From positions 1-64,000 of the forward strand of contig CANJLW010000016.1 of assembly GCA_947475245.1 (NCBI GenBank): a stretch of DNA of 64,000 nt, read 5' to 3'. The DNA comes from Acetobacteraceae bacterium. Lineage in GTDB: Bacteria; Pseudomonadota; Alphaproteobacteria; Acetobacterales; Acetobacteraceae. The notes beneath the pieces were generated by a model, which was not told where the DNA came from, searched no databases, and saw nothing but the letters and a program-made list of their open reading frames with translations. Within the stretch, counting starts at the first letter, position 1, and each line of letters begins with the position of its first letter. Of this stretch, positions 1 to 64,000 are shown in pieces. A program made the position numbers and the translations under genes.

Positions 1-66
1 CGGATCGGGTTTGGCGTCCAGGGTCTCGTATCGGTGGCTCAGGTCGAAGAATCCGGGCTGGGTCAT
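1..66 (-). CDS. IS5-family transposase, N-terminal fragment (partial)
   Basis: The 22 codons read MTQPGFFDLSHRYETLDAKP and continue past the left edge. The MxQPxFFDLxxRxxxL opening is characteristic of one branch of IS5-family DDE transposases, which cut and paste the element. Only the N-terminus is visible, so the catalytic DDE residues cannot be checked. The ATG lies about 80 bases inside the presumed element end, a normal distance. An unrelated protein with a similar start is possible but unlikely, because the adjoining tpsA-like gene is broken exactly here. Confidence 0.65.
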   Translation of the reverse strand, partial: MTQPGFFDLSHRYETLDAKPDP

Positions 67-147
67 CGGCAATCCAATCGGGCGGGTCGGTGGCCCTATT
101 GAATCGAAGGTCGGGCGCGGTCGCCAGGCGAATTTTTAGAGGTGCCC
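1..147 (-). mobile_element. 5' end of an IS5-family-like insertion sequence, cut by window edge
   Basis: The minus strand from 66 to 1 encodes the start of an IS5-type transposase, and the tpsA-like gene to the right lacks the residues that should precede its NWQSFSIG motif at about 147. The simplest reading is that the element inserted inside the TPS domain and its outer end lies near 138-147. Read outward-in on the minus strand the end would begin GGGCACCTCTAAAAATT. I could not compare it with the opposite terminal repeat, which is outside the window. The boundary is inferred. Confidence 0.6.
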
Positions 148-3100
148 AATTGGCAAAGCTTCTCCATCGGTGCAAATGAAGTTGCGCGCTTCAACCTGCC
201 GTCCTCGCTATCGGCGATTCTGAACCGCGTAACCGGGTCTGACCCCTCTCTCATTGCTGGCCGCCTGTCGTCGAACGGTCAGGTCTATCTGATCAACCCC
301 AACGGCATCGTCGTTGGCCCCAATGGACGAGTGAACACCGGGGCTTTTGTCGCCTCCACGCTCAACGTGCCGGACGCCGCGTTCATGCGGGGCAGCGGCA
401 TGACATTCAAGGGCGAGTCCGGCGCCGGCATTCAGGTGTTGGGCCAGATCAAGGCCACGAACGGCGACGTCGTTCTGGTGGCGGCGGCGGTCGACAACAA
501 GGGGCGGATTACCGCGCCGAATGGCCAGGCGATCCTCGGCGCGGGCGGTCAGTTCTATTATGTGCCGGACGGGCAAAGCGACATCGTCATCGCCGCCCCT
601 CCCGCCGGCGGTTCGGCCTCGGTCACCAACAGCGGTGCCATCGCCGCCGCGAATGTGCAGCTGAAGGCGGCCGGCAATCCCTACGCGCTGGCGGTCAACA
701 ATAGCGGCCTGATCTCAGCGACCGCGGTGCGCCAGGTAGGGGGGCGTGTCATCCTCGACGGCGGCGCCGGTGATACCGTCGACAGCGGTGCCATTGCGGC
801 ACGATCGGGCGACAAGGGTGGCACCGTGGCTGTCACCGGCCGAACGGTGACGCTGACCGGCACTGCCTCGATCGACGCATCCGGCCCCGCGGGCGGTGGG
901 ACGGTGAAGATCGGCGGCGGCGCGCGCGGCACGGATACGACCCTCGCCAATGCCACTACGACCACCGTTGCGCCCGGGGCGCGTATCCGCGCCAATGCCA
1001 CGGATCGCGGCAACGGCGGTTCCGTCGTGGTGTGGGGCACAGATCAGGTCAAATACGCCGGCCGGATTGAGGCTAAGGGAGGTCCCAACGGCGGCAATGG
1101 CGGGTTTGCCGAAGTCTCGGGCAACACGCTCGCCTACCAGGGCGTGGTCGATCTGACCGCGCCGCGTGGCACCACCGGGACTATTCTGCTCGATCCCGTG
1201 ACACTCTCGATCTGCGACCTCTGCGCGACGACGCCGGCCTCTATCCTGGCGACGCTGAACAGCGCGAACGCGGTGATCGATGCGACCAGCAGCCTGACCG
1301 TTGACTCGCCGATCATCGGCACGCAGGTCAATCGGCTGACGCTTGATGCGCCGAATATCGCGGTCAACGCCACGATCTCGCTTCCGAACGGGCTGCTGAG
1401 TTTTACCGATACCACGCTGCCGGCCGGCGGCACGTTCAGTTCGGTCGTCGGCGCGACAATTGCCGCCGGCCAGATCGACATTGTCGGCAATTTCGACGTA
1501 ACGACCCTGGCGGGGCCGGTTTCCACGGCGGCCCTGAACCTGATCCAGAGCGGTGTGACCGCGACCATAAGCAATGCCGCGAACGCTATCGGCGCCTTCA
1601 ACTTCAATGGGCAGGGCAGCGTCTATACGGGCAATATCGCCGTCTCCAGCACCAGTGCCATGACCGTCAGCGGCATCGCCTCGACCAACGGCGCGCTCTC
1701 GCTGACCGCCGGCGGCAATCTGACGATGCAGACGGGCACCGCGCTGACCGTGTCGGGCACGACCACCCTGGCTTCAACGGGTGGCACGTTCATCAACAAT
1801 GCCGGCACCGGGCTCATCGCCGGCACGGGCCGCGCTCGGCTGTATGCATCCACGGATGCCGGCTTCAACGATGGCGGGCTGGGTTACACGCAGTTCAATC
1901 CGGTCACGCTCGGCAGCGACCCGATGTCGGGCCTCGCCACGGTGACGTATCTCGCCCGCTCGACCGCGCTTCCGGCGTTAACGATCACCGCCAATGACGT
2001 CGGGCGGAACTACGGCGCAACCAACCCAACATTTACCGCCGCGTTCAGCGGTGGTTCGTCGGCGGACCTGGTTGTTGCCGAACAACTTGGTCTCAGCGGC
2101 GGGCCGGCCGTCAATGTTGGTACCTATGCGATCGTGCCGTCGGGGGCGGTCTCGTCAACCCGAGCGGTCGGTTTCGTCAACGGCACGCTGACGGTGAACC
2201 GGGCGCCGCTGACGATCACCGCGAAGGATACGTCAAGGGATTATGGTTCCAGCAATCCGACGTTCACCGCGTCGTATTCGGGATTGGTCAACAGCGACAC
2301 TTCAGCGGTGGTGTCCGGCCTTAGCCTGACCACGACGGCGACCAGCGGGGCGAATGTGGGAGGCTACGCGATCACGGCCTCTGGCGGGACGGCGTCGAAC
2401 TACACGATCTCGTATGTCGCCGGCGCGCTGACGGTGAACCGCGCACCATTGACGATCACCGCGAACGACACGTCGCGCGATTATGGCGCGAGCAATCCGA
2501 CCTTCACCGCGTCGTATCTGGGGTTAGTCAACAGCGACACTTCGTCGGTGGTGTCCGGCCTTAGCCTGACCACGACGGCGACCAGCGGGTCGAACGCTGG
2601 AAGTTACGCGATTGCCGCCGTGGGCGGGACGGCGTCGAACTATACGATCTCGCACGTCAACGGCACGCTGACGGTTAACCGGGCACCGCTGACGATCACC
2701 GCGAACGATGCGTCACGGGATTATGGTTCCGGCAATCCGACCTTCACCGCCTCTTATTCCGGTTTGGTCAACAGCGACACTTCGGCGGTGGTGTCCGGCC
2801 TTAGCCTGACCACGACGGCGACCAGCGGGTCGAATGTGGGAGGCTACGCGATCACGGCCTCTGGCGGGACGGCGTCCAACTACACGATCTCGCACGTCAA
2901 CGGCACGCTGACGATAAATCGGGTGCCATTGACGATCACCGCGAATGACACGTCACGGGATTATGGCTCCAGCAACCCGACCTTCACCGCCGCGTATTCG
3001 GGGCTGGTCAACAGCGACACTTCGTCGGTGGTGTCCGGCCTTAGCCTGACAACGACGGCGACCAGCGGGTCGAATGTCGGCGGCTACGCGATCACGGCCT

Positions 3101-6100
3101 CGGGCGGAACGGCCTCAAACTACACGATCTCCCTCGTCAACGGCACGCTGACGGTAAATCGGGCACCGCTGAAGATCACGGCGAATGACACGGCGCGGGA
3201 TTATGGTTCCGGCAATCCGACTTTCACCGCGTCGTATTCGGGATTGGTCAACAGCGACACTTCGGCGGTGGTATCGGGATTGAGCCTGACCACATCGGCG
3301 ACCAGCGGGTCGAACGCGGGAAGTTACGCGATCGCCGCTTCGGGCGGGACGGCGTCGAACTACACGATCTCCCTCGTCAACGGCACGCTGACGGTGAACC
3401 GGGCACCGCTGACGATCACCGCAAACGACGCGTTGCGGGATTATGGTTCCAGCAATCCGACCTTCACCGCGTCGTATTCGGGATTGGTCAACAGCGACAC
3501 TTCGGCGGTGGTGTCCGGCCTGAACCTGGCCACGACCGCGACCAGCGGGTCGAATGTGGGGGGCTACGCGATCACGGCCTCTGGCGGGACGGCGTCGAAC
3601 TACACGATCTCCTTCGTCAACGGCACGCTGACGGTTGATCGGGTGCCTCTGACGATCACCGCGAACGACACGTCGCGGGATTATGGTTCCGGCAATCCCG
3701 CGTTCACCGCGTCGTATTCGGGGCTGGTGAACAGTGACACGTCTTCGGTTGTGTCCGGATTGAAGCTCGCAACGACGGCGACCGGCGGCTCAAACATTGG
3801 CAGCTACACGATCACGGCTTCCGGCGGGACAGCGTCGAACTACACGATTTCGCGCGTCAACGGCACACTGACGGTCAATCGGGCACCGTTGACAATCACC
3901 GCCAACGACGTATCGCGGTCATATGGCGCTGCCAATCCGACACTCACCGCATCTTACGCAGGCTTGGTGAACGGGGATACATCGGCGGTGGTGTCGGGAC
4001 TGAGCCTGACCACGACGGCGACCAGCGGGTCGAGTATCGGAGACTACACGATAACCGCGCTGGGCGGGACGGCATCGAACTACGCGATCTCCGACGTCAA
4101 CGGCACGCTGACGGTGACGCGGGCACCGCTGACGATTACCGCGAACGACGTGTCGCGGGTTTACGGCGCGAGCAATCCGACCCTCACCGCGTCGTATTCC
4201 GGATTGGTGAACGGTGACACATCGGCGGTTGTATCGGGACTGAAGCTGGCTACGAAGGCAACCAGCGCCTCGAATGTCGGCGGCTACACGATCACGGCCT
4301 CGGGCGGGACCGCTTCGAACTACGCGATCTCCGATGTGAACGGCACGCTGACCGTCACCCGGGCACCGCTGACAATCACCGCGAACGACGTGTCGCGGGC
4401 ATACGGTGCCGCCAACCCGGCGCTTACCGCGTCGTATTCCGGTTTGGTGAATGGCGACACATCGGCGGTGGTGTCCGGACTAGGCCTTTCCACGACGGCG
4501 ACCAGCGGATCGAACGTCGGCGATTACAAGATCACAGCCTCGGGCGGTATCGCCTCCAACTATGCGATCACCCGCGCGAACGGCACGCTGACGATCGACC
4601 GTGCCGAGCTGAGCATCGTGGCGAACAGTGCCCTTCGTCAGAAAGGCGCGGCCAATCCGGCGTTCACCGCGACGTATAGTGGGTTGGTGAATGGCGACAC
4701 CGCCGCGGTCGTGTCCGGTCTTGCCTTCTCTACGCCCGCCAATGCTTCGTCCTCGGTCGGAACCTATAAGATTACCCCCAGCGGCGCGACCGCCGGCAAT
4801 TATAAGATCACGCTGGGCACGGGCACGCTGACGGTTTCCACCGTACCAATAACGATCACGCTGCCGGCTGCTCCACCGCCGACCGTGACCGCGGCACCAT
4901 CCACGACCAACAGCACGACAGGCGTGACCACGTTCGATATCGGTCCACTCACGCTGTCACCCACAACCCCACGCGTTGCCCCGCCTTCCGCCAGCGAAAG
5001 CCTTGTCGTCTGCGGGGCAGGATGCCTCGGGTTCGGCAACGGCCCACAGCAGGCCGAGTTCGATTCCATCATCAAGAATTTCGTGGCCACGCTGGCGGGA
5101 AAGACCACCCCGCCGCTCACCGCCAACCACATCTACAAAGCCCTCGCCGATCCCGCGCGCAGCGCGCAGATGATGTCGATGTTGATGCCATCCGTCCTGG
5201 CCGATCTGACCGCGATCCTGAGCCTGCCGCAAAGCCAGTGGACCGCGCAGCAATCGGGTTTCGTGCAGGCGGTGCAAAACTACATGCAGATGCAGCGGCA
5301 AGCCGCTGTCCAGCAAGCCCTGGCGGATTATCAGGCCTGGGCGGAGGAGCAGGTCGCCGAGAGAACCAAATTGCTGAACGAGCAAGGCGGCGGCTTGTCC
5401 TTTATCGTAACAACCATGAATATCTCCTCGGACCTGCCGGTTCCCCCGAGAGACATCCTGCTCGAAGCCAAGATCGGCTTGTCCATGAGCGGGACCCAAC
5501 TGGCATCCTATTCGGCTCTGCAGAACGCGAGTGCGGGGCCCAGCGTGAGCCCGGGCGGCGTAGCAGGCGTGATCGGCGGCACAGCCACCACCTTGTCCTC
5601 GGTTGCGGTGCTCCTCGGGGCCGACGTGTCGGAAGCCTCCTCCGCCAACAAACTGATCAGTGAACTGCCGGGTGGCAGCAAGCTGCTACCGCACACGCAA
5701 CAAGCCTTTGCGAAGGCGGCGGACCCGGCAACCAAATTGAAGCAGATCGCATTACTGCAAAAATTGACCGACCAACACGCAAAGGAACTCAAGGTCGCGC
5801 AGGAAGCGGCCTCCGAGGCCGCGAAGTCCTCGGCTGATGCGAAAGCCGGTGCCAAGGCGGCCCAAGACGCGGTGGAGGCCCTGAAACAAACGCCGGAGAT
5901 GCAGGAAGCACTCAACACGACCAGCCAGGCGTCGAAGGATCAATTGACGTCGAAGCTCGCGCAGCAGGATTTGAAGGCGGCGCAGGAGGCAAAGGCCTCG
6001 GCGGAGGCAAAAGCCCTGAGTACGTCAAAAGAATGGTCGTCGACAGCCGCGGACCTCGAAAAAGCAAAATCCGAATTGAAGGCGGCGGACGACGCGGTGG

Positions 6101-7179
6101 TCAAAGCCTTGGCGAAATCGAAAGCCGCCGACGAAGCCGTGGAGAAGACAGGCAAGGTCGTATCGGAACTCGCGGCCAGGTCCGACGAGGCAGTCAAAGA
6201 ACTAACCGCCGCGGGGGAAGCCTGGCAAAAGGCTGTCCGCGAGAGCGGTCCTTTATCGAAAGAAGCCAAAGCCGCGCAGGAGGCGCTTCAAGCCTCGAGC
6301 AAAGCCTCTACTCAGGCACTCAAGGCCCAGGAAGCGGCGGAAGCGTCGCTGAAACTTCAGAAATCCCTTGCCGACTCAGCGAAAACAGCCGCGGACACCG
6401 CGGACGCTACCAAATCCGCCAAGGTAGCCGAAGTCGGCAAACTGGCGGGCGAAGCGGCGGACGCCGAAAAGGCCGCAAAGGCGGCGGCGACGACGCTGGC
6501 AAAAACGACAGCAGAGGCATCACAGGCGGAGTCCGCCGCGGCGAAGGCCACATCGGCCGCGGCGGAGTCAGCGCTGGCGGCCAAGGATACGAAAATTCTC
6601 GCCAGTCTGAAGGAACTGAAGAACGTCGAGGAGGGCGCCAAGACCGCCAAGGCGGTCGCGGAAGGACTGGAGAGCACAGCCGCATCGGCGGCCGCCAGAG
6701 CGGAAAAAGCAGTGGTGGCCGCCGAAAAGGCGCTGGCGGCAACCGCCGATGAGCTGACGGCCGCGGTGAAAGGGGCGAAAGCCATCGGCATCGCGGATGA
6801 CGCCTTGAAAGGCATCGGCATCGCGGAGGACATCATAAAGGGCATCAGGGTCGGCACCGCCGTCGCGGGAGCGGCGACCGCGGGGATACCCGGAGTGGGA
6901 GAGATCGTGGGCGCGATCGCCGATCTCATCCAGATCGGTTTGTCGACCGCGGCGATCGTGCAGAACGTCGTGTTCAACAAGAACCTTGAGTCGGCGGCAG
7001 CCGCGGCCGAAAAACCGATCACGCTCTCCGATCTTGCGGCGATGGCGAAATCGCCGGACGGTCAGTCGCAACTGCTTATGTATCTGACCGCGATGGCTTC
7101 GACCAACGGCCAACCGCCCCCGGTCACCAAACCGACCATGACACTGCAGCAGATCGCCAACCTGGCGCAGCAGATGTGA
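142..7179 (+). CDS. Two-partner-secretion exoprotein (TpsA / filamentous haemagglutinin type), 5'-truncated
   Basis: Large surface or secreted exoprotein expected to cross the outer membrane through the TpsB pore encoded just downstream. Residues 1-140 are the later part of a TPS (haemagglutination activity) domain: NWQSFSIG, the NRVTGSDPS stretch and the INPNGI motif. The signal peptide and first 60-90 residues of a normal TpsA are missing. The frame is closed by TGA at 100-102, and no upstream frame encodes the missing part. A beta-helix-like region follows, then twelve MBG-type repeats (about residues 611-1568), a Pro/Thr linker with one Cys pair, an Ala/Lys/Glu-rich coiled-coil-like stretch (about 1865-2215) and a Gly/Ala hydrophobic segment near 2240. 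The GTG start is formal only. The likely cause of the truncation is the adjoining insertion sequence, so the product is probably not exported unless an upstream fragment restores it. Confidence 0.85.
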   Translation: MPNWQSFSIGANEVARFNLPSSLSAILNRVTGSDPSLIAGRLSSNGQVYLINPNGIVVGPNGRVNTGAFVASTLNVPDAAFMRGSGMTFKGESGAGIQVLGQIKATNGDVVLVAAAVDNKGRITAPNGQAILGAGGQFYYVPDGQSDIVIAAPPAGGSASVTNSGAIAAANVQLKAAGNPYALAVNNSGLISATAVRQVGGRVILDGGAGDTVDSGAIAARSGDKGGTVAVTGRTVTLTGTASIDASGPAGGGTVKIGGGARGTDTTLANATTTTVAPGARIRANATDRGNGGSVVVWGTDQVKYAGRIEAKGGPNGGNGGFAEVSGNTLAYQGVVDLTAPRGTTGTILLDPVTLSICDLCATTPASILATLNSANAVIDATSSLTVDSPIIGTQVNRLTLDAPNIAVNATISLPNGLLSFTDTTLPAGGTFSSVVGATIAAGQIDIVGNFDVTTLAGPVSTAALNLIQSGVTATISNAANAIGAFNFNGQGSVYTGNIAVSSTSAMTVSGIASTNGALSLTAGGNLTMQTGTALTVSGTTTLASTGGTFINNAGTGLIAGTGRARLYASTDAGFNDGGLGYTQFNPVTLGSDPMSGLATVTYLARSTALPALTITANDVGRNYGATNPTFTAAFSGGSSADLVVAEQLGLSGGPAVNVGTYAIVPSGAVSSTRAVGFVNGTLTVNRAPLTITAKDTSRDYGSSNPTFTASYSGLVNSDTSAVVSGLSLTTTATSGANVGGYAITASGGTASNYTISYVAGALTVNRAPLTITANDTSRDYGASNPTFTASYLGLVNSDTSSVVSGLSLTTTATSGSNAGSYAIAAVGGTASNYTISHVNGTLTVNRAPLTITANDASRDYGSGNPTFTASYSGLVNSDTSAVVSGLSLTTTATSGSNVGGYAITASGGTASNYTISHVNGTLTINRVPLTITANDTSRDYGSSNPTFTAAYSGLVNSDTSSVVSGLSLTTTATSGSNVGGYAITASGGTASNYTISLVNGTLTVNRAPLKITANDTARDYGSGNPTFTASYSGLVNSDTSAVVSGLSLTTSATSGSNAGSYAIAASGGTASNYTISLVNGTLTVNRAPLTITANDALRDYGSSNPTFTASYSGLVNSDTSAVVSGLNLATTATSGSNVGGYAITASGGTASNYTISFVNGTLTVDRVPLTITANDTSRDYGSGNPAFTASYSGLVNSDTSSVVSGLKLATTATGGSNIGSYTITASGGTASNYTISRVNGTLTVNRAPLTITANDVSRSYGAANPTLTASYAGLVNGDTSAVVSGLSLTTTATSGSSIGDYTITALGGTASNYAISDVNGTLTVTRAPLTITANDVSRVYGASNPTLTASYSGLVNGDTSAVVSGLKLATKATSASNVGGYTITASGGTASNYAISDVNGTLTVTRAPLTITANDVSRAYGAANPALTASYSGLVNGDTSAVVSGLGLSTTATSGSNVGDYKITASGGIASNYAITRANGTLTIDRAELSIVANSALRQKGAANPAFTATYSGLVNGDTAAVVSGLAFSTPANASSSVGTYKITPSGATAGNYKITLGTGTLTVSTVPITITLPAAPPPTVTAAPSTTNSTTGVTTFDIGPLTLSPTTPRVAPPSASESLVVCGAGCLGFGNGPQQAEFDSIIKNFVATLAGKTTPPLTANHIYKALADPARSAQMMSMLMPSVLADLTAILSLPQSQWTAQQSGFVQAVQNYMQMQRQAAVQQALADYQAWAEEQVAERTKLLNEQGGGLSFIVTTMNISSDLPVPPRDILLEAKIGLSMSGTQLASYSALQNASAGPSVSPGGVAGVIGGTATTLSSVAVLLGADVSEASSANKLISELPGGSKLLPHTQQAFAKAADPATKLKQIALLQKLTDQHAKELKVAQEAASEAAKSSADAKAGAKAAQDAVEALKQTPEMQEALNTTSQASKDQLTSKLAQQDLKAAQEAKASAEAKALSTSKEWSSTAADLEKAKSELKAADDAVVKALAKSKAADEAVEKTGKVVSELAARSDEAVKELTAAGEAWQKAVRESGPLSKEAKAAQEALQASSKASTQALKAQEAAEASLKLQKSLADSAKTAADTADATKSAKVAEVGKLAGEAADAEKAAKAAATTLAKTTAEASQAESAAAKATSAAAESALAAKDTKILASLKELKNVEEGAKTAKAVAEGLESTAASAAARAEKAVVAAEKALAATADELTAAVKGAKAIGIADDALKGIGIAEDIIKGIRVGTAVAGAATAGIPGVGEIVGAIADLIQIGLSTAAIVQNVVFNKNLESAAAAAEKPITLSDLAAMAKSPDGQSQLLMYLTAMASTNGQPPPVTKPTMTLQQIANLAQQM
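1972..4846 (+). repeat. Twelve tandem MBG-type repeats, period 240 bp, inside the tpsA-like gene
   Basis: Eleven units of exactly 240 bp (80 residues) run from about 2206 to 4846, preceded by one diverged unit from 1972. Each begins LTITANDxSRxYGxxNPTF and contains SGLVNxDTSxVVSGL and a GGTASNYxIS signature typical of MBG domains in bacterial adhesins. Central copies are nearly identical at DNA level, while the first and last are diverged. This is the usual pattern of recombining adhesin stalk repeats, whose number can change. Confidence 0.93.
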
Positions 7180-7216
7180 TCGGCCACGGCATCCACAACC
7201 CGTGAGGATTCTGTAA

Positions 7217-8860
7217 GTGCTACGATTTATCCTCGTCCGAGCGGCGGGCTGTGCGTTCTTGCTGATCGCCGGGATCGTCGCGGTCGCCGCCCCAGCCGCC
7301 GCGGACCCGACGATCAAGGGCTTCGTCTTCGTCCCTCAGGCAGCAAACCTGCAATCCGGCGGCGTTCCTGAACCCGCCGGACAGATCGACACCAGCGGTG
7401 TGCCGGCTCTCGATGACCCTGCCATCACGTCGATCATTCAACGTTACATCGGCTTGCCGATAGCCAATGTTCTTCTCGACTCACTGCGTACAGCGATCGG
7501 GAAACACTACCACGCCATCGGTCGCCCGTTCGTGAATGTCGTGGTGCCAAAACAGGACGTAACCAACGGGGTCCTGCAGATCGTCGTCATTGAGGGGCGG
7601 GTCGGTCAGGTTAAAGTCGAAGGCAACGAATGGTTCGATGAGGAGCAGTACCGCCGCAACCTGCACCTGGAACCCGGGGGACCGATCGACAACAACGCGC
7701 TCCAGGCCGATATTGATTGGATCAACCGCAATCAATATCGCAAGGCCACCGTTATCGCCTCCGAGGGCGTGGGGCCTGGCGCCACGAACATCACGATCCG
7801 CACCGAGGAACAATTTCCTCTGTCGGTGACATCCGGGATCGACAATTCCGGCAATGCGGGCACCGGTCTTTATCGGATCTATACAGGCCTGGACTGGGGC
7901 AATGCGCTGTGGCGCGGCGATTCCTTCAACTATCGCTTCACCACCACGCCCGAAATTCGCCCGCTTTATCAGCACGCGTTGTCCTATACGACCGACCTGC
8001 CATGGCGCGACACGCTGACCTTGTCGCTCAGCATCATCGACTCCAACAGCGCGACCAGTGGCAGTCCGATCGGCAGCAGCGGGCACACCGTGAATGCCGG
8101 TCTGCGCTATCAGGTTCCGCTGCCGGCCTGGGGCACGACGACGCACAGCCTGACGTTCGGTTACGATTTCAAAAGCACCAACAATAACACTCTGTTCGGC
8201 GGCACGTCGGTGTTCGCCACCACGACCGAGGTCAACCAGTTCGTCGGCCTCTATTCCGCGCAACGGCCGGACGCCTGGGGTTCGACCGGCTTGACCCTGC
8301 AACTCGTCGGCAGCCCCGGCGGGTTGAGCGCCCTGAATAACACCGCCACGTTCCAGACTCAGCAGGCCAACGCCGACGCCAGCTACATCTACGGCAGCAT
8401 CGGCGTCGAGCGCACGACAACAGTGGTACCCGTGATCACGTGGTTCACCAAGGCGACCCTGCAACTCAGCAATGCCACATTACTGCCGAGCGAGCAGATG
8501 GCGTTTGGCGGGGCGTCGTCCAATCGTGGATTTGTCACGTCCGGGGTTACGCGCGACAACGGCATTCACCTCATCAACGAATTCCGCGCCCCCACGCTTG
8601 GGGCCGCGATTGCTCGGGCCGTGGGCCTTGATAGCGAGACCCATCCGTTCGTGCCATTCCTGTTCGTCGATTACGGGGCGGGTTGGAACCATCGCGACAG
8701 CAGCGGGTCATGGGTGGCCATGACAACGATTGGGCCGGGGTTTTCGCTGCAACTGACACGCCATGCTTCATTTCGGTTTACTTACGGCATCCCGGTGCAG
8801 AAGGTGGGGCCGACGGGGCGGGAACTGCTGTCGCAGTTTTCGGTCAGTACCATATTCTGA
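7217..8860 (+). CDS. Two-partner-secretion outer-membrane transporter (TpsB, ShlB/FhaC/HecB family)
   Basis: Omp85-superfamily pore that secretes the adjacent TpsA. The 547 residues start with a signal peptide (cleavage near residue 29, after AAPAAA). One or two POTRA modules follow (about 65-185, including the GRVGQVKVEGNEWF stretch), and a 16-strand-type beta barrel fills the rest. The chain ends in phenylalanine (STIF), as outer-membrane proteins do. NRGF near residue 436 matches the conserved VRGF/Y loop motif of the family with a V to N change. The GTG start has GAGGA upstream and sits 37 bases after the tpsA-like stop, so the two form an operon. The gene looks intact, which leaves an orphan pore if the insertion has silenced its substrate. 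Confidence 0.92.
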   Translation: MLRFILVRAAGCAFLLIAGIVAVAAPAAADPTIKGFVFVPQAANLQSGGVPEPAGQIDTSGVPALDDPAITSIIQRYIGLPIANVLLDSLRTAIGKHYHAIGRPFVNVVVPKQDVTNGVLQIVVIEGRVGQVKVEGNEWFDEEQYRRNLHLEPGGPIDNNALQADIDWINRNQYRKATVIASEGVGPGATNITIRTEEQFPLSVTSGIDNSGNAGTGLYRIYTGLDWGNALWRGDSFNYRFTTTPEIRPLYQHALSYTTDLPWRDTLTLSLSIIDSNSATSGSPIGSSGHTVNAGLRYQVPLPAWGTTTHSLTFGYDFKSTNNNTLFGGTSVFATTTEVNQFVGLYSAQRPDAWGSTGLTLQLVGSPGGLSALNNTATFQTQQANADASYIYGSIGVERTTTVVPVITWFTKATLQLSNATLLPSEQMAFGGASSNRGFVTSGVTRDNGIHLINEFRAPTLGAAIARAVGLDSETHPFVPFLFVDYGAGWNHRDSSGSWVAMTTIGPGFSLQLTRHASFRFTYGIPVQKVGPTGRELLSQFSVSTIF

Positions 8861-8957
8861 ACGGCGAGGGGCAACGCGCGCTGACGGAACATGGCACGCA
8901 TGGCAGCCTTGCCGGTCAGAACGAGACATAGCCAGTCAGGTGAGGTATTCGCCCTCC

Positions 8958-10169
8958 ATGGATACGTCACCCGAGAATGCGATCGCGCTGAATGGCGCGA
9001 TGCGGAGAAATTTAGTTCTCCTGACCTGCTGCCAGGCCATCGGCCAGGCCGGCAACATCATCATGCTCAGCGCGACCGCGCTGTCCGTGATCACGTTCTT
9101 TCCCCATCGGGACCTCGCCACCTTACCCACGACGATGCAGCATATTGGCGTCATGCTGTCGGTCTTCCCGGCCGCCGCGCTGATGATGCGGATGGGCCGC
9201 GGCTTTGGCTTTCGCGTGGGCTCGGTCTTCGGCATGGCGGGAGCGGCCTGCTGCGGCCTGGGGGTCTACACAGCGACCTTCTGGTTGATGTGTCTGGGTG
9301 GTCTGCTTCTGGGTTACGCCGTCGCCAGTTTGCAGATGTACCGCTTCGCCGCGGTCGAACTGGTTCCGCTCTCCCACCGCGCCCGCGCCATCTCGTGGGT
9401 CACCACCGGCGGCGTGGTCGCCGGAGTATTGGGCGCCTCGATCACGCGGACAACCTTCGACGTCCTGATGCCACTCTACCTCGGCACCTACATCGCCATG
9501 ATCGTCATCCACCTCGTCGTCTTCATGTTGATGTCGTTCATCCGCTTCCCTCCGATGCCAAAGGCCACAAGCGTGGAAGGGCCGAAACGTTCGTTGTGGG
9601 AGATCGCGAGCCAGCCCCGCTTCGCGGCGGCTGTCCTGTCCAGCATGGCCGCCTGGGCGACGATGCTGTTCCTCATGAGTGCCTCACCACTGGCGGTCGT
9701 GGGCTGCGGTCTGCCGCAGACCGAGGCGCCTGTCGTCATCTTTCTGCACGTCATGGGCATGTTCGTGCCATCGTTCTTCACGGGCAATCTGATCACACGG
9801 TTCGGTACCGTGCGGGTGATGGCGGCCGGTGCCGCGATCTTGCTGGCCGGCATCCTGGTCGCGCTCGCGGGGATCGACGCATGGAATTTCCGAATTTCGC
9901 TCGCGCTGAACGGCGTCGGCTGGAACTTTCTGTTCGTCGGGGCGACGATGCTGGTCACCACATGTTACCGCCCGTCGGAGCGCGGCCGAGCACAGGCACT
10001 GAACGATTTCCTGATCTTCGGCACGACCGCGACCGCTAGTTTCCTGGCGGGCTTCCTGCAGAACCATCTGGGCTGGGTGCCTTTGAACCAGGCGGGACTT
10101 GGTCTGGTGGCGGTCGCGTTCCTGGCCGTTGTTTGGTTGCGCCTGCAACGGGAACCGGTGACGGCTTGA
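8958..10169 (+). CDS. MFS transporter, 12-helix type
   Basis: Inner-membrane major facilitator protein of 403 residues with about twelve hydrophobic segments. The start is set at ATG 8958, which has GAGGT about 12 bases upstream. The frame is open further upstream, but that part lies over the tpsB 3' end. Glycine-rich helices such as GVMLSVFPAAALMMRMGRG and the charged loop MRMGRGFGFRVG resemble the family's loop 2-3 motif. The substrate is unknown. It stands alone, with no obvious operon partner, and converges on the binding-protein gene at 10438. Confidence 0.85.
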   Translation: MDTSPENAIALNGAMRRNLVLLTCCQAIGQAGNIIMLSATALSVITFFPHRDLATLPTTMQHIGVMLSVFPAAALMMRMGRGFGFRVGSVFGMAGAACCGLGVYTATFWLMCLGGLLLGYAVASLQMYRFAAVELVPLSHRARAISWVTTGGVVAGVLGASITRTTFDVLMPLYLGTYIAMIVIHLVVFMLMSFIRFPPMPKATSVEGPKRSLWEIASQPRFAAAVLSSMAAWATMLFLMSASPLAVVGCGLPQTEAPVVIFLHVMGMFVPSFFTGNLITRFGTVRVMAAGAAILLAGILVALAGIDAWNFRISLALNGVGWNFLFVGATMLVTTCYRPSERGRAQALNDFLIFGTTATASFLAGFLQNHLGWVPLNQAGLGLVAVAFLAVVWLRLQREPVTA

Positions 10170-10437
10170 TACCACACCGCGGCCCATCTTCTGGCGATGG
10201 GGGTAGGAGGCGGGGCAATCGGGTGCGTCGAATGGGCAATTGGCTTGGAAGGCGCAGGTGAGACGCGGAGCATCCGTTGGCAGGGAGCGATCCTGCAAAC
10301 GACCTGGAGCGGGTATCAGTATAGCATTGATGTTACATCAATATTGAGTCGATCCGATTTGGAATCCGAATTATCGATTCACGGAGAGTGTTTGTTCTGG
10401 GTTGCTTTTCCTCCGCCAACCCCACCCCGCCCACCCG
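10170..10437. other. Convergent intergenic region with a perfect 17-bp palindrome
   Basis: No gene seen. The region holds ATTGATGT-t-ACATCAAT at 10326-10342, an 8-1-8 perfect inverted repeat in an AT-rich pocket. There is no T-run that would make it an obvious terminator. Both flanking genes end towards it, so an operator role for either is not obvious. Confidence 0.5.
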
Positions 10438-12021
10438 CTACATCCGCCGAACATTCCAGAAATACGGCCCCGTCGCCTCGATCAAGCCCGTCAGCGATTT
10501 CAGATACGCGGTGCGAATCTGGAACAGGCCCAGTGGAATACTGGGAACCTGATCGAAGGCACGCGCGTGGATGGCATTGCCCAAAGCGTCGCGACCGGCC
10601 TCGGTTTCCGCCAGCAGCCAGTCGCGGGTCATCTGCTCGATGATCTCGTCGGCGTACCAACCAAACCAGGCGGTCGAGCCCAACCCGCGGATCTGACTGT
10701 GTTCGGCCGGAGTAAATCGGATGGTAGACGGACCCCAGGTGTGGATAATCGACCAACCGCCCTTTTCCACGGGTTCGCGAGACGCGCGACGTTGCACCAC
10801 CGTTCCCCAGTCGGTCGCGATCAACTCGACGTTCATGCCGATCTTTTTCAGAATGTCGTGCGTCACGTCGCCCAGAGGGCCGACCGTTACGAGATCGGTG
10901 GGGTTCAGGATAACGACTTTCTCCCCCTTGTAACCCGACGTCTTCAGCATCGCGCGTGCCTTGTCGATGCTCTCCCCCATCGCCTGGGCGCCGACTTCCT
11001 GCCCGTAGCGCGATCCGCAGGGAAACATTGACTTGCAAAGCTTGAAGACGGCCGGGTCGTCACCGGTGACGGACACCATGTAATCGCGCTGATTGATCGC
11101 CATCAGCACCGCTCTGCGGACCTCAACGCTGTTGAACGGCGGGTGGAGGTGGTTAAATCGCAACACAGCATTGTACCCGGTTGGGTTCGCCAATCCGAAC
11201 CTGACGTCGGGGTCCCGTTTCAGCATCCCCACCAGGTCGGGTTGGACATGCTCGTACCAATCCACTTCGTCCGACATCAAGGCCCCGGCGGCGGTCGCCG
11301 AGTCCGGAATGGTCTTCCATTCGATCCGTTCGAAGTGTGCAACCTTGCCGCCCGACGTCCATTCCGCCGCCTCCTGACGCGGCACATAGGCCGCATTGCG
11401 TGCGTAGGCCGACGATGCGCCGACCACGAACTCGTCCTTAAGAAAGCGATACGGGCCGGAACCCGTGGTGTCGGCGATCTGCTTGAACGGGTCCGTCTTC
11501 GCGACGTGTTCCGGCATCATGAACGGCATCGATGCACCGCCGCGGGCAATCGCGGAAATGAACGTCGGCACCGGGCGGCGCATTTGGATACGGATCGTGC
11601 GGTCGTCCTTGACGCCCCATTCTTCGACGAACTGTCCGATTGTCTGACCGATGGTTTCCCGCGCGGCCCAGCGCTTCAGGCTGGGCGCGCAGTCCTGGGC
11701 GCGTACGGGTTCGCCATTATGGAATTTGAGTCCCTCGCGCAGAGTGATCAGATAGGTGCGGCCGTCGTCGGAGACGGTGAAGCCGTCCGCCATTTGCGGC
11801 TTTACTTCGAGTTTATTGTTCACACCGAACAGCAGATCATAGATCGCCCAGCCATGATTCACCGTCGGCTGAGCCGTGGTGAAAACCGGATCCAACAGTG
11901 ACAGAGAGGCCTGCGGCACGAAGCGCAGAACGCGCGGATCATGCTTTTTCGACTGTCCAACTGCAATTTTTGGCAGCAACGCGGCCGCGGCGGCGCCTCC
12001 TAATACTGAACGTCGGTTCAT
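10438..12021 (-). CDS. ABC transporter substrate-binding protein, family 5 (dipeptide/oligopeptide type)
   Basis: Periplasmic solute receptor of the DppA/OppA family, 527 residues, a normal length. The start is placed at ATG 12021 because GGGAGG lies directly upstream and the N-terminus NRRSVLGGAAAAALLP is a twin-arginine-type signal. The open frame extends 31 codons further, but that part is not signal-like. Family features include LDPVFTTAQ near the mature N-terminus, the YDLL segment, DDGRTYLITLREGLKFHNGEPV (shown here only in part as DDGRTYLITLREGLKF) and TGSGPYRF. No permease or ATPase genes adjoin it, so it is an orphan receptor in this window. The ligand cannot be told: family members bind peptides, nickel or sugars. 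Confidence 0.9.
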   Translation of the reverse strand: MNRRSVLGGAAAAALLPKIAVGQSKKHDPRVLRFVPQASLSLLDPVFTTAQPTVNHGWAIYDLLFGVNNKLEVKPQMADGFTVSDDGRTYLITLREGLKFHNGEPVRAQDCAPSLKRWAARETIGQTIGQFVEEWGVKDDRTIRIQMRRPVPTFISAIARGGASMPFMMPEHVAKTDPFKQIADTTGSGPYRFLKDEFVVGASSAYARNAAYVPRQEAAEWTSGGKVAHFERIEWKTIPDSATAAGALMSDEVDWYEHVQPDLVGMLKRDPDVRFGLANPTGYNAVLRFNHLHPPFNSVEVRRAVLMAINQRDYMVSVTGDDPAVFKLCKSMFPCGSRYGQEVGAQAMGESIDKARAMLKTSGYKGEKVVILNPTDLVTVGPLGDVTHDILKKIGMNVELIATDWGTVVQRRASREPVEKGGWSIIHTWGPSTIRFTPAEHSQIRGLGSTAWFGWYADEIIEQMTRDWLLAETEAGRDALGNAIHARAFDQVPSIPLGLFQIRTAYLKSLTGLIEATGPYFWNVRRM

Positions 12022-12270
12022 GAAGCCTCCCATAATGCAAGCACTTCCGATGCCGGGACAGGACCGGAAATGTGCCATTGGTATAGGAGATATGTGAAAA
12101 ACGGATGGCTTCAAGCGTGGTCAAAATAGTAACAAGAATTTTAATCGCCACCCGACGCAAGGCAAGCGCACAGCGCCGATGCAACACGCCGAACGGACGG
12201 TCCGCTTGACCAAGGGCAGGAGGACGAAGAGAACTCGGACTGATCGTCCATGACAGAAGCGGAGAGTGCC

Positions 12271-13404
12271 ATGCCTGCCGTCCATCCAATGGTCCAGAAG
12301 GCCCGCGATCTCACGCCGCTGATCGCCGGTGCCTCGGCCGAAAACGACGAACGGCGCGCATTGGCGCAACCGGTCGTCCGCGCGCTCATCGACGGCGGCT
12401 TCTTCTGCATGCTGAAAACGAACGCGGTCGGCGGGATGGAACTGAAACCGTCCATCTTCGCGCAGGTGACGGAAGCAATCGCCGCCGCGGATGGATCGAC
12501 CGGTTGGGTCGTGTGTCAAAGCAACGGCTGTTCCACCACCAGCGCCTATCTTGATCCCGACATGGCGCGGGAAATATTCGGGCGATCGGACGGCATCGTT
12601 GCCTGGGGGCCGCCCGGCTCCCCCTATGAGGCAACGCCGGTCGAGGGCGGCTATCGCATCACCGGAAAATGGCGGTTCATGAGCGGCAGTCAAAACGCCT
12701 CCTGGCTCGGCGCACATTTGCGCGTGGCCGGCAGGCAGGAGACCAGGACCTTTCTGTACCCAAAATCCAGCGCCGTGTTTAACGACATCTGGCACACGCT
12801 GGGCCTGCGGGGCACCGCCAGCAACGAATATGCCGTCGATAACCTGTTCATCCCGGACCGCTGCGCCATCTTTCGCGACGAAGCCCGCGACCGCAAAACC
12901 GACAGCCCGCTCTACCGTTTCACCAGCAACCAACTCTACTCGATCGGCTTCGGCGGCGTGGCGCTTGGCATCGCGCGCGGCACGATGGATGCGTTCCTGG
13001 CCTTGCCGCGGGAAAAGACCCGTCGCGGCGCGGGCCGACCGATATCGGAAAACCATGTCGTTCAGTCGCACGTGGCGCAATCCGAAGCACGCTGGCGGTC
13101 CGCCCGCTACTTCCTGCACGCGGCGGCGGACGAGGCTTTGGCAACGATCGAGGAGTCCGGCGCGATGGACCCGGATCAGCGCACCCGTCTGCGCCTGGCT
13201 TCGACCTGGGCGATCCAATCGGCCCGAGAGATCGTCAACACCCTGTACCACGACTGCGGCTCGATGGCGGTGTTTGAGGAGAATCCCTTTGAGCGTCGTC
13301 TGCGCGACATCCACTCGGTGGCGCAGCAGGGGCAGGGCCGCATTCTGCATTACGAGACGGTCGGCCAGATTCTGCTGGGCATGCCGCCCGAAAACATCTT
13401 CTGA
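12271..13404 (+). CDS. Acyl-CoA dehydrogenase-fold flavin monooxygenase-like protein
   Basis: A 377-residue protein of the acyl-CoA dehydrogenase superfamily. It most resembles the flavin-dependent monooxygenase branch (HpaB-C2, DszC and related hydroxylases) rather than a true acyl-CoA dehydrogenase. The GSTGWVVCQSNG stretch (about residue 75), the ITGKWRFMSGSQNASWLG flavin-pocket segment and LGLRGTASNEYAVDN are typical of that branch. The substrate would be oxidised with reduced flavin supplied by a separate reductase, which is not seen nearby. ATG 12271 is preferred over ATG 12250 because GGAG lies 5 bases upstream. It is the first gene of a same-strand group with a Baeyer-Villiger enzyme and an Ldh-type dehydrogenase, suggesting a catabolic route. 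Confidence 0.8.
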   Translation: MPAVHPMVQKARDLTPLIAGASAENDERRALAQPVVRALIDGGFFCMLKTNAVGGMELKPSIFAQVTEAIAAADGSTGWVVCQSNGCSTTSAYLDPDMAREIFGRSDGIVAWGPPGSPYEATPVEGGYRITGKWRFMSGSQNASWLGAHLRVAGRQETRTFLYPKSSAVFNDIWHTLGLRGTASNEYAVDNLFIPDRCAIFRDEARDRKTDSPLYRFTSNQLYSIGFGGVALGIARGTMDAFLALPREKTRRGAGRPISENHVVQSHVAQSEARWRSARYFLHAAADEALATIEESGAMDPDQRTRLRLASTWAIQSAREIVNTLYHDCGSMAVFEENPFERRLRDIHSVAQQGQGRILHYETVGQILLGMPPENIF

Positions 13405-13548
13405 TCCGGGATTCCCCGGCGTCGCACTGCGGCACCGTTGCCGAACAGCGAAGCCAGGGGCTATCCTGAAGCGCAAGCGGCCGGATAGGCCAATCACGAA
13501 AAAATGCCGGACAGCACGTCCCCGGCGCACCTTAAAAGGCTACCCGAT

Positions 13549-15417
13549 ATGACCGCATCCATCCGAATCGACGCCGCCACCGGCCTGAAGAGTTTTAACA
13601 CCCGCGCCGCCAAGGCGAGCGAAAAGATCGCCGGCAAGGGCTATTCGCCGATCTCGGATGAGGCGCTGATCACCCTTCCGCCGCCGCCGGCAGGTGCCGT
13701 GTTCAATGCCGAAGAGCAGGCGAAATATCGCGAATACAAAGAATCCCGCCAGGGCGCGGCCGATTACATCGCGATGGAAGGGGAATTCGCCAAATACCTC
13801 GAAGACGTCTACTCCGCGCCGCCGATCGAGCGCGACGCGCTGACCGACGATTGTGAAATCGTCATAATCGGTGCCGGCTTCGCGGCCCTGATTCTTTGGT
13901 ACAAGCTGCGTCAGGCGGGCTTCCGCGACGTGCGCGTCTGCGAAAAGGGTGGCGATGTCGGCGGCACCTGGTACTGGAACCGCTACCCCGGTATCGCCTG
14001 CGACGTCGAATCCTACAGCTATTTCCCCCTGTTGGAGGAAATGGGCTACTTCCCGACGATGAAATTCGCCTCCGGGTTCGAAATTCTCGAATACTGCCAA
14101 TTGATGGCCGAAAAGCTCGAGTTCTACGATCGCTGCCTGTTCCACACGACGGTGGAGCGGACGGAATGGGATCAGGCCGCGGGCCGTTGGACCGTGTCGA
14201 CCAGCCGCGGTGACAAGATGCGCGCGCGCTATGTCGTGCTGGCGAACGGGTCGCTGACCACGCCGAAGCTGGCGCGGATCGAGGGCATGGAAACCTTCAA
14301 GGGCGAAGCGTTCCACACCTCCCGCTGGGACTACAACGTCGATCTCGCCGGCAAGCGCGTCGGGATCATCGGAACGGGCGCCAGCGCCGTGCAGGTCGTG
14401 CCGGAAATCGCCAAGGTCGTGAAGGAACTCTACGTGTTCCAACGGACCCCCTCGACCATCGACGTGCGCGATCAGCGGATGACGACGCAGGAAGAGATCG
14501 AAACCTGGTCGCAAGAGCCGAACTGGGCCAAGAAGCGTCGCGAACGCCTCGCGCGGATTTCCTCGGGCCGAACCGCGCTGAAGGGCAACGACGACTATCT
14601 GTCGGGTAAGGTACAGGACGTCCGCGCCCCCCGGCAGTTTGAGCGGGAGCTTTCGGCGGAAGAACTGATGCAGCGTCAGTTGAATACCAACTTCCGCATC
14701 ATGGAACAAATCCGCGCGCGGGTGGACGCGATCGTGAAGGATCCCAAAACCGCCGCCGCGCTGAAGCCATACTATGCCTATGGCTGCAAGCGTCCGACCT
14801 TCCATGACGAGTATTTGCCGACCTTCAACCTGCCGCACGTTCATCTGATCGACACCGCCCCGGTGGGCGTCAGCCGGATCAATGAAACCGGTGTGGTGCA
14901 CGATGGCGTGGAATATCCGGTGGACGTGCTGATTTATGCGACCGGCTTCCAGTGGATGGGCGCAGGCTCCTTCAACATGATCGTCGGACGCGACGGGCGC
15001 ACCCTGCGCGGCAAATGGGGCGATGAAGGGGTCAAAACCTTCCTCGGCCTGCACAGCCACGGCTTCCCCAACCTGTTCATCATGTCCGGCCCGCAGAGCG
15101 GCGGCGGCCAGTTCAACTTCACCCGCACGATGGAAGGCCAGACCGACTACGTCGCCTGGCTTCTGGAAACATCGCGCGATCGCGGCAACGCCATCATCGA
15201 CGTCGCCAAGGACGCGGAAGTCGCCTACGCCGAACATTGCCGCGACGCCGACATCAGGACCCGGCCGTTCCGCGATTGCCTGTCCTATTACAACGGCGAC
15301 GGCAACGCCGAACCGGGCAGCCTCGCTTATTACGGCGGCCCGCAAAAATGGCACGAAATCCGCATGGCCGCCCAGGAATCGCTGGAACCCTACGTCTTCG
15401 AAGCGGTTCCGGCTTAA
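13549..15417 (+). CDS. Flavin-containing Baeyer-Villiger-type monooxygenase
   Basis: NADPH- and O2-dependent flavoprotein that would convert a ketone to an ester or lactone. There are 622 residues, with two dinucleotide folds: IIGAGFAA near residue 108 for FAD and IIGTGASA near 275 for NADPH. The Baeyer-Villiger fingerprint FKGEAFHTSRWD begins at residue 250 (FxGxxxHxxxW) and is intact. GGTWYWNRYPGIACD matches the cyclohexanone/phenylacetone monooxygenase group. An N-terminal extension of about 100 residues before the first fold is characteristic of longer members. ATG 13549 is chosen over 13504 because AAAAGG lies about 9 bases upstream. It is followed 10 bases later by the Ldh-type gene. 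The natural substrate cannot be read from sequence. Confidence 0.92.
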   Translation: MTASIRIDAATGLKSFNTRAAKASEKIAGKGYSPISDEALITLPPPPAGAVFNAEEQAKYREYKESRQGAADYIAMEGEFAKYLEDVYSAPPIERDALTDDCEIVIIGAGFAALILWYKLRQAGFRDVRVCEKGGDVGGTWYWNRYPGIACDVESYSYFPLLEEMGYFPTMKFASGFEILEYCQLMAEKLEFYDRCLFHTTVERTEWDQAAGRWTVSTSRGDKMRARYVVLANGSLTTPKLARIEGMETFKGEAFHTSRWDYNVDLAGKRVGIIGTGASAVQVVPEIAKVVKELYVFQRTPSTIDVRDQRMTTQEEIETWSQEPNWAKKRRERLARISSGRTALKGNDDYLSGKVQDVRAPRQFERELSAEELMQRQLNTNFRIMEQIRARVDAIVKDPKTAAALKPYYAYGCKRPTFHDEYLPTFNLPHVHLIDTAPVGVSRINETGVVHDGVEYPVDVLIYATGFQWMGAGSFNMIVGRDGRTLRGKWGDEGVKTFLGLHSHGFPNLFIMSGPQSGGGQFNFTRTMEGQTDYVAWLLETSRDRGNAIIDVAKDAEVAYAEHCRDADIRTRPFRDCLSYYNGDGNAEPGSLAYYGGPQKWHEIRMAAQESLEPYVFEAVPA

Positions 15418-15427
15418 GGCAACGACC

Positions 15428-16459
15428 ATGACCGTCGCGACCGCGAACGACCGCATTCACCTCTCCGTCGCCGAAGCCCGCGCGCTTGGGGAGGCGGCGA
15501 TGCGCGGCGCCGGGTATAACGACGACGACGCGCGCGTTCTGACCGACCATGTGTTGGACGCGGCGTTGTGCGGTTACGAATACTCCGGTCTGCCGAAGCT
15601 GTTGAATGTCGTCGACGATCCGCGCTTCCGCCAACCCAGCCACGGCGTCACCGTGCTGCGGGAAACGGGGGCGACGGCGTTGCTCGATGGCGGCAACACC
15701 ACGGGCATGGTCGCGGCCTACCGCGCGACAGAGGCGACGATCGCGCGGGCGCAAGCCAACGGCCTCGCCATCGTTTGTCTCGCCAATACCTGGATGACCG
15801 GCCGCAGCGCCTATTACTGCGAGGCGATCGCGCGCGCCGGTCTGGTCGTGATCCACACCGTCGCGGCACCGCCCATGGTGGCACCGTTCGGCGGTGCCCG
15901 ACCGGCCCTGGGCACAAACCCCATCGCCTTCGGCTTCCCGACCGAAGGCGATCCGCTGGTCATCGACATGGGCACATCGGCGTTCATGGGCACCGACTTG
16001 CAGTTCCGTGACCGTCTCGGCGCGCCAATCCCCGAAGGCGTCGCGCTCGGCCCCAACGGCCATCCCACCACCGATGCAAGCGCCGCGCGTCGGGGCGCGC
16101 TGTTGCCGTTCGGCGGGCCGGAAGGCGGATACAAAGGCTTCGGCCTGGCACTGGCCATGGATGCGCTGGGGGCCTTGTCGGCCGGGGCGCGGACGGAAGA
16201 CGATGTCAGCGGCTATATGTTCATGGCGTTCAAGCCCGATCTGTTCCTGTCGGCGGATGACTACCGGCAAGAGATCGGCAAGCGCATCGAGACCATCAAG
16301 GCAACTCCGCTGCGCGACGGGGTCGACGAAATCCGCATTCCCGGAGAGCGCGGCTATCGCACCCGCGCCCGACTGCTGCTGGAAGGGATCGAAGTCGAAC
16401 GGAAAATCCACGACGCGTTAAACCGCCTGGCCGAGGGAAAATTCGATCACGGCGCCTGA
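15428..16459 (+). CDS. Ldh family (malate/L-lactate/ureidoglycolate dehydrogenase type) oxidoreductase
   Basis: NAD(P)-dependent 2-hydroxyacid dehydrogenase-type protein of 343 residues, unrelated to Rossmann-type LDH. Recognisable parts are the N-terminal helix block ending in DHVLDAALCGYEYSGLPKL, a mid-protein ALGTNPIAFGFPT segment that binds the cofactor, IDMGTSAFM, and GGPEGGYKGFGLALAMD near the C-terminus. These are hallmarks of the Ldh_2 family. The reading frame is open far upstream, but that portion lies across the monooxygenase gene. ATG 15428 begins the conserved domain. It lies tightly behind the Baeyer-Villiger gene and probably acts in the same pathway, perhaps on a hydroxyacid released from its product. 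Confidence 0.9.
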   Translation: MTVATANDRIHLSVAEARALGEAAMRGAGYNDDDARVLTDHVLDAALCGYEYSGLPKLLNVVDDPRFRQPSHGVTVLRETGATALLDGGNTTGMVAAYRATEATIARAQANGLAIVCLANTWMTGRSAYYCEAIARAGLVVIHTVAAPPMVAPFGGARPALGTNPIAFGFPTEGDPLVIDMGTSAFMGTDLQFRDRLGAPIPEGVALGPNGHPTTDASAARRGALLPFGGPEGGYKGFGLALAMDALGALSAGARTEDDVSGYMFMAFKPDLFLSADDYRQEIGKRIETIKATPLRDGVDEIRIPGERGYRTRARLLLEGIEVERKIHDALNRLAEGKFDHGA

Positions 16460-16505
16460 TCGCGTCAACAAAGGCGCATGGCTTAACCAACAGGAGGATC
16501 CAATC

Positions 16506-17429
16506 ATGCCGCAATCGCAAGGCATCAAATTCACCGCCGAACCGCTGAGCTTCATCGTCAGACATCAGCTTTGGGACGGAAACGTCGAGGATCACACCGA
16601 TCAAGGTATCTCCATCGAAGTGACGGCCGATGTCGACGACAAGATGACGGTCCTGCTGCGCTTCAATTGCTTCGATCTGGAGAGAAGCTACGTCTATGGG
16701 CCGGAAAACCCCGCCCTGTCGACGGATGGTCGCGTCGGCGGCGGCATGGGCGTGCACTGCCGCATGGACCCGATCGTCGACGGCAATCCGATCGGTTGGA
16801 CGATCCGCATTCTCGGCCAAAAATTGCCGAAGATGCTGGAACGCGCCGGTTACAAGGCGATTGCCGATGCAACCGATATGGCCGCGGTTCAGAACATCCT
16901 GCCGGAAGTCGATGCCTGCGCCCGGGATACCTTCATTACCAAGCGGAACACGGTGAAGCACAACCGCGGCACCGATATCTTCGAAGCCGGCAATATTCGC
17001 TTCGGTCTGGAAATGCGCCGCCAACGCAACGGCGACGGTGGGCTCGCGGTCCATGTCCTCGGCGACATCGGCGGATCGAAGGGGAAATCCTACGTCGAGG
17101 AAACCGAACTGCTCGCGTTCGACTGCTTCTGGAACGGCGCGCATTACCACTATGGTCCGCGCAACAAGAACCACCGGATCAACTGGGACCTGACCGTCAT
17201 CGACGATCCGCTGGAATGGACCTTCGAGCAGATCGAGAACCGCAAGCTGGGTGCGATGATCGAACGCGCCGGATATCCGGGCGTCGCGGCGGACCTCGAC
17301 CTGGAGAAAATCGCGTCGATCGTTCCCGCATTGAAAAAACGCGCCTTCGAGATGTACGAAGAAGGCGAACGGCTGACCGGGAAAAAGGGCTTGCCGCTCG
17401 AATTCACTCCGAACATGGCCGCCGGATAG
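16506..17429 (+). CDS. Unknown protein with two homologous halves
   Basis: I do not recognise the 307-residue family. It has no signal peptide or membrane helix. The N-terminal half contains LLRFNCFDLERSYVYGPEN and, further on, MLERAGYKAIADATD. The C-terminal half repeats this as LLAFDCFWNGAHYHYGPRN and MIERAGYPGVAADLD, each followed by a helix beginning near (V/I)xxI(L/V)P. This shows an internal duplication of a module of about 110 residues. An AGGAGG ribosome site lies 9 bases before ATG. It follows the Ldh-type gene by 46 bases in the same direction and ends at a strong hairpin, so it is probably the last gene of that catabolic operon. Confidence 0.75.
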   Translation: MPQSQGIKFTAEPLSFIVRHQLWDGNVEDHTDQGISIEVTADVDDKMTVLLRFNCFDLERSYVYGPENPALSTDGRVGGGMGVHCRMDPIVDGNPIGWTIRILGQKLPKMLERAGYKAIADATDMAAVQNILPEVDACARDTFITKRNTVKHNRGTDIFEAGNIRFGLEMRRQRNGDGGLAVHVLGDIGGSKGKSYVEETELLAFDCFWNGAHYHYGPRNKNHRINWDLTVIDDPLEWTFEQIENRKLGAMIERAGYPGVAADLDLEKIASIVPALKKRAFEMYEEGERLTGKKGLPLEFTPNMAAG

Positions 17430-17440
17430 GCTAAGGTGCC

Positions 17441-17472
17441 GTTGGTGGAGAGGAAATCGCCTCTCCACCAAC
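17441..17472 (+). terminator. Perfect 13-bp stem hairpin after the catabolic operon
   Basis: Arms GTTGGTGGAGAGG (17441-17453) and CCTCTCCACCAAC (17460-17472) are exact complements around the loop AAATCG. There is no T-run, so it is not a classical intrinsic terminator. It may still end the upstream transcript or protect its 3' end. It lies 11 bases after the stop codon and 28 before the next start. Confidence 0.65.
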
Positions 17473-17500
17473 GATCTGAGACTCCCCGGGAGAAGACGGT

Positions 17501-18280
17501 ATGTGCATCGAAAAGTCAGTCGGTGAAGGTGGCGTCAACACGCGCGAAGACGGCGTGGTCATCCAGATTCTCCTGAACTACAACCGCCCGCCGCCGCTGC
17601 CCCCGCTGGGCGTCGATGGCGGCGTCGGCAAAATGACCAAGGACGCGATCCGCGAGTTTCAGACCCGGGTGATGAAAATGCCCGCTCCCGACGGGAAGGT
17701 CGATCCCGGCGGAGCGACCCTGGCGACGCTGCGCAAGGGCATCGCGGCCGGACCGATCGACGCAACCATTCTGCGCGGAATCATGCCGTCCGCCTCCGCT
17801 TCCAAGGTGCAGACCTACCTGCAACCCATCCTGAACGGCATGGCCGGACGCGCCATCAACACGAAGCTGCGTCAGGCACATTTCCTGGCCCAGACCGGCC
17901 ATGAAAGCGGCGGACTGGTTTACAGCGAAGAAATCGCCAGCGGAGAGGCCTATAACGGACGCGCCGATCTGGGCAATACGGAGCCTGGCGACGGGCCGAA
18001 GTTCAAGGGCAGGGGCCTTATTCAGTTAACCGGGCGCGCCAACTACACGGCCTATGGCACCGCGATCGGTCGCGATCTGCTGACAACCCCCAGTGTCGTT
18101 TCCACCGATCCCTTCCTGGCCGTCGATGCGGCCTGCTGGTTCTGGGAAACCCATAACCTGAACACCTGGGCCGATGCCGACGATATCAAAACGATCACAC
18201 GCAAGATCAACGGTGGCCTGAACGGACTGGCCGACCGTGAAGCCTATTTGCGACGAGCGAAGTTTTTCCTGGGCCTGTAA
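17501..18280 (+). CDS. GH19 chitinase/lysozyme-like protein with N-terminal peptidoglycan-binding-like domain
   Basis: A 259-residue glycan hydrolase. Residues 12-70 look like a PG_binding_1 helix bundle (DGGVGKMTKDAIREFQTRV). Residues 90-259 form a GH19 domain: FLAQTGHESGGL contains the expected catalytic glutamate, and KGRGLIQLTGRANYTAYG is the signature loop. No signal peptide is seen, as in phage endolysins and some secreted antibacterial effectors of this family. No other phage genes are near. It is followed by a small exported protein after only 4 bases, which raises the possibility of an effector-immunity pair. Housekeeping wall or chitin turnover is the alternative. Confidence 0.88.
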   Translation: MCIEKSVGEGGVNTREDGVVIQILLNYNRPPPLPPLGVDGGVGKMTKDAIREFQTRVMKMPAPDGKVDPGGATLATLRKGIAAGPIDATILRGIMPSASASKVQTYLQPILNGMAGRAINTKLRQAHFLAQTGHESGGLVYSEEIASGEAYNGRADLGNTEPGDGPKFKGRGLIQLTGRANYTAYGTAIGRDLLTTPSVVSTDPFLAVDAACWFWETHNLNTWADADDIKTITRKINGGLNGLADREAYLRRAKFFLGL

Positions 18281-18284
18281 CAGA

Positions 18285-18707
18285 GTGACAACGATACGGG
18301 CGCGATGCGTCCCGATGCTGCTGCTGTCGGCGCTTGCGATGCCGGCGGCAGCCCAGGATGTCCAGGCCATTCGGTTCGCCCCCGGCACATCGGGCGCGGA
18401 AGTCACGGGGGCCCTCCCGCGCGGGGAGCACGCATTCTACTCACTCTCCGCCAAGGCCGGTCAAACACTCGTCGCTCGGATCGTCGCACCGGAAAACAAC
18501 GCGGTCTTCCAACTCTACGTCCCCGGCGCGCGGCAGGTTCGCAAGGACGGGTTCCTGGAAATCGAAGGCAAAGCCCTGCCAAAGGCGGGGGAAGGCGAAG
18601 ACGCCAAAGCGTGGGAAGGCAAGCTGCCGTCAACCGGCACCTATCTGTTCGTCGTCGGCGGCACCCGCGGCAACGCATCCTACCGCCTGACCGTAACGGT
18701 CCGCTGA
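18285..18707 (+). CDS. Small exported protein with pre-peptidase C-terminal-like (PPC) fold
   Basis: A 140-residue predicted periplasmic protein. The start is placed at GTG 18285, which gives a clean signal peptide (MTTIRARCVPMLLLSALAMPAAAQ). The longer frame would overlap the GH19 gene. The mature part, with FAPGTSGAEVTGALPRGEHAFYSL, AKAGQTLVARI and TYLFVVGGTRGNASYRLTV, resembles the PPC/inhibitor-type beta sandwich that follows many secreted enzymes. It sits 4 bases after the GH19 stop and is surely co-transcribed. Immunity to, or a partner of, the GH19 protein is a hypothesis only. Confidence 0.7.
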   Translation: MTTIRARCVPMLLLSALAMPAAAQDVQAIRFAPGTSGAEVTGALPRGEHAFYSLSAKAGQTLVARIVAPENNAVFQLYVPGARQVRKDGFLEIEGKALPKAGEGEDAKAWEGKLPSTGTYLFVVGGTRGNASYRLTVTVR

Positions 18708-18784
18708 TCCCGCAGGCTCGACCCCGCTGCCGTTTCGGTCTTTGATCGTCCCAGGTCGATCAACGTCCAGAATGGAGCCACACG

Positions 18785-19726
18785 ATGCGCTACGGTTTTT
18801 ATCTACCCACCCGAGGTCCGACCGCGACGCGCCAAGGCGTCCTGGCCTTGGCCCGAGAGGGGGAGCGTCTCGGTCTCCACTCCGCCATGATCGCCGACCA
18901 CATCGTCTTCCCCGTGGAAAGCGAATCCGCCTACCCCTACACCGTCGATCGCAAGCATCCCGGCGGCGGCGATGCGTTGGACGCGTTCTCGATCCTCGGC
19001 GTCGTCGCCGGGGCCACGGAAAAGCTGCGTCTGGTCACCTCGGTCCTCGTGCTGCCCTATCGCAACCCGGTTCTCACCGCGAAGATGGTCGCCTCGCTCG
19101 ATGTCCTCTCCGGCGGGCGGGTCACACTGGGCGTGGGCGTCGGCTGGCTCAAGGAGGAGTTTGAGGCACTGGACAGCCCCGATTTCGACAAGCGCGGCGC
19201 CGTGACCGACGAGTGGATCGCGATCTTCAAGCAACTCTGGACCCAATCGCCCGCCAGCTTCACCGGCCAACATTATTCCTATGCCGATATCCGCGCGGAG
19301 CCGTTTCCCCTGCAAAAACCCCATCCCCCGATCTGGGTCGGCGGCCATTCCCGCGCCGCCCTGCGCCGGACCGCTCGGCATGGCGACGGTTGGCACCCGG
19401 TCGGCGCGATTGCCGCCTCCCCACTGCCGCCGCAGGAAATGCGCGCGCACCTCGATACCTTGAAGCGCCTGACCGAAGCCGAGGGGCGGGATTACTCGGC
19501 CCTGACGATTTCCTATAAGGCACCGCTCTACGACACCGGCATTCCCGATCGCGACGGCACCCGCCGCAGCTTTTCCGGCAGTCCCGACGACATCGCCGGC
19601 GATATCCGATCCTTCGCCGCGATCGGCGTCCACGAGTTGGTTTTTGATTTTCGGGGCGAATCAATCGAACAGAGCATCGAACGCCTGCAACGTTTTGCCG
19701 CGGAAGTGATGCCGTTGGTCGATTAA
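18785..19726 (+). CDS. LLM-class (luciferase-like) flavin/F420-type oxidoreductase
   Basis: A 313-residue TIM-barrel oxidoreductase of the bacterial luciferase superfamily. It opens with MRYGFYLPTRGP and contains the IADHIVFP segment, LRLVTSVLVLPYRNP, LDVLSGGRVTLGVGVGW and PPIWVGGHS. Together these match the TIGR03619-like branch often named F420-dependent. Whether it uses FMN or F420 cannot be decided here. GGAG lies 6 bases before the ATG. It is alone between the small exported protein and the cyclase gene. The substrate is unknown. Confidence 0.87.
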   Translation: MRYGFYLPTRGPTATRQGVLALAREGERLGLHSAMIADHIVFPVESESAYPYTVDRKHPGGGDALDAFSILGVVAGATEKLRLVTSVLVLPYRNPVLTAKMVASLDVLSGGRVTLGVGVGWLKEEFEALDSPDFDKRGAVTDEWIAIFKQLWTQSPASFTGQHYSYADIRAEPFPLQKPHPPIWVGGHSRAALRRTARHGDGWHPVGAIAASPLPPQEMRAHLDTLKRLTEAEGRDYSALTISYKAPLYDTGIPDRDGTRRSFSGSPDDIAGDIRSFAAIGVHELVFDFRGESIEQSIERLQRFAAEVMPLVD

Positions 19727-19840
19727 TCCCGCACCCACCTTGCGCGACGGGTTGCAACGATCTGATACTGATTGTGAGAAACAGAGGCTGAGGCAGGCGG
19801 GCCGTCCCATCGGGCAATGGGGCGGTCTTCGCGGGGCAAA

Positions 19841-22804
19841 ATGTCGGGTGATCGAAAACCATCGGCGGAACACCGCCTTTTGACGGTTATGTTTTGCGAC
19901 ATGGCCGATTCGACGGGCCATCAATTTCGGATGGAACCCGAACGCTTTGCCACGATCCTGCGAAACTACCGCCAAATCGTCTTCGATCGCGCCTATCGCC
20001 ATGGCGGATATGTCGCCCGCGTGGTCGGCGACGGCGTGCTGGTTTTCTTCGGCTGGCCTTCCGCCACCGGCAAGGACGCGCCCGCGGCGGTTGCCTGCGC
20101 GCTGGATGTCGCCGCCCGCATGAAGCGCGGGATCGACGCCATACCCATTTCAGCCCGTCTGGCCGTCGAGACCGGCTGGGTCCTGGTCGGAGACCTCAAC
20201 ACCGCCAATGCCCCGCGCGGGGAAATCGAGCACGCCACGGTCGTCGGCTCCGCCGCGAACATCGCCGCGCGCCTGCAGCAACTCGCCCACCTCAACGGCG
20301 TGATCGTGGGGGAGGGCACGCTGGCCTTGCTCGGCGATCGCTTCATCGTCGATCCCGTCGATACATCGGCCGTCAACCTGCCGTTCCCGATCCGGGCCGC
20401 GCACGCGCTGGCGGATGCGGGCGACGGCAACCCCCTCGGCTGGCTGATGCGGCGCTTTGCCCGCTTCGGCGCGACGCTGACCGGCAGAGAAGACCTGCTC
20501 GGTGCCCTGCGCACCCGCTGGGACACGGCAAAAGGCGGCGCGGGGCAAGCGGTCCTTTTGACCGGGGACGCCGGCATCGGCAAATCCCATATGCTGGCGG
20601 CCCTGCTGCATTCGGTCGCGCGCGACCAGCCTGAAGTCGTCTATCTCTTCTGCGCCCCGTCCTCCCGCGATCGGTCCTTTCAGCCGGTGGTCGATTGGCT
20701 ACGCCGAGCAACCGGGGTGGAAACCGATGCGTTCCCGGACGAGATTCGGCTGCGGGTCGCCGAGTATGCCAACAGGCTCGGGTTGGATGAAACCGTCGCC
20801 GGGGTGCTTGGCAGCCTCCTCGGCGTCGCCGCGGTAGGGCAGCGCCCGCCGGAGCAGTTGCGCCGGCAGATGTTCCAGGTTCTGCTCGATATCCTGCTGC
20901 GCTCCTCCGAAGACCGACCGCTGATGATTTTGGTCGAGGATTTGCACTGGGCCGATCCTTCGACCGTCGAACTGCTGAACCAGATCGCGGACACGGTCGG
21001 CGATCGGCGGCTTCTGCTGGTCGTCACCGACCGCAACCCGAATAACGGCATCCTGCCGCATGCCACACATTTTCCGATCGCGCCGTTGGATGCTGCCGGC
21101 GCCCGTGAATTGGCCCAATCCGCCGCCAGGCGCTTCGATGTTCAACTGACCGACGCCGAACAAGCCGCGATTGCCGAACGTTCGGAAGGCGTGGCGTTGT
21201 TTATCGAGGAGTTTGTGCGGTCCGTCGCCGATCCCGAACCGGCGTCGCGCAGACCGCCCGGCTCCATCGGTCAACTGCTCGCCTCCCGCCTCGATACGCT
21301 CGGCTCCGCTCGGCCGCTTGCGCTGATGGCGTCGGTTGTCGGGCGGGAAGTGCCGGTCGGGCTGCTGGCGGAATTGTCGGACATGGCCGGCGACGCGTTT
21401 GAATCCGCGCTCGATCGCCTGACCGGCAGCGATGTGATGGTCAAGGGCGGCACCGGCAACATGCCGGTTCTGACCTTCCGCCACGCTCTGCTGACCGATG
21501 CCGCCTATGGCGCCATGCAGCAGCCGGAACGCCGGTCGTTGCACCTTCGCGTGGCGCGTATCCTGCGCCGCGACAGTCCGGCCTTGGCCACCACGGCACC
21601 GGCGCTGCTCGGCCATCATTTGGCCGAGGCCGGAGAGATTCAGGAGGCAGCGCCGCTGTTCCGTTCCGCCGCGCGCGGGATGTTGGATATCGGCGCCTAT
21701 GCGGAAGCAGAGGGCCACGCGCGCCGTTCGTTGGGCCTGTACGAAGGGTTCGCGGGCAACGAGGATATTCTCGGTGCATTGATGCCGCTGGGGGAATCGC
21801 TGATCGGCGGTCGCGGCTATGCCGATCCCAATGTGCAGCAGGTCTACGAACGCGGCGCGCGCCTGGCGATGGAGCTTGGCACGGCCGGTGCCCTGTTGGC
21901 GCCGTTGCGCGGGCTGACGTCGTATTACCAGGTGCGTGGGCCGATCAGCCGAGCGCGGGATTTAGGGGCGCAGGTGCTGAAGATCGCGGGGATTGTCGGC
22001 GATCCCACCGCGATTTGTCAGGCCGAACAGCGCCAGGGCTGGTGCCTGCAATGCCAGGGACGTTTGATCGACGCGGCGGCCAGCATGTCCTCGGCCCTGG
22101 CGCGGCATCGGGGGCTGGACCCGGCGATCCGCTTGTCGAACTACGAGGACGGGTCGATCCTTGCGCATCTGGCCTGGGTGGAATGGCTGATCGACGGGCC
22201 GGAGGCGATGCAGCAGCGGGCGAGCGCCGCCTTGGCGCGGATCGACGGGGCACCGCCGCTGCGGGCGGCCTATGTGCGCGGCGTGGTCGCATTCGCGCAT
22301 CAGGTTGCGGGCGAGCCGGAGCCTGTCGCGCGCCTGGCGGCGGAGAGCGAGGCCATCGCGCAGGAATACGGCATTGTCTATTGGATCGCGGTTGCAGGCG
22401 CGCTGTCCGGCTGGGCCGCCGTCGCGCGGGGCGATCGGGCGGGGTTGGAGCGCTTGCGTGCGGCGGTTGCGGCGTATGATCGCACTCAGGGTCAGGTAAT
22501 GCTGCCGTATTTGCTTGGGTTGCTGGCCGAGGCGGAAGTGTGGTCGGGCGGGCGGGAGGAGGCCAGGGCGGCGCTGGACCGCGCCGATGCGGTGGTTTCC
22601 GGCATTGGGGTCGCGTTGTATCGCGCCCCGTTGCTGCGGTTGCGGTCTCGGTTATTGAGCGGCGCCGAGCGCGACGCCTGTTTGGAGGAGGCGCGCTCGG
22701 TGGCTTTGGCGCAGGGGGCGGCGGCTTTCGCGCGGGTGATCGACGCGGAGTGGGAGAGCGGGCCGCCGGTTGTGGCGGTGTCGGAGGCGTTGGCGATGTC
22801 GTAG
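19841..22804 (+). CDS. Adenylate/guanylate cyclase domain - STAND ATPase - TPR-like signalling protein
   Basis: A 987-residue cytoplasmic multidomain protein. Residues 15-185 form a class III cyclase domain with VMFCDMADSTG and GDGVLVFFGWP carrying the two metal-binding aspartates. Residues 215-470 form an AAA/STAND ATPase with Walker A GDAGIGKS and Walker B LMILVEDLHWADPST. The C-terminal half is helical and Ala/Leu-rich, as in TPR or MalT-like sensor repeats. Such proteins are frequent in alphaproteobacteria and actinobacteria, and their inputs are mostly unknown. The start at ATG 19841 gives the usual short lead to the cyclase domain; ATG 19817 is also possible. No partner gene is evident. 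Confidence 0.85.
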   Translation: MSGDRKPSAEHRLLTVMFCDMADSTGHQFRMEPERFATILRNYRQIVFDRAYRHGGYVARVVGDGVLVFFGWPSATGKDAPAAVACALDVAARMKRGIDAIPISARLAVETGWVLVGDLNTANAPRGEIEHATVVGSAANIAARLQQLAHLNGVIVGEGTLALLGDRFIVDPVDTSAVNLPFPIRAAHALADAGDGNPLGWLMRRFARFGATLTGREDLLGALRTRWDTAKGGAGQAVLLTGDAGIGKSHMLAALLHSVARDQPEVVYLFCAPSSRDRSFQPVVDWLRRATGVETDAFPDEIRLRVAEYANRLGLDETVAGVLGSLLGVAAVGQRPPEQLRRQMFQVLLDILLRSSEDRPLMILVEDLHWADPSTVELLNQIADTVGDRRLLLVVTDRNPNNGILPHATHFPIAPLDAAGARELAQSAARRFDVQLTDAEQAAIAERSEGVALFIEEFVRSVADPEPASRRPPGSIGQLLASRLDTLGSARPLALMASVVGREVPVGLLAELSDMAGDAFESALDRLTGSDVMVKGGTGNMPVLTFRHALLTDAAYGAMQQPERRSLHLRVARILRRDSPALATTAPALLGHHLAEAGEIQEAAPLFRSAARGMLDIGAYAEAEGHARRSLGLYEGFAGNEDILGALMPLGESLIGGRGYADPNVQQVYERGARLAMELGTAGALLAPLRGLTSYYQVRGPISRARDLGAQVLKIAGIVGDPTAICQAEQRQGWCLQCQGRLIDAAASMSSALARHRGLDPAIRLSNYEDGSILAHLAWVEWLIDGPEAMQQRASAALARIDGAPPLRAAYVRGVVAFAHQVAGEPEPVARLAAESEAIAQEYGIVYWIAVAGALSGWAAVARGDRAGLERLRAAVAAYDRTQGQVMLPYLLGLLAEAEVWSGGREEARAALDRADAVVSGIGVALYRAPLLRLRSRLLSGAERDACLEEARSVALAQGAAAFARVIDAEWESGPPVVAVSEALAMS

Positions 22805-22865
22805 TCGTTGTAAGCCGGGATGGTTTACTCGGCGTCGGGTCTGGTTGAACTCGGTGACACCGGCG

Positions 22866-23867
22866 CTATTTCGTGACTTGCGTAAATTCAGGCGGAACGT
22901 ATGGACAGTTCAGGCTGTTGGACCAAATAGTGTGCATGGGTGGAGTAAGGGTGGATCCAGAATTAAGTGTAGTGTCGGTAGATATCGTTCCGTAGACCGT
23001 AGTTGTTGACGCAATGGTGCCTCCATTCAGGAATGCCAAATTCCCGACTTCGGCAAAGCTGTAGTTGCCTGAGCTTTGGGTAACGACGGACGCGTTACCG
23101 TTATAGGCCTGAGTGAAGACAATTGATCCGGTTAAATTGATGTCAGGGATATCGTCCACGTCGGGGTTTGTCCAAAACTGCGCGATTTCCTTGTATATCG
23201 TTGCGCAGGTGCCCATCCAGGGTGCTGTTGACCAGCTTGCGGGGACGTCGGTATCGCCGCCCCACGTCACCGCGCAAAAATACACCGTCCCGTTTAACGT
23301 GGCAGAATTTTCGACAACGTAGTTGTCATAAGAAAATTTCCCATGAACCCCTGTATCTTTATGCCCTTTATGCAGATACCAGTCTTTCAGCGTGGCGCCG
23401 GGCGGAAGTACGAGCACCAGCAGTTGGGTTGTGGCGGCGCTGCCGCCTGATTGCAGAACAGTGTTCGTTCCGGAAAAGTAGCTTGTTGGGGAGGCGCAGA
23501 GTTGTCCGGCTATATCCGAAAGATGCTTGGATTTTTTTGGATTTGAATTGTCTCGGACAAATTTGGTATCCGTCGACGTAAAGTAGGTTCCGGCGGTTGT
23601 TCCATTGAGTGCGATCGGCGATGCGGTAATGGAGGAGACTGTGCCGTTGTTGATATATTGGGATATTCCGCTGAACGTTGCATTCTTGAGCAAATAGTCG
23701 AGCGAAGCGAGGATGTTCGCGGCATCTCCCTTGGGAAACTGGTCATTGCCGGTGCCCTCGGACCCAACAAATATGACCCCGTAATTAACCGTGGTGATCG
23801 GCGATCCCGTTCCAATCATCGTAATCTTGCCGGGGGCCGTCTGAGGCGTGAGCGTTGTCCCTGACAT
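22866..23867 (-). CDS. Unknown protein, paralogue of the HExxE protein at 23970-24875
   Basis: A 333-residue protein of unrecognised function, rich in Ser, Thr, Asn and Gly and visibly less GC-rich than its surroundings. The central part repeats the neighbour's pattern: LVLVLPPGATLKD, a GVHGKF segment, GTVYFCAVTWGGD, then TCATIYKEIAQFWTNPDVDD. Where the neighbour has HEMAE, this copy has YKEIA, so the metal-binding-like histidine is lost. No signal peptide. The start at ATG 23867 has AAAGGG about 9 bases upstream. It follows the neighbour by 102 bases containing several short hairpins, so it may be expressed less than or separately from the upstream genes. Both resemble, distantly, bacterial secreted proteins with an HEYAE..TDP motif and plant EXORDIUM/PHI-1 proteins. 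Confidence 0.75.
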   Translation of the reverse strand: MSGTTLTPQTAPGKITMIGTGSPITTVNYGVIFVGSEGTGNDQFPKGDAANILASLDYLLKNATFSGISQYINNGTVSSITASPIALNGTTAGTYFTSTDTKFVRDNSNPKKSKHLSDIAGQLCASPTSYFSGTNTVLQSGGSAATTQLLVLVLPPGATLKDWYLHKGHKDTGVHGKFSYDNYVVENSATLNGTVYFCAVTWGGDTDVPASWSTAPWMGTCATIYKEIAQFWTNPDVDDIPDINLTGSIVFTQAYNGNASVVTQSSGNYSFAEVGNLAFLNGGTIASTTTVYGTISTDTTLNSGSTLTPPMHTIWSNSLNCPYVPPEFTQVTK

Positions 23868-23969
23868 TAGTATGCCCTTTCCATTTGTAGCCCTTGAGGG
23901 CCGTTTCTGACTCGACGATCGTCGAAATCCCGTCACCGCCGTGACTGGGAGTCTGACGGCGAAGTCTCC
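23868..23969 (-). promoter_or_regulatory. Hairpin-rich spacer between the two paralogous genes
   Basis: The spacer holds GCCCT-tg-AGGGC, a perfect 12-bp palindrome CGACGATCGTCG and GTCAC-cgcc-GTGAC in close succession (about 23890-23945). These could attenuate or process the transcript between the paralogues. No T-run is present. The role is inferred. Confidence 0.4.
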
Positions 23970-24875
23970 TCACACAGCCTTGTATCGAAACCCATGATGC
24001 ATCTGCGGCGTAAACGTCAGCGGCAGATGCGGCGCGACGTGTTGCTTCGACCACAGCACCTGAATCGGCACATTATCGACCCCGCCGACGCTGCCCTTGC
24101 AGAACACTTTCTGCGGCAAATCCTCGGCCCACAGCACCGGCATGTCCGGCAATTCCAGCCACTTGCCCTTGAAACGCACGGTCCAGCCCAGCCGGTTTTC
24201 CGGCGGTGCCGAGTCATCGTCCGGCGCGTCGTCGACGTTCGGGTTCGTGCGCAATTCCGCCATCTCGTGATACAGCGCGGCGCAGGTGTTTTCCCACGGC
24301 AGCCAGGCGGCATTGGCCTGGAAAGCCGGCACGGAAACGCCGTTGGTGCCGTCCGACCAGACCGCCGCGCAGAAATACACGGACACGGCATTGCCCTGAT
24401 CGGTCAGATGGAACGTCCCATGGATCGACGCCAAGCCCTTGGCGGAGCTTTGCACGGCGTCGCGCGGATCGATCAAAATCGTACCGGGCGGCAGAATCAG
24501 GGCCAGCGCATAGCTGTCCAGCCCGGTCTTCGGCAGCCTTCCGTTGGTCAACAAGCCTTGCGCGATCCTGTGCAGGTCGTCGCGGGTCAGTACGGCGGGC
24601 CAATCCATCGCCACGATCGCCCGATTGCCCGCCGTCGTCGCGGTTGCCGGGCCGGTCTGTCCGCGGGCCAGGTACTGGTCGAACACGCCGTTCAACGTCG
24701 GATCGGACAGCGCCGCGGTCAGCGCGGTTTCCAGCTTGTTCGCCTGCTCCGTCAGAAACGGAGACGACCAGATGGAGCCGAGGAAGAACAGCCGATACGA
24801 CAGATCGACGATCATCGGGCGGCCGTAAAACTGCAATTCCGGCAATGCGGAAGCCTGGGTGTCTGTCTGGCTCAT
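23970..24875 (-). CDS. Unknown protein with HExxE..TNP motif in radical SAM locus
   Basis: A 301-residue soluble protein with no signal peptide. The start at ATG 24875 overlaps the stop of the upstream 208-residue gene (ATGA), implying translational coupling; the open frame continues upstream only over that gene. Notable blocks are LALILPPGTILIDPRD, a GTFHLTD segment, VYFCAAVWSDG, WENTCAALYHEMAELRTNPNVDD and a C-terminal region with VLW. HEMAE followed by TNP recalls the HExxE..TDP signature of some bacterial secreted proteins and plant EXORDIUM proteins, where it may bind metal. The canonical HExxH of zinc proteases is not present. In this operon it may process, bind or be the target of the radical SAM protein; nothing in the sequence decides which. 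Confidence 0.78.
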   Translation of the reverse strand: MSQTDTQASALPELQFYGRPMIVDLSYRLFFLGSIWSSPFLTEQANKLETALTAALSDPTLNGVFDQYLARGQTGPATATTAGNRAIVAMDWPAVLTRDDLHRIAQGLLTNGRLPKTGLDSYALALILPPGTILIDPRDAVQSSAKGLASIHGTFHLTDQGNAVSVYFCAAVWSDGTNGVSVPAFQANAAWLPWENTCAALYHEMAELRTNPNVDDAPDDDSAPPENRLGWTVRFKGKWLELPDMPVLWAEDLPQKVFCKGSVGGVDNVPIQVLWSKQHVAPHLPLTFTPQMHHGFRYKAV

Positions 24876-25498
24876 AGCTTGGTTTCCATGCGCGTTCCGG
24901 TGGACAGCAAATCCGCGGTGAAGGGGGAATTCTCGGGGTCGCTCAGCTCGCTCGCCAGATCGACCTGACTCAGCATGATCAGCCGCGTTTCGGTGCGGGT
25001 GGGCGACTCGCTCCACAGCCGGCGCAGGTAGCGCAGATTGCGCGACGCCTGCGTGTCGGTCTTTTGCAGCAGATCGTAGATCAGCCGATTGAAGCTGGCC
25101 GGGTCGGTGGCGGGCTTGTCGGCATAGGCATTGGTCATGGATTTCGGCGCATGGCCGAACAGGACGCGGACCTGGTTGAAGTTCGACCCGTGCGTGACGA
25201 AGGTGCCGAGATAGCTGCCGATGCCGTGATCCTTCAGCCCCGCGTCGATCGCCGCTTCCGGCTGGATGCCGGTTTCGGGATCGGGCGTGACCAGGAACGT
25301 CCGCAGCGCCAGCAGGTCGTTCAACGACAGGTGCCAGACCCATTCGGCGAGCACCGGATGGCTGCCCGGTCCGCGCCAATAGGGGGCGTGCAGCAGATTG
25401 ATCATCAGCCCGCCGTCGGTGCGCACCTCGGTCGGGATCGGACGAGCGAGGGGCACCGGCGCGCCCCTGGATCGGATCAGATCGCGTGGATTGGTCAT
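24872..25498 (-). CDS. Unknown 208-residue protein in radical SAM locus
   Basis: No family recognised. The protein has no signal peptide or membrane helix. It is moderately hydrophobic and rich in Leu, Asp and Thr, with LMINLLHAPYWRGPGSHPVLAEWVW near the N-terminus (quoted in part: LLHAPYWRGPGSHPVL) and a helical middle LSLNDLLALRTFLVTPDPETG. It starts at ATG 25498, overlapping the stop of the PqqD-like gene (ATGA). Its own stop overlaps the start of the HExxE gene (ATGA). This double coupling places it firmly in the operon and suggests it is made in fixed ratio with the recognition and HExxE proteins. It could be an accessory subunit or an unusually large substrate. Confidence 0.75.
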   Translation of the reverse strand: MTNPRDLIRSRGAPVPLARPIPTEVRTDGGLMINLLHAPYWRGPGSHPVLAEWVWHLSLNDLLALRTFLVTPDPETGIQPEAAIDAGLKDHGIGSYLGTFVTHGSNFNQVRVLFGHAPKSMTNAYADKPATDPASFNRLIYDLLQKTDTQASRNLRYLRRLWSESPTRTETRLIMLSQVDLASELSDPENSPFTADLLSTGTRMETKL

Positions 25499-25800
25499 GC
25501 TGTCTCCTTGCGTGTCGCTTCGATTGCGCGCCGTTCGATCAGGCCCAGCGCTTCCAGTTGGATCAGGGCGGAGTCAAAGGCGCCGGGTGTGGCGCCCGGT
25601 CCGCCGGATGGGCCGACGGCGTCGAAATAATCCCGACCGATCTCCCGCTGCTCCCGCCCGTCGCACAGCGTCAGGACCAGCCAACTCGACAGGTTCAAGC
25701 CGTGCAGGGCCGGTGGGCGCGGGACATAGGCCAGGCAGCATTCCTGCTCGGGGATCGGCCGCAGCCGCACGCCGGGCTTAAGCGACCAGGTGATCGGCAC
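25495..25800 (-). CDS. PqqD-like RiPP recognition element protein
   Basis: A 101-residue protein matching the PqqD winged-helix pattern: a V(R)LRPxPExxCCLAYxPRP strand pair, LNLSSWLVLTLCDGR helix, and a C-terminal ALIQLEALGLIE helix. Known PqqD proteins bind the leader of a precursor peptide and present it to a radical SAM enzyme. It starts at GTG 25800 with GGAGG 5 bases upstream, inside the 3' end of the radical SAM gene (23-base overlap), and its stop overlaps the next ATG. The position directly after a SPASM radical SAM gene supports the assignment. The insertion DAVGPSGGPGATPGAF between helices is longer than in PqqD itself. Confidence 0.82.
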   Translation of the reverse strand: MPITWSLKPGVRLRPIPEQECCLAYVPRPPALHGLNLSSWLVLTLCDGREQREIGRDYFDAVGPSGGPGATPGAFDSALIQLEALGLIERRAIEATRKETA

Positions 25801-26818
25801 CGGAGCCTCCCTTCGCGCGCGCGGGCGGCGGGACGGTCAGATCGACGCCGTGGTTCAATGTCAGATCGAACGGGTCGGGCGCGCTCCACCGACCATGGAA
25901 GGCATAGGCCGTGCTGCGGCAGCCGCCGTGGCTGCCTTGCGTGCCGCTGCAATCGCCGCAACTTTCTTCGACATCGCCCGAGCGCAAAGCGCGATACAAC
26001 GGGTCGGTCTGGAAGATTTCATTGTACGGCGTTTTCGTGGCGTCGCCGAAATCGACGTAGTCGCGCAAATACATGCAGCCGATGGCGCGCCCGAAGGCGT
26101 TGATCGCCGCGGCCTGCCAACAGCAGTTTTTGTTGTTGGGATGCCAGGATTGCATCAATTCCAGACCCTTGGGCATGCGCAATGTCGCCAACGCCTGGGT
26201 CTGCGCCGCCATGCTCAGGGCCAGATCGGACCATGCCGCCCGCGCGCGTCCCAGCGGATACAGGCGCAGAACGCCGATCCGCTTCGCGCCGAGGCCGGCG
26301 GCGTGCTGGGCGATCGCGTTCAGCTGCGGCGCGGTGTGGGCGGTCAGGATAACCAGCACGTCGGTGGGAATGCCCGCGGCGACAAGATTGGCAATGGCCG
26401 CCGTGGATTGCGCGAAGCTGCCGAGCATGCCGGTCGCGGCGTCGTGGGTCGCGGCGTCGGCGCCGAGAAGATCGACCAGACCGCGTCCCAAGCCGATGTC
26501 GCCAAGCTCCTTCGCCAGATCGGCGGTCAGGCCGATGCCGTGGGTGCGGACGAGCGTCATCATCAGCGGTGTCGTCGCGCGCAGGATGTTCAGAAAGCCG
26601 GGCTTCGCCAACGGCTCTCCGCCTTCGAAATAAGCCTGAATCACGCCGTTTTCGGCGAGATCGCGGATCAGCGGGATCCACTGCGCGTCGGTCAACTCAC
26701 CGGGTTTGGGCGCGTTGGCACAGTCCGCGTAGCAATGGGAACAGCGCATCGGGCATGTTTCGGTAATGCCAAGCGTGATCTTGGGCGGCGTATCCAGAAC
26801 GGGATTGGAGTGTTTCAA
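25778..26818 (-). CDS. Radical SAM/SPASM peptide-modifying enzyme
   Basis: A 346-residue radical S-adenosylmethionine enzyme. The cluster-binding CPMRCSHC lies at residues 22-29 (CxxxCxxC), followed by FEGGEPL near residue 64. The C-terminal third has many cysteines (NCCWQ, GCMYLRDY, CGDC and GGCRSTAY), as in SPASM domains with auxiliary iron-sulfur clusters. That architecture with a PqqD-like partner is the hallmark of enzymes that modify ribosomal peptides. The frame begins at TTG 26818. It is first of a tightly coupled run: PqqD-like, 208-residue protein, HExxE protein, and paralogue. An inverted repeat at 26881-26899 lies upstream. The reaction type and substrate are unknown. Confidence 0.9.
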   Translation of the reverse strand: MKHSNPVLDTPPKITLGITETCPMRCSHCYADCANAPKPGELTDAQWIPLIRDLAENGVIQAYFEGGEPLAKPGFLNILRATTPLMMTLVRTHGIGLTADLAKELGDIGLGRGLVDLLGADAATHDAATGMLGSFAQSTAAIANLVAAGIPTDVLVILTAHTAPQLNAIAQHAAGLGAKRIGVLRLYPLGRARAAWSDLALSMAAQTQALATLRMPKGLELMQSWHPNNKNCCWQAAAINAFGRAIGCMYLRDYVDFGDATKTPYNEIFQTDPLYRALRSGDVEESCGDCSGTQGSHGGCRSTAYAFHGRWSAPDPFDLTLNHGVDLTVPPPARAKGGSGADHLVA

Positions 26819-27160
26819 AACAAACGTTCCGGTCAGGAAAAGCGGCGTCGATCGGCGCGATAGTAAGATTTATTAGGGTATTCCAGAATGCAACTGGAAA
26901 TTGAACACTATATTTTGAATTCAACCGCTCGGCCGGAAAACGATTTCGGAAATTCTCCGCATGTTCTGTTTCCTTCGAAGATGGTCTTGGAACCATTGTT
27001 CGAATGCAGGATAGAGCCGCCGCCGCCCGCGTGGCAATCCTTTGAAACATACATTGGTCGGTCGGCCGTTCGCATTGTGCGAAAAGTCACAACAAGGCCC
27101 AGGGGCCGACCCAAGGGCCGGATTTTACCGATCCGGCCCTGTATCAAGTGGCGGCGATCC
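26819..27160. other. Gene-poor AT-richer region upstream of the radical SAM gene
   Basis: No confident gene in 342 bases. It contains TTCCAG-aatgcaa-CTGGAA at 26881-26899, about 65-80 bases upstream of the radical SAM start, a plausible operator. A short minus-strand frame at 26908-27054 encodes 48 residues with a Gly-rich CHAGGGGSILHSNNGS core but lacks a good ribosome site. It is listed as a weak precursor-peptide candidate. No sigma-54 -24/-12 element was recognised. Confidence 0.45.
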
Positions 27161-28582
27161 CTACGCCGCCTCCCAGCCTTCTTTCTTGCGATAGATCGTC
27201 GACGGGCTGATACCCAACTTGCGCGCCGCCATCTGCAGGTTGCCGCCGCACAGCGTAATCGCCTGCTCGATATATCGTCGTTCCGCGACCGCCAGTGGTT
27301 CGATCGTGTCGGCGGAACCCGGCAGCGACGGTGCGGGCGCGGGAGGTGAGGCGGCCGCCGGCACATCGATCGGTAAGGGGCCGGATGTCGGGGACGGCGG
27401 CATCGCGGCGGGATCGTCCAGCGGCGGCAGCATATCCAGGGTCACCAGCTTCGCGTCGTGCAGCACGACGACATTGCGGATCACATTCTGCAATTGCCGC
27501 ACGTTGCCCGGCCAGGAATACGACATGAACCGCGCCTCCACCTCCGGCGCCAGCGCCTTGAACTGGCGATGATCGGCGGCCGAAAACTGCTCCAGAAAGC
27601 GGCGCGCGATCAGCAGAATATCCTCGCCGCGATCGCGCAGCGGCGGCATGCGGACCGGCACGACGTTCAGCCGATAGAACAAATCCTCGCGCAGCCGACC
27701 TTCGCGCACGGCCTCCGCCGGATCGCGGTTCGTCGCGGCGACGAAGCGGATGTCGGCCTTGCGCGGGCGCGGGTCGCCGACCCGCTCATAAGCGCCGGTC
27801 TGGATGAAGCGCAGCAGCTTGGTTTGCAGCGTCGGGTCCATTTCGCCCAACTCGTCCAGGAACATCGTGCCGCCGTCGGCGCGGGCGGCCGCGCCTTCCT
27901 TGTCGGCGGTCGCCCCGGTGAACGATCCCTTGACGTGGCCGAAGATCACGCTTTCCAGCAGATCGCGCGGGATCGCGCCGCAGTTCAGTGCCACGAACTC
28001 CCGCCCCTTGCGCGGGCTTAACTGGTGCAGCGCCTCCGCCGCCAACTCCTTGCCGGTGCCGGACTCGCCGGTCACGAATACGCTGGCGGTGCTGCGCGCG
28101 GCGGCTTCCAGGGTGCGATAGACCGCCTGCATGGGCGGGGAGCGGCCGACGAAGTCCTGAAACCCGGCATGCTCGACGGTGCGGCGCAGTGTCTCCACCT
28201 CGCGTTGCAGCGCCACGCCGCGCAGGGCGTTTTCGATGGTGGTGACCAGGCGAGCGGCGGCGAAGGGTTTGACCAGGTAATCGAACGCGCCACCCCGCAC
28301 CGCGCGCACGGCCGTCGTCAGCGACGCATTGGCGGTGATGACGATGATCGCCGGCGGATTGGGCCAGGCGCGCACCTCTTCCAGAATATCGATGCCGTCC
28401 ATGTCCGGCAGCTTCAGGTCGAGCAGCATGCAATCCACGGGTCGCGCGCGCAGCTGCGCGAACGCCGTTGCCCCGTCGGTCGCCATCAGAATGGTGTGCC
28501 CGGTCGGTTCAAGCTGGGTCTGAAACGTCATCGCCAAGGTGGGGCTGTCTTCGACGATCAGGATGGTCCGCTTTTCGGCCAT
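27161..28582 (-). CDS. Sigma-54-dependent NtrC-family response regulator
   Basis: A 473-residue transcription activator. The receiver domain (about 1-120) has the phospho-acceptor in CMLLDLKLPD at Asp55. The AAA+ domain (about 140-370) carries Walker A GESGTGKE and DELGEM, with GSFTGA in place of the usual GAFTGA loop that contacts sigma-54. A Fis-type helix-turn-helix ends the protein (GGNLQMAARKLGISPSTIYRK). ATG 28582 fits the family start; an upstream TTG at 28594 is also in frame. It follows the HPt gene by 8 bases, so both likely form a phosphorelay. It lies downstream of the exopolysaccharide transferase gene on the same strand, suggesting control of that cluster. The histidine kinase is not in the window. 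Confidence 0.92.
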   Translation of the reverse strand: MAEKRTILIVEDSPTLAMTFQTQLEPTGHTILMATDGATAFAQLRARPVDCMLLDLKLPDMDGIDILEEVRAWPNPPAIIVITANASLTTAVRAVRGGAFDYLVKPFAAARLVTTIENALRGVALQREVETLRRTVEHAGFQDFVGRSPPMQAVYRTLEAAARSTASVFVTGESGTGKELAAEALHQLSPRKGREFVALNCGAIPRDLLESVIFGHVKGSFTGATADKEGAAARADGGTMFLDELGEMDPTLQTKLLRFIQTGAYERVGDPRPRKADIRFVAATNRDPAEAVREGRLREDLFYRLNVVPVRMPPLRDRGEDILLIARRFLEQFSAADHRQFKALAPEVEARFMSYSWPGNVRQLQNVIRNVVVLHDAKLVTLDMLPPLDDPAAMPPSPTSGPLPIDVPAAASPPAPAPSLPGSADTIEPLAVAERRYIEQAITLCGGNLQMAARKLGISPSTIYRKKEGWEAA

Positions 28583-28590
28583 GGTGCGTC

Positions 28591-29289
28591 TCAAACCTTT
28601 CCGGCGCGAATCAGCGAGTCGAGTTCGCGGATAGTCGGTTGTACCGTCTTTTCGAGCGCGGTGGCCAGTTGTCGCAACAATATGTCCGATCCGGCGCGCG
28701 CGGCGGCTTCCAGGGCACGCGCGGCGTCTTCAACCTGTGCGGCGCCGACGCTTGCAGCGGCCCCCTTGATCGAATGCGCCTGTCGTTCCAGCAGTCGACG
28801 GTCATCGGCTTGCAGAAACTCCGGCAGGTTCTGGGCGAAGCGGTCGAGTTCGCCGATGAACACGCCGGCGACCCGCAAATAGCCGGGATCGGCGGGATCG
28901 TCCCACAACATCCGCACCGCGTCGTAATCGATCGGCTTTCGGCCGGACCCGTCGAGGCATTGCAGAACCGCCGCATGCAACGCCGCCGGTGCGATCGGCA
29001 GACCGATCGATGCCATGGCCCCCGGCGGCTGTTGACCGGCCGGCGCAATCGCCAAAACCGGCACGCCCCGATCCACACATGCCGCAATCAACTGTTCGGC
29101 GTCCGGCAAACCCATATCGATGATTGCCAATGCGGCGCCGTCGAGACTGTCGTCCTCGCTCGTCACGCGCCGCACGATGAACTCCCACCGCGTCAACAAT
29201 CCCGTGACGAACACACCGATCGTCGAGCCGTCGGTGGCCAAAGCAATGCATTGTCCGGCATGCGGGTGAGGGGGGCCTGGCTGGGTCAT
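28591..29289 (-). CDS. HPt-domain phosphotransfer protein with receiver-like N-terminus
   Basis: A 232-residue signalling protein. Residues 120-232 form a histidine phosphotransfer helical bundle, with the active His172 in AHSIKGAAASVGA. Residues 12-110 look like a receiver fold (LAIIDMGLPDAE with Asp58), but the usual acidic pair at the first strand is weak. It may therefore be a pseudo-receiver. AAGGACAGG lies before ATG. It precedes the sigma-54 response regulator by 8 bases and would be the phosphate donor or sink for it. An orphan hybrid kinase elsewhere is the likely source. Confidence 0.87.
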   Translation of the reverse strand: MTQPGPPHPHAGQCIALATDGSTIGVFVTGLLTRWEFIVRRVTSEDDSLDGAALAIIDMGLPDAEQLIAACVDRGVPVLAIAPAGQQPPGAMASIGLPIAPAALHAAVLQCLDGSGRKPIDYDAVRMLWDDPADPGYLRVAGVFIGELDRFAQNLPEFLQADDRRLLERQAHSIKGAAASVGAAQVEDAARALEAAARAGSDILLRQLATALEKTVQPTIRELDSLIRAGKV

Positions 29290-29355
29290 GGACCTGTCCT
29301 TAACGTTATCGCGTCTGAACGGACCTTCCCCCGGTCGGGGGAAGGAAAGGGATAC

Positions 29356-30804
29356 TCAGTAGGCGCCGCGTGCCAGCAGCACCGCGGGAATGGTGCGCAG
29401 CAGGATGAGGATATCGAGGAAGACGTTGCGCCGGGTCAGGTACTCGATATCCAGCGCCACCTGACGGGCGAACGGAAGATCGGCGCGCCCGCTGACTTGC
29501 CACAGGCAGGTCAGACCCGGCTTGGCCGCCAGACGGCGCCGTTCCTCCGGCCGGTACTTCGCCACTTCGGCGGGCAGCGGCGGGCGAGGGCCGACCAGCG
29601 ACATATCGCCGATCAGGATGTTCCACAATTGCGGCAATTCGTCGATCGAGCTTTTGCGCAACAGCCGCCCGACCGGGGTCACGCGCGGGTCGCGGCGCAG
29701 CTTGAACGTCACCCCGTCCGCGCCGTGCTGGTTCAGCTTTTCCAGTTCCGCGCGTCGAGCCTCGGCGTCGATGTACATGGAACGAAATTTGTAGAGTGCG
29801 AAGGTTTTGCCGTTTTGCCCCACGCGGGTTTGCTTCAGCAGGGCTGAACCCGGCGTGGTCGCGCGGATCGCGATGGCGACGATCAGAAACAACGGCGCGG
29901 CCAGCAGCAGCCCGACGCCGGCCCCGATCACGTCGATCAGGCGCTTCAGCATCAGGTCGAGCCCGTTCAGCATCGCCGGCGCGGCGTCGATAACGGCACG
30001 CCCGACAAAGGCGGGATTGCCGACGATGTAGCGCCGCCACATGCGGGCAGGCTCCTGATACAGCCGATAGGTCCATTCCAGACCCATGCCCCGCAGCGTC
30101 TGGCCGGCGCGGGGAATGCGACCCGACAGGAAGTCGAACAAGCCGCCGACGCCCATCGTCATGGTCGCGTTCAGCTTGGGCGCGACCCGGTGCAGCCAGG
30201 TTTCCTGCAGCGGCACGCCCATCGCCACCAGCACCAGGCCGGCGTCGGTGGCGTTGATTTCGGCGATGACGGCGTCTTCCTCATCCGCCTCGAAATACCC
30301 GTCGCGGCTGCCGGCGATGCGCAGTTCCGGGATCGCCAGGCGCAGCGCCGCGGCGGCGGCATCGGCGACGCCTTCCCGCCCGCCCAGCAGGAACACCGAA
30401 CGCCCCTGATCCGCGAGTTCCTGACACAGCAGCGGCACAAGATCGGTGCCGTTCAGGTTGGCGCGTAACGAAACCCCGCGCAGCCGAGCGGCGAGGGCGA
30501 TGCCGGAGCCGTCGGGAAGGATGATGTCGGCTTCGTTGAGCGCCGAACGATAGGCGGCCGAACGCGCGGCGACGTTGACGCAGTGGGCGTTGATGAAGGC
30601 AACCCGCGTGCGGACATCGTGTTCGATGCGTCCGGCAAGCCAGGCGACGGCGTTTTCCATGGAGAGGTTCGCCACCGGCAGGCCGAACAGCGGAACGGTT
30701 TCCAACGGAAAAACAGCGCCCGAAAGTTCCAGGCTGCGGTGGTCGAGGTTGAGGTTATCGATGAACTGCATGTTGGCGTCCTGACTGAAGAGGGTCTGGC
30801 CCAT
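29356..30804 (-). CDS. Fused WecG/TagA/CpsF-type glycosyltransferase and polyprenyl-phosphate sugar transferase
   Basis: A 482-residue protein joining two enzymes of exopolysaccharide initiation. Residues 30-245 match the WecG/TagA/CpsF family (FINAHCVNVAARS, ADIILPDGSGIALAARL, VFLLGGREGVAD, ALVLVAMGVPLQE-like stretch). Residues 285-482 match the PssA/WcaJ/ExoY priming transferase, with a membrane hairpin (VIGAGVGLLLAAPLFLIVAI), KFRSMYIDAE, KSSIDELPQLWNIL and MSLVGPRPPLP. The second half would load the first sugar phosphate on undecaprenyl phosphate, and the first would add the next sugar. ATG 30804 or ATG 30771 (better spaced AGGA) may start it. It is divergent from the glycosyltransferase operon beginning at 31083. 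Confidence 0.93.
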   Translation of the reverse strand: MGQTLFSQDANMQFIDNLNLDHRSLELSGAVFPLETVPLFGLPVANLSMENAVAWLAGRIEHDVRTRVAFINAHCVNVAARSAAYRSALNEADIILPDGSGIALAARLRGVSLRANLNGTDLVPLLCQELADQGRSVFLLGGREGVADAAAAALRLAIPELRIAGSRDGYFEADEEDAVIAEINATDAGLVLVAMGVPLQETWLHRVAPKLNATMTMGVGGLFDFLSGRIPRAGQTLRGMGLEWTYRLYQEPARMWRRYIVGNPAFVGRAVIDAAPAMLNGLDLMLKRLIDVIGAGVGLLLAAPLFLIVAIAIRATTPGSALLKQTRVGQNGKTFALYKFRSMYIDAEARRAELEKLNQHGADGVTFKLRRDPRVTPVGRLLRKSSIDELPQLWNILIGDMSLVGPRPPLPAEVAKYRPEERRRLAAKPGLTCLWQVSGRADLPFARQVALDIEYLTRRNVFLDILILLRTIPAVLLARGAY

Positions 30805-31082
30805 CCCCAGCGGAAATCGTGCCGTTCATACAAGCATATGAAATTACACACTTTCGCGTTTTGCATGCCAAGGTCTGCGCCGCGACCGTCGCAAAATGGG
30901 AGGATTACATGCCCCGAGATGCATCGATCTCCCATATTCGGGTATGCCAACCTGCGATGGTCGGTGGCACGGGCCGGAGGGAAATTTTTAACTCCTTGTT
31001 ATATCAGTAATTTATTTTTCCGCCGGGCTTGGCGCGCGAATTGAAGAGGGAGGGGGGAACCGATCACCGACAGGACTTCCCC

Positions 31083-32036
31083 GTGACCCAGACCTCTTCC
31101 CCGTTGTTTACCATCGTGATGCCGGCCTACCGGGCGCGTGCGACGATCGCGGTCGCCGTTGCCAGTGTATTGGCGCAAACCGAAACCGATTTTGAACTGC
31201 TGATCGTCGACGACGGCAGCCCGGACGACACCGCCGCGGTCGCCCTGCGCGCCGCCAACGGCGATCCGCGCGTCGGTGTGATCCGTCAGGAAAATGCCGG
31301 ACCGGCCGAGGCGCGCAATCGGGGCATCGCCGCCGGATCGGGCGAACTGGTTGCGTTCCTGGATGCCGACGATCGTTGGGCGCCGGAGTATCTGGCCCGT
31401 CATCGGGATTGCTTCGCGGCGCGTCCCATGCTCGGCGTGTCCTTCGCGCGGGTTCGGTTTCTCGACCCGACCCTGACCGTGCCCGGGCGGACGTCCCAGC
31501 ATGTCGCCCAACTGACCCTGGCGCGCGCTCTGGGCGAAAATCTGGTGTGCACGACGTCGAACCTGGTGACCCGTCGCCTGGTGATCGATCGCGTCGGCGG
31601 TTTCGATACCGCGATGACGCACGCCGAGGATCAGGAATGGATCGTGCGCGTCCTGGCGAGCACGACCTGGGAAGCCGGCGGCATCGATGCCCCGCTGATC
31701 GATTATCGCATGTCCGCGCAGGGCCTGTCCGCCGACCTCGGACGGATGGAGGCCGGGTGGCGCACGATGATCGAGCGCGCCCGCGCCCGCGCACCGCTTG
31801 CGGTGGAAGCCGCCGAACCCGCCGCGCGGGCGTTGTTCGAACGCTATCTGGCCCGTCGCGCGCTGCGCACCGGTCAGTCGGCCCGTCAGGCGCTGCGCCA
31901 TCTGCATGCCGCCATGCGCCACCACCCCTTCGCGCTGCTGACGCATGAGCCGAAGCGCACGCTGATGACCCTGGCCGGCGCGATCGGCGCCGCCCTGCTG
32001 CCCGCCGCCTTTGTGCGCGCCGCGATCGCTCGCTGA
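31083..32036 (+). CDS. Glycosyltransferase family 2 (first copy)
   Basis: Cytoplasmic GT-A glycosyltransferase of 317 residues that would extend the lipid-linked repeat unit. It begins FTIVMPAYRARATI. LIVDDGSPDDT binds the nucleotide sugar, and AFLDADDRWAP carries the DxD-type motif. GTG 31083 is preferred because AGGA lies just upstream; an earlier frame start at 31029 has no ribosome site. It is strongly similar along its length to the next gene (same N-terminal block, similar C-terminal KTL-T-LA region), indicating a tandem duplication. First gene of the plus-strand exopolysaccharide operon. Confidence 0.92.
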   Translation: MTQTSSPLFTIVMPAYRARATIAVAVASVLAQTETDFELLIVDDGSPDDTAAVALRAANGDPRVGVIRQENAGPAEARNRGIAAGSGELVAFLDADDRWAPEYLARHRDCFAARPMLGVSFARVRFLDPTLTVPGRTSQHVAQLTLARALGENLVCTTSNLVTRRLVIDRVGGFDTAMTHAEDQEWIVRVLASTTWEAGGIDAPLIDYRMSAQGLSADLGRMEAGWRTMIERARARAPLAVEAAEPAARALFERYLARRALRTGQSARQALRHLHAAMRHHPFALLTHEPKRTLMTLAGAIGAALLPAAFVRAAIAR

Positions 32037-32057
32037 ACCGGACAAGGAGTTTTGAAC

Positions 32058-33071
32058 ATGGACACCCAGAAGAACCCAACCGTCAGCGTCGTGATGCCGG
32101 TCTACAACGTCGAACGCTACGTAACGCAGGCGATCCGTTCCGTGCTGGATCAGACCTTCGCCGACTTCGAACTGATCGTGGTCGACGACGGCGGCAGCGA
32201 TGACTCCGTCGCGCTGTGCCGAGCCATCGCGGATCGTCGCATCCGCATCGTGCATCAGGCCAATCGCGGCCTGGCCGGCGCGCGCAACACCGGTATCGCC
32301 GCCGCGCGCGGGGAATTCATCGCGCTGCTGGACGCCGACGACGCCTTCACGCCGGAAAAGCTGTCCCTGCACGTCGCCCATCTGCGCGCCAACCCTGAAG
32401 TGGGCGTCAGCTACGCCGGCGCGGCGTTGATCGATGAGGCCGGCCATCCCCTGAACATGCGCCAACAACCGCTGCTGGGCCGCGTCGACGCGCGGAATGT
32501 GTTCTGCGGTCAGGTCGTGCAGAACGGCTCCATCCCGGTTTTCCGTCGGCAAACCCTGGAAGACGCCGCGCTGCGCCCCGCCGATACCGATCGCGTGTGG
32601 TATTTCGACGAGACCCTCCGCCGGTCAGAGGACGTGGAGTGCTGGACGCGCATCGCGCTGACCACGACCTGGGAGTTCGCGGGCATTCGCGGCGCGCACA
32701 CGCTGTATCGGATCAACGGCGCCAGCCTGTCCGCCGACGTGATCCGGCAGCTGGAATCCTGGGAATGCGTGGCCGAGAAGATCGCCGCCCTGGCGCCGAA
32801 ATTCGTCGCCGAACACGGCCCTGAAGCCCGCGCGCGGGAATTGCGCTACCTCGCCCGTCGCTCGTTCCAAAGCCGCGATCGCGGCCTCGCGATGCGACTG
32901 GCGGTGGAGGCGATGCGCACCTGGCCGCGTCTGCTGGTCAATGAGCCCGCGAAGACACTGACGACCCTGGCCGCCTGCGCGGCGCTGCGTCTGCTGCCGG
33001 ATCGCCCGTTCGATACGCTTGCCCGCGTTCTGCGCGCGCCCGTCGCCGTCAGCCGGAGTGTCGTGGCATGA
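32058..33071 (+). CDS. Glycosyltransferase family 2 (second copy)
   Basis: A 337-residue GT-A enzyme paralogous to the preceding gene: VSVVMPVYNVERYV, LIVVDDGGSDDS, GEFIALLDADDAFTP. ATG 32058 has AAGGAG 8 bases upstream. It lies 21 bases after the previous stop and overlaps the next gene by ATGA. The acceptor and donor sugars cannot be read, but the retained DxD and upstream VDDGGSDD suggest activity. Confidence 0.93.
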   Translation: MDTQKNPTVSVVMPVYNVERYVTQAIRSVLDQTFADFELIVVDDGGSDDSVALCRAIADRRIRIVHQANRGLAGARNTGIAAARGEFIALLDADDAFTPEKLSLHVAHLRANPEVGVSYAGAALIDEAGHPLNMRQQPLLGRVDARNVFCGQVVQNGSIPVFRRQTLEDAALRPADTDRVWYFDETLRRSEDVECWTRIALTTTWEFAGIRGAHTLYRINGASLSADVIRQLESWECVAEKIAALAPKFVAEHGPEARARELRYLARRSFQSRDRGLAMRLAVEAMRTWPRLLVNEPAKTLTTLAACAALRLLPDRPFDTLARVLRAPVAVSRSVVA

Positions 33072-34096
33072 TCCGCGTTCTGCATCTGCTCGACGACATC
33101 CGCGTCGGCGGCATCACCAAGGGCCTGCCGGAGCATCTGCGCCACCTGTCCGACGGTTTCGCGCATCGCGTTGAATCGGTGAACACCGCGTTCGCCCTGT
33201 CGGGACCGATCGACGCCGACATGGTGGTTATTCACTTCACCGTAAGCTGGGCGAAACTGCCGTTCATGCTGTCGCTGCGCGCGCGTCTGGGCCGTCGCCC
33301 GTTGATCGTCGCGGAGCATTCCTACACCGAGATGTACGAGAAACTGCGGGTGCCCGTGCGCGCCCGGTTTCGGACCATGCTGCGAATCTCCCTGGGTCTG
33401 GCCGATCATGTCGTCGCGGTGTCCCGCGCGCAGGGTACCTGGCTGCGCGACGCGAAAATCGTCCGGTCGAACCGGCTGACCGCCATCCCGCAGGGGCGTG
33501 ACCTGTCGGCTCTGCGCGGTATCCTGCCGCCGGTCGCCCATACCGGGCCGTTGCGCCTGGGGGCCTACGGCCGCTTTGTCGATCAAAAGGGCTTCGACAT
33601 TCTGATCGAGGCGATGCGCCTGGTGCCCGCCGATGTCGCGACCCTGGATATCGCCGGCTACGGCGAAGACCGCGACGCGCTGATCGCCGCCGCCGCTGAT
33701 CTCGACCATGTGCGGATCGGCGGCCCGATCGCCGGACCGGCGGAGTTCCTCGCCTCCGTCGATGCCATTGCGATCCCTTCGCGGTGGGAGGCCTTCGGTC
33801 TGGTCGGTGCCGAGGCCCGCGCCGCCGCGCGCCCGGTCGTCGCCACCGCCGTCGATGGTCTGGTTGAGCAAATCCAGCCCGAATGGGGCGCGCTGTGCCG
33901 GCCTAAGGACCCGATGGCGCTCGCCGCGGCGATCCGTTCCCTGGCCGGTCGCGATCTCGCGGCGATGGGAGAAGCAGGCCGTCGTTCGGTGCAGCCGGAA
34001 TTCGGTCGCACGATCGCCGGTTGGTACGCGGTGCTGCACGCGATGGCGGCGAAGCTGCCGAAGACGCAAACCGCTCGCTGGGGGGCCGCGGCGTGA
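33068..34096 (+). CDS. Glycosyltransferase family 4/1 (GT-B fold)
   Basis: A 342-residue GT-B enzyme. The C-terminal Rossmann half contains LGAYGRFVDQKGFDILIEAM, the EDRDAL region and PSRWEAFGLVGAEARAAARPVVAT. This is the E-x7-E donor-binding region of GT4 glycosyltransferases. The N-terminal half begins IRVLHLLDDIRVGGITKGL. It starts in an ATGA overlap with the second family 2 gene and ends in a GTGA overlap with the flippase gene, so all are translated together. Confidence 0.9.
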   Translation: MIRVLHLLDDIRVGGITKGLPEHLRHLSDGFAHRVESVNTAFALSGPIDADMVVIHFTVSWAKLPFMLSLRARLGRRPLIVAEHSYTEMYEKLRVPVRARFRTMLRISLGLADHVVAVSRAQGTWLRDAKIVRSNRLTAIPQGRDLSALRGILPPVAHTGPLRLGAYGRFVDQKGFDILIEAMRLVPADVATLDIAGYGEDRDALIAAAADLDHVRIGGPIAGPAEFLASVDAIAIPSRWEAFGLVGAEARAAARPVVATAVDGLVEQIQPEWGALCRPKDPMALAAAIRSLAGRDLAAMGEAGRRSVQPEFGRTIAGWYAVLHAMAAKLPKTQTARWGAAA

Positions 34097-35385
34097 CATT
34101 TTCCAGGGCCATGTTCTCAACGCCGTTCATCCGCAACCTCGGTTCCATGGGCGGCGCGCAGATCGCCATGCGGGTGTCGCGGCTGCTGGCGACCATCGTG
34201 TTGACGCGCCTGCTCAGCCCGAACGATTTCGGGCTGGCGGCGATCGTCCTGACGACGCACGAACTGGTGGCCCTGTTCACCCGCAACGGTATCGCCGCGC
34301 AAGTGGTCCGGGCCGAACCCAATGCGGTCGCCCAGACCGCCGAGACCGCTTACTGGCTAAGCTGGATCGCCTGTGGCGGTCTTGCCCTGGCGCAGGCGCT
34401 GATCGCGCTGCCGGTCATGTGGATTTACGACGACGCGCGCCTCGCGCTGCCGATCGCGCTGATGGGGCTGGTCCATCTCGCGACGCCGCTTTGCCATATT
34501 CAGTGCGTGATGATGCAGCGGGAAGGGCGGCTTGGGCGCATCGCGCTGGCCTCCGGCCTGCAAGTCTCCGCCGACAATATCCTGACCGGGATTTTCGCCC
34601 TGCTGGGGTTCGGCATGTGGGCGATCGTGCTGCCGAAGCTGTTGGTCGCCCCGATCTGGGTGATCGTGACCCGCTACGGTCATGACTGGCGCCCGGCGTC
34701 GCGCTGGTGGCCGACCAACGGGCTGGTCGGCTGGCGGGAAGCGCTGGGCTTCAGCCGTCACGTGCTGGCGGTGGAACTGATGACGACGGTGCAGGCGAAC
34801 GTGGACAATCTGATCGTCGGCCTGACCCTGGGCGTGGAAGCCCTCGGCGTCTACTACTTCGCCTTCAACGCCGGTCTCGGCATCACGCTCGGCCTCGTGA
34901 ACGCCTTTGGCTCCGCGATCTATCCGCATCTTTGCCAGGTCGTCGGCGACCGCGTCCAACTCGCGGCGCGCTATCGTCAGGCGCTGCGCACGTCCGGCCT
35001 GATCCTGGTGCCGCTGGTGCTGGCGCAGGTGCTGCTCGCGCCGATCTATGTCCCGCTGGTGTTTGGTGAAAAATGGGTCGTCGCGACGCCGGTGCTGATG
35101 CTGATCTGCCTGTCCGCTCTGCCGCGTCCCTTCGCCAACGCCTGCTCGCAGTTGCTGAAGGCCATAGGCCGTCCCGACATCGAGCCGCGCTGGCAGCTTG
35201 CCCTGACCGTTCTGCTGATCGCGGGCGTCTTTCTGGGATCGCGCTTCGGTATCGTCGGTGTCGCCGTCGCCGTCCTGGCAGTGCAGGGCATCGTTCTGAC
35301 CCTGTTCTGCCTGCGCGCGCCGCGCCCCTTCCTGCGCGATACGACGCAGGAATGGCCCCGCTCGCCGGCGACCGTCGCCGTTTAA
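34093..35385 (+). CDS. Wzx-type polysaccharide flippase
   Basis: Inner-membrane protein of 430 residues with about twelve helices, of the oligosaccharide flippase (MOP) superfamily. It would move lipid-linked repeat units to the periplasm. Typical features are RNLGSMGGAQIAMRVSRLL, LTRLLSPNDFGLAAIVLT and the later SRHVLAVELMTTVQANVDNLIVG. It starts at GTG 34093 with the GTGA overlap to the glycosyltransferase stop. A longer frame exists but overlaps that gene fully. Confidence 0.92.
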   Translation: MTFSRAMFSTPFIRNLGSMGGAQIAMRVSRLLATIVLTRLLSPNDFGLAAIVLTTHELVALFTRNGIAAQVVRAEPNAVAQTAETAYWLSWIACGGLALAQALIALPVMWIYDDARLALPIALMGLVHLATPLCHIQCVMMQREGRLGRIALASGLQVSADNILTGIFALLGFGMWAIVLPKLLVAPIWVIVTRYGHDWRPASRWWPTNGLVGWREALGFSRHVLAVELMTTVQANVDNLIVGLTLGVEALGVYYFAFNAGLGITLGLVNAFGSAIYPHLCQVVGDRVQLAARYRQALRTSGLILVPLVLAQVLLAPIYVPLVFGEKWVVATPVLMLICLSALPRPFANACSQLLKAIGRPDIEPRWQLALTVLLIAGVFLGSRFGIVGVAVAVLAVQGIVLTLFCLRAPRPFLRDTTQEWPRSPATVAV

Positions 35386-35417
35386 TCATCCTCCTTTTGC
35401 ACGAAAGGTATTTGCTC

Positions 35418-36683
35418 GTGAACATTCTGATCGTTGCCTTTGAAGCGGGGCGCTGGGGCCCCGCCCGCCTGGTCAAACCGCTGGTCGCCGCCGGATTTTC
35501 CGTCGCCGCCCTGTGCCCGACCGACAATGCCGTTGCCCGGACGGGCTTCCTCGACCGGCATTTCCCTCTGCGGAGTGTCAAATCGTCCCGTCATGTCGAG
35601 GCTCGGTTGGCCGAGGCGATGGCGGCCTGGCAACCGGACCTGATTGTCCCGGCCGACGAACGCGTCGTTGCCTGCCTGCACGCGCTGGTCCGGCGTGCCG
35701 GCGAAGCCAAGGTCGGGCGGCTGAGCGCGGCCGACATCGCGACCATCGTGCGGTCGCTGGGCAATCCCGACCGCTTCGACGCCATGCTGTTCAAAAGCAG
35801 CACCGTGCAGGTTGCCCGCGACGCCGGTGTGCGCGTCCCCGACGGCGGCACGGTGCGCGGTGTCGATGACGCCGTCGCCCTGGCCGATCGGGTCGAATAT
35901 CCCGTCTATGTGAAGACGTCGTTCAGTTGGGCGGGCAACGGGGTCACGCTGTGCCGCGATGCGTCCGCGGTGGCCGCGGCGGTTTCGGCCGCCCACGCCC
36001 CCCGCCGAACGGGACTGCGCGGGGTGATCCGACGCATGCTGAGCCGCGATTGGTACCCGACCGCGGGGGATATCGACATCCAGAAGGCCGTCGACGGAGC
36101 GCCCGCGATGTATTGCGTGCTCGCGATCGGCGGAAAGGTCGTTGCCGGTTTCGCGGGCGAGGCCCGTCAGACCAGCTCCGCCACCGGCCCCAGCAGTGTC
36201 GTCTGGATCGGCGCGCATGACGCGATGGCGCGGGCATCGGCCACCATGGTCGGCGCATTGGGCATCACCGGCTTTGTCGGGTTCGACTTCATGTTGGAAC
36301 ACGGCACCGGCGCGGCCTACCTGCTGGAATGCAATCCCCGCCCCATCCAGGTCGGCCACCTCGGCGCGCGGATCGGTGTCGATCTGGGCGAAGCCCTGGC
36401 CGCCGCGATGCGCGGAGAGACGGTGCGGACCCAACCCGAGCAAGAGGCCGTGGTCCGGTTGTTTCCGCAGGAATGGCGGCGCGATCCCACGAGCATGGAT
36501 CGGGACACGGCGGATTGCGATGTCCCCTGGGACGATCCCTCCCTGGTCCGCGACATGATCGGCACGGTCGCCGATCCGTCCAAGGTGCCGGCCTGTCTGA
36601 TGGCCTACCTTCCTCCGTCTGACCCGCCGCGCGCCGGCAAAACCATCCTGTGGCCCAGACCGGCGGGCGCGGCATTGCAATAA
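35418..36683 (+). CDS. ATP-grasp ligase in exopolysaccharide operon
   Basis: A 421-residue protein with an ATP-grasp domain related to carbamoyl-phosphate synthase/D-Ala ligase folds. There is an N-terminal PreATP-like Rossmann part (ILIVAFEAGRWGPARL) and the lysine-bearing strand YPVYVKTSFSWAGNGV. The metal-binding end is GFVGFDFMLEHGTGAAYLLECNPRPIQVGHLG (quoted in part: YLLECNPRPIQ). The family joins a carboxylate to an amine through an acyl phosphate. In this setting it may decorate the polysaccharide with an amino acid or make a modified precursor. GTG 35418 has GAAAGG 10 bases upstream. It is the last gene before the hairpin and terminator at 36698-36779. Confidence 0.85.
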   Translation: MNILIVAFEAGRWGPARLVKPLVAAGFSVAALCPTDNAVARTGFLDRHFPLRSVKSSRHVEARLAEAMAAWQPDLIVPADERVVACLHALVRRAGEAKVGRLSAADIATIVRSLGNPDRFDAMLFKSSTVQVARDAGVRVPDGGTVRGVDDAVALADRVEYPVYVKTSFSWAGNGVTLCRDASAVAAAVSAAHAPRRTGLRGVIRRMLSRDWYPTAGDIDIQKAVDGAPAMYCVLAIGGKVVAGFAGEARQTSSATGPSSVVWIGAHDAMARASATMVGALGITGFVGFDFMLEHGTGAAYLLECNPRPIQVGHLGARIGVDLGEALAAAMRGETVRTQPEQEAVVRLFPQEWRRDPTSMDRDTADCDVPWDDPSLVRDMIGTVADPSKVPACLMAYLPPSDPPRAGKTILWPRPAGAALQ

Positions 36684-36697
36684 GCAACGGCGCGGAG

Positions 36698-36728
36698 CCT
36701 CGCAAAATGCGATTCCCATTTTGCGAGG
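36698..36728 (+). terminator. Perfect 12-bp hairpin after the ATP-grasp gene
   Basis: CCTCGCAAAATG (36698-36709) and CATTTTGCGAGG (36717-36728) pair perfectly around CGATTCC. It lies 14 bases after the ATP-grasp stop, has no T-run, and precedes a canonical terminator. Likely a transcript end or processing hairpin. Confidence 0.65.
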
Positions 36729-36752
36729 ATGTCCCAAAGCGCTGCTTCCCTA

Positions 36753-36779
36753 CCATCGCATTCCGCGATGGGTTTTTTT
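36753..36779 (+). terminator. Rho-independent terminator
   Basis: CCATCGC-attcc-GCGATGG followed by GTTTTTTT is a textbook intrinsic terminator. It closes the 31083-36683 operon and separates it from the Wza-like gene, which therefore needs its own promoter in 36780-36903. Confidence 0.85.
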
Positions 36780-36903
36780 CAGGCTATTGATAAGACACGC
36801 TTTCTGAACCGTGCCAGCCATGGCGCGGCCCTTGCTCCTTGCGACATACAAAGGCAGGTGTCCGCAATCGTGGATCGACCTGCCGCAACACCTTGTCGCG
36901 GGA

Positions 36904-38133
36904 ATGCCGATCATGATGCGCAGCTACTCCAAGACCATCGCCTCTCTGCTTTGCCTCGCGGTGTCCGGTTGCGGCGCGGCCTGGGAAAAGCCCTCCAACG
37001 CGCACGATCTGAACGGCCGGGACGGCTACATGGCCGAACGGCGCGACATGCCCGCGAAGCCCAACGGCGACGCCGCGGAGGCTCGGCGCTGGAATCAGAG
37101 CAACTGCGCCGCCGACACGCCGAACCATACGAACCTCGCGCTGACGCCGCTGCCCGGCCAGATGGCCCTGTCGCCGGGCGACCTCGTGCGCATCACCGTG
37201 CCCGGCGACGATGCGCCGAGCGGATCGTATAAGGTGGATAGCGATGGGTCGCTGGCGCTGGACCTGATCGGTCGCCTGCCGGTGACCGGCCGCAGCCTCG
37301 CGACAGTGGAGGCGGACATCGCGCGCCGTCTTGTAGCGCTGAAGCATTTCCGCCCCGGCTTCGCCCGGGTCGTCGTCCGCCTCCTGGATCGCTCCGCCGT
37401 GCGGGTCCGGGTATCGGGCGCGGTCTTCCAGCCCGGCCAGGTCGTCATCAACAGCCGTTCCCCGAACGAGTCCGACAATGCTCGCCAGGCCGCGACCGGC
37501 GATCACGCGATCGGCCGGACACTCAGCGTCGCCCTGTCCAGCGCGGCGGGTGTGCGGCCCGACGCCGATATTCGCAATGTCGTGGTGATCCAGGGCGGCA
37601 CGCGTCGGACCGTCGATCTGACCGGCATGTTGGACGGCAGCGCGGTGGACGATGTGCTGCTGACCGACGGCGATCGGGTGGAAGTGCCGAGCCGGGGGTG
37701 CTTTCAGATGAATTTGGCGCGGCCGTCGCCGATCACCGCGCCGGGCGTGCGCGTGTTCCTGTCGAACCTGACCACTCCGGCGGCGAGCAACGCGCAATCG
37801 GCGGTTGGCCACGACCAGACCAGCCTGCCGTACGGGACGCGGTTCTTGCAGGCCCTGGTGTCCGCCAACTGCGTCGGCGGCACGCAGAGCACCAACGCCG
37901 ATCGCTGGGCCGTGCTGATTTCTACCAACCCGATGACCGGTGACAGCGAAGTGATCGAACGGCGGATCGAAGCGCTGGTGCGTCGGTCCGATCGCGATGC
38001 CTTCAACCCGGTTATGCTGCCCAGCGACGCCGTCGCCTGCTACGACTCCGCGGTGACCAATCTGCGCGACGTGGTGCGCGCCATCGGCGACATCACGGGC
38101 ATTTCGTCCGTCGGCCGCGGCGCCGGATTGTAA
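36904..38133 (+). CDS. Wza-like polysaccharide export outer-membrane lipoprotein
   Basis: A 409-residue exporter. The N-terminus has a lipoprotein signal ending LAVSGC. A polysaccharide export domain follows (LSPGDLVRITVPGDD, DSDGSLALDLIGRLPVTGRS), then an SLBB-type segment (VRVSGAVFQPGQVVI) and a long C-terminal region. It would form the outer-membrane channel for the exopolysaccharide. ATG 36904, 36913 and 36916 are all possible starts; GGGA precedes 36904. The frame is open back to 36811, but that part is not signal-like. It is followed by the chain-length gene 22 bases on. Confidence 0.9.
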   Translation: MPIMMRSYSKTIASLLCLAVSGCGAAWEKPSNAHDLNGRDGYMAERRDMPAKPNGDAAEARRWNQSNCAADTPNHTNLALTPLPGQMALSPGDLVRITVPGDDAPSGSYKVDSDGSLALDLIGRLPVTGRSLATVEADIARRLVALKHFRPGFARVVVRLLDRSAVRVRVSGAVFQPGQVVINSRSPNESDNARQAATGDHAIGRTLSVALSSAAGVRPDADIRNVVVIQGGTRRTVDLTGMLDGSAVDDVLLTDGDRVEVPSRGCFQMNLARPSPITAPGVRVFLSNLTTPAASNAQSAVGHDQTSLPYGTRFLQALVSANCVGGTQSTNADRWAVLISTNPMTGDSEVIERRIEALVRRSDRDAFNPVMLPSDAVACYDSAVTNLRDVVRAIGDITGISSVGRGAGL

Positions 38134-38155
38134 GGGGGATCGGAGGATGAGCGGC

Positions 38156-39535
38156 ATGAACATGTTGTATCGGCGCATCGTCCACGGCGGTCGGATGGAC
38201 AGCCGGCGGCGGCGCTACCTCTTCACCGCCCTGATCGGGTTGGTGGCGGCCTGGGGCGCGTCGATGGCCTACCTGCTGCTCAGCGCGCCCAGCTACACCA
38301 GCGCGTTCGTCTTCGTGCTGCCCGGCACCGGCGCGGGCACCAGCATGAACCTGGATCGGATCGGTCAGGCGACGACCACGTCGTCTTCCGCCTTCGCCAG
38401 CCCCGAACTGAGCCCGACGGAAAACTATCGCAAGATGTTGTTGAGCCACCGGCTGTTGGCGGCGGCGTCGAAGTCCCTGGACGAAGAAGTGGAGCGCTTT
38501 CCCCTGCCGAAGGTCGCGCTGGCGGATCAGACCAAGTTGATCACCGTGTCGATGGTCGGGCGCACCCCGGATCAGGCCTATCAACGCGCCAATACCGTCC
38601 GTGCGGCCTTCCTTACGATGTTGGATCAATTGCGGGCGGATGAAATTCAGATGCGGGAGTCGACCTACCGCACCATGCTGGCCGGCTATAAAACCAGCCT
38701 GGACGGCGCGCGTCAGCGACTGATCAATCACGAGGCCACCAGCGGCCTGACGTCGTTGGAACAATACGGCACGATCGTCGCGGCGGTGGAGCGGTTGCGC
38801 GATCAGGTGCGCGATGTGGACGCCAAGCTGGCGCATATGCGCGCCGGTGTGACCGAATTGTCCCGCCTGCTGGGCACGACGGTCGAACTGGCCAACGTCG
38901 CGATGGTGCTGCGGGCGGACCCGTCGTTTCAGGCGCTGCTGGAACAACTGGCGAAGCAGGATACGGAACTGGCGATGCTGTCGGGCATTCGCGGCGACGC
39001 CAATCCGCGCCTGGTCGACCTGAAGGCCGAACGGGCCGGGACTCTGACGAAACTGAACGCCCGCGCCCAGGACCTGACCGGCGTCAAACGCCAGGACGTG
39101 ACTGCGATCCGCGATCTGAGCATCCGCGATGAGCGTGCCCGTCTGTTCGAACGCCTGATCGGCCAGATCGCCGATACCGAGGCCATGTCGGCGATGCGGG
39201 AGCGTATGACGGCGCAGATCGCGACGGAACAGGCCCGCGTGCTGGCCTTGGCCCCCGCGGCGTCGCATCTGGACGATCTGAAGCGCGACGTTCAGGTCGC
39301 CGAAGCGGTGTTCTCCTCCGCCCTCGCGCGGATCGATACCAGCAAGGCGGATTTCTTCGCGTCCTATCCGATGATACAGACCCTTGATCCGCCGCTGATG
39401 CCGCGGCGTCCGAGTTCTCCGGTGCCTGTCCTTGCCGTCGCCGGGGGATTGGGCGCCAGCTTCTTCATCATCGCGGCGCTGGTCCTGACATGGCTTCGCA
39501 TCGGATTGCTCCAGAGAATACTGAAGAGCGCCTGA
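38156..39535 (+). CDS. Wzz/GumC-like polysaccharide chain-length (co-polymerase) protein
   Basis: Inner-membrane protein of 459 residues with two transmembrane helices, at the N-terminus (YLFTALIGLVAAWGASMAYLL) and the C-terminus (VLAVAGGLGASFFIIAALVLT); each is quoted at no more than its core. A long coiled-coil-like periplasmic region lies between, and a proline-rich segment (DPPLMPRRPSSPV) precedes the last helix, as in PCP proteins. No BY-kinase domain is attached, and no separate Wzc kinase is in the window. ATG 38156 lies 9 bases after GGAGG; ATG 38147 abuts it. The 3' end overlaps the next gene by 46 bases. Confidence 0.9.
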   Translation: MNMLYRRIVHGGRMDSRRRRYLFTALIGLVAAWGASMAYLLLSAPSYTSAFVFVLPGTGAGTSMNLDRIGQATTTSSSAFASPELSPTENYRKMLLSHRLLAAASKSLDEEVERFPLPKVALADQTKLITVSMVGRTPDQAYQRANTVRAAFLTMLDQLRADEIQMRESTYRTMLAGYKTSLDGARQRLINHEATSGLTSLEQYGTIVAAVERLRDQVRDVDAKLAHMRAGVTELSRLLGTTVELANVAMVLRADPSFQALLEQLAKQDTELAMLSGIRGDANPRLVDLKAERAGTLTKLNARAQDLTGVKRQDVTAIRDLSIRDERARLFERLIGQIADTEAMSAMRERMTAQIATEQARVLALAPAASHLDDLKRDVQVAEAVFSSALARIDTSKADFFASYPMIQTLDPPLMPRRPSSPVPVLAVAGGLGASFFIIAALVLTWLRIGLLQRILKSA

Positions 39536-40767
39536 TCCATCTGGCGCTGGCCGGCGGCTGGGTGTGGTACGCCCTCGGCGCTCTCTACGTCGTCGGCCCG
39601 CTGCTTGGGATTTCCCTGTTGGGCATGGTCCTGTGGCGGCGCTACGCGGCCGGATGGTCGCCGGGGGTAGTGGCGCCGAACGCGATCCCGGCCGGTGTCT
39701 GGGCCTGGATCGTGGGCATGATGGCGATGCTGATCGCGCTTTGGATGGGGCACCTGAACGAGGAACTCAGCGCCGCGCAAACGCTGAAATCGACGATCGG
39801 ATGGCTGAAGGGCTGGGCGCTGCTGGCAATCTTCCCGATGGCCGGCGCCTGCCTGCGCATTCGGCCGGAGTTGGTGATCCGCTCCTTCGGGGTGTTCGCG
39901 CTGCAAACGCTGGTGCTGATCCCGTTTCTGGTGCTGGCGGCGCTGGCGCATCTGCCGCCGAAGCTGTTTGTGTCACCGCTGCAAATCCTCGGCGGACCGG
40001 GGCCGGAGTTCTTCAGCGTCTATTTGTATATCGTCGATCCCTCCAACGGCGCGTCGCGCTGGCAGTTCATCGCGCCCTGGGCGCCGGCGGCGGGCATGCT
40101 GGGCAATCTGATCTTCGTGCTGGCGTCGTTCGAGACCGACCGGCGGTATCGCATGATCGGCCTGCTGACCGGTCTGTTGATGTGCTTCATGACCAAGTCG
40201 CGCATGGCGATGCTGTTCCTGATCGTGTTCCCCTGCCTGCTGTGGACGATGTCGCGCCTGTCGCGCCCCCGCATGCTGGCGGCGGGCGCGGCGAGCGCGG
40301 TGGTGATCGGCGTGCTGGCGGATATCGTCATCACCACCATCCAGGACGGCATCGCCGCCTTTCGCGGCGCGCGCGCGGACTCGACCCGGGTGCGGGAGGC
40401 GCTGGGCCGCATCGCCATCGACCGCTGGTGGGATGAGGCGGTGATCTGGGGGCACGGCATCGTGGAGCGCGGGCCGCATTTCGTCGAATACATGCCGATC
40501 GGCAGCCATCACACCTGGTACGGCCTGCTTTACGTCAAGGGCCTGGTCGGCGCGCTGGCCCTGGCCTTGCCGCTGCTGTGGTCGATCGTGGAAATGCTGC
40601 TGCTGTCGCAGGTATCGTGGCTGGGGCGCGTGGCCCTGTCATTCTGCCTGATGTTGGTATTCTACAGCTTCGGCGAAAATCTGGAGATCCTGTCCTATCT
40701 GTTCTGGCCCGGCCTGATCGTGCTGGGCATCGCGCTGAGGCCGGTCGACGAGGGTGCGCGGGTCTGA
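39490..40767 (+). CDS. O-antigen polymerase/ligase-like membrane protein (Wzy/WaaL type)
   Basis: A 425-residue protein with about ten to twelve membrane helices and a large loop before the last helices. The loop carries WGHGIVERGPHFVEYMPIG and SHHTWYGLLYVKGLVGALAL, resembling the Wzy_C / O-antigen ligase signature with a conserved histidine. It would polymerise repeat units or transfer the polymer. The start at ATG 39490 lies inside the preceding gene's end. This is the last recognisable gene of the exopolysaccharide cluster. Confidence 0.85.
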   Translation: MASHRIAPENTEERLIHLALAGGWVWYALGALYVVGPLLGISLLGMVLWRRYAAGWSPGVVAPNAIPAGVWAWIVGMMAMLIALWMGHLNEELSAAQTLKSTIGWLKGWALLAIFPMAGACLRIRPELVIRSFGVFALQTLVLIPFLVLAALAHLPPKLFVSPLQILGGPGPEFFSVYLYIVDPSNGASRWQFIAPWAPAAGMLGNLIFVLASFETDRRYRMIGLLTGLLMCFMTKSRMAMLFLIVFPCLLWTMSRLSRPRMLAAGAASAVVIGVLADIVITTIQDGIAAFRGARADSTRVREALGRIAIDRWWDEAVIWGHGIVERGPHFVEYMPIGSHHTWYGLLYVKGLVGALALALPLLWSIVEMLLLSQVSWLGRVALSFCLMLVFYSFGENLEILSYLFWPGLIVLGIALRPVDEGARV

Positions 40768-41201
40768 GGGCGCTGTTTGTGAGTGGGGCGCACGCTATGG
40801 GGCTGAGAGGCGGTGGGTCCGTTTGAATGGAAGTGAAGGGGCGACTGTCGCCGTCGGGGTCACACTATGGCTGGTTTGGTTGGAGAGCGGACTCCCGGAA
40901 ATCGGTTTGAGAGTCCATCCGAAAAGGATATAAGTGGTTTCAATGGTTTATGGATGATGCCCGCTGGAAGCCGACCCGATGTGAAGCAAGAATAGGACCG
41001 ATTACAGGATGGGGTTGGCGCCAAGCGACTGGAATCGCTCAACTCCTTTTCGGACGGACTCTGAGGGTTAAACTTGGCCTTTTGTGCGGCGCGAAAATCA
41101 AGGAATATGTGACAGAGGAAACTCGCCGTTCATAACTTAACATTCTATGGAATTCGCTGAAATTCAGCGGAATTATGCAGCAAGTATTGGCCGCTCTTCG
41201 G
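40768..41201. other. Intergenic stretch without recognisable gene
   Basis: About 430 bases, less GC-rich than the cluster before it. Only short unconvincing frames are present. From about 41152 it contains AATTC-agcg-GAATT followed by a segment (41152-41183) that recurs near 42813 and 45099. The stretch looks like decayed or foreign DNA at the edge of an accessory patch. Confidence 0.4.
41152..41183 (-). repeat. Copy A of a ~30-bp intergenic element
   Basis: On the minus strand it reads CTTGCTGCATAATTCCGCTG and on. Similar sequences occur at 42813-42846 (CTTGTTGCACAATTCCCGTG) and 45099-45127 (TTGGTGCATAATCCTTGGAA), all in the same orientation. Matches were found by eye; significance was not computed. 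Confidence 0.45.
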
Positions 41202-42128
41202 TCATTGACCCAATGACACCACCGGTTTGCCCTTCCAGTGTGGCAACGGGCCTCCACTCACGACATATACGCCGCCTGAGATCAGAACAATTGCCAACCA
41301 ATCAATCGCCATGGGCCATTCCCCCAGAACCGGGATCGCCATGAGGCCGGTCACAACGGGCGTAAGCGCGACGAAAGCGGCACCCCCTGTCGCGCCAAGA
41401 AGGCTGACCATGCGGCCATAGAGCAGCAGGGCGACGATTGCCGTGAGGACGCCCTGAACAACCGCCTGCAATCCGATATCAAACAGAGGGGCCTTTAACA
41501 CGCTGATCCCTGCGAACCATATATAGAAGGGCAAATAGAGCACCAACGATCCGACAGCCGCGATGGCGGCCGCGTGCAGCCCATCAAGCTGGGCGCGTCG
41601 CATGACGACGGTATAGCCAGCCCATGCGACGCCCGCGAGGAGAAATAAGGCGTGGCCGATATTTTGCGTTGTTCCAATGGCGCCACCCTTTCCCCAAACG
41701 ATACCCATGGCGCCCAGCACGATAAGGACGAAGCCGATCCTCTTCCGAATCTTAAACGGCTCCTTCAGGACCATTGAAGCCAGAATCGCGACCATCAATG
41801 GCATCACGCCGGGAAACAGCGCGCCTCCGTGGGCGGCAGGCGTGAACAACAAGCCCACGTTCACGAGCAGCACCATTGGTGCCCCGCAACCTGCGATGAC
41901 GACGGCCACGCCGCTCCAGCCAATGCGGTCAATTGCCATCCCCCTTCGCGCCAAATACGGCAGCAGGAGGACGCCCGCCATCGTGAAACGTATGGCGGCA
42001 ACATCCCACGGTGTCAGGCCCGTCCGCACGCCAAGACGAGACACGACAATGAAGGCGCCCCAGATGCAAACAGCGGCAAGGCCATAGATCGCGCCTCGCA
42101 AATAAGTTGCTTTCGTTGGACTTTCCAT
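41202..42128 (-). CDS. EamA/DMT-family permease
   Basis: A 308-residue inner-membrane transporter with ten helices in two EamA repeats (IYGLAAVCIWGAFIVVSRLG; later ALFLLAGVAWAGYTVVMRR). Members export amino acids, metabolites or drugs. ATG 42128 lies 14 bases after the thioesterase stop, so both are one operon. The C-terminal PHWKGKPVVSLG is repeated as a decayed fragment at 42866-42926, evidence of a former second copy. GC appears lower than in flanking regions. Confidence 0.9.
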   Translation of the reverse strand: MESPTKATYLRGAIYGLAAVCIWGAFIVVSRLGVRTGLTPWDVAAIRFTMAGVLLLPYLARRGMAIDRIGWSGVAVVIAGCGAPMVLLVNVGLLFTPAAHGGALFPGVMPLMVAILASMVLKEPFKIRKRIGFVLIVLGAMGIVWGKGGAIGTTQNIGHALFLLAGVAWAGYTVVMRRAQLDGLHAAAIAAVGSLVLYLPFYIWFAGISVLKAPLFDIGLQAVVQGVLTAIVALLLYGRMVSLLGATGGAAFVALTPVVTGLMAIPVLGEWPMAIDWLAIVLISGGVYVVSGGPLPHWKGKPVVSLGQ

Positions 42129-42142
42129 GTCGGACCGCCGCG

Positions 42143-42565
42143 TCAGTTTTCGAAGATCAGGCAGGTCGTCGTGCCATGAGCCAGCAAGCGCCCGTTGCGA
42201 TCCGTGATCTTTCCTTCGGCGGTGCCTATGCGTCGGCCCCGGCTCAGCACCACGCCTTCTGCCCTGATCTTCCCCGTCTCGGTTGTGATTGGCCGGACAA
42301 GAGAAATCTTAAATTCCAGTGTGGTTTGACCGATACCTTTGTCGAGGGTCGATTGGACAGCGAGCCCCATGCAGCTATCAAGCAGAGTCGCGGAGAAGCC
42401 GCCATGCACCGTGCCAGCAGGGTTGAGCAGGGTATCATCCGGCTCCGCGACAATGACGACACGCCCGTTCTCGGCTTCGATTACGTCGTAACCAAGTGTG
42501 CGTGCGATAGTGTTGAGGGGCAGGGTTCGGTCAGCGAGACCTTGAACAAACTCAAGGCCGCTCAT
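42143..42565 (-). CDS. PaaI-type hotdog-fold thioesterase
   Basis: A 140-residue acyl-CoA thioesterase-like protein. The conserved LLNPAGTVHGGFSATLLDSCMGLAVQS (quoted in part: LLNPAGTVHGGFSATLLD) contains the HGG motif of the family. GKIRAEGVVLSRGRRIGTAEG and a final strand HGTTTCLIFEN complete the hotdog fold. ATG 42565 begins the domain; the open frame further upstream shows no conserved content. It is co-transcribed with the EamA permease. Confidence 0.9.
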   Translation of the reverse strand: MSGLEFVQGLADRTLPLNTIARTLGYDVIEAENGRVVIVAEPDDTLLNPAGTVHGGFSATLLDSCMGLAVQSTLDKGIGQTTLEFKISLVRPITTETGKIRAEGVVLSRGRRIGTAEGKITDRNGRLLAHGTTTCLIFEN

Positions 42566-42966
42566 TTCTTTCTGCCTGTCCGGACTGACGGTTCCATAAA
42601 CTCTGGCTGTAGTAGGGGGCACCGATGCCTTCTCCCGTTGTGTCAGGATTGGCCTAGGCGTTCCCCCGGCCGGTGGCCATCCGCTTCTTGCTACCACCAA
42701 CCAATGAGGTTCGGGCCGGGCCTATCCGAGGGGCATACCTCGACCGTCGTTGCACATCTCAAGAATCATGAGACAAAGAAACTCCGCTGCCTATATCTAA
42801 TATTTCTCTCGAATCCATTGATATTCACGGGAATTGTGCAACAAGGCATTTTGTGACCTGATCGTGGACCCAACCACACTGCTGGCTTGCCCTTCCAGTG
42901 AGGCATCCGGTCTCCGCTCGCGGGTTGCGCGGCACCAGATTATTTGTTTCGATTTTGCACGATACA
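42566..42966. other. Intergenic region with a permease remnant
   Basis: No intact gene in about 400 bases. The only recognisable content is the decayed EamA 3' end at 42866-42926 and copy B of the short element. The rest, 42566-42810, shows no family I know. Confidence 0.5.
42813..42926 (-). pseudogene. Decayed 3' end of a second EamA permease plus downstream flank
   Basis: On the minus strand one frame reads SGDRMPHWKGKPAVWLG, against SGGPLPHWKGKPVVSLG at the end of the intact permease gene. About three quarters of the 56 bases around this match by eye. The similarity continues into the 3' flank (CTTGTTGCACAATTCC against CTTGCTGCATAATTCC). The stop codon is gone, and nothing upstream is intact. 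Confidence 0.65.
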
Positions 42967-44190
42967 TCAGGGGGATGTAACCAAGGAGGGACGACGCCCA
43001 AACAAAACAATTGAGGCAGCGACGATATCCACAACCGAGGCCGACATCAGAGCGTATCTGTAATCGCCGAAGGCATCATGCAGCAGGCCATAAAGACCCG
43101 GCCCCATAGCCGTGATGAGCTGGATCGCGCACGATGCAATGCCGAAAACCGCGCCGAATGATACCGAGCCAAATTCCCTCCGTACGATAATCGGGGCAAG
43201 TGTCGTGACATTCCCAACTGTCAGCCCGAAGGTAATACTTGCTCCGATCAATGCATAAGGGGACGGGACCAATTCCATTGTGGCCAAAGCGCATGCGGCC
43301 AGCAGCAGCACGATTGAAGCAGTCACCCTCACATCGACCTGATCCGAAAACCGGGCAAGCGCGAGGCGACCAAGAAGAGCCGCGATCGCCGTCGCCGATA
43401 TCGTCATTGACACGGCCAGGGTGCCAAGCGATCCGGACAGAAAGGTGACCTGATGGGTCAGGAATCCGATTTGCACCATCATTCCCAGTCCGAAGGTGGC
43501 CATGACGGAGCGCAGGGCCGAGGTGCGCACTGCTGACCGGCGTGTCCATACCGGGACTTGCCTTTTTGTGATGCCATGTTCGGGTGGCAAACCGTCAGGC
43601 CAGAGACCCATCTCTTGCGGACGGTGGCGCAGCACCAGACCCGCGAGGGGGAGTAGCGTCGCAATCGTAAGAAAACCAGCAATGGCGGTGGTTGACGCGA
43701 AGCCGATTCGGCCGATCCCAAACAATAACAGCGGGACCCCCAACATTCCCCCGGCACTCGCGCCGAGCGAGGCGATTGACGTTGCCCGTCCCTGATATTT
43801 TTCGAACCACGGCGCGAGGGTGGTCGCGACGGCCGTCGTTGAAAGGCAGGCCCAGCCAACGCCCATGAGCAGGAAGGCGAGATACACCTGCGATGGCACG
43901 ACCACGCGGCCAACAGTGTAAACCCCAAGGGCCAGCGCGATTCCACCGAGCGCGATAACAGGGCGCGGCCCGAATCGGCTGATACCGCTTCCGACAGGAA
44001 TTAGCAGCAGGGCACTGACAACATAGAATAGGGTGACAGCGCCGGAGACGAGGCTGGTTTGCCAGCCATTGGCGATGACGACCTCATGTAAATAAACTCC
44101 GGCACCGAACAGCCCAAGGGCATTGCCAACCAGCGCCGCGACCATACAGGCCATGACAATCCACCAGCCGTAGAATGGGTGCGTGCGCAT
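42967..44190 (-). CDS. MFS transporter (monocarboxylate/oxalate-formate antiporter-like)
   Basis: A 407-residue twelve-helix carrier. The opening MRTHPFYGWWIVMACMVAAL and LFGAGVYLHEVVIANGW are characteristic of the monocarboxylate/OxlT-like MFS branch. GASAGGMLGVPLL marks the central helices. It is divergent from the ArsR-type regulator (start 44338) across 147 bases containing a good inverted repeat, so that regulator probably controls it. Confidence 0.9.
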   Translation of the reverse strand: MRTHPFYGWWIVMACMVAALVGNALGLFGAGVYLHEVVIANGWQTSLVSGAVTLFYVVSALLLIPVGSGISRFGPRPVIALGGIALALGVYTVGRVVVPSQVYLAFLLMGVGWACLSTTAVATTLAPWFEKYQGRATSIASLGASAGGMLGVPLLLFGIGRIGFASTTAIAGFLTIATLLPLAGLVLRHRPQEMGLWPDGLPPEHGITKRQVPVWTRRSAVRTSALRSVMATFGLGMMVQIGFLTHQVTFLSGSLGTLAVSMTISATAIAALLGRLALARFSDQVDVRVTASIVLLLAACALATMELVPSPYALIGASITFGLTVGNVTTLAPIIVRREFGSVSFGAVFGIASCAIQLITAMGPGLYGLLHDAFGDYRYALMSASVVDIVAASIVLFGRRPSLVTSP

Positions 44191-44244
44191 GATCCGCCAA
44201 ATCCATGTTTCCGTGATGGCTTAACAGGATGATCGCGCCCGAAG

Positions 44245-44262
44245 CTTCGGTCGCGGCCGAAG
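44245..44262. promoter_or_regulatory. Candidate operator between MFS and ArsR-type genes
   Basis: CTTCGG-tcgcgg-CCGAAG is a perfect 6-6-6 inverted repeat, and the overlapping CCGAAGCTTCGG is itself a 12-bp palindrome around 44245. It lies midway in the divergent 44191-44337 spacer, the expected place for an autoregulating winged-helix repressor. Binding is inferred. Confidence 0.45.
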
Positions 44263-44337
44263 TATCCTCGACCAGCATAGACGGCGCTTTGATCGCGTCG
44301 CACCATTCGGCGGTATCCGACCCAAGAGGAATAAAGC

Positions 44338-45060
44338 ATGGTCAGCACGTCCGCGTTCGCGCGATCCGCCGCTCTTGTCGGTGATCCGGCACGGGCGAAC
44401 ATGCTCGCGGCGCTCATGGACGGTAGGGCGCTGACCGCGAAGGAGTTGGCCCGCGCCGCCGGTGTCACGCCCCAGACGGCCAGCGGGCACCTTGCGCGTC
44501 TGACTGAGGGTGGCCTTCTCGCCGTCGAACAACAAGGGCGGCATCGATATCACCGTGTCGCTTCGGCTTCGGTCGCCCACATGCTGGAAAGCATCATGTC
44601 CGTGGCGGCGGAGTGTGGAGGGGTGGCGAGAGGGAAACCGATTTCCGTTGGACCCCGTGACAAAGCTCTCCGCCACGCTCGCACATGTTACGACCATCTC
44701 GCGGGCGAACTCGCGGTCCGGCTCGCGGACAAATTGATTGAGCGTGGGCACGTCGATTTTTCAGCGGATGGCGGTGCTCTGACCCCGGAAGGCGCAACGT
44801 TCCTCATTGCTCTTGGCGTTCAATTTGAAGCGAAATCGTCCCACGCGGCATCAGGGCGTGGTAGCCGGTTGTTCTGCCGACCCTGTCTCGACTGGAGTGA
44901 GCGGCGGTCGCATATCGCCGGGGCCGTGGGGGCCGCTATTTGCCAATGCTGTTTGGGGCACGGTTGGGTGAAGCGTCTGGACGGAACGCGAGCGATCGAG
45001 GTCACGCCCGCAGGCAGACGCGGGTTCGCCTCCGCGTTTGATCTGTTCATTGAAAATTGA
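44338..45060 (+). CDS. ArsR-family winged-helix transcriptional regulator
   Basis: A 240-residue regulator. Residues 8-90 are an ArsR/SmtB winged helix (ARANMLAALMDGRALTAKELA, GVTPQTASGHLARLTEGGLL). The C-terminal part carries CLDWSERRSHIAG, a signature of a long ArsR subgroup, not of metal-sensing short members. No clear CxC metal site is present in the DNA-binding helix. It is divergent from the MFS carrier and likely represses it in response to a small molecule. Confidence 0.9.
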   Translation: MVSTSAFARSAALVGDPARANMLAALMDGRALTAKELARAAGVTPQTASGHLARLTEGGLLAVEQQGRHRYHRVASASVAHMLESIMSVAAECGGVARGKPISVGPRDKALRHARTCYDHLAGELAVRLADKLIERGHVDFSADGGALTPEGATFLIALGVQFEAKSSHAASGRGSRLFCRPCLDWSERRSHIAGAVGAAICQCCLGHGWVKRLDGTRAIEVTPAGRRGFASAFDLFIEN

Positions 45061-45098
45061 TCTGATTTCTTATTGACCTGACATTTGGCAGCCCTTCG

Positions 45099-45162
45099 TT
45101 GTATATTCCAAGGATTATGCACCAAAATCGGAGCCTTGATAATGTTGGGCCTTTTTGGTGCA
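45099..45162. repeat. Copy C of the short element and a 10-bp inverted repeat
   Basis: The minus strand of 45099-45127 resembles the two elements near 41152 and 42813. Within the region TGCACCAAAA (45118-45127) and TTTTGGTGCA (45153-45162) are exact complements, 25 bases apart. Both flanking genes converge here. The half-sites look like the TGCACC/GGTGCA of NtrC sites, but the spacing is wrong for that. Confidence 0.4.
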
Positions 45163-45284
45163 CAAATTAGGCGCGTAACACTCCAGGATCCATGAGTATG
45201 CGCGAGTCTCGCCCGCCGGCCGCTTTGTCCAAGCCTCTCCGATTCCCCCGATTTGGCCCGGGACATAACATTCAACCCGACCCA

Positions 45285-46652
45285 CTACCCAACCAAGCGG
45301 GCAAGCACCGAAAGATGTTCCGCCAATTGCCCCGCCTGACGACGAATATCCGGGACGGCGGTCATTTCCCAGAACGTGCCCTTTGTGATCGGTCCCACCG
45401 CGAATAACCGGCGAGAGAGCGCGCCCGTCCGGTCAAACATCGCGCAACTGGCGCTGACATCCAGGCCAAGCCGCAGAGGATCAGGCCGGACCGCGCCGTC
45501 GGCCAGCAGGCTCCGCATTAGCGGGTCTTGAATCCGATCGAAATCGGTCAGGGAACCCGAACAATTCACGACCCGCGCAACATGCAGCGAACGCAACATC
45601 TCCTCCCCCCGGGGACGGAACCGGACCTCGATCCGATCTTCGCCGGTAACGTATTCCCGCACTCGCCCCGCGGAAATGCGCAGCTGACCGCCGGCCCGGG
45701 CGGCGTCGATGCGATCGGCGACCGATCCCGCCATGCGGTGACGATGGGTATCCCACCAAGGCCGAGCATGGCGCAGGAAGCGCTTTCGGTCGGGGAATGA
45801 CAGGGATTGCCAGATATCCACCGTGAAGGGGCGCAGTTCGTCGACGACAGGCTGCCAACCGCTGCCTTCCGCGCTCGCGCGCCGAACTTCTTGCCGCAGA
45901 AACCGGGTCAGGGCCGTCAGGGATGTCGGGAACGGCGCATGCAACGGCGACGGGCGCGGCAGCGCCGCATGGCGTTGCGGCAACAGACCGCGCCGGGAAA
46001 GCGCGTGGATCGGTCCGGTATGCCCCCGGTCCAACAGCGAGATCGCGATGTCCACGGTCGTCAGCCCCGTCCCGATCAGCAAAACCGCGTCGTCCGATTT
46101 CAGGCCCGACAGCGCGGTTGGGGACCACGGGTCCGGGCGGTAACCGGGCGAGTCGTAAAAGGCCGGCGTCGCGACGGGCAAGGCCTCCGGCGGAAAATTC
46201 CCCGCGGCCAGGACGACGAAATCAGCCGTCACGCGTCGGCCTCGATCAAGCGTCAGCGCGAGCGGTCGGGACGCCGTGTCGATGGCGGTCACCGCGCCGC
46301 GAACCAGTGCCAACCGTCCGGGCTCGGATCGCTTCACCGCATCGTTCAGCAGCGACCGGACATAGGTGCCGAAGACGCGACGCGGCACAAAGGCCTCGGG
46401 CGTCGCGCCGGTTGCCGACTGACCGCGTAACCACGTCAGGAAATCGTCGGGGCGGTCGTGAAACGCGCTCATGCGTCCGGCCGGAACGTTCAGGATATGG
46501 CCGGCATTCCCCGTGGAATAAGCGAGGCCGGGCCCGAACCGGCCGGTGCGCTCGATCAGGATCAGCTTGACCGACGGCGGACAGCACCGAAGCAGGTGCA
46601 GTGTCAGAAGCGTCCCGCTGAACCCGGCCCCCACGATCGCGATTGTTGTCAT
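45285..46652 (-). CDS. FAD/NAD(P)-binding protein (YdhS/NAD_binding_9 type)
   Basis: A 455-residue flavoprotein. It begins TTIAIVGAGFSGTLLTLHLL, an FAD GxGxxG fold. PGLAYSTGNAGHILNVPAGRMSAF is the signature of the FAD-NAD(P)-binding family that includes E. coli YdhS. A second dinucleotide fold follows near residue 175 (VLLIGTGLTTVDIAISLLDRG). The function of the family is poorly defined. ATG 46652 begins the conserved domain; an extra 26-codon extension is unconvincing. It stands alone. Confidence 0.87.
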   Translation of the reverse strand: MTTIAIVGAGFSGTLLTLHLLRCCPPSVKLILIERTGRFGPGLAYSTGNAGHILNVPAGRMSAFHDRPDDFLTWLRGQSATGATPEAFVPRRVFGTYVRSLLNDAVKRSEPGRLALVRGAVTAIDTASRPLALTLDRGRRVTADFVVLAAGNFPPEALPVATPAFYDSPGYRPDPWSPTALSGLKSDDAVLLIGTGLTTVDIAISLLDRGHTGPIHALSRRGLLPQRHAALPRPSPLHAPFPTSLTALTRFLRQEVRRASAEGSGWQPVVDELRPFTVDIWQSLSFPDRKRFLRHARPWWDTHRHRMAGSVADRIDAARAGGQLRISAGRVREYVTGEDRIEVRFRPRGEEMLRSLHVARVVNCSGSLTDFDRIQDPLMRSLLADGAVRPDPLRLGLDVSASCAMFDRTGALSRRLFAVGPITKGTFWEMTAVPDIRRQAGQLAEHLSVLARLVG

Positions 46653-46849
46653 CTGACGGTTTGCCTTGCGATGGTACGTTGACCCAGGGACATTTAACGG
46701 CTCCCGCCACGCCGCGCCTAAGAAAAACATCGCGGCTCAACGCGCAGCGCGGACAGGACGCAGCCCCGTTGCGATACATCAATGCAGGGCGCCACCGGAC
46801 CCGATAGGCCTGTCGTCGCGCGGCGATACGCGGCGACCGGGAGAACACC

Positions 46850-47053
46850 ATGTTTACCCTCAATATCGGCGGCTGGGACAAAGCAGCCCGCATCGTGCTT
46901 GGCCTCGGCCTGCTCGCTTTGGGTGCGCTCGGCCCGATCGGTTGGTGGGGGATCGTCGGATTGGTGCCGCTACTCACCGGCCTGATGGGCATCTGCCCGC
47001 TCTACACGCTGCTCGGCATCGACACCTGTCCGGCCGGGAAGCACGCGTTGTAA
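46850..47053 (+). CDS. DUF2892 small membrane protein
   Basis: A 67-residue inner-membrane protein with two helices (IVLGLGLLALGALGPIGWWG and IVGLVPLLTGLMGI). The ending CPLYTLLGIDTCP is typical of DUF2892/YgaP C-terminal-type proteins, which are often linked to sulfur or rhodanese functions. GGGAG lies before the ATG. No rhodanese gene is adjacent. Confidence 0.9.
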   Translation: MFTLNIGGWDKAARIVLGLGLLALGALGPIGWWGIVGLVPLLTGLMGICPLYTLLGIDTCPAGKHAL

Positions 47054-47125
47054 TCCGGGCGGAACCGTAACGCTGGACCCGCGGCGAGACTGACGATAGC
47101 GTCGCCGCGGTATCCAGGACGCATC

Positions 47126-48169
47126 ATGGCCTATCCCACCCATCTGCTACCCACCACGGTTGTCGGCAGCTATCCGCAGCCCGACTGGCTCGTGAACCGC
47201 GCGACGCTGCACCGCCACGGCGTGCCGCGCACCCATGCCCATGACATGTGGCGGGTGGAACCGGCATTGCTGGAACAGGCGCAGGACGACGGCACGATCC
47301 TCGCGATCCGCGATATGGAACGCGCGGGCATCGATATCGTCACCGACGGGGAAATCCGCCGCGAAAGCTATTCCAACCGATTCGCCCTGGCGTTGGACGG
47401 GATCGACGCCGACCAACCCGGCCAAATCCGGTCGGCGAACGGGCGCACGACCTCCGTCCCCCGCGTCGTGGGCCGCATCCGCCGCGTCGCGGACGTCGAA
47501 CAACGCGACGTGGAATTCCTGATGGCCAACACCGGCCATGCCACCAAGATCACGCTGCCAGGCCCGTTCACCCTGACGCAACAGGCGCAAAACGAGTTCT
47601 ACAAGGACGAAGAAGAACTCGCGATGGACTATGCCGTCGCGGTCAACCAGGAACTGCGGGCACTGAAGGCCGGCGGCGTCGATGTCGTGCAGTTGGACGA
47701 ACCATGGGTTCGAACCGCCCCGGAAAAGGCGGTGCGCTACGGCATCAAGGCCATCAATCGCGCGTTGGAAGGGATCGAGGGCCCGACCATCGTCCATCTG
47801 TGCTTCGGCTACGCCGCCGTGGTCGCCAACAAACCGTCGGGCTACAGCTTCCTGCCGCAACTCGCCGATACCGTTGCGCAGCAGATTTCAATCGAGGCCG
47901 CTCAGCCGAACCTCGATCTGGGCGTGCTGCGCGACCTGTCCGGCAAACGCATCATGCTCGGCGTCCTGGATTTGGGCGACCCGGCGGTGGAAACGAAAGA
48001 GCGCATCGCCGAACGCATCCGGGCCGGGCTGCGCTTTGTCGCCCCCGCGAACCTGATTCCGGCGCCGGATTGCGGCATGAAATACCTGCCGCGCGCCACG
48101 GCCTTCGGCAAGCTCAAGGCTTTGGCCGACGGGGCCGCGATCGTCAGGCGGGAACTGACGGGTTCATAA
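47126..48169 (+). CDS. MetE-like (cobalamin-independent) methyltransferase, short form
   Basis: A 347-residue single-barrel protein matching the C-terminal catalytic half of cobalamin-independent methionine synthase. It opens LLPTTVVGSYPQPDWL and has IDIVTDGEIRRESY, KITLPGPFTL, VDVVQLDEPW and the zinc-ligand regions HLCFGYA and PAPDCGMKYLPR. Short forms act on varied methyl donors or thiols and are not proven methionine synthases. Its 3' end overlaps the convergent LodB-like gene by 26 bases. Confidence 0.88.
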   Translation: MAYPTHLLPTTVVGSYPQPDWLVNRATLHRHGVPRTHAHDMWRVEPALLEQAQDDGTILAIRDMERAGIDIVTDGEIRRESYSNRFALALDGIDADQPGQIRSANGRTTSVPRVVGRIRRVADVEQRDVEFLMANTGHATKITLPGPFTLTQQAQNEFYKDEEELAMDYAVAVNQELRALKAGGVDVVQLDEPWVRTAPEKAVRYGIKAINRALEGIEGPTIVHLCFGYAAVVANKPSGYSFLPQLADTVAQQISIEAAQPNLDLGVLRDLSGKRIMLGVLDLGDPAVETKERIAERIRAGLRFVAPANLIPAPDCGMKYLPRATAFGKLKALADGAAIVRRELTGS

Positions 48170-49247
48170 CCAGCCGCCGCCGCCAGAAAGGTTGGTCCGC
48201 CCAGCGTCGCTCCATGCCGTACCACGCCGACAGGTGCGTTTGGTATGCGTCGCGGATCGAGGCTATTCGACTGGCATACTCCCCCAAGGCGGACCCATCG
48301 CCCGACAGATGCCGATCGGCCGATTCCGCCCCGGCCAGGCCGGTGTAGATCGCGTTGAACAGACCTTGGGAGGACAGCGGATCGAAGCTCAGCGCGGCGT
48401 CGCCGACCGCGAGCCAGGATGACCCAACCGGCCGATCAAGCATCGCGCCATGCGCCGCGCAAAACCCCGCCTCGACGCTGCCCGGCTCGATATCGTGCAA
48501 CAGGTCGCTCAGAATGCCGCGATCGCGCAGTCGGCCGCGCAATCGGTCGGGATCGGCTGCATCCTCGGCCGCGGGCAGGTCGGCGTCGGTGTGAAACGCG
48601 ATGACGCGACGGCCGGAGGGCAGGGGCGCCGTATACCACCAGCCATCCGCCTCCGCCTGAATATCCGTCAATCCAGACGCCATCGCATCGCGCTCGGCGC
48701 AGTAAAACCAACCGCAGACCAGCCTGTCGTCGGCGGTGCGTCGAGCGCCGAGGGAACGCGCGATCGACGCCGAACGCCCGGTTGCGTCGACGATCAGGCG
48801 TGCGCAGGCGGGGATCGCGCGCCCGTCGATCTCCAGTTCGAAGCACCATCCCGTTGGCGACTGCCTCAGATCGCGCGGAAAGGTTCCCGTCAGGATCGCC
48901 GCGCCGCGATCCCTGGCGTGGCCACGCAGCCATTGCTCGAACCGGGCGCGATCCAAATGCCAGCCCGCGCCGTCGAGGTCGCGTAACGCCTGCGTCTCCG
49001 TCGTTCCCGGCGAACCCCAGATCGATCGGTTGCCGTGGTGCGGCATGTGGCCCTGGGCGACGAACGAGTCCCACAGCCGCATGTCGCCGAACAGCCGCCG
49101 CACGGCGGGGATCAGCGATTCACCGATCCGCGCGCGCGGCTCGACCTGACGATCGATCAACAGAACGCGATGCAACGGCGCGAGGTTCAGCGCGCATACC
49201 GCGCCCGCAGGCCCCGCGCCGATGACGGCGATATCGGCTTCGATCAT
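48144..49247 (-). CDS. LodB-like FAD-dependent maturase for a quinone-cofactor oxidase
   Basis: A 367-residue flavoprotein of the tryptophan-halogenase/geranylgeranyl reductase fold. The FAD site is DIAVIGAGPAGAVCALNLAP, followed by RARIGESLIPAVRRLF and a later WLAVGDAALSFDPLSSQG segment. In LodA systems the LodB flavoprotein is needed to form the cysteine tryptophylquinone cofactor. The start at ATG 49247 overlaps the stop of the catalase::LodA gene (ATGA). The open frame continues upstream only across that gene. The context makes LodB function far more likely than halogenation; the halogenase WxWxIP motif was not seen. Confidence 0.85.
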   Translation of the reverse strand: MIEADIAVIGAGPAGAVCALNLAPLHRVLLIDRQVEPRARIGESLIPAVRRLFGDMRLWDSFVAQGHMPHHGNRSIWGSPGTTETQALRDLDGAGWHLDRARFEQWLRGHARDRGAAILTGTFPRDLRQSPTGWCFELEIDGRAIPACARLIVDATGRSASIARSLGARRTADDRLVCGWFYCAERDAMASGLTDIQAEADGWWYTAPLPSGRRVIAFHTDADLPAAEDAADPDRLRGRLRDRGILSDLLHDIEPGSVEAGFCAAHGAMLDRPVGSSWLAVGDAALSFDPLSSQGLFNAIYTGLAGAESADRHLSGDGSALGEYASRIASIRDAYQTHLSAWYGMERRWADQPFWRRRLVMNPSVPA

Positions 49248-52204
49248 CGCGGGCGGAGACGACGTGCCTTTTCGGTAACGCTCAGATCGATCTCTCCGCG
49301 CAGCGCCGAACCGAACGATGCCGCCGCGTGATGCCGGGCATAGTTCCGGTCCATGCTTTGATCGTCGATCTTGCGATGGCGGTCTTCGACCTGAATGAAT
49401 GCCGGGAACAGCTTTTGGCCCACGGCATCGGTTGGCCCGGGATTGACCTCCACCACGCCCAGATGATCGAAATGCGCGATCATGTTGTTGATCTGATCGG
49501 TGTAACTCGTGGTCCCCAGCGGCGCGATCCAGGCGGCGCGGTTCGCGAAGGCCGCCAGACGCTCTGCTTCGGGTTTGTGCGCGTTCACCACGATTTCGTA
49601 GTTTTCGCGCGTCATAACCTCGTTCGGCACGCGCGCGGGCCAGAACGACGGGACGTAGGGATCGTAGGTCTTGTCGTAGCCGGAGCGGCAACTGGCGGTA
49701 TCGGTTTGCCAGGGGATGGCCATCCAACGCGTGATGCCGCCGGGCAATTGGCCGTAGAGCGGTCCATTCGGGATCGTGACCGTGCTGCTGGTCAAAATCG
49801 CCCCCATGCCGGGTTCGATCCATCCCTTGGGCGCGTGCGCGAAGCGGAAGGGCAACATGTACATGCTGGATGCCCGAACCGGCCAGGTCATTTCACAGCC
49901 GGGATGGAACGCATCGGCGAGGCAATATTCCAACGCCGCCTTGGTCAGCATGTTCCCCTGTTCGGCGACCGGGACCTGATCGATGTCGGTATAGACCGGC
50001 AGTTGGCCCCAATCGTCGTCGAAGTCGCCCGCCGCCCACTGATCCAACATCGCAAGCTGAGTCGGCGACAGCGATGTGTATTGCAGGGGCGACTGAGTCG
50101 CCGGAACGCTCATCGCGTCGCCGTACAACCATGGCCATGGCATCGGCGACCAGGAATCCACATTCGGATGGCGGAAGGAATTTTTCAGCACGCGCCGGGT
50201 TTCGAGGTTCGCGACGCTGCGATCGTTCAGGCGCGCCGCCCATTCCGAGGAACTGAAGTCGTAAGCCGAATTCCATCCAAACCCCGCGGCAAAGCCGGCG
50301 TTGACCCATTGCAGCCGGGTCATCCGCTCAAAGATCGGGTAGATGTCCTGTGTGAAGGATGGCCGATCGGGCTTGTGCAGCGTGCCGTTCTGGATCGCGA
50401 CGTCGCGCATCAGGTCCCACATGGTGCGCACCGACTTGCATTGCGGACCGTAATCTGGCGGCGCGACCACCAGCCACGACGGCGTCACCGGCAACTCGAC
50501 GCCCTCGTACTTGACCGAAGCCGTTACGGGTCCGTCGGACGTGTCGTCATGCCAGCCGTCGTTATTGGCGAACGTGATCGCCATGCTGCCGTCAAACGAC
50601 GCCGACAGACCGCGCCCGCCGGTCACCAAAAGCCGCCCGTCCGGTTGGCACCACATCTTGCCGAGATAGACCGGGTCGCCCTGGTTCATGAATTGCCCCG
50701 CGACCATCTCCCGCGGTCGGGAGTGCTGGGCGGCATGAATGCTGTGCGCGCCGGCATCCAGGACCAGCGTCGACCGGTCGGAGACCGTCGGATTGCGCAG
50801 CGCGCTGGGATCGGCCGTCGACGCCAGCGGGATGTCGAGCGCGATCTGAAACTCGTACCAGGCAGCCTTCTTGTTCGCAAGGTGAACCGTCCAGGTAATA
50901 TCGGCGCCCGAGTCAGCGCCGGTCAGTTCGCGGACGATTTCATCCTTCGCATTGCACCCATAGATGCGAAAGCGAGCGGCCTGGGGATAGAGCCGGCCTT
51001 GCGCGTCTCGGTACGGGTTCTGGCCGGGTTTGTGATCGGCCATCAGCGGCGGCGGATGCGTGACTTCCGGGCCGACGACAAAGCCTTCCGGCGCATTGCC
51101 GACGCGGGCGACGCCGATCGACGGGTAGATGACGGCCTTGACGATGCAGGTGTCGGGATCGGCGGGCAGGGCGGGCGCTCGCGGCTGCTGGGGCTGTTCC
51201 AACGGCTGGCCGTTCGCCTGATGGCGCAGTTTGGCCCCATTGTCGTAGACGACCTTGCGGACCGCGGCGATGCTGCCGAGCGGCGCCTGTTCGACGGGTG
51301 TGCGCCAGATATTGAAGGATAGTTCCTGCCCGTACTCGGGCTGTCCACGCTCCCACACGTTTTGCGAGGGCAGGGACAATGTGCCGACCGGCACGTAGGG
51401 GTATTGGTCGGTCGGCCATTCCTCGGTCGCGCGATCCAGCGGGAAATGCGCCGATTTCGGCACGACCTGCACCATAAAGGTGAATTCATACGCCTCGGTC
51501 GTTGCCGACAGCCGATGCTGTAAGTCGAGCGCGAGGTAGTTCGGGTCGTCGGTCGCGACATTGATCGCGGGCGTCGCGCCGGCGGGCGGTTTCGGCACCA
51601 GCGCGTATTTCGCGACGTGGTCGTGGCCGAAGGAGAACGGCAAAATCGCCCAGTACTGGGTCGTCAGAACGCTGCCGTCGATCTGCGCCGACATCGCGTT
51701 CAGGATTTTGTTGGTCTTGGGATGCTTGGCCAGATATCCCGGATAGTCTTTCTGTACGACACCGGCATAGGTGAATTCGCACATCGACTGGGCATCGTCG
51801 ACGAAGAACACCGGGTAGTTTTGCATGATGAAGTCGGCGGTATCGCCGGTCTCCCCCATGGCGTTCACGCCGTCGACCCCCCACAGCTTCAGGCCGATGC
51901 CCAGCGTGGAGTTCAGATCGGGCGACGTCGGAGCAGTGTCGCTGGAGAAACGCATCCAGGCGGTCAATTGCTTTTTGGCGAAGACGCCGACCTGAAGCGC
52001 CTTCGGCAGGTCGTCGCGCATGGTCAGCGTGCCGTACGCCGCGCCGTGGAGCTTACGAAACACCGCCCGTTCAGCCGGGCGCTGGCCCAAGGCAAGCTTT
52101 TTCGCCTGGGCGATCTCGATGAACATCTCGTTCAGGCGCGCGGTCGCATCGGTCGCGCAGTCGAAACATCCGGGGATGGCAGGGTTTGCGGGGTCTTCGC
52201 TCAT
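49244..52204 (-). CDS. Catalase-like domain fused to LodA-like (CTQ) amino-acid oxidase
   Basis: A 986-residue two-domain protein. Residues 20-335 resemble heme catalases: RKLHG with catalytic His53, RFSSDTAP, DFIMQNYPVFF with Asn129, and RKVVY with Arg316/Tyr320 in the RxxxY heme-ligand spacing. Residues 353-986 are a LodA-like oxidase starting IVKAVIYPSIGVARVGN. Cys761 (ALEYC) and Trp827 (ITRWMAIPWQTD) are spaced 66 apart, close to the Cys-Trp pair that becomes cysteine tryptophylquinone in LodA. The oxidase would deaminate an amino acid and make H2O2, and the fused domain could remove it. ATG 52204 has GGAGGA 5 bases upstream. No signal peptide. The LodB-like gene follows in an ATGA overlap. 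The amino-acid substrate is unknown. Confidence 0.85.
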   Translation of the reverse strand: MSEDPANPAIPGCFDCATDATARLNEMFIEIAQAKKLALGQRPAERAVFRKLHGAAYGTLTMRDDLPKALQVGVFAKKQLTAWMRFSSDTAPTSPDLNSTLGIGLKLWGVDGVNAMGETGDTADFIMQNYPVFFVDDAQSMCEFTYAGVVQKDYPGYLAKHPKTNKILNAMSAQIDGSVLTTQYWAILPFSFGHDHVAKYALVPKPPAGATPAINVATDDPNYLALDLQHRLSATTEAYEFTFMVQVVPKSAHFPLDRATEEWPTDQYPYVPVGTLSLPSQNVWERGQPEYGQELSFNIWRTPVEQAPLGSIAAVRKVVYDNGAKLRHQANGQPLEQPQQPRAPALPADPDTCIVKAVIYPSIGVARVGNAPEGFVVGPEVTHPPPLMADHKPGQNPYRDAQGRLYPQAARFRIYGCNAKDEIVRELTGADSGADITWTVHLANKKAAWYEFQIALDIPLASTADPSALRNPTVSDRSTLVLDAGAHSIHAAQHSRPREMVAGQFMNQGDPVYLGKMWCQPDGRLLVTGGRGLSASFDGSMAITFANNDGWHDDTSDGPVTASVKYEGVELPVTPSWLVVAPPDYGPQCKSVRTMWDLMRDVAIQNGTLHKPDRPSFTQDIYPIFERMTRLQWVNAGFAAGFGWNSAYDFSSSEWAARLNDRSVANLETRRVLKNSFRHPNVDSWSPMPWPWLYGDAMSVPATQSPLQYTSLSPTQLAMLDQWAAGDFDDDWGQLPVYTDIDQVPVAEQGNMLTKAALEYCLADAFHPGCEMTWPVRASSMYMLPFRFAHAPKGWIEPGMGAILTSSTVTIPNGPLYGQLPGGITRWMAIPWQTDTASCRSGYDKTYDPYVPSFWPARVPNEVMTRENYEIVVNAHKPEAERLAAFANRAAWIAPLGTTSYTDQINNMIAHFDHLGVVEVNPGPTDAVGQKLFPAFIQVEDRHRKIDDQSMDRNYARHHAAASFGSALRGEIDLSVTEKARRLRPR

Positions 52205-52246
52205 GGGATTCCTCCGGCAAGGCCGCTTGGGGGCATTTTCCAAAGG

Positions 52247-52268
52247 CTTTATCGGCCAGTCGATAAAG
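52247..52268. promoter_or_regulatory. Candidate operator upstream of the catalase::LodA operon
   Basis: CTTTATCG-gccagt-CGATAAAG is a perfect 8-6-8 inverted repeat, 43-64 bases before the ATG at 52204 in the only AT-rich spacer of the region. TTAACGA also occurs twice nearby (52308-52326). A regulator binding here would control the oxidase-maturase pair. The binding protein is unknown. Confidence 0.45.
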
Positions 52269-52330
52269 AATCGAAAATTAAAACTCCAGTATAGCGATCG
52301 TCGACATATTAACGATCAATTAACGACTGC

Positions 52331-53830
52331 CTAATCCGGCTTCAACTGCGTCCGGGAACTCAGACGCGCCGGCAGGCCCTGGGATATCAGTAATGTGATC
52401 AGCGCCAGGATCAGCGTCAGCCAATAGGCGTTGTGCAGCGACCGCGCGACGATATCCGTCAGGCGGGCGATTTCGGCCGGGGGCAGGGCAACGCGGGCCA
52501 CCACATCCAGCAGCCGATCGACGGCCCGCGCGGCGTCGGGGTCGATGCGCAGCATGGTGAAATTCAGCACCGCGCCGCACCCGGCCGCCCCCACCGCCTG
52601 ACCGACAAAGCGCAGAAACATGCTCGACGACGTGGCCGCGCCGCGCTGCCGCCACGGCACGGATGCCTGGATCGAGACGATGAACACCGTGTTGCACAGC
52701 CCCATGCCGATCCCGATGACGAAGGAACCGACACTGGCCCAGAGCGGCCCGTGCTCCGGCCGCAGCAGCACCAGCATCAGGCAGCCAAGGACGAGCGACA
52801 ACGCGCCGATCCCGGCGGTCAACCGATAACTGGTGGCCGCCATCAAGCGCGCACCGAGGATGCTGGCGAGCGCCCAACTGACGGACATGGCGCCGAGGAC
52901 CAGGCCGCCGGCGATGGCGGTTTGGCCCATCGCACCCTGGACATAGGCGGGCAGGAAGGCCGAGACCCCCATCATCACCGCGCCGGCGAAGCAACTGCCC
53001 AGGCTGCCGACCACGACGATGCGATTGGCGCGCCATAATTCCAGCGGCAGCATGGGTTCCGGCGTCGTCCGTTCGTGCAGGATCAGCGCGATCAGAGCCG
53101 AACAACCGACGACAAGCAGGGCGACGAACCAGGGCGTGGTGAGTTGTCCGCCCTGGACCAACGTCAGCATCAGACTCCCGAAAGCGAGCAGCAACAATAT
53201 GGAGCCGATCCAATCGACCTTGTGGCGGCGCGGCTGCACGTTTTCTTTCAGGAACAGCGCCAGCATCGCGATGGCGGCGATGCCGATCGGCAGGTTTACC
53301 CAGAACACCACGCGCCAACTGACGTATTGGATCAAAAAGGCACCCAGAGACGGCCCGATGACGGCGGAAACGCCAAAGACCGACGACACCAGGCCCTGGA
53401 CCTTGCCCCGTTCCGTCGGCGTGTAGATATCCCCCAGGATGGTCGCCGCGATCGGTTGAATGGCGCCAGCGCCGATGCCCTCCAACGCGCGAAAGCAAAT
53501 CAGCGACGGCATGTCCCAGGCAAGACCGCACAGGGTGGAACCGGTCAGGAACAGGCCCGTGCCGACAAAGATGACGGGGCGGCGTCCATACAGGTCCGCC
53601 AGACGCCCGTAGATCGGAATGCTCACCGCCTGGGTCAGCAGATAGATGGTGAAGACCCAACTGAACACGTTGAAGCCGCCGAGATCGGCGACAATGGTCG
53701 GGATCGTCGTCGCGACGATGGAGCTTTCGACCGCGGCCATGAAGGTCGCCATCAGGCAGGCCGCCAGCACCAGGCGCCGCCACGATCCGTCCGTGTCCCC
53801 CGCGGGGCGCGGTGCTTTGCTGTCTTGCAT
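52331..53830 (-). CDS. DHA2-family (EmrB/QacA-type) MFS efflux transporter
   Basis: A 499-residue fourteen-helix drug:H+ antiporter. ATFMAAVESSIVATTIPTI is motif D1 of the family. GRLADLYGRRPVIFVG is motif A, and GPSLGAFLIQYVSWRVVFWVNLPIG is motif C plus the following loop (quoted in part: GPSLGAFLIQYVSWRVVFW). No HlyD partner gene adjoins it. The start at ATG 53830 is preferred. It is divergent from the binding-protein gene at 53993. Confidence 0.92.
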   Translation of the reverse strand: MQDSKAPRPAGDTDGSWRRLVLAACLMATFMAAVESSIVATTIPTIVADLGGFNVFSWVFTIYLLTQAVSIPIYGRLADLYGRRPVIFVGTGLFLTGSTLCGLAWDMPSLICFRALEGIGAGAIQPIAATILGDIYTPTERGKVQGLVSSVFGVSAVIGPSLGAFLIQYVSWRVVFWVNLPIGIAAIAMLALFLKENVQPRRHKVDWIGSILLLLAFGSLMLTLVQGGQLTTPWFVALLVVGCSALIALILHERTTPEPMLPLELWRANRIVVVGSLGSCFAGAVMMGVSAFLPAYVQGAMGQTAIAGGLVLGAMSVSWALASILGARLMAATSYRLTAGIGALSLVLGCLMLVLLRPEHGPLWASVGSFVIGIGMGLCNTVFIVSIQASVPWRQRGAATSSSMFLRFVGQAVGAAGCGAVLNFTMLRIDPDAARAVDRLLDVVARVALPPAEIARLTDIVARSLHNAYWLTLILALITLLISQGLPARLSSRTQLKPD

Positions 53831-53992
53831 CTTTGTTGTCCTCGGGCGGTCCGTTCCCCGGACGAAGTTCTGTCATCCCAACGCGATCGAGGCAATCGAG
53901 GTATATTCCAAGCATCGCGGGAAACCGCTACCATCCAACCAGCGTCGCGGAACCGGCGTATCGCCCAGAAGGGCGAAACAGGGAGGTATGGA

Positions 53993-55246
53993 ATGCTAGC
54001 TCGTCTTCGACGCGCGCTCTGCGCGGTCATGATGCTCGGATTTTTGCTGCCAGGTCAGGCGGCAGTGGCGGCCGACACGATTCCCATTGCGTTTATCGGA
54101 CCGTTCTCCGGTGCCTTCGCGCCGCAGGGAGACGCGTTCCTGAAGCAGTTGAAGTATGCCCTTGACGTCGTGAACGCCAACGGCGGCGCGCTGGGCAAGA
54201 AGTTCGAACTCGTGACGTTCGACGACAAGCTGCAACCGTCCGAAGCGATCATCGCGCTGAAATCCGCGACCGATCGGAACATTCAGATCGTCATTCAGTG
54301 CATCGGCTCCAACGTCGCCGCGGCGATGATCGACGGCGTGGCCAAGCACAACGCGCGTAACCCGGACAATCGCGTCCTGTATGTCAACTGCGCCGCGCTG
54401 GCGAACGAGTTGACCAACGAGAAGTGCGACTTCTGGCATTTCCGCTTCGCCGCCACGGTCGGCATGCGGGTGGAAACCTTGATCCGCGCGCTGCCGAAGA
54501 ACCTGTCCACCGTTTACCTGATGAACCAGGACTACCTGTATGGTCAGTCGGTTCAGGCGGACATGAAAACCTACCTGGCCAAGTTCCGCCCCGACATCAA
54601 GATCATCGGCGACGAACTCGTGCCGCTGGGCAAGGTCAAGGACTTCTCGCCCTACGTCTCCAAGATCAAGCAGTCCGGCGCGCAGGCGCTGCTGACCTCC
54701 AACTGGGGCGTCGACTTCAACCTGCTGCTGAAGTCCGGCGTCGAAACCGGCCTGGATGTCAGCTACTACACGCTGTCCGCGCATCTGAACGGTGGCCCGG
54801 TCGCGATGGGTGAAGCCGGTGTGGATCGTGTTCACTCCGCTCTCGACTTCCACCACAACATCGCGGCCGAAATCGGCAACGAAGCCGGCGACAAGTGGAT
54901 TGCCGGGTTCCGCGCGCTGTATCCGGAATTCGACTTCACCTGGATCAACTACCGCACGATGTTCGAAATGCTCCAGATCGCCGTTCAGAAGGCCGGCTCG
55001 ACCGACCCGCTGAAGGTGGCCCTGGCGCTGGAAAATCTCCAGACGAAAGACAGCCTGGGTCAGCCCGCCACGATGCGTAAGGACGATCACCAACTGCTGA
55101 GCGCCTTCTACGCGGCGAAGTTCACCAAAGGGGTCAAGTATGACTCCGAAAAGACCGGCTTCGGCTGGAAGACCGAACTGACGCTGCCGGCGTCGGAACT
55201 GTCGCAGCCGACCACCTGCAAGATGAAGCGGCCCGCCGGCGCGTAA
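53993..55246 (+). CDS. Branched-chain-amino-acid-type ABC transporter substrate-binding protein (LivK-like)
   Basis: A 417-residue periplasmic receptor. The signal peptide ends AAVAA and mature IPIAFIGPFSGAFAPQGDAFL follows (part quoted: IPIAFIGPFSGAFAPQG). VNANGGALGKKFELVTFDDKL and the mid-domain YLMNQDYLYGQSVQADMKTYL (quoted to the family core YGQSVQAD) fit type I periplasmic binding folds. ATG 53993 has GGGAGG 6 bases upstream. The frame is open for 300 codons upstream, but that part is antisense to the efflux gene. No permease or ATPase genes are near. It is followed by the Asp/Glu-racemase-like gene 92 bases on, so the ligand may be a carboxylic acid. Confidence 0.9.
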   Translation: MLARLRRALCAVMMLGFLLPGQAAVAADTIPIAFIGPFSGAFAPQGDAFLKQLKYALDVVNANGGALGKKFELVTFDDKLQPSEAIIALKSATDRNIQIVIQCIGSNVAAAMIDGVAKHNARNPDNRVLYVNCAALANELTNEKCDFWHFRFAATVGMRVETLIRALPKNLSTVYLMNQDYLYGQSVQADMKTYLAKFRPDIKIIGDELVPLGKVKDFSPYVSKIKQSGAQALLTSNWGVDFNLLLKSGVETGLDVSYYTLSAHLNGGPVAMGEAGVDRVHSALDFHHNIAAEIGNEAGDKWIAGFRALYPEFDFTWINYRTMFEMLQIAVQKAGSTDPLKVALALENLQTKDSLGQPATMRKDDHQLLSAFYAAKFTKGVKYDSEKTGFGWKTELTLPASELSQPTTCKMKRPAGA

Positions 55247-55338
55247 TCGCTCGACCGGACCACGATCACGGTGCGGCGTCGTCCTTGCGGGCGGCGCCGT
55301 TTTCGTTTCAGGGAACCAAACCCGAGGAAACCGGACCT

Positions 55339-56061
55339 ATGACCATCAGGCATTTCGGCGTTCTGATCCCATCGACCAACACCACGGTGGAGATCGAATA
55401 CACCCGTCTGCTGCCCCCCTGGCTGCAATGCCATGTCGGCCGTCTCGGCAAGGGCGGCGACACCCCGTTTTCCCCCAGCCGGGACGAGGACGTGTCCTAC
55501 CAATCCCAACTGCTGGGCGATGCAAAGGTGGAGGTCGTGGCCCTCGCGCAGACCTCCGCCAGCCTGTTCGACGACGATTACGACCTGAATACGGTGCGGC
55601 GCATGACACAGGGCGCGGGCGTACCGTCCCTGACCTCCGCCCAGGCGATCGGGCGATCGGTGCGGGCCTTGGGCGCGAAGCGGATCGGCATCGTCACCCC
55701 ATACTCGGCCGCGGCGATCGCGCGCGCGAAGCACTATTTCGAAAGCAAATACGGTCTGGAGGTCATCGCCATGGAAGGCTTCGGCGCCACCGACGCCTAT
55801 GCCATCGGCGCGCTCGGCCCTGACAAGGCGCGGGAGGCATTCACCCGGATCGATCGGGCGGAGATCGAAGTCCTGATCGTGCCCGGAGGCAACTTCCCGA
55901 CCATGCCATGGATCGCGGACTGGGAGCGTGACTTCGACAAACCCGTGATCACGACGAATCAGGCCGCGCTGTGGGCCATGCTGCGGGTGATGAACATCAC
56001 CAAGCCGATCGAGGGCTTCGGGCGGCTGCTGGAAGACCTGCCGGAAATGACGGACGACTGA
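55339..56061 (+). CDS. Asp/Glu racemase-superfamily protein (maleate isomerase/arylmalonate decarboxylase-like) lacking both catalytic cysteines
   Basis: A 240-residue two-domain protein. The start IRHFGVLIPSTNTTVEIEY, the GVPSLTSAQAIGRSVRALGA block and KPVITTNQAALWAMLR match the maleate cis-trans isomerase group. Catalytic cysteines are normally found in a (A/Y)CTS motif and an (S/P)CTN-like motif. Here they read AQTS (Gln71) and PGGN (182-185). The only cysteine, Cys31, is elsewhere. The protein may catalyse a different reaction or be a binding protein. ATG 55339 begins the domain, and the upstream frame is not conserved. It follows the LivK-like receptor. Confidence 0.85.
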   Translation: MTIRHFGVLIPSTNTTVEIEYTRLLPPWLQCHVGRLGKGGDTPFSPSRDEDVSYQSQLLGDAKVEVVALAQTSASLFDDDYDLNTVRRMTQGAGVPSLTSAQAIGRSVRALGAKRIGIVTPYSAAAIARAKHYFESKYGLEVIAMEGFGATDAYAIGALGPDKAREAFTRIDRAEIEVLIVPGGNFPTMPWIADWERDFDKPVITTNQAALWAMLRVMNITKPIEGFGRLLEDLPEMTDD

Positions 56062-56094
56062 CCCGAGGCGGCGGGCCGGTCGTCCGTAGGCCGG

Positions 56095-57150
56095 TCAGCG
56101 CAGGCTGGCGTTCAGCCTTTCCAGGGCGGAACCGCCCGGGATCAGCGCGTCGTCGCTCAGCTCGTTCAGCGGGCGATCGACGGTCTTCAGGTAGCCGTGC
56201 ATGTCGCGCGGGTTCGGATCGACATACAGCAGCCCGGTGACGATCTCTCCCATCGCCGCGCGTTCCTGCATGTAGGTCAGGGCGGCGACGCGGTCATGCA
56301 CGTCGTAGCTGGGATGCAGCTTGCGCAGCTTCAGGGTGGAGCCGTCGTGCTGGGTCACCATCTCGACCTCGCCCGGCGCGTAGTCGACGGTGATTTCCGA
56401 ACGGCCGGAGATGACGTCCAGATAGTTCAGCGCCGCGTTATGCTCACGGACGTAGTCGAAGCTTTTGGTCGAGCCTTCGTGGTTGTTGAACGCCACGCAG
56501 GGGGAGATGCAATCGATGAAGGCGGCGCCCTCGTGCTTCAAGGCGGCCTCGATCAACGGCACCAACTGTGCCTTGTCGCCGGAGAAGCTGCGTCCGACGA
56601 AGGTCGCGCCGAGTTGCAGCGCCATGCCGACCAGATCGATCGCCTCATCGCTGTTGACAACGCCGCGCTTGGATTTCGCGCCCTTGTCGGAGGTGGCGGA
56701 GAACTGACCCTTGGTCAGGCCGTACACGCCGTTATTCTCGACGATGTAGACCATATTGACGCCGCGGCGCATCGAGTGGGCAAACTGGCCCAGACCGATG
56801 GACGCGCTGTCGCCGTCGCCGGACACGCCGAGATAGATCAGGTCCTTGTTCGCCAGGTTGGCGCCGGTCAGGACCGACGGCATGCGGCCATGCACGGAGT
56901 TGAAGCCGTGCGAGGCACCCAGGAAGTATGTCGGCGTCTTGGAGGAGCAGCCGATGCCGGACAGCTTGGCGACGCGATGCGGCGCGATGTCCAGTTCGAA
57001 GCACGCCTTGACGATGGCGGCGCTGATCGAATCATGGCCGCAACCGGCGCACAGCGTCGAAACCGGGCCTTCGTAGTCACGCCGCGTAAAGCCGAGGGCG
57101 TTCTTTTGCAGGTCGGGGTGATGGAGTTTGGGCTTCGGGATGAAGGTCAT
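56095..57150 (-). CDS. korB: 2-oxoacid:ferredoxin/NADP oxidoreductase beta subunit
   Basis: A 351-residue thiamine-diphosphate-binding subunit. STLCAGCGHDSISAAI and LSGIGCSSKTPTYF carry cluster cysteines, and LGVSGDGDSASIGLGQ is the TPP-binding motif. FNNHEGSTKSFDYV is typical of the 2-oxoglutarate branch. ATG 57150 overlaps the korA stop (ATGA). With korA it oxidises a 2-oxoacid plus CoA to acyl-CoA, CO2 and reduced carrier. Confidence 0.92.
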   Translation of the reverse strand: MTFIPKPKLHHPDLQKNALGFTRRDYEGPVSTLCAGCGHDSISAAIVKACFELDIAPHRVAKLSGIGCSSKTPTYFLGASHGFNSVHGRMPSVLTGANLANKDLIYLGVSGDGDSASIGLGQFAHSMRRGVNMVYIVENNGVYGLTKGQFSATSDKGAKSKRGVVNSDEAIDLVGMALQLGATFVGRSFSGDKAQLVPLIEAALKHEGAAFIDCISPCVAFNNHEGSTKSFDYVREHNAALNYLDVISGRSEITVDYAPGEVEMVTQHDGSTLKLRKLHPSYDVHDRVAALTYMQERAAMGEIVTGLLYVDPNPRDMHGYLKTVDRPLNELSDDALIPGGSALERLNASLR

Positions 57151-59006
57151 GACGCCACCTTGAGAGACGGTTTGGTTTTCTCGGCGATGCCGCCGGCGAT
57201 GAAGCGGGCGGTGATCGGCGTGCCGTCGTAATGCACGACCTTGGTCAACTTCGCCGGGTTGATCTCAAGCTCGTTGATCAGCAGCGACCGCAATTGACCG
57301 TCGCGGTTCTGCTCGACAACGAACACCTGATCGTGCGCCGCGATGAAGGCTTCGACTTCCGGCCCGAAGGGGAAGGCGCGCACCCGAAGCAGGTCGAGCA
57401 CGATGCCCTGTTCGGCGAGCATCTGATCGGCTTCGACGATCGCCGGGCTGGTCGATCCGTAATAGATCGCGCCCAGCTTGGTCGGTCGGTCGGCCTTACG
57501 CTCGATCGCGGGGGGGACGAGTCCGGCGGCGGTGCCGTGCTTTTTCAGCAGCCGCTCCATATTCTCCTGATAGTCGGCGCCTTCTTCGGAGTAGCGCGCC
57601 ATGGCATCCTTGGACGTGCCGCGGGTGAAGAACGCGCCCTTGGTCGGATGCGTGCCGGGCAGGGTGCGATAGGCAATGCCGTCGCCGTCGACATCCAGAT
57701 AGCGCCCGAACTTCTTGCCGGCATCCAGATCGGCCGCGGTCATGACCTTGCCGCGATCCATCTTGCGGCTGTCGTCCCAGTTGAACGGGCGGGTCAGACG
57801 TTCATTCATGCCGATTTCAAGGTCGAGCATGACGAAGATCGGGGTTTGCAGACGATCGGCCAGATCGAAGGCGAGCGCGCCGAACTCGAAGCATTCATAC
57901 GGATCTTCGGGGATCAGCAGGACATGCTTGGTATCGCCGTGGCTGGCATAGGCGCAGGCGGTGATGTCGGTCTGCTGCGTGCGCGTGGGCATGCCCGTCG
58001 AAGGGCCGGAGCGCTGCACGTCGAAGATCACCGCCGGGATTTCGGCGAAATAGGCCAGGCCGATGAATTCCTGCATCAAGGAGATGCCGGGACCGGATGT
58101 CGCGGTGAACGATCGCGCGCCGTTCCAGGCCGCGCCGATCACCATGCCGATCGACGACAATTCGTCTTCCGCCTGCACGATGGCGAAGTTGTTCTTGCCG
58201 GTCGCCTTGTCCACCCGATAGCGGCTGCAATAGCGCTGGAACGCTTCGGCAAGCGACGACGATGGGGTGATCGGATACCAGGCGCACACGGTGGCACCGC
58301 CATAGACCGCGCCAAGCGCCGCGGCGGCGTTGCCGTCGATGAAGATGCGATCGCCGACGACGTCGGCCTTGCGCATTTTCAGCCCGATCGGATCGCCCAG
58401 GTTCTGCTTCACCCAATCCAGGCCCATGTGGAGCGCCTGGATATTGGCCGAAATCAGCTTGTCGCGGCCCTTGAACTGCTCGGACAGCAATTGCTCGATC
58501 GACGGGATGTCCATATCGATCAGCGCGGCCAGCGCGCCCAGACCGACGATGTTCTTGAACAACTGCCGTTGGCGCGGGTCGCTGTATGCCTCGTTCGTCA
58601 TGCGGGTCAGCGGCACGCCGACGACGACGATGTCGTCGCGGAACTTCGACGCGGGCATCGGCTTGGTGTTGTCGTAGAACAGGTATCCGCCGGGCTCGAT
58701 GGATTGGACATCCTGATCCCAGGTTTGCGGGTTCATCGCGACCATCAGGTCGACGCCGCCGCCCCGCGCGCCCAGATGCCCGGCCTCTGAAATCCGCACC
58801 TCGTACCAGGTCGGAAGCCCCTGAATGTTGGACGGAAAGATGTTGCGGGGCGTCACCGCGACGCCCATGCGAAGGACGGTTTTGGCGAACAGCGCGTTCG
58901 CGCTGGCCGATCCGGACCCGTTCACATTGGCGAACTTGACGACGAATTCGTTAACCCGTTGGAGCCGTTCGGCCCCCGGGGTCACACGGTCTACTTGCTG
59001 CAGCAT
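57147..59006 (-). CDS. korA: 2-oxoacid:acceptor oxidoreductase alpha subunit (gamma-alpha fusion)
   Basis: A 619-residue subunit. Residues 25-200 are the gamma domain (VVKFANVNGSGSASANALFA, HLGARGGGVDLMV). Residues 225-619 are the alpha pyruvate-synthase-type domain (GNAAAALGAVYGGATVCAWYPITPSSSLAE, quoted in part: CAWYPITPSSSLAE; then FTATSGPGISLMQEFIGLA, part: TSGPGISLMQEF). The ATG 59006 has GGCGGAG upstream and overlaps the flavoprotein gene's 3' end by 16 bases. The fused gamma-alpha order with no separate ferredoxin subunit is the KorAB type. Confidence 0.92.
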   Translation of the reverse strand: MLQQVDRVTPGAERLQRVNEFVVKFANVNGSGSASANALFAKTVLRMGVAVTPRNIFPSNIQGLPTWYEVRISEAGHLGARGGGVDLMVAMNPQTWDQDVQSIEPGGYLFYDNTKPMPASKFRDDIVVVGVPLTRMTNEAYSDPRQRQLFKNIVGLGALAALIDMDIPSIEQLLSEQFKGRDKLISANIQALHMGLDWVKQNLGDPIGLKMRKADVVGDRIFIDGNAAAALGAVYGGATVCAWYPITPSSSLAEAFQRYCSRYRVDKATGKNNFAIVQAEDELSSIGMVIGAAWNGARSFTATSGPGISLMQEFIGLAYFAEIPAVIFDVQRSGPSTGMPTRTQQTDITACAYASHGDTKHVLLIPEDPYECFEFGALAFDLADRLQTPIFVMLDLEIGMNERLTRPFNWDDSRKMDRGKVMTAADLDAGKKFGRYLDVDGDGIAYRTLPGTHPTKGAFFTRGTSKDAMARYSEEGADYQENMERLLKKHGTAAGLVPPAIERKADRPTKLGAIYYGSTSPAIVEADQMLAEQGIVLDLLRVRAFPFGPEVEAFIAAHDQVFVVEQNRDGQLRSLLINELEINPAKLTKVVHYDGTPITARFIAGGIAEKTKPSLKVAS

Positions 59007-60796
59007 GCGTTCTCCGCCCCAAATGCACCCGCCTGGGCGACGTCGATCAAAAACCGTTCCATATCCCACGCGCCGGTCGGGCACCGTTCGGCGCACAGAC
59101 CGCAGTGAAGGCAGACGTCCTCGTCCTTCGCCATGATGCGTCCGGTCTTCAACGGCTTGGACACATACAAATCCTGCGTCAGGTTCGTCGCCGGCGCGCT
59201 CAGCCGTGTCCGAACGTCGGCTTCCTCGCCGTTTTCGGTAAAGCTGATGCTGTCGACCGGGCAAATATCGACGCAGGCGTCGCACTCGATGCACAGCTTG
59301 TCGGAGAAGATGGTCTGCACGTCGCAGTTCAGGCAACGCTGGGCTTCCTGGAACGCCAGCTTATCGTCGAAACCCAGTTCGACTTCCGCCTTGATGTCCT
59401 TCAACGCCGCGAACTTGTCGCGGTGCGGGACCTTGAAGCGCAGGTCGAGCGAGATGTTGTTGTCGTAGCTCCACTCGTGGATGCCCATCTTCTGGCTGGT
59501 GATGTTCACCATCGGCGGTGGCCGATCGGCGACATCTTCGCCCTGACAGAATTTGTGCAGCGAAATGGCGGCCTGATGCCCGTGCGCCACGGCCCAGATG
59601 ATGTTCTTCGGGCCGAACGCCGCGTCACCGCCGAAAAACACCTTGGGGTGCGTGGACTGGAACGTGGTCTCGTCGACCTTCGGCATGTCCCAGCGGTCGT
59701 CGAATTCCAGACCGATATCGCGCTCGATCCACGGGAACGCGTTTTCCTGGCCAACCGCCACCAGCACGTCGTCGCATTCGAAGAAGTGATCGGGTTCGCC
59801 GGTCGGGACCAGGTTCCGCCGCCCGCGGGCGTCGTACTCGGCCTTCACCTTCTCGAACGTCATGCCGATCAGCTTGCCGTTGTCGTGCTTGAACTCCTTG
59901 GGCACCAGGAAGTTCAGGATGGGGATGTCTTCCCCGATCGCGTCTTCCTTCTCCCACGGAGAGGCCTTCATCTCCTCGAAGCCGGAGCGCACGATCACCT
60001 TCACGTCCTCTCCGCCCAGGCGGCGGGACGAACGGCAGCAATCCATCGCGGTATTGCCGCCGCCAAGCACGATCACGCGCTTGCCGATCTTGGAGATATG
60101 GCCGAACGAGACCGACGACAGCCAGTCGATGCCGATATGGATGTTCGCGGCGGCTTCGACGCGACCGGGGATCGGCAGATCGCGCCCGCGCGGGGCACCG
60201 GTGCCGACGAAGATCGCGTCGTAATCTTCTTCCAACAGACCCTTCAGGCTGTCGATCCGCTGGCCCAGCCGCATTTCCGGGCCAAGATCGGTGATGTAGC
60301 CGACTTCTTCGTCGATCACTTCTTCCGGCAGGCGGAATTTCGGGATCTGGCTGCGGATCATGCCGCCCGCGCGCGGGTCCGAATCGTAGACCACCAGGTG
60401 GTAGCCCAGCGGCGCGAGATCGCGCGCGACGGTCAGGGAGGCCGGGCCGGCACCGACAAGGGCAATCTTCTTGCCGTTGCGCGTGGTCGGCTTCGGCGGC
60501 ATGCGACCGCTCACGTCGCCCTTGTAATCGGCGGCGACGCGCTTCAGCCGGCAGATCGCGACGGGTTCGTCCTCTACCCGGCCACGTCTGCAAGCCGGCT
60601 CACACGGCCGATCGCATGTGCGTCCGAGGACGCCGGGGAAGACATTGGACTTCCAATTGATCATGAAAGCGTCGGCATACCGCCCGTCGGCGATGAGCCG
60701 GATATACTCCGGAACGGGAGTATGTGCCGGGCACGCCCATTGGCAATCGACGACCTTATGGAAGTAGTCGGGGTCCTTGATATCGGTCGGCTGCAA
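58991..60796 (-). CDS. GltD-like FAD/NADPH oxidoreductase with C-terminal ferredoxin domain (KorC-type subunit)
   Basis: A 601-residue flavoprotein. The N-terminal cysteine-rich helical domain (CQWACPAHTPVPEY, GRTCDRPCEPACRRGR) and FAD/NADPH folds (IALVGAGPASLTVARDLA, VIVLGGGNTAMDCCRSSRR) are those of the glutamate synthase small subunit. Residues 505-580 add two 4Fe-4S motifs (CIECDACVDICP and CLHCGLCAERCP). It starts at TTG 60796 with AGGAG 6 bases upstream. It leads the operon into korA and korB. A comparable third subunit makes the Azoarcus 2-oxoglutarate oxidoreductase NADP-dependent, and I infer the same role here. Confidence 0.9.
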   Translation of the reverse strand: MQPTDIKDPDYFHKVVDCQWACPAHTPVPEYIRLIADGRYADAFMINWKSNVFPGVLGRTCDRPCEPACRRGRVEDEPVAICRLKRVAADYKGDVSGRMPPKPTTRNGKKIALVGAGPASLTVARDLAPLGYHLVVYDSDPRAGGMIRSQIPKFRLPEEVIDEEVGYITDLGPEMRLGQRIDSLKGLLEEDYDAIFVGTGAPRGRDLPIPGRVEAAANIHIGIDWLSSVSFGHISKIGKRVIVLGGGNTAMDCCRSSRRLGGEDVKVIVRSGFEEMKASPWEKEDAIGEDIPILNFLVPKEFKHDNGKLIGMTFEKVKAEYDARGRRNLVPTGEPDHFFECDDVLVAVGQENAFPWIERDIGLEFDDRWDMPKVDETTFQSTHPKVFFGGDAAFGPKNIIWAVAHGHQAAISLHKFCQGEDVADRPPPMVNITSQKMGIHEWSYDNNISLDLRFKVPHRDKFAALKDIKAEVELGFDDKLAFQEAQRCLNCDVQTIFSDKLCIECDACVDICPVDSISFTENGEEADVRTRLSAPATNLTQDLYVSKPLKTGRIMAKDEDVCLHCGLCAERCPTGAWDMERFLIDVAQAGAFGAENACCSK

Positions 60797-61010
60797 CTTG
60801 GACTCCTATTGACCGGTCGGGGCGTTCATCATCTGCCCAGCCGTATGCGCGGGCGCTTCTGCGGCGACCGTAGCGTTACGTCAATCCATCCTGAGACAAA
60901 TTGCTCGTCGTAGCAACCTGATCTCCCGCATATCCGCCAACCGCTGGGACCGCGGGACACGGTTCCGCGGCGGCGGACAACAGGAATGGACGATGGCTGG
61001 GCCAGTAGGA

Positions 61011-62639
61011 TCAGGGCCGCATGCCGAAGCTTGCCGGTCCCGGCGTGCGCAGCGGCGCGGCCAAAGCGGCGAAGTCGCACAGCAGCTTCCTTGTGTCGCG
61101 CGGGTCGATGATCTCGTCGACAAAGAACGACTCGGCGGTGCGATACGGGGAGCGCAGGCGATTCAACCGCTCCTCGATCTCATCCTGCTTTGCCTGCGGA
61201 TCGTCCGCCGCGTCGATTTCGGCGCGGTAGGCCGCCTCGATACCGCCTTCCAGCGGCAACGACCCCCAACTCGCCGACGGCCAGGCATAGCGCAGGCACA
61301 AATGCCCGACCGGCTGATGTCCCAGGCCGCCGACGCCGTAGCAGTTGCGCACGATGATGCTGCACCAGGGCACGGTCGTCTGGTTGATCGCCGACAACGC
61401 CCGCACGCCCCAACGGATCACCGCGCTGCTTTCCGCGCGCAACCCGACCTGGAAGCCGGGGCAATCGACCAGATGCACGATCGGCAGATGGAATGTCTGC
61501 GCCATGTCCACGAAGCGGATGATCTTGTTGCAGGCATCCGCCGTCCAGGCCCCGCCGTCGAACAGCGGATCGCCCGCCAGCACCGCCACCGGCCAGCCGT
61601 CCAGACGCGCGAAGCCGGTAATGATCGATCGCCCGAACATCCGGCCCTGCTCGAAGAAGCTGCCCTTGTCGAACACCGATTCAATGATCCGGCGCATGTG
61701 GTACGCCTGCTTCTTCACGCGGGGAATGGCGCTGATCAGCGCCTCATCCCGCCGACCCGGATCGTCCCACCCGCGCATGCGCGGCGGAACGTCGTGAATT
61801 GAACTCGGCAAATACGACAGGAACCGACGAGCGGCTTCGAAGGCTTCTTCCTCGGTGTCGACGGCATGGTCGACGGCGCCGCAACCAAGTTGGATTTCCC
61901 AGCCGCCGAGCTCCTGCTTGGTGCGCGGTTCGCCCAGACGCTCCACGACCGGCGGTCCGGCGACGAAGACGGCCGCCATTTCCTTGACCATGACCGAGTA
62001 ATGCGACGCGACCAGACGCGCGGCGCCCAATCCGGCGACGGAGCCAAGGCCGAGACCGACGACCGGCACTTGCGACATGTTGTTGGCGACGATGTCAAAC
62101 GCCGTCGTCTCACCCAATCCGCCCGGAAGGTTCGCGCGCCCGGTGGTTTCGATCGTCTTGACCGATCCGCCGCCGCCGGAGCCTTCGATCAACCGGATGA
62201 TCGGCATGCGGAACTGCGCCGCGATCTGTTCCGACATCTTCGGCTTGCCCTTGATGGAGGCATCGGCCGAACCGCCGCGCAGCGTAAAGTCGTCGCCCGC
62301 GATCGCCACCGGCCGGCCGTCGACCAGCCCGCGCCCGAAGACGCAGTTGCCGGGCATGAATTCGGTAATGTTGCCGCGATTGTCGTAGGTCGCCTTGCCG
62401 GCGATGCTGCCGATTTCCTTGAACGTGCCGGGATCGAGCATTTGGTCGATCCGTTCCCGCACCGTCAGGCGGCCGCCCTTGTGCTGGCGCGCCACGCGTT
62501 CCGCCCCGCCCATCTCGCGCGCCAGCGCCTGGCGTTGACGCAGTTCCGCCAGTTCCGGTTCCCACCCGACGGGCGCCTGCGATTGTTGGGTCTGATCGCC
62601 GGTCAGCGCGGCGCGCGGCGGCGGAGAATCATCGGTCAT
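61011..62639 (-). CDS. Acyl-CoA carboxylase carboxyltransferase (beta) subunit
   Basis: A 542-residue biotin-dependent carboxyltransferase of the propionyl-/methylcrotonyl-CoA type. The start of the fold, VRERIDQMLDPGTFKEIGSIAG, GRPVAIAGDDFTLRGGSADAS (parts quoted) and RLIEGSGGGGSVKT are the first crotonase-like half. The second half has GQPLFDGGAW-like GDPLFDGGAWTADACNKI and IVHLVDCPGFQVGL. No biotin carboxylase or biotin carrier subunit is near. It starts at ATG 62639 overlapping the small exported protein's stop. It may carboxylate an acyl-CoA, with the Kor proteins linking it to central metabolism. Confidence 0.9.
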   Translation of the reverse strand: MTDDSPPPRAALTGDQTQQSQAPVGWEPELAELRQRQALAREMGGAERVARQHKGGRLTVRERIDQMLDPGTFKEIGSIAGKATYDNRGNITEFMPGNCVFGRGLVDGRPVAIAGDDFTLRGGSADASIKGKPKMSEQIAAQFRMPIIRLIEGSGGGGSVKTIETTGRANLPGGLGETTAFDIVANNMSQVPVVGLGLGSVAGLGAARLVASHYSVMVKEMAAVFVAGPPVVERLGEPRTKQELGGWEIQLGCGAVDHAVDTEEEAFEAARRFLSYLPSSIHDVPPRMRGWDDPGRRDEALISAIPRVKKQAYHMRRIIESVFDKGSFFEQGRMFGRSIITGFARLDGWPVAVLAGDPLFDGGAWTADACNKIIRFVDMAQTFHLPIVHLVDCPGFQVGLRAESSAVIRWGVRALSAINQTTVPWCSIIVRNCYGVGGLGHQPVGHLCLRYAWPSASWGSLPLEGGIEAAYRAEIDAADDPQAKQDEIEERLNRLRSPYRTAESFFVDEIIDPRDTRKLLCDFAALAAPLRTPGPASFGMRP

Positions 62640-63019
62640 ACGTTTCCTGTCCTTTTTTCATTGATGCGCCCATCGTCGCGCCACCGCGGGGCGAAACTGA
62701 CGGGCGGACCGCAGCGATTCCAAACCTCGGTCTCGGCCGAACCGACGCGGATGTGCACGGCCATTTCGCCCATTAAGGTCATGTCGATTTTTTGCCCGGC
62801 GTTCTTATCCGACGCGGGGGCGATATAGGAAAAATGATGCCGGTCGTACTCCCCGCCGACGCGCGCGCCGAACGGGGTCACGATCGTCGGCCCCGCAATC
62901 TCCAACCGCCGCCCGTCCTTGGAGCACCAATGCCCGTCGATCGCATCCGCGCGCGCGGAGGACGTCGCAAGCACGATCGCCGCCAGGGTTAGGCCACACA
63001 GGATGGGAACCGACCGCAT
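62636..63019 (-). CDS. Small exported protein of unknown function
   Basis: A 127-residue protein with a signal peptide (ILCGLTLAAIVLATSSARA). The mature part DAIDGHWCSKDGRRLEIAGPTIVTPFG (quoted in part: IDGHWCSKDGRRLEI) resembles lipocalin-like or OprB-associated small beta proteins. Two cysteines (WCSKD and NRCGPP) could form a disulfide. It overlaps the carboxylase gene by ATGA, so they are co-transcribed though functionally unrelated in appearance. Divergent from the enoyl-CoA hydratase. Confidence 0.8.
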   Translation of the reverse strand: MRSVPILCGLTLAAIVLATSSARADAIDGHWCSKDGRRLEIAGPTIVTPFGARVGGEYDRHHFSYIAPASDKNAGQKIDMTLMGEMAVHIRVGSAETEVWNRCGPPVSFAPRWRDDGRINEKRTGNV

Positions 63020-63115
63020 TGGGTTTCTCCTTCGCCGATTAGGACGCTAAGAAGGATTTGCGCGGCACGCAACGTTGCCGCCGCGATTATTCGCGCTGGA
63101 CCCGATGGAAATGGC

Positions 63116-63880
63116 ATGACCGACGAACTCCTGTATGAAATCAAAGACGGTATCGGCCACGTCACGCTGAACCGACCGCAGGCCCGCAATGCGCTGACCT
63201 TCGCGATGTACGAGAAGTTGGCGAGCATCGCCGCCGATCCGCAAGGCGCGCGCGCTTTGATCCTGACCGGCGCGGGCGACAAAGCCTTTGCCGCCGGCAC
63301 CGATATCGGACAGTTCCGCGCCTTCTCCACGCCCGAGGATGCGATTGCCTACGAGGCGCGCCTGGATCGCGTGCTGGGCGCGCTGGAACGCTGCCCCATC
63401 CCGACCATCGCCGCCATTGCGGGTGCCTGCACCGGCGGCGGCGCGGGCATCGCCGCCGCCTGCGATCTGCGGATCGCCGCCGCCAACGCGCGCTTCGGCT
63501 TTCCCATCGCGCGCACCCTGGGCAACTGCCTGTCGATGGCGAACATCGCCCGCCTGTCCGCCCTGATCGGCCCCGCGCGCGTGACGGAGATCATCTTCAC
63601 CGCCCGCCTGTTGGACGCGGAAGAAGCCCGCGCCGCCGGACTGGTCAGCGAGGTCCTTCCCGATCCCACCGCGCTGGCCGACCGCGCCGCCGCCCTGGCC
63701 ACCCTGGTCGCCGGTAACGCGCCGCTGACCCTGCGCGCGACCAAGGAAGCCATTCGGCGGCTGCGGGACTCTCTGCCCCCGGACGAGGACCTGATCAAAC
63801 TCTGCTACACCAGCGCCGATTTCCGCGAAGGCATGGAAGCCTTCCTGGGCAAGCGCGCCCCGGTCTGGACCGGCACCTGA
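63116..63880 (+). CDS. Enoyl-CoA hydratase/isomerase family protein
   Basis: A 254-residue crotonase. The start YEIKDGIGHVTLNRPQARNA, oxyanion-hole strand AFAAGTDIGQF and CTGGGAGIAAACDLRIAAANARFGFPIAR (quoted in part: CTGGGAGIAAACDLRIA) are typical. Both usual catalytic Glu positions cannot be assigned with certainty, so hydratase or isomerase is open. Divergent from the small exported protein, 96 bases between starts. Confidence 0.92.
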   Translation: MTDELLYEIKDGIGHVTLNRPQARNALTFAMYEKLASIAADPQGARALILTGAGDKAFAAGTDIGQFRAFSTPEDAIAYEARLDRVLGALERCPIPTIAAIAGACTGGGAGIAAACDLRIAAANARFGFPIARTLGNCLSMANIARLSALIGPARVTEIIFTARLLDAEEARAAGLVSEVLPDPTALADRAAALATLVAGNAPLTLRATKEAIRRLRDSLPPDEDLIKLCYTSADFREGMEAFLGKRAPVWTGT

Positions 63881-64000
63881 CCGAAACCCCGCCCTCTCTC
63901 ACGACGCGCACCGCGACGGGGGCGTCGTGGGTACTCATCTGGCGCCTGACCTCGCGCCTGCTCGGCATCGTCAACACAGTCGTGCTGGTGCGTCTGCTGA
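63877..64000 (+). CDS. Start of a flippase-like membrane protein, cut by right edge
   Basis: A frame directly after the hydratase stop reads TATGASWVLIWRLTSRLLGI, continuing NTVVLVRLL to the edge. This is the opening helix pattern of MOP-superfamily polysaccharide flippases, also seen in the 34093 gene. No ATG precedes it in frame; a CTG at 63877 is the only nearby candidate, so the true start is uncertain. Too short to assign firmly. Confidence 0.4.
   Translation, partial: MTETPPSLTTRTATGASWVLIWRLTSRLLGIVNTVVLVRLL

What the first reader, a model, noticed from the sequence alone, without database searches (positions are those of the whole stretch)
49244..52204. Catalase-like domain fused to a LodA-like quinone oxidase
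One 986-residue chain keeps the catalase His53/Asn129 pair and an Arg316-xxx-Tyr320 heme motif, then a full LodA-like domain with Cys761 and Trp827 spaced as in the cysteine tryptophylquinone pair. LodA enzymes release H2O2, so the fusion looks like a self-protecting or peroxide-controlled oxidase. I do not know of a described catalase::LodA fusion.
Basis: partly seen in the sequence, partly recalled or inferred. Interest (0 to 1): 0.87.

Follow-up and report, generated by a model that had tools for sequence, protein, structure and literature searches.

The report
Catalase-fold heme domain fused to LodA
A bacterial enzyme joins a heme domain built like catalase to a quinone-containing amine oxidase; this pairing was already catalogued in 2015, but the heme domain appears to have lost catalase's own catalytic residues, so it probably does something other than destroy peroxide.

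Summary
The fused gene is real: 986 codons on the minus strand (52204..49244), followed in ATGA overlap by a LodB/GoxB-like flavoprotein (49247..48144). It is not two genes joined by error: 66 of the 80 best related loci carry the fusion, in five phyla. Nor is it new: Campillo-Brocal et al. 2015 (PMC4417212, Table 3) list 21 pfam00199::LodA fusions, all in their uncharacterised group III, two from Azospirillum strains whose proteins are 73% identical to this one. The tryptophylquinone pair is Cys839/Trp855, not Cys761/Trp827. Catalase's distal His and Asn correspond to Phe49 and Gln128, not His53/Asn129. Phe49 is in 69 of 69 readable fused rows and 0 of 48 stand-alone relatives; Gln128 in 70 of 70 and 1 of 48. 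Arg316/Tyr320/Arg327 are invariant. So the domain probably binds heme but is unlikely to work as a catalase. LodA-linked catalase-fold domains form one clade, including one unfused lodA-lodB-heme gene row; the LodA halves do not. My preferred reading, inferred, is an oxidase-heme tandem in which the heme site uses the peroxide or product made next door, as in coral allene oxide synthase-lipoxygenase.

The parts
49244..52204 (-). lodA-like fusion gene, 986 aa: catalase-fold heme domain plus LodA/GoxA-like CTQ oxidase
   Evidence: no stop inside; same architecture in 66 of 80 named loci
51170..52204 (-). N-terminal catalase-fold domain (residues 1-345): heme scaffold R46, R85, S87, R316, Y320, R327; distal positions F49 and Q128 instead of catalase His/Asn
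49244..51145 (-). C-terminal LodA/GoxA-like domain (residues 354-986)
49640..49690 (-). Cys839 to Trp855, predicted cysteine tryptophylquinone precursor pair (D835 = GoxA D678)
   Evidence: alignment to GoxA and LodA chains; C839 and W855 in 67 of 67 rows; model confidence low here
48144..49247 (-). LodB/GoxB-like FAD protein, predicted CTQ maturase; ATGA overlap with the fusion gene
   Evidence: NCBIfam GoxB 237 bits and LodB 208.9 bits, both under their cut-offs of 400; lodB-like gene downstream in 79 of 80 named loci
52331..53830 (-). MFS transporter gene, same strand, 126 bp upstream; may share the transcript
   Evidence: Pfam MFS_1; linkage not tested in relatives

Best explanation
A two-centre oxidase. 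The LodA-like half forms cysteine tryptophylquinone from Cys839/Trp855, matured by the adjacent LodB-like flavoprotein, and oxidises an amine or amino acid (substrate unknown) with release of H2O2. The N-terminal catalase-fold half binds heme through Tyr320 but has a remodelled distal side (Phe49, Gln128), so it would not dismute peroxide as a catalase does. It more likely uses the peroxide, or the oxidised product, in a peroxidase/peroxygenase-type or rearrangement step. Shown by comparison: fusion, fold match, residue identities, maturase linkage, single lineage of the heme domain. Inferred: CTQ formation, heme occupancy, H2O2 hand-over, and the heme reaction.
Against: No experiment. Coral allene oxide synthase keeps catalase's distal His and Asn, so it is a precedent for the hand-over, not for this pocket. 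A Phe distal residue could also mean a poorly reactive heme. The distal Asn is missing in the stand-alone relatives too (I 16, V 14, F 13 of 48), so only the His-to-Phe change and the Gln are special to the LodA-linked set. Pfam's Catalase model sees the domain weakly or not at all in the further LodA-linked proteins scanned: L036 19.5 bits, below the cut-off; L083, L092 and the split gene no hit. 48 of the 66 fused loci are from one phylum, Bacteroidota, so counts are not independent. Close LodA relatives without the heme domain exist (L038, 70% identical), so the oxidase does not need it. No second substrate, product or pathway gene was identified.
Confidence: 0.45

Rival explanations
1. Self-protection: the heme domain is a working catalase that destroys the H2O2 made by its own LodA half.
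For: Catalase fold and intact proximal Arg/Tyr motif; LodA-type enzymes release H2O2 (PMC4699246, start of abstract). Asn mutants of catalase and coral allene oxide synthase keep the essential chemistry (title in a reference list), so Gln128 alone would not exclude activity.
Against: Catalase's distal His is Phe in 69 of 69 readable fused rows; a canonical catalase is encoded elsewhere in the genome; none of the unfused LodA loci examined had a catalase-like gene in the DNA held.
Confidence: 0.2
2. The heme domain serves CTQ maturation or takes electrons from CTQ, as di-heme MauG does for TTQ or the cytochrome subunit does in quinohemoprotein amine dehydrogenase.
For: A di-heme protein does act in tryptophylquinone biogenesis (MauG, PMC7876137 passages); every domain of this clade that was sampled comes from a gene fused to LodA or beside lodA and lodB.
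Against: Unfused relatives up to 70% identical keep a LodB-like gene without any catalase-like gene in the fetched DNA; Cys and Trp are kept in the unfused rows of alignment A1 too. GoxA and LodA mature without such a domain (recalled). A Tyr-ligated heme is a poor electron acceptor (recalled).
Confidence: 0.12
3. The heme domain is a structural, oligomerisation or peroxide-sensing module with little chemistry of its own.
For: Fused and unfused LodA halves interleave, so the domain was gained or lost several times without loss of the oxidase; distal base absent.
Against: Invariant heme-binding residues and a strict new distal signature over five phyla suggest a selected reaction or ligand.
Confidence: 0.2

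Closest known systems
pfam00199::LodA fusions, LodA group III (Campillo-Brocal et al. 2015, PMC4417212)
   Same: Same domain order and length range (963-1072 aa); the proteins of Azospirillum lipoferum 4B and sp. B510, both in Table 3, are 73% identical to this one, and the 4B gene has its flavoprotein gene directly downstream (annotated there as tryptophan 7-halogenase).
   Different: Only the host is new. The passages and sections read do not mention the Phe/Gln distal substitution or an unfused three-gene form.
PlGoxA glycine oxidase / LodA lysine epsilon-oxidase
   Different: Below NCBIfam cut-offs (397.9 of 750; 181.6 of 600); GoxA Tyr766/His767 not conserved in the alignment; extra N-terminal domain.
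Mycobacterium avium 33-kDa catalase-related protein (3e4w) and y4iL-like proteins
   Same: Best profile match in PDB (1.1e-19); short catalase core only.
   Different: 3e4w and 38 of 48 stand-alone relatives keep the distal His; the other 10 have Asn there; the LodA-linked ones have Phe.
Coral allene oxide synthase-lipoxygenase (3dy5, 1u5u)
   Different: Lipoxygenase instead of CTQ oxidase; keeps distal His67/Asn137 (PMC5617202).

Membership tests
LodA/GoxA CTQ oxidase family | LodA_N and LodA_C domains | tested here: met
   251 and 136.1 bits, cut-offs 26.3 and 25
LodA/GoxA CTQ oxidase family | Cys and Trp aligned with LodA C516/W581 | tested here: met
   C839 aligns with LodA C516 (profile position 831 to chain residue 516) and with GoxA C682; W855 with GoxA W697. 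The alignment to LodA W581 itself was not printed
LodA/GoxA CTQ oxidase family | lodB-like gene downstream | tested here: met
   P0002 matches GoxB and LodB models, below their equivalog cut-offs; ATGA overlap
LodA/GoxA CTQ oxidase family | CTQ actually formed, oxidase activity | not testable with these tools
   needs protein
GoxA glycine oxidase (NF038173) | equivalog cut-off 750 bits | tested here: not met
   397.9 bits
LodA lysine 6-oxidase (NF038172) | equivalog cut-off 600 bits | tested here: not met
   181.6 bits
Monofunctional heme catalase | catalase core fold | tested here: met
Monofunctional heme catalase | proximal Tyr and heme-binding Arg residues | tested here: met
   R316, Y320, R327 = R363, Y367, R374 of the genome's own catalase
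Monofunctional heme catalase | distal His and Asn | tested here: not met
   Phe49 and Gln128 (weakly)
cd08152 (y4iL-like catalase-related) | CDD model match | not testable with these tools
   CDD not on hand; PMC4417212 says such fusions match it; best PDB relative by profile is 3e4w
Catalase::LodA fusion of group III (2015) | N-terminal pfam00199 plus LodA | tested here: met
   73% identical to proteins of A. lipoferum 4B and Azospirillum sp. B510, strains named in Table 3
Catalase::LodA fusion of group III (2015) | place in group III of the 2015 tree | not tested
   that tree was not rebuilt; group III is inferred from the Table 3 relatives

The most novel reading that the evidence does not exclude
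The LodA-linked catalase-fold clade is a distinct heme enzyme that lost catalase's distal His/Asn (Phe/Gln instead) and uses H2O2 made by the CTQ half of the same chain to oxidise that half's own product: a self-supplied amine oxidase-peroxygenase, a bacterial counterpart of coral allene oxide synthase-lipoxygenase.
Probability: 0.25. Interest if true: 0.75.

Novelty: new member of a known kind. Interest (0 to 1): 0.4.

Why it matters
The fusion was catalogued in 2015, in a group then said to be uncharacterised. The conserved loss of the catalase distal residues argues against the obvious self-protection idea and makes a concrete test possible: what does a Phe/Gln catalase-fold heme do beside a peroxide-making quinone site? 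A positive answer would give a compact, self-fuelled oxidation catalyst and a first function for LodA group III.

Tried and rejected
Frameshift or assembly joining: rejected; the same fusion occurs in 66 of 80 named loci and third-position GC is even along the gene (0.82 and 0.79).

Exact identity with the 986-aa Sphingomonas sp. S17 entry of Table 3: not pursued. The LodA part of the same-genus genome G320 is identical to that of Acidisphaera sp. S103, which points to Acetobacteraceae.

Reading the heme pocket and the CTQ loop in the model: not possible. The tool returned no coordinates, and residues 834-857 have pLDDT under 50.

Own-genome catalases: the PF00199 search listed one canonical catalase and did not list the fusion itself, though hmmscan gives the fusion 31.9 bits; so that search can miss weak members. 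A first alignment to that catalase used a wrong-frame ORF as the reference; its 'canon' column is void and was replaced.

Split form as a common form: of 78 genomes (G677 and relatives) two had a match and only G677's was LodA-linked. Of the 30 loci handed out from 38 matching phylum genomes among 398, 27 had no LodA or LodB in the ~1.5 kb flanks held. The split gene branches inside the fused clade, on a long branch, so it may be a fission rather than the ancestral state.

LodA trees: one search used 70 of 94 rows (near-duplicates dropped) and needs 6 changes; it counted L003 and L091, both cut by contig ends, as unfused. One search dropped these and other long, broken or near-duplicate rows (44 rows, 4 changes, AU p 5e-46 against one fused clade). 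Both are quick trees with long-branch warnings. The catalase-fold trees (63 rows; 87 rows) are quick trees too, likewise thinned, with the same warnings.

Sampling limits: one search kept the best 80 of 165 relatives. The 48 stand-alone relatives come from the window's family and phylum only. The 70 fused rows hold 68 distinct sequences (L002/L150 are one genome); 48 of the 66 named fused loci are Bacteroidota. L098 is broken into two frames, L076 is truncated, and L067 or L076 accounts for the one Asp and the one gap at position 53.

Full report
WHAT IS THERE. The coordinates hold one open frame on the minus strand, ATG at 52204 to TGA at 49244, 986 aa. GGAGG lies just upstream, and the stop overlaps the start of the next gene as ATGA. 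Pfam finds Catalase (residues 42-145, weak), LodA_N (360-580) and LodA_C (703-855). NCBIfam, at E 0.001, gives only the GoxA and LodA models, below their cut-offs, and no catalase model. The next gene, 49247..48144, is a FAD protein that matches the GoxB, LodB and QhpG maturase models, below their cut-offs. An MFS transporter gene lies 126 bp upstream on the same strand. The window is contig 16 of a 5.2-Mb genome with one match to the protein. A same-genus genome (G320) has a LodA part identical to that of Acidisphaera sp. S103, so the organism is probably an Acetobacteraceae member (inference).

REAL AND WIDESPREAD. A scan of a collection of 84,980 species genomes found 165 relatives and kept the best 80. 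In 66 of the 80 the catalase-fold part is fused to LodA; in 14 the LodA part stands alone, one of them (L091) cut by a contig end. The 66 are 48 Bacteroidota, 14 Pseudomonadota, 2 Acidobacteriota, 1 Actinomycetota and 1 Myxococcota. A LodB-like gene follows in 79 of 80; the exception ends at the contig edge. A sequencing artefact is excluded.

ALREADY DESCRIBED. Campillo-Brocal et al. 2015 (PMC4417212; sections 7 and 11 and search passages read) list 21 LodA-like proteins with N-terminal pfam00199, matching cd08152/y4iL. All are in group III, in which, the paper says, no protein was characterised. Azospirillum lipoferum 4B and sp. B510 are in that table, and their proteins are 73% identical to this one. 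Five searches of the open library for work on such fusions showed no later study among the titles listed; the lists were capped at 20 of 24, 10 of 47 and 10 of 17, and most subscription journals are not held.

THE QUINONE PAIR. Profile and phmmer alignments place LodA Cys516 on Cys839. PlGoxA D678, named in PDB titles, fixes the numbering, so its C682 and W697 fall on C839 and W855 (that these two form its CTQ is recalled). C839, W855, D835 and H767 are present in 67 of 67 aligned fused rows. GoxA active-site residues H583 and F316 have counterparts (H767, F545); Tyr766/His767 do not, so the substrate is unlikely to be simply glycine (inference).

HISTORY. The LodA-linked catalase-fold domains (38 fused and 1 separate) are one side of a branch with SH-aLRT 100 against 48 stand-alone ones (a smaller tree gave 99). 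The LodA halves of fused and unfused proteins interleave: 6 changes in the larger tree, 4 in a cleaned one, where one fused clade is rejected (AU). The simplest reading is one union followed by several losses of the heme domain, for example in Acidisphaera (L038), which sits beside this protein; the trees cannot by themselves tell gain from loss. Unfused loci show no catalase-like gene in the DNA held, up to 8 kb on each side for named loci and about 1.5 kb for unnamed ones.

HOW IT MAY WORK. The LodA half makes H2O2 (family knowledge). A catalase needs its distal His (recalled); a 2008 title cited in PMC5617202 says Asn mutants keep the essential chemistry (reference list seen), so Phe49 is the weightier change. 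I therefore favour a heme site that uses peroxide or product instead of dismuting peroxide, with coral allene oxide synthase-lipoxygenase as the architectural precedent (PMC5617202, start of abstract and passages). The coral domain keeps His and Asn, so it is no precedent for the pocket. The genome's separate catalase weakens the need for self-protection.

VERDICT. Ordinary as an architecture, since it has been known since 2015. The conserved distal replacement and the clade-wide LodA link are the useful additions. I found them in none of the papers whose passages or sections I read (four: PMC4417212, PMC4699246, PMC5617202, PMC7876137), nor hinted at in the titles and abstract starts listed.

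Noticed in passing
An NPP1-family gene follows at 9752-10540.
   Followed up: partly
L155 (Sinorhizobium medicae pSU277_3) 3977-6932: Apparently decayed fusion: catalase-fold part annotated alone as hypothetical protein, LodA part truncated downstream.
   Followed up: partly
   Followed up: no
L036:7899-11156 and other Bacteroidota fusions: C-terminal extension of roughly 130-150 aa beyond the part aligned to this protein; no Pfam match there in L036.
   Followed up: no
L098 (Pseudoalteromonas rubra S2676) 7845-10973: Fusion gene broken into two frames, whereas strain S2599 (L058) has it open.
   Followed up: no
L061:12622-14130 (-): A 503-aa protein without Pfam match recurs near the fusion in 12 loci of the neighbourhood clustering.
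   Followed up: no
window 45285-46730 (-), 47126-48169 (+), 53075-55243 (+), 55285-56061 (+): Neighbours by Pfam: FAD-NAD(P)-binding protein; cobalamin-independent methionine synthase-like; periplasmic binding protein; arylmalonate decarboxylase or Asp/Glu racemase-like.
   Followed up: no
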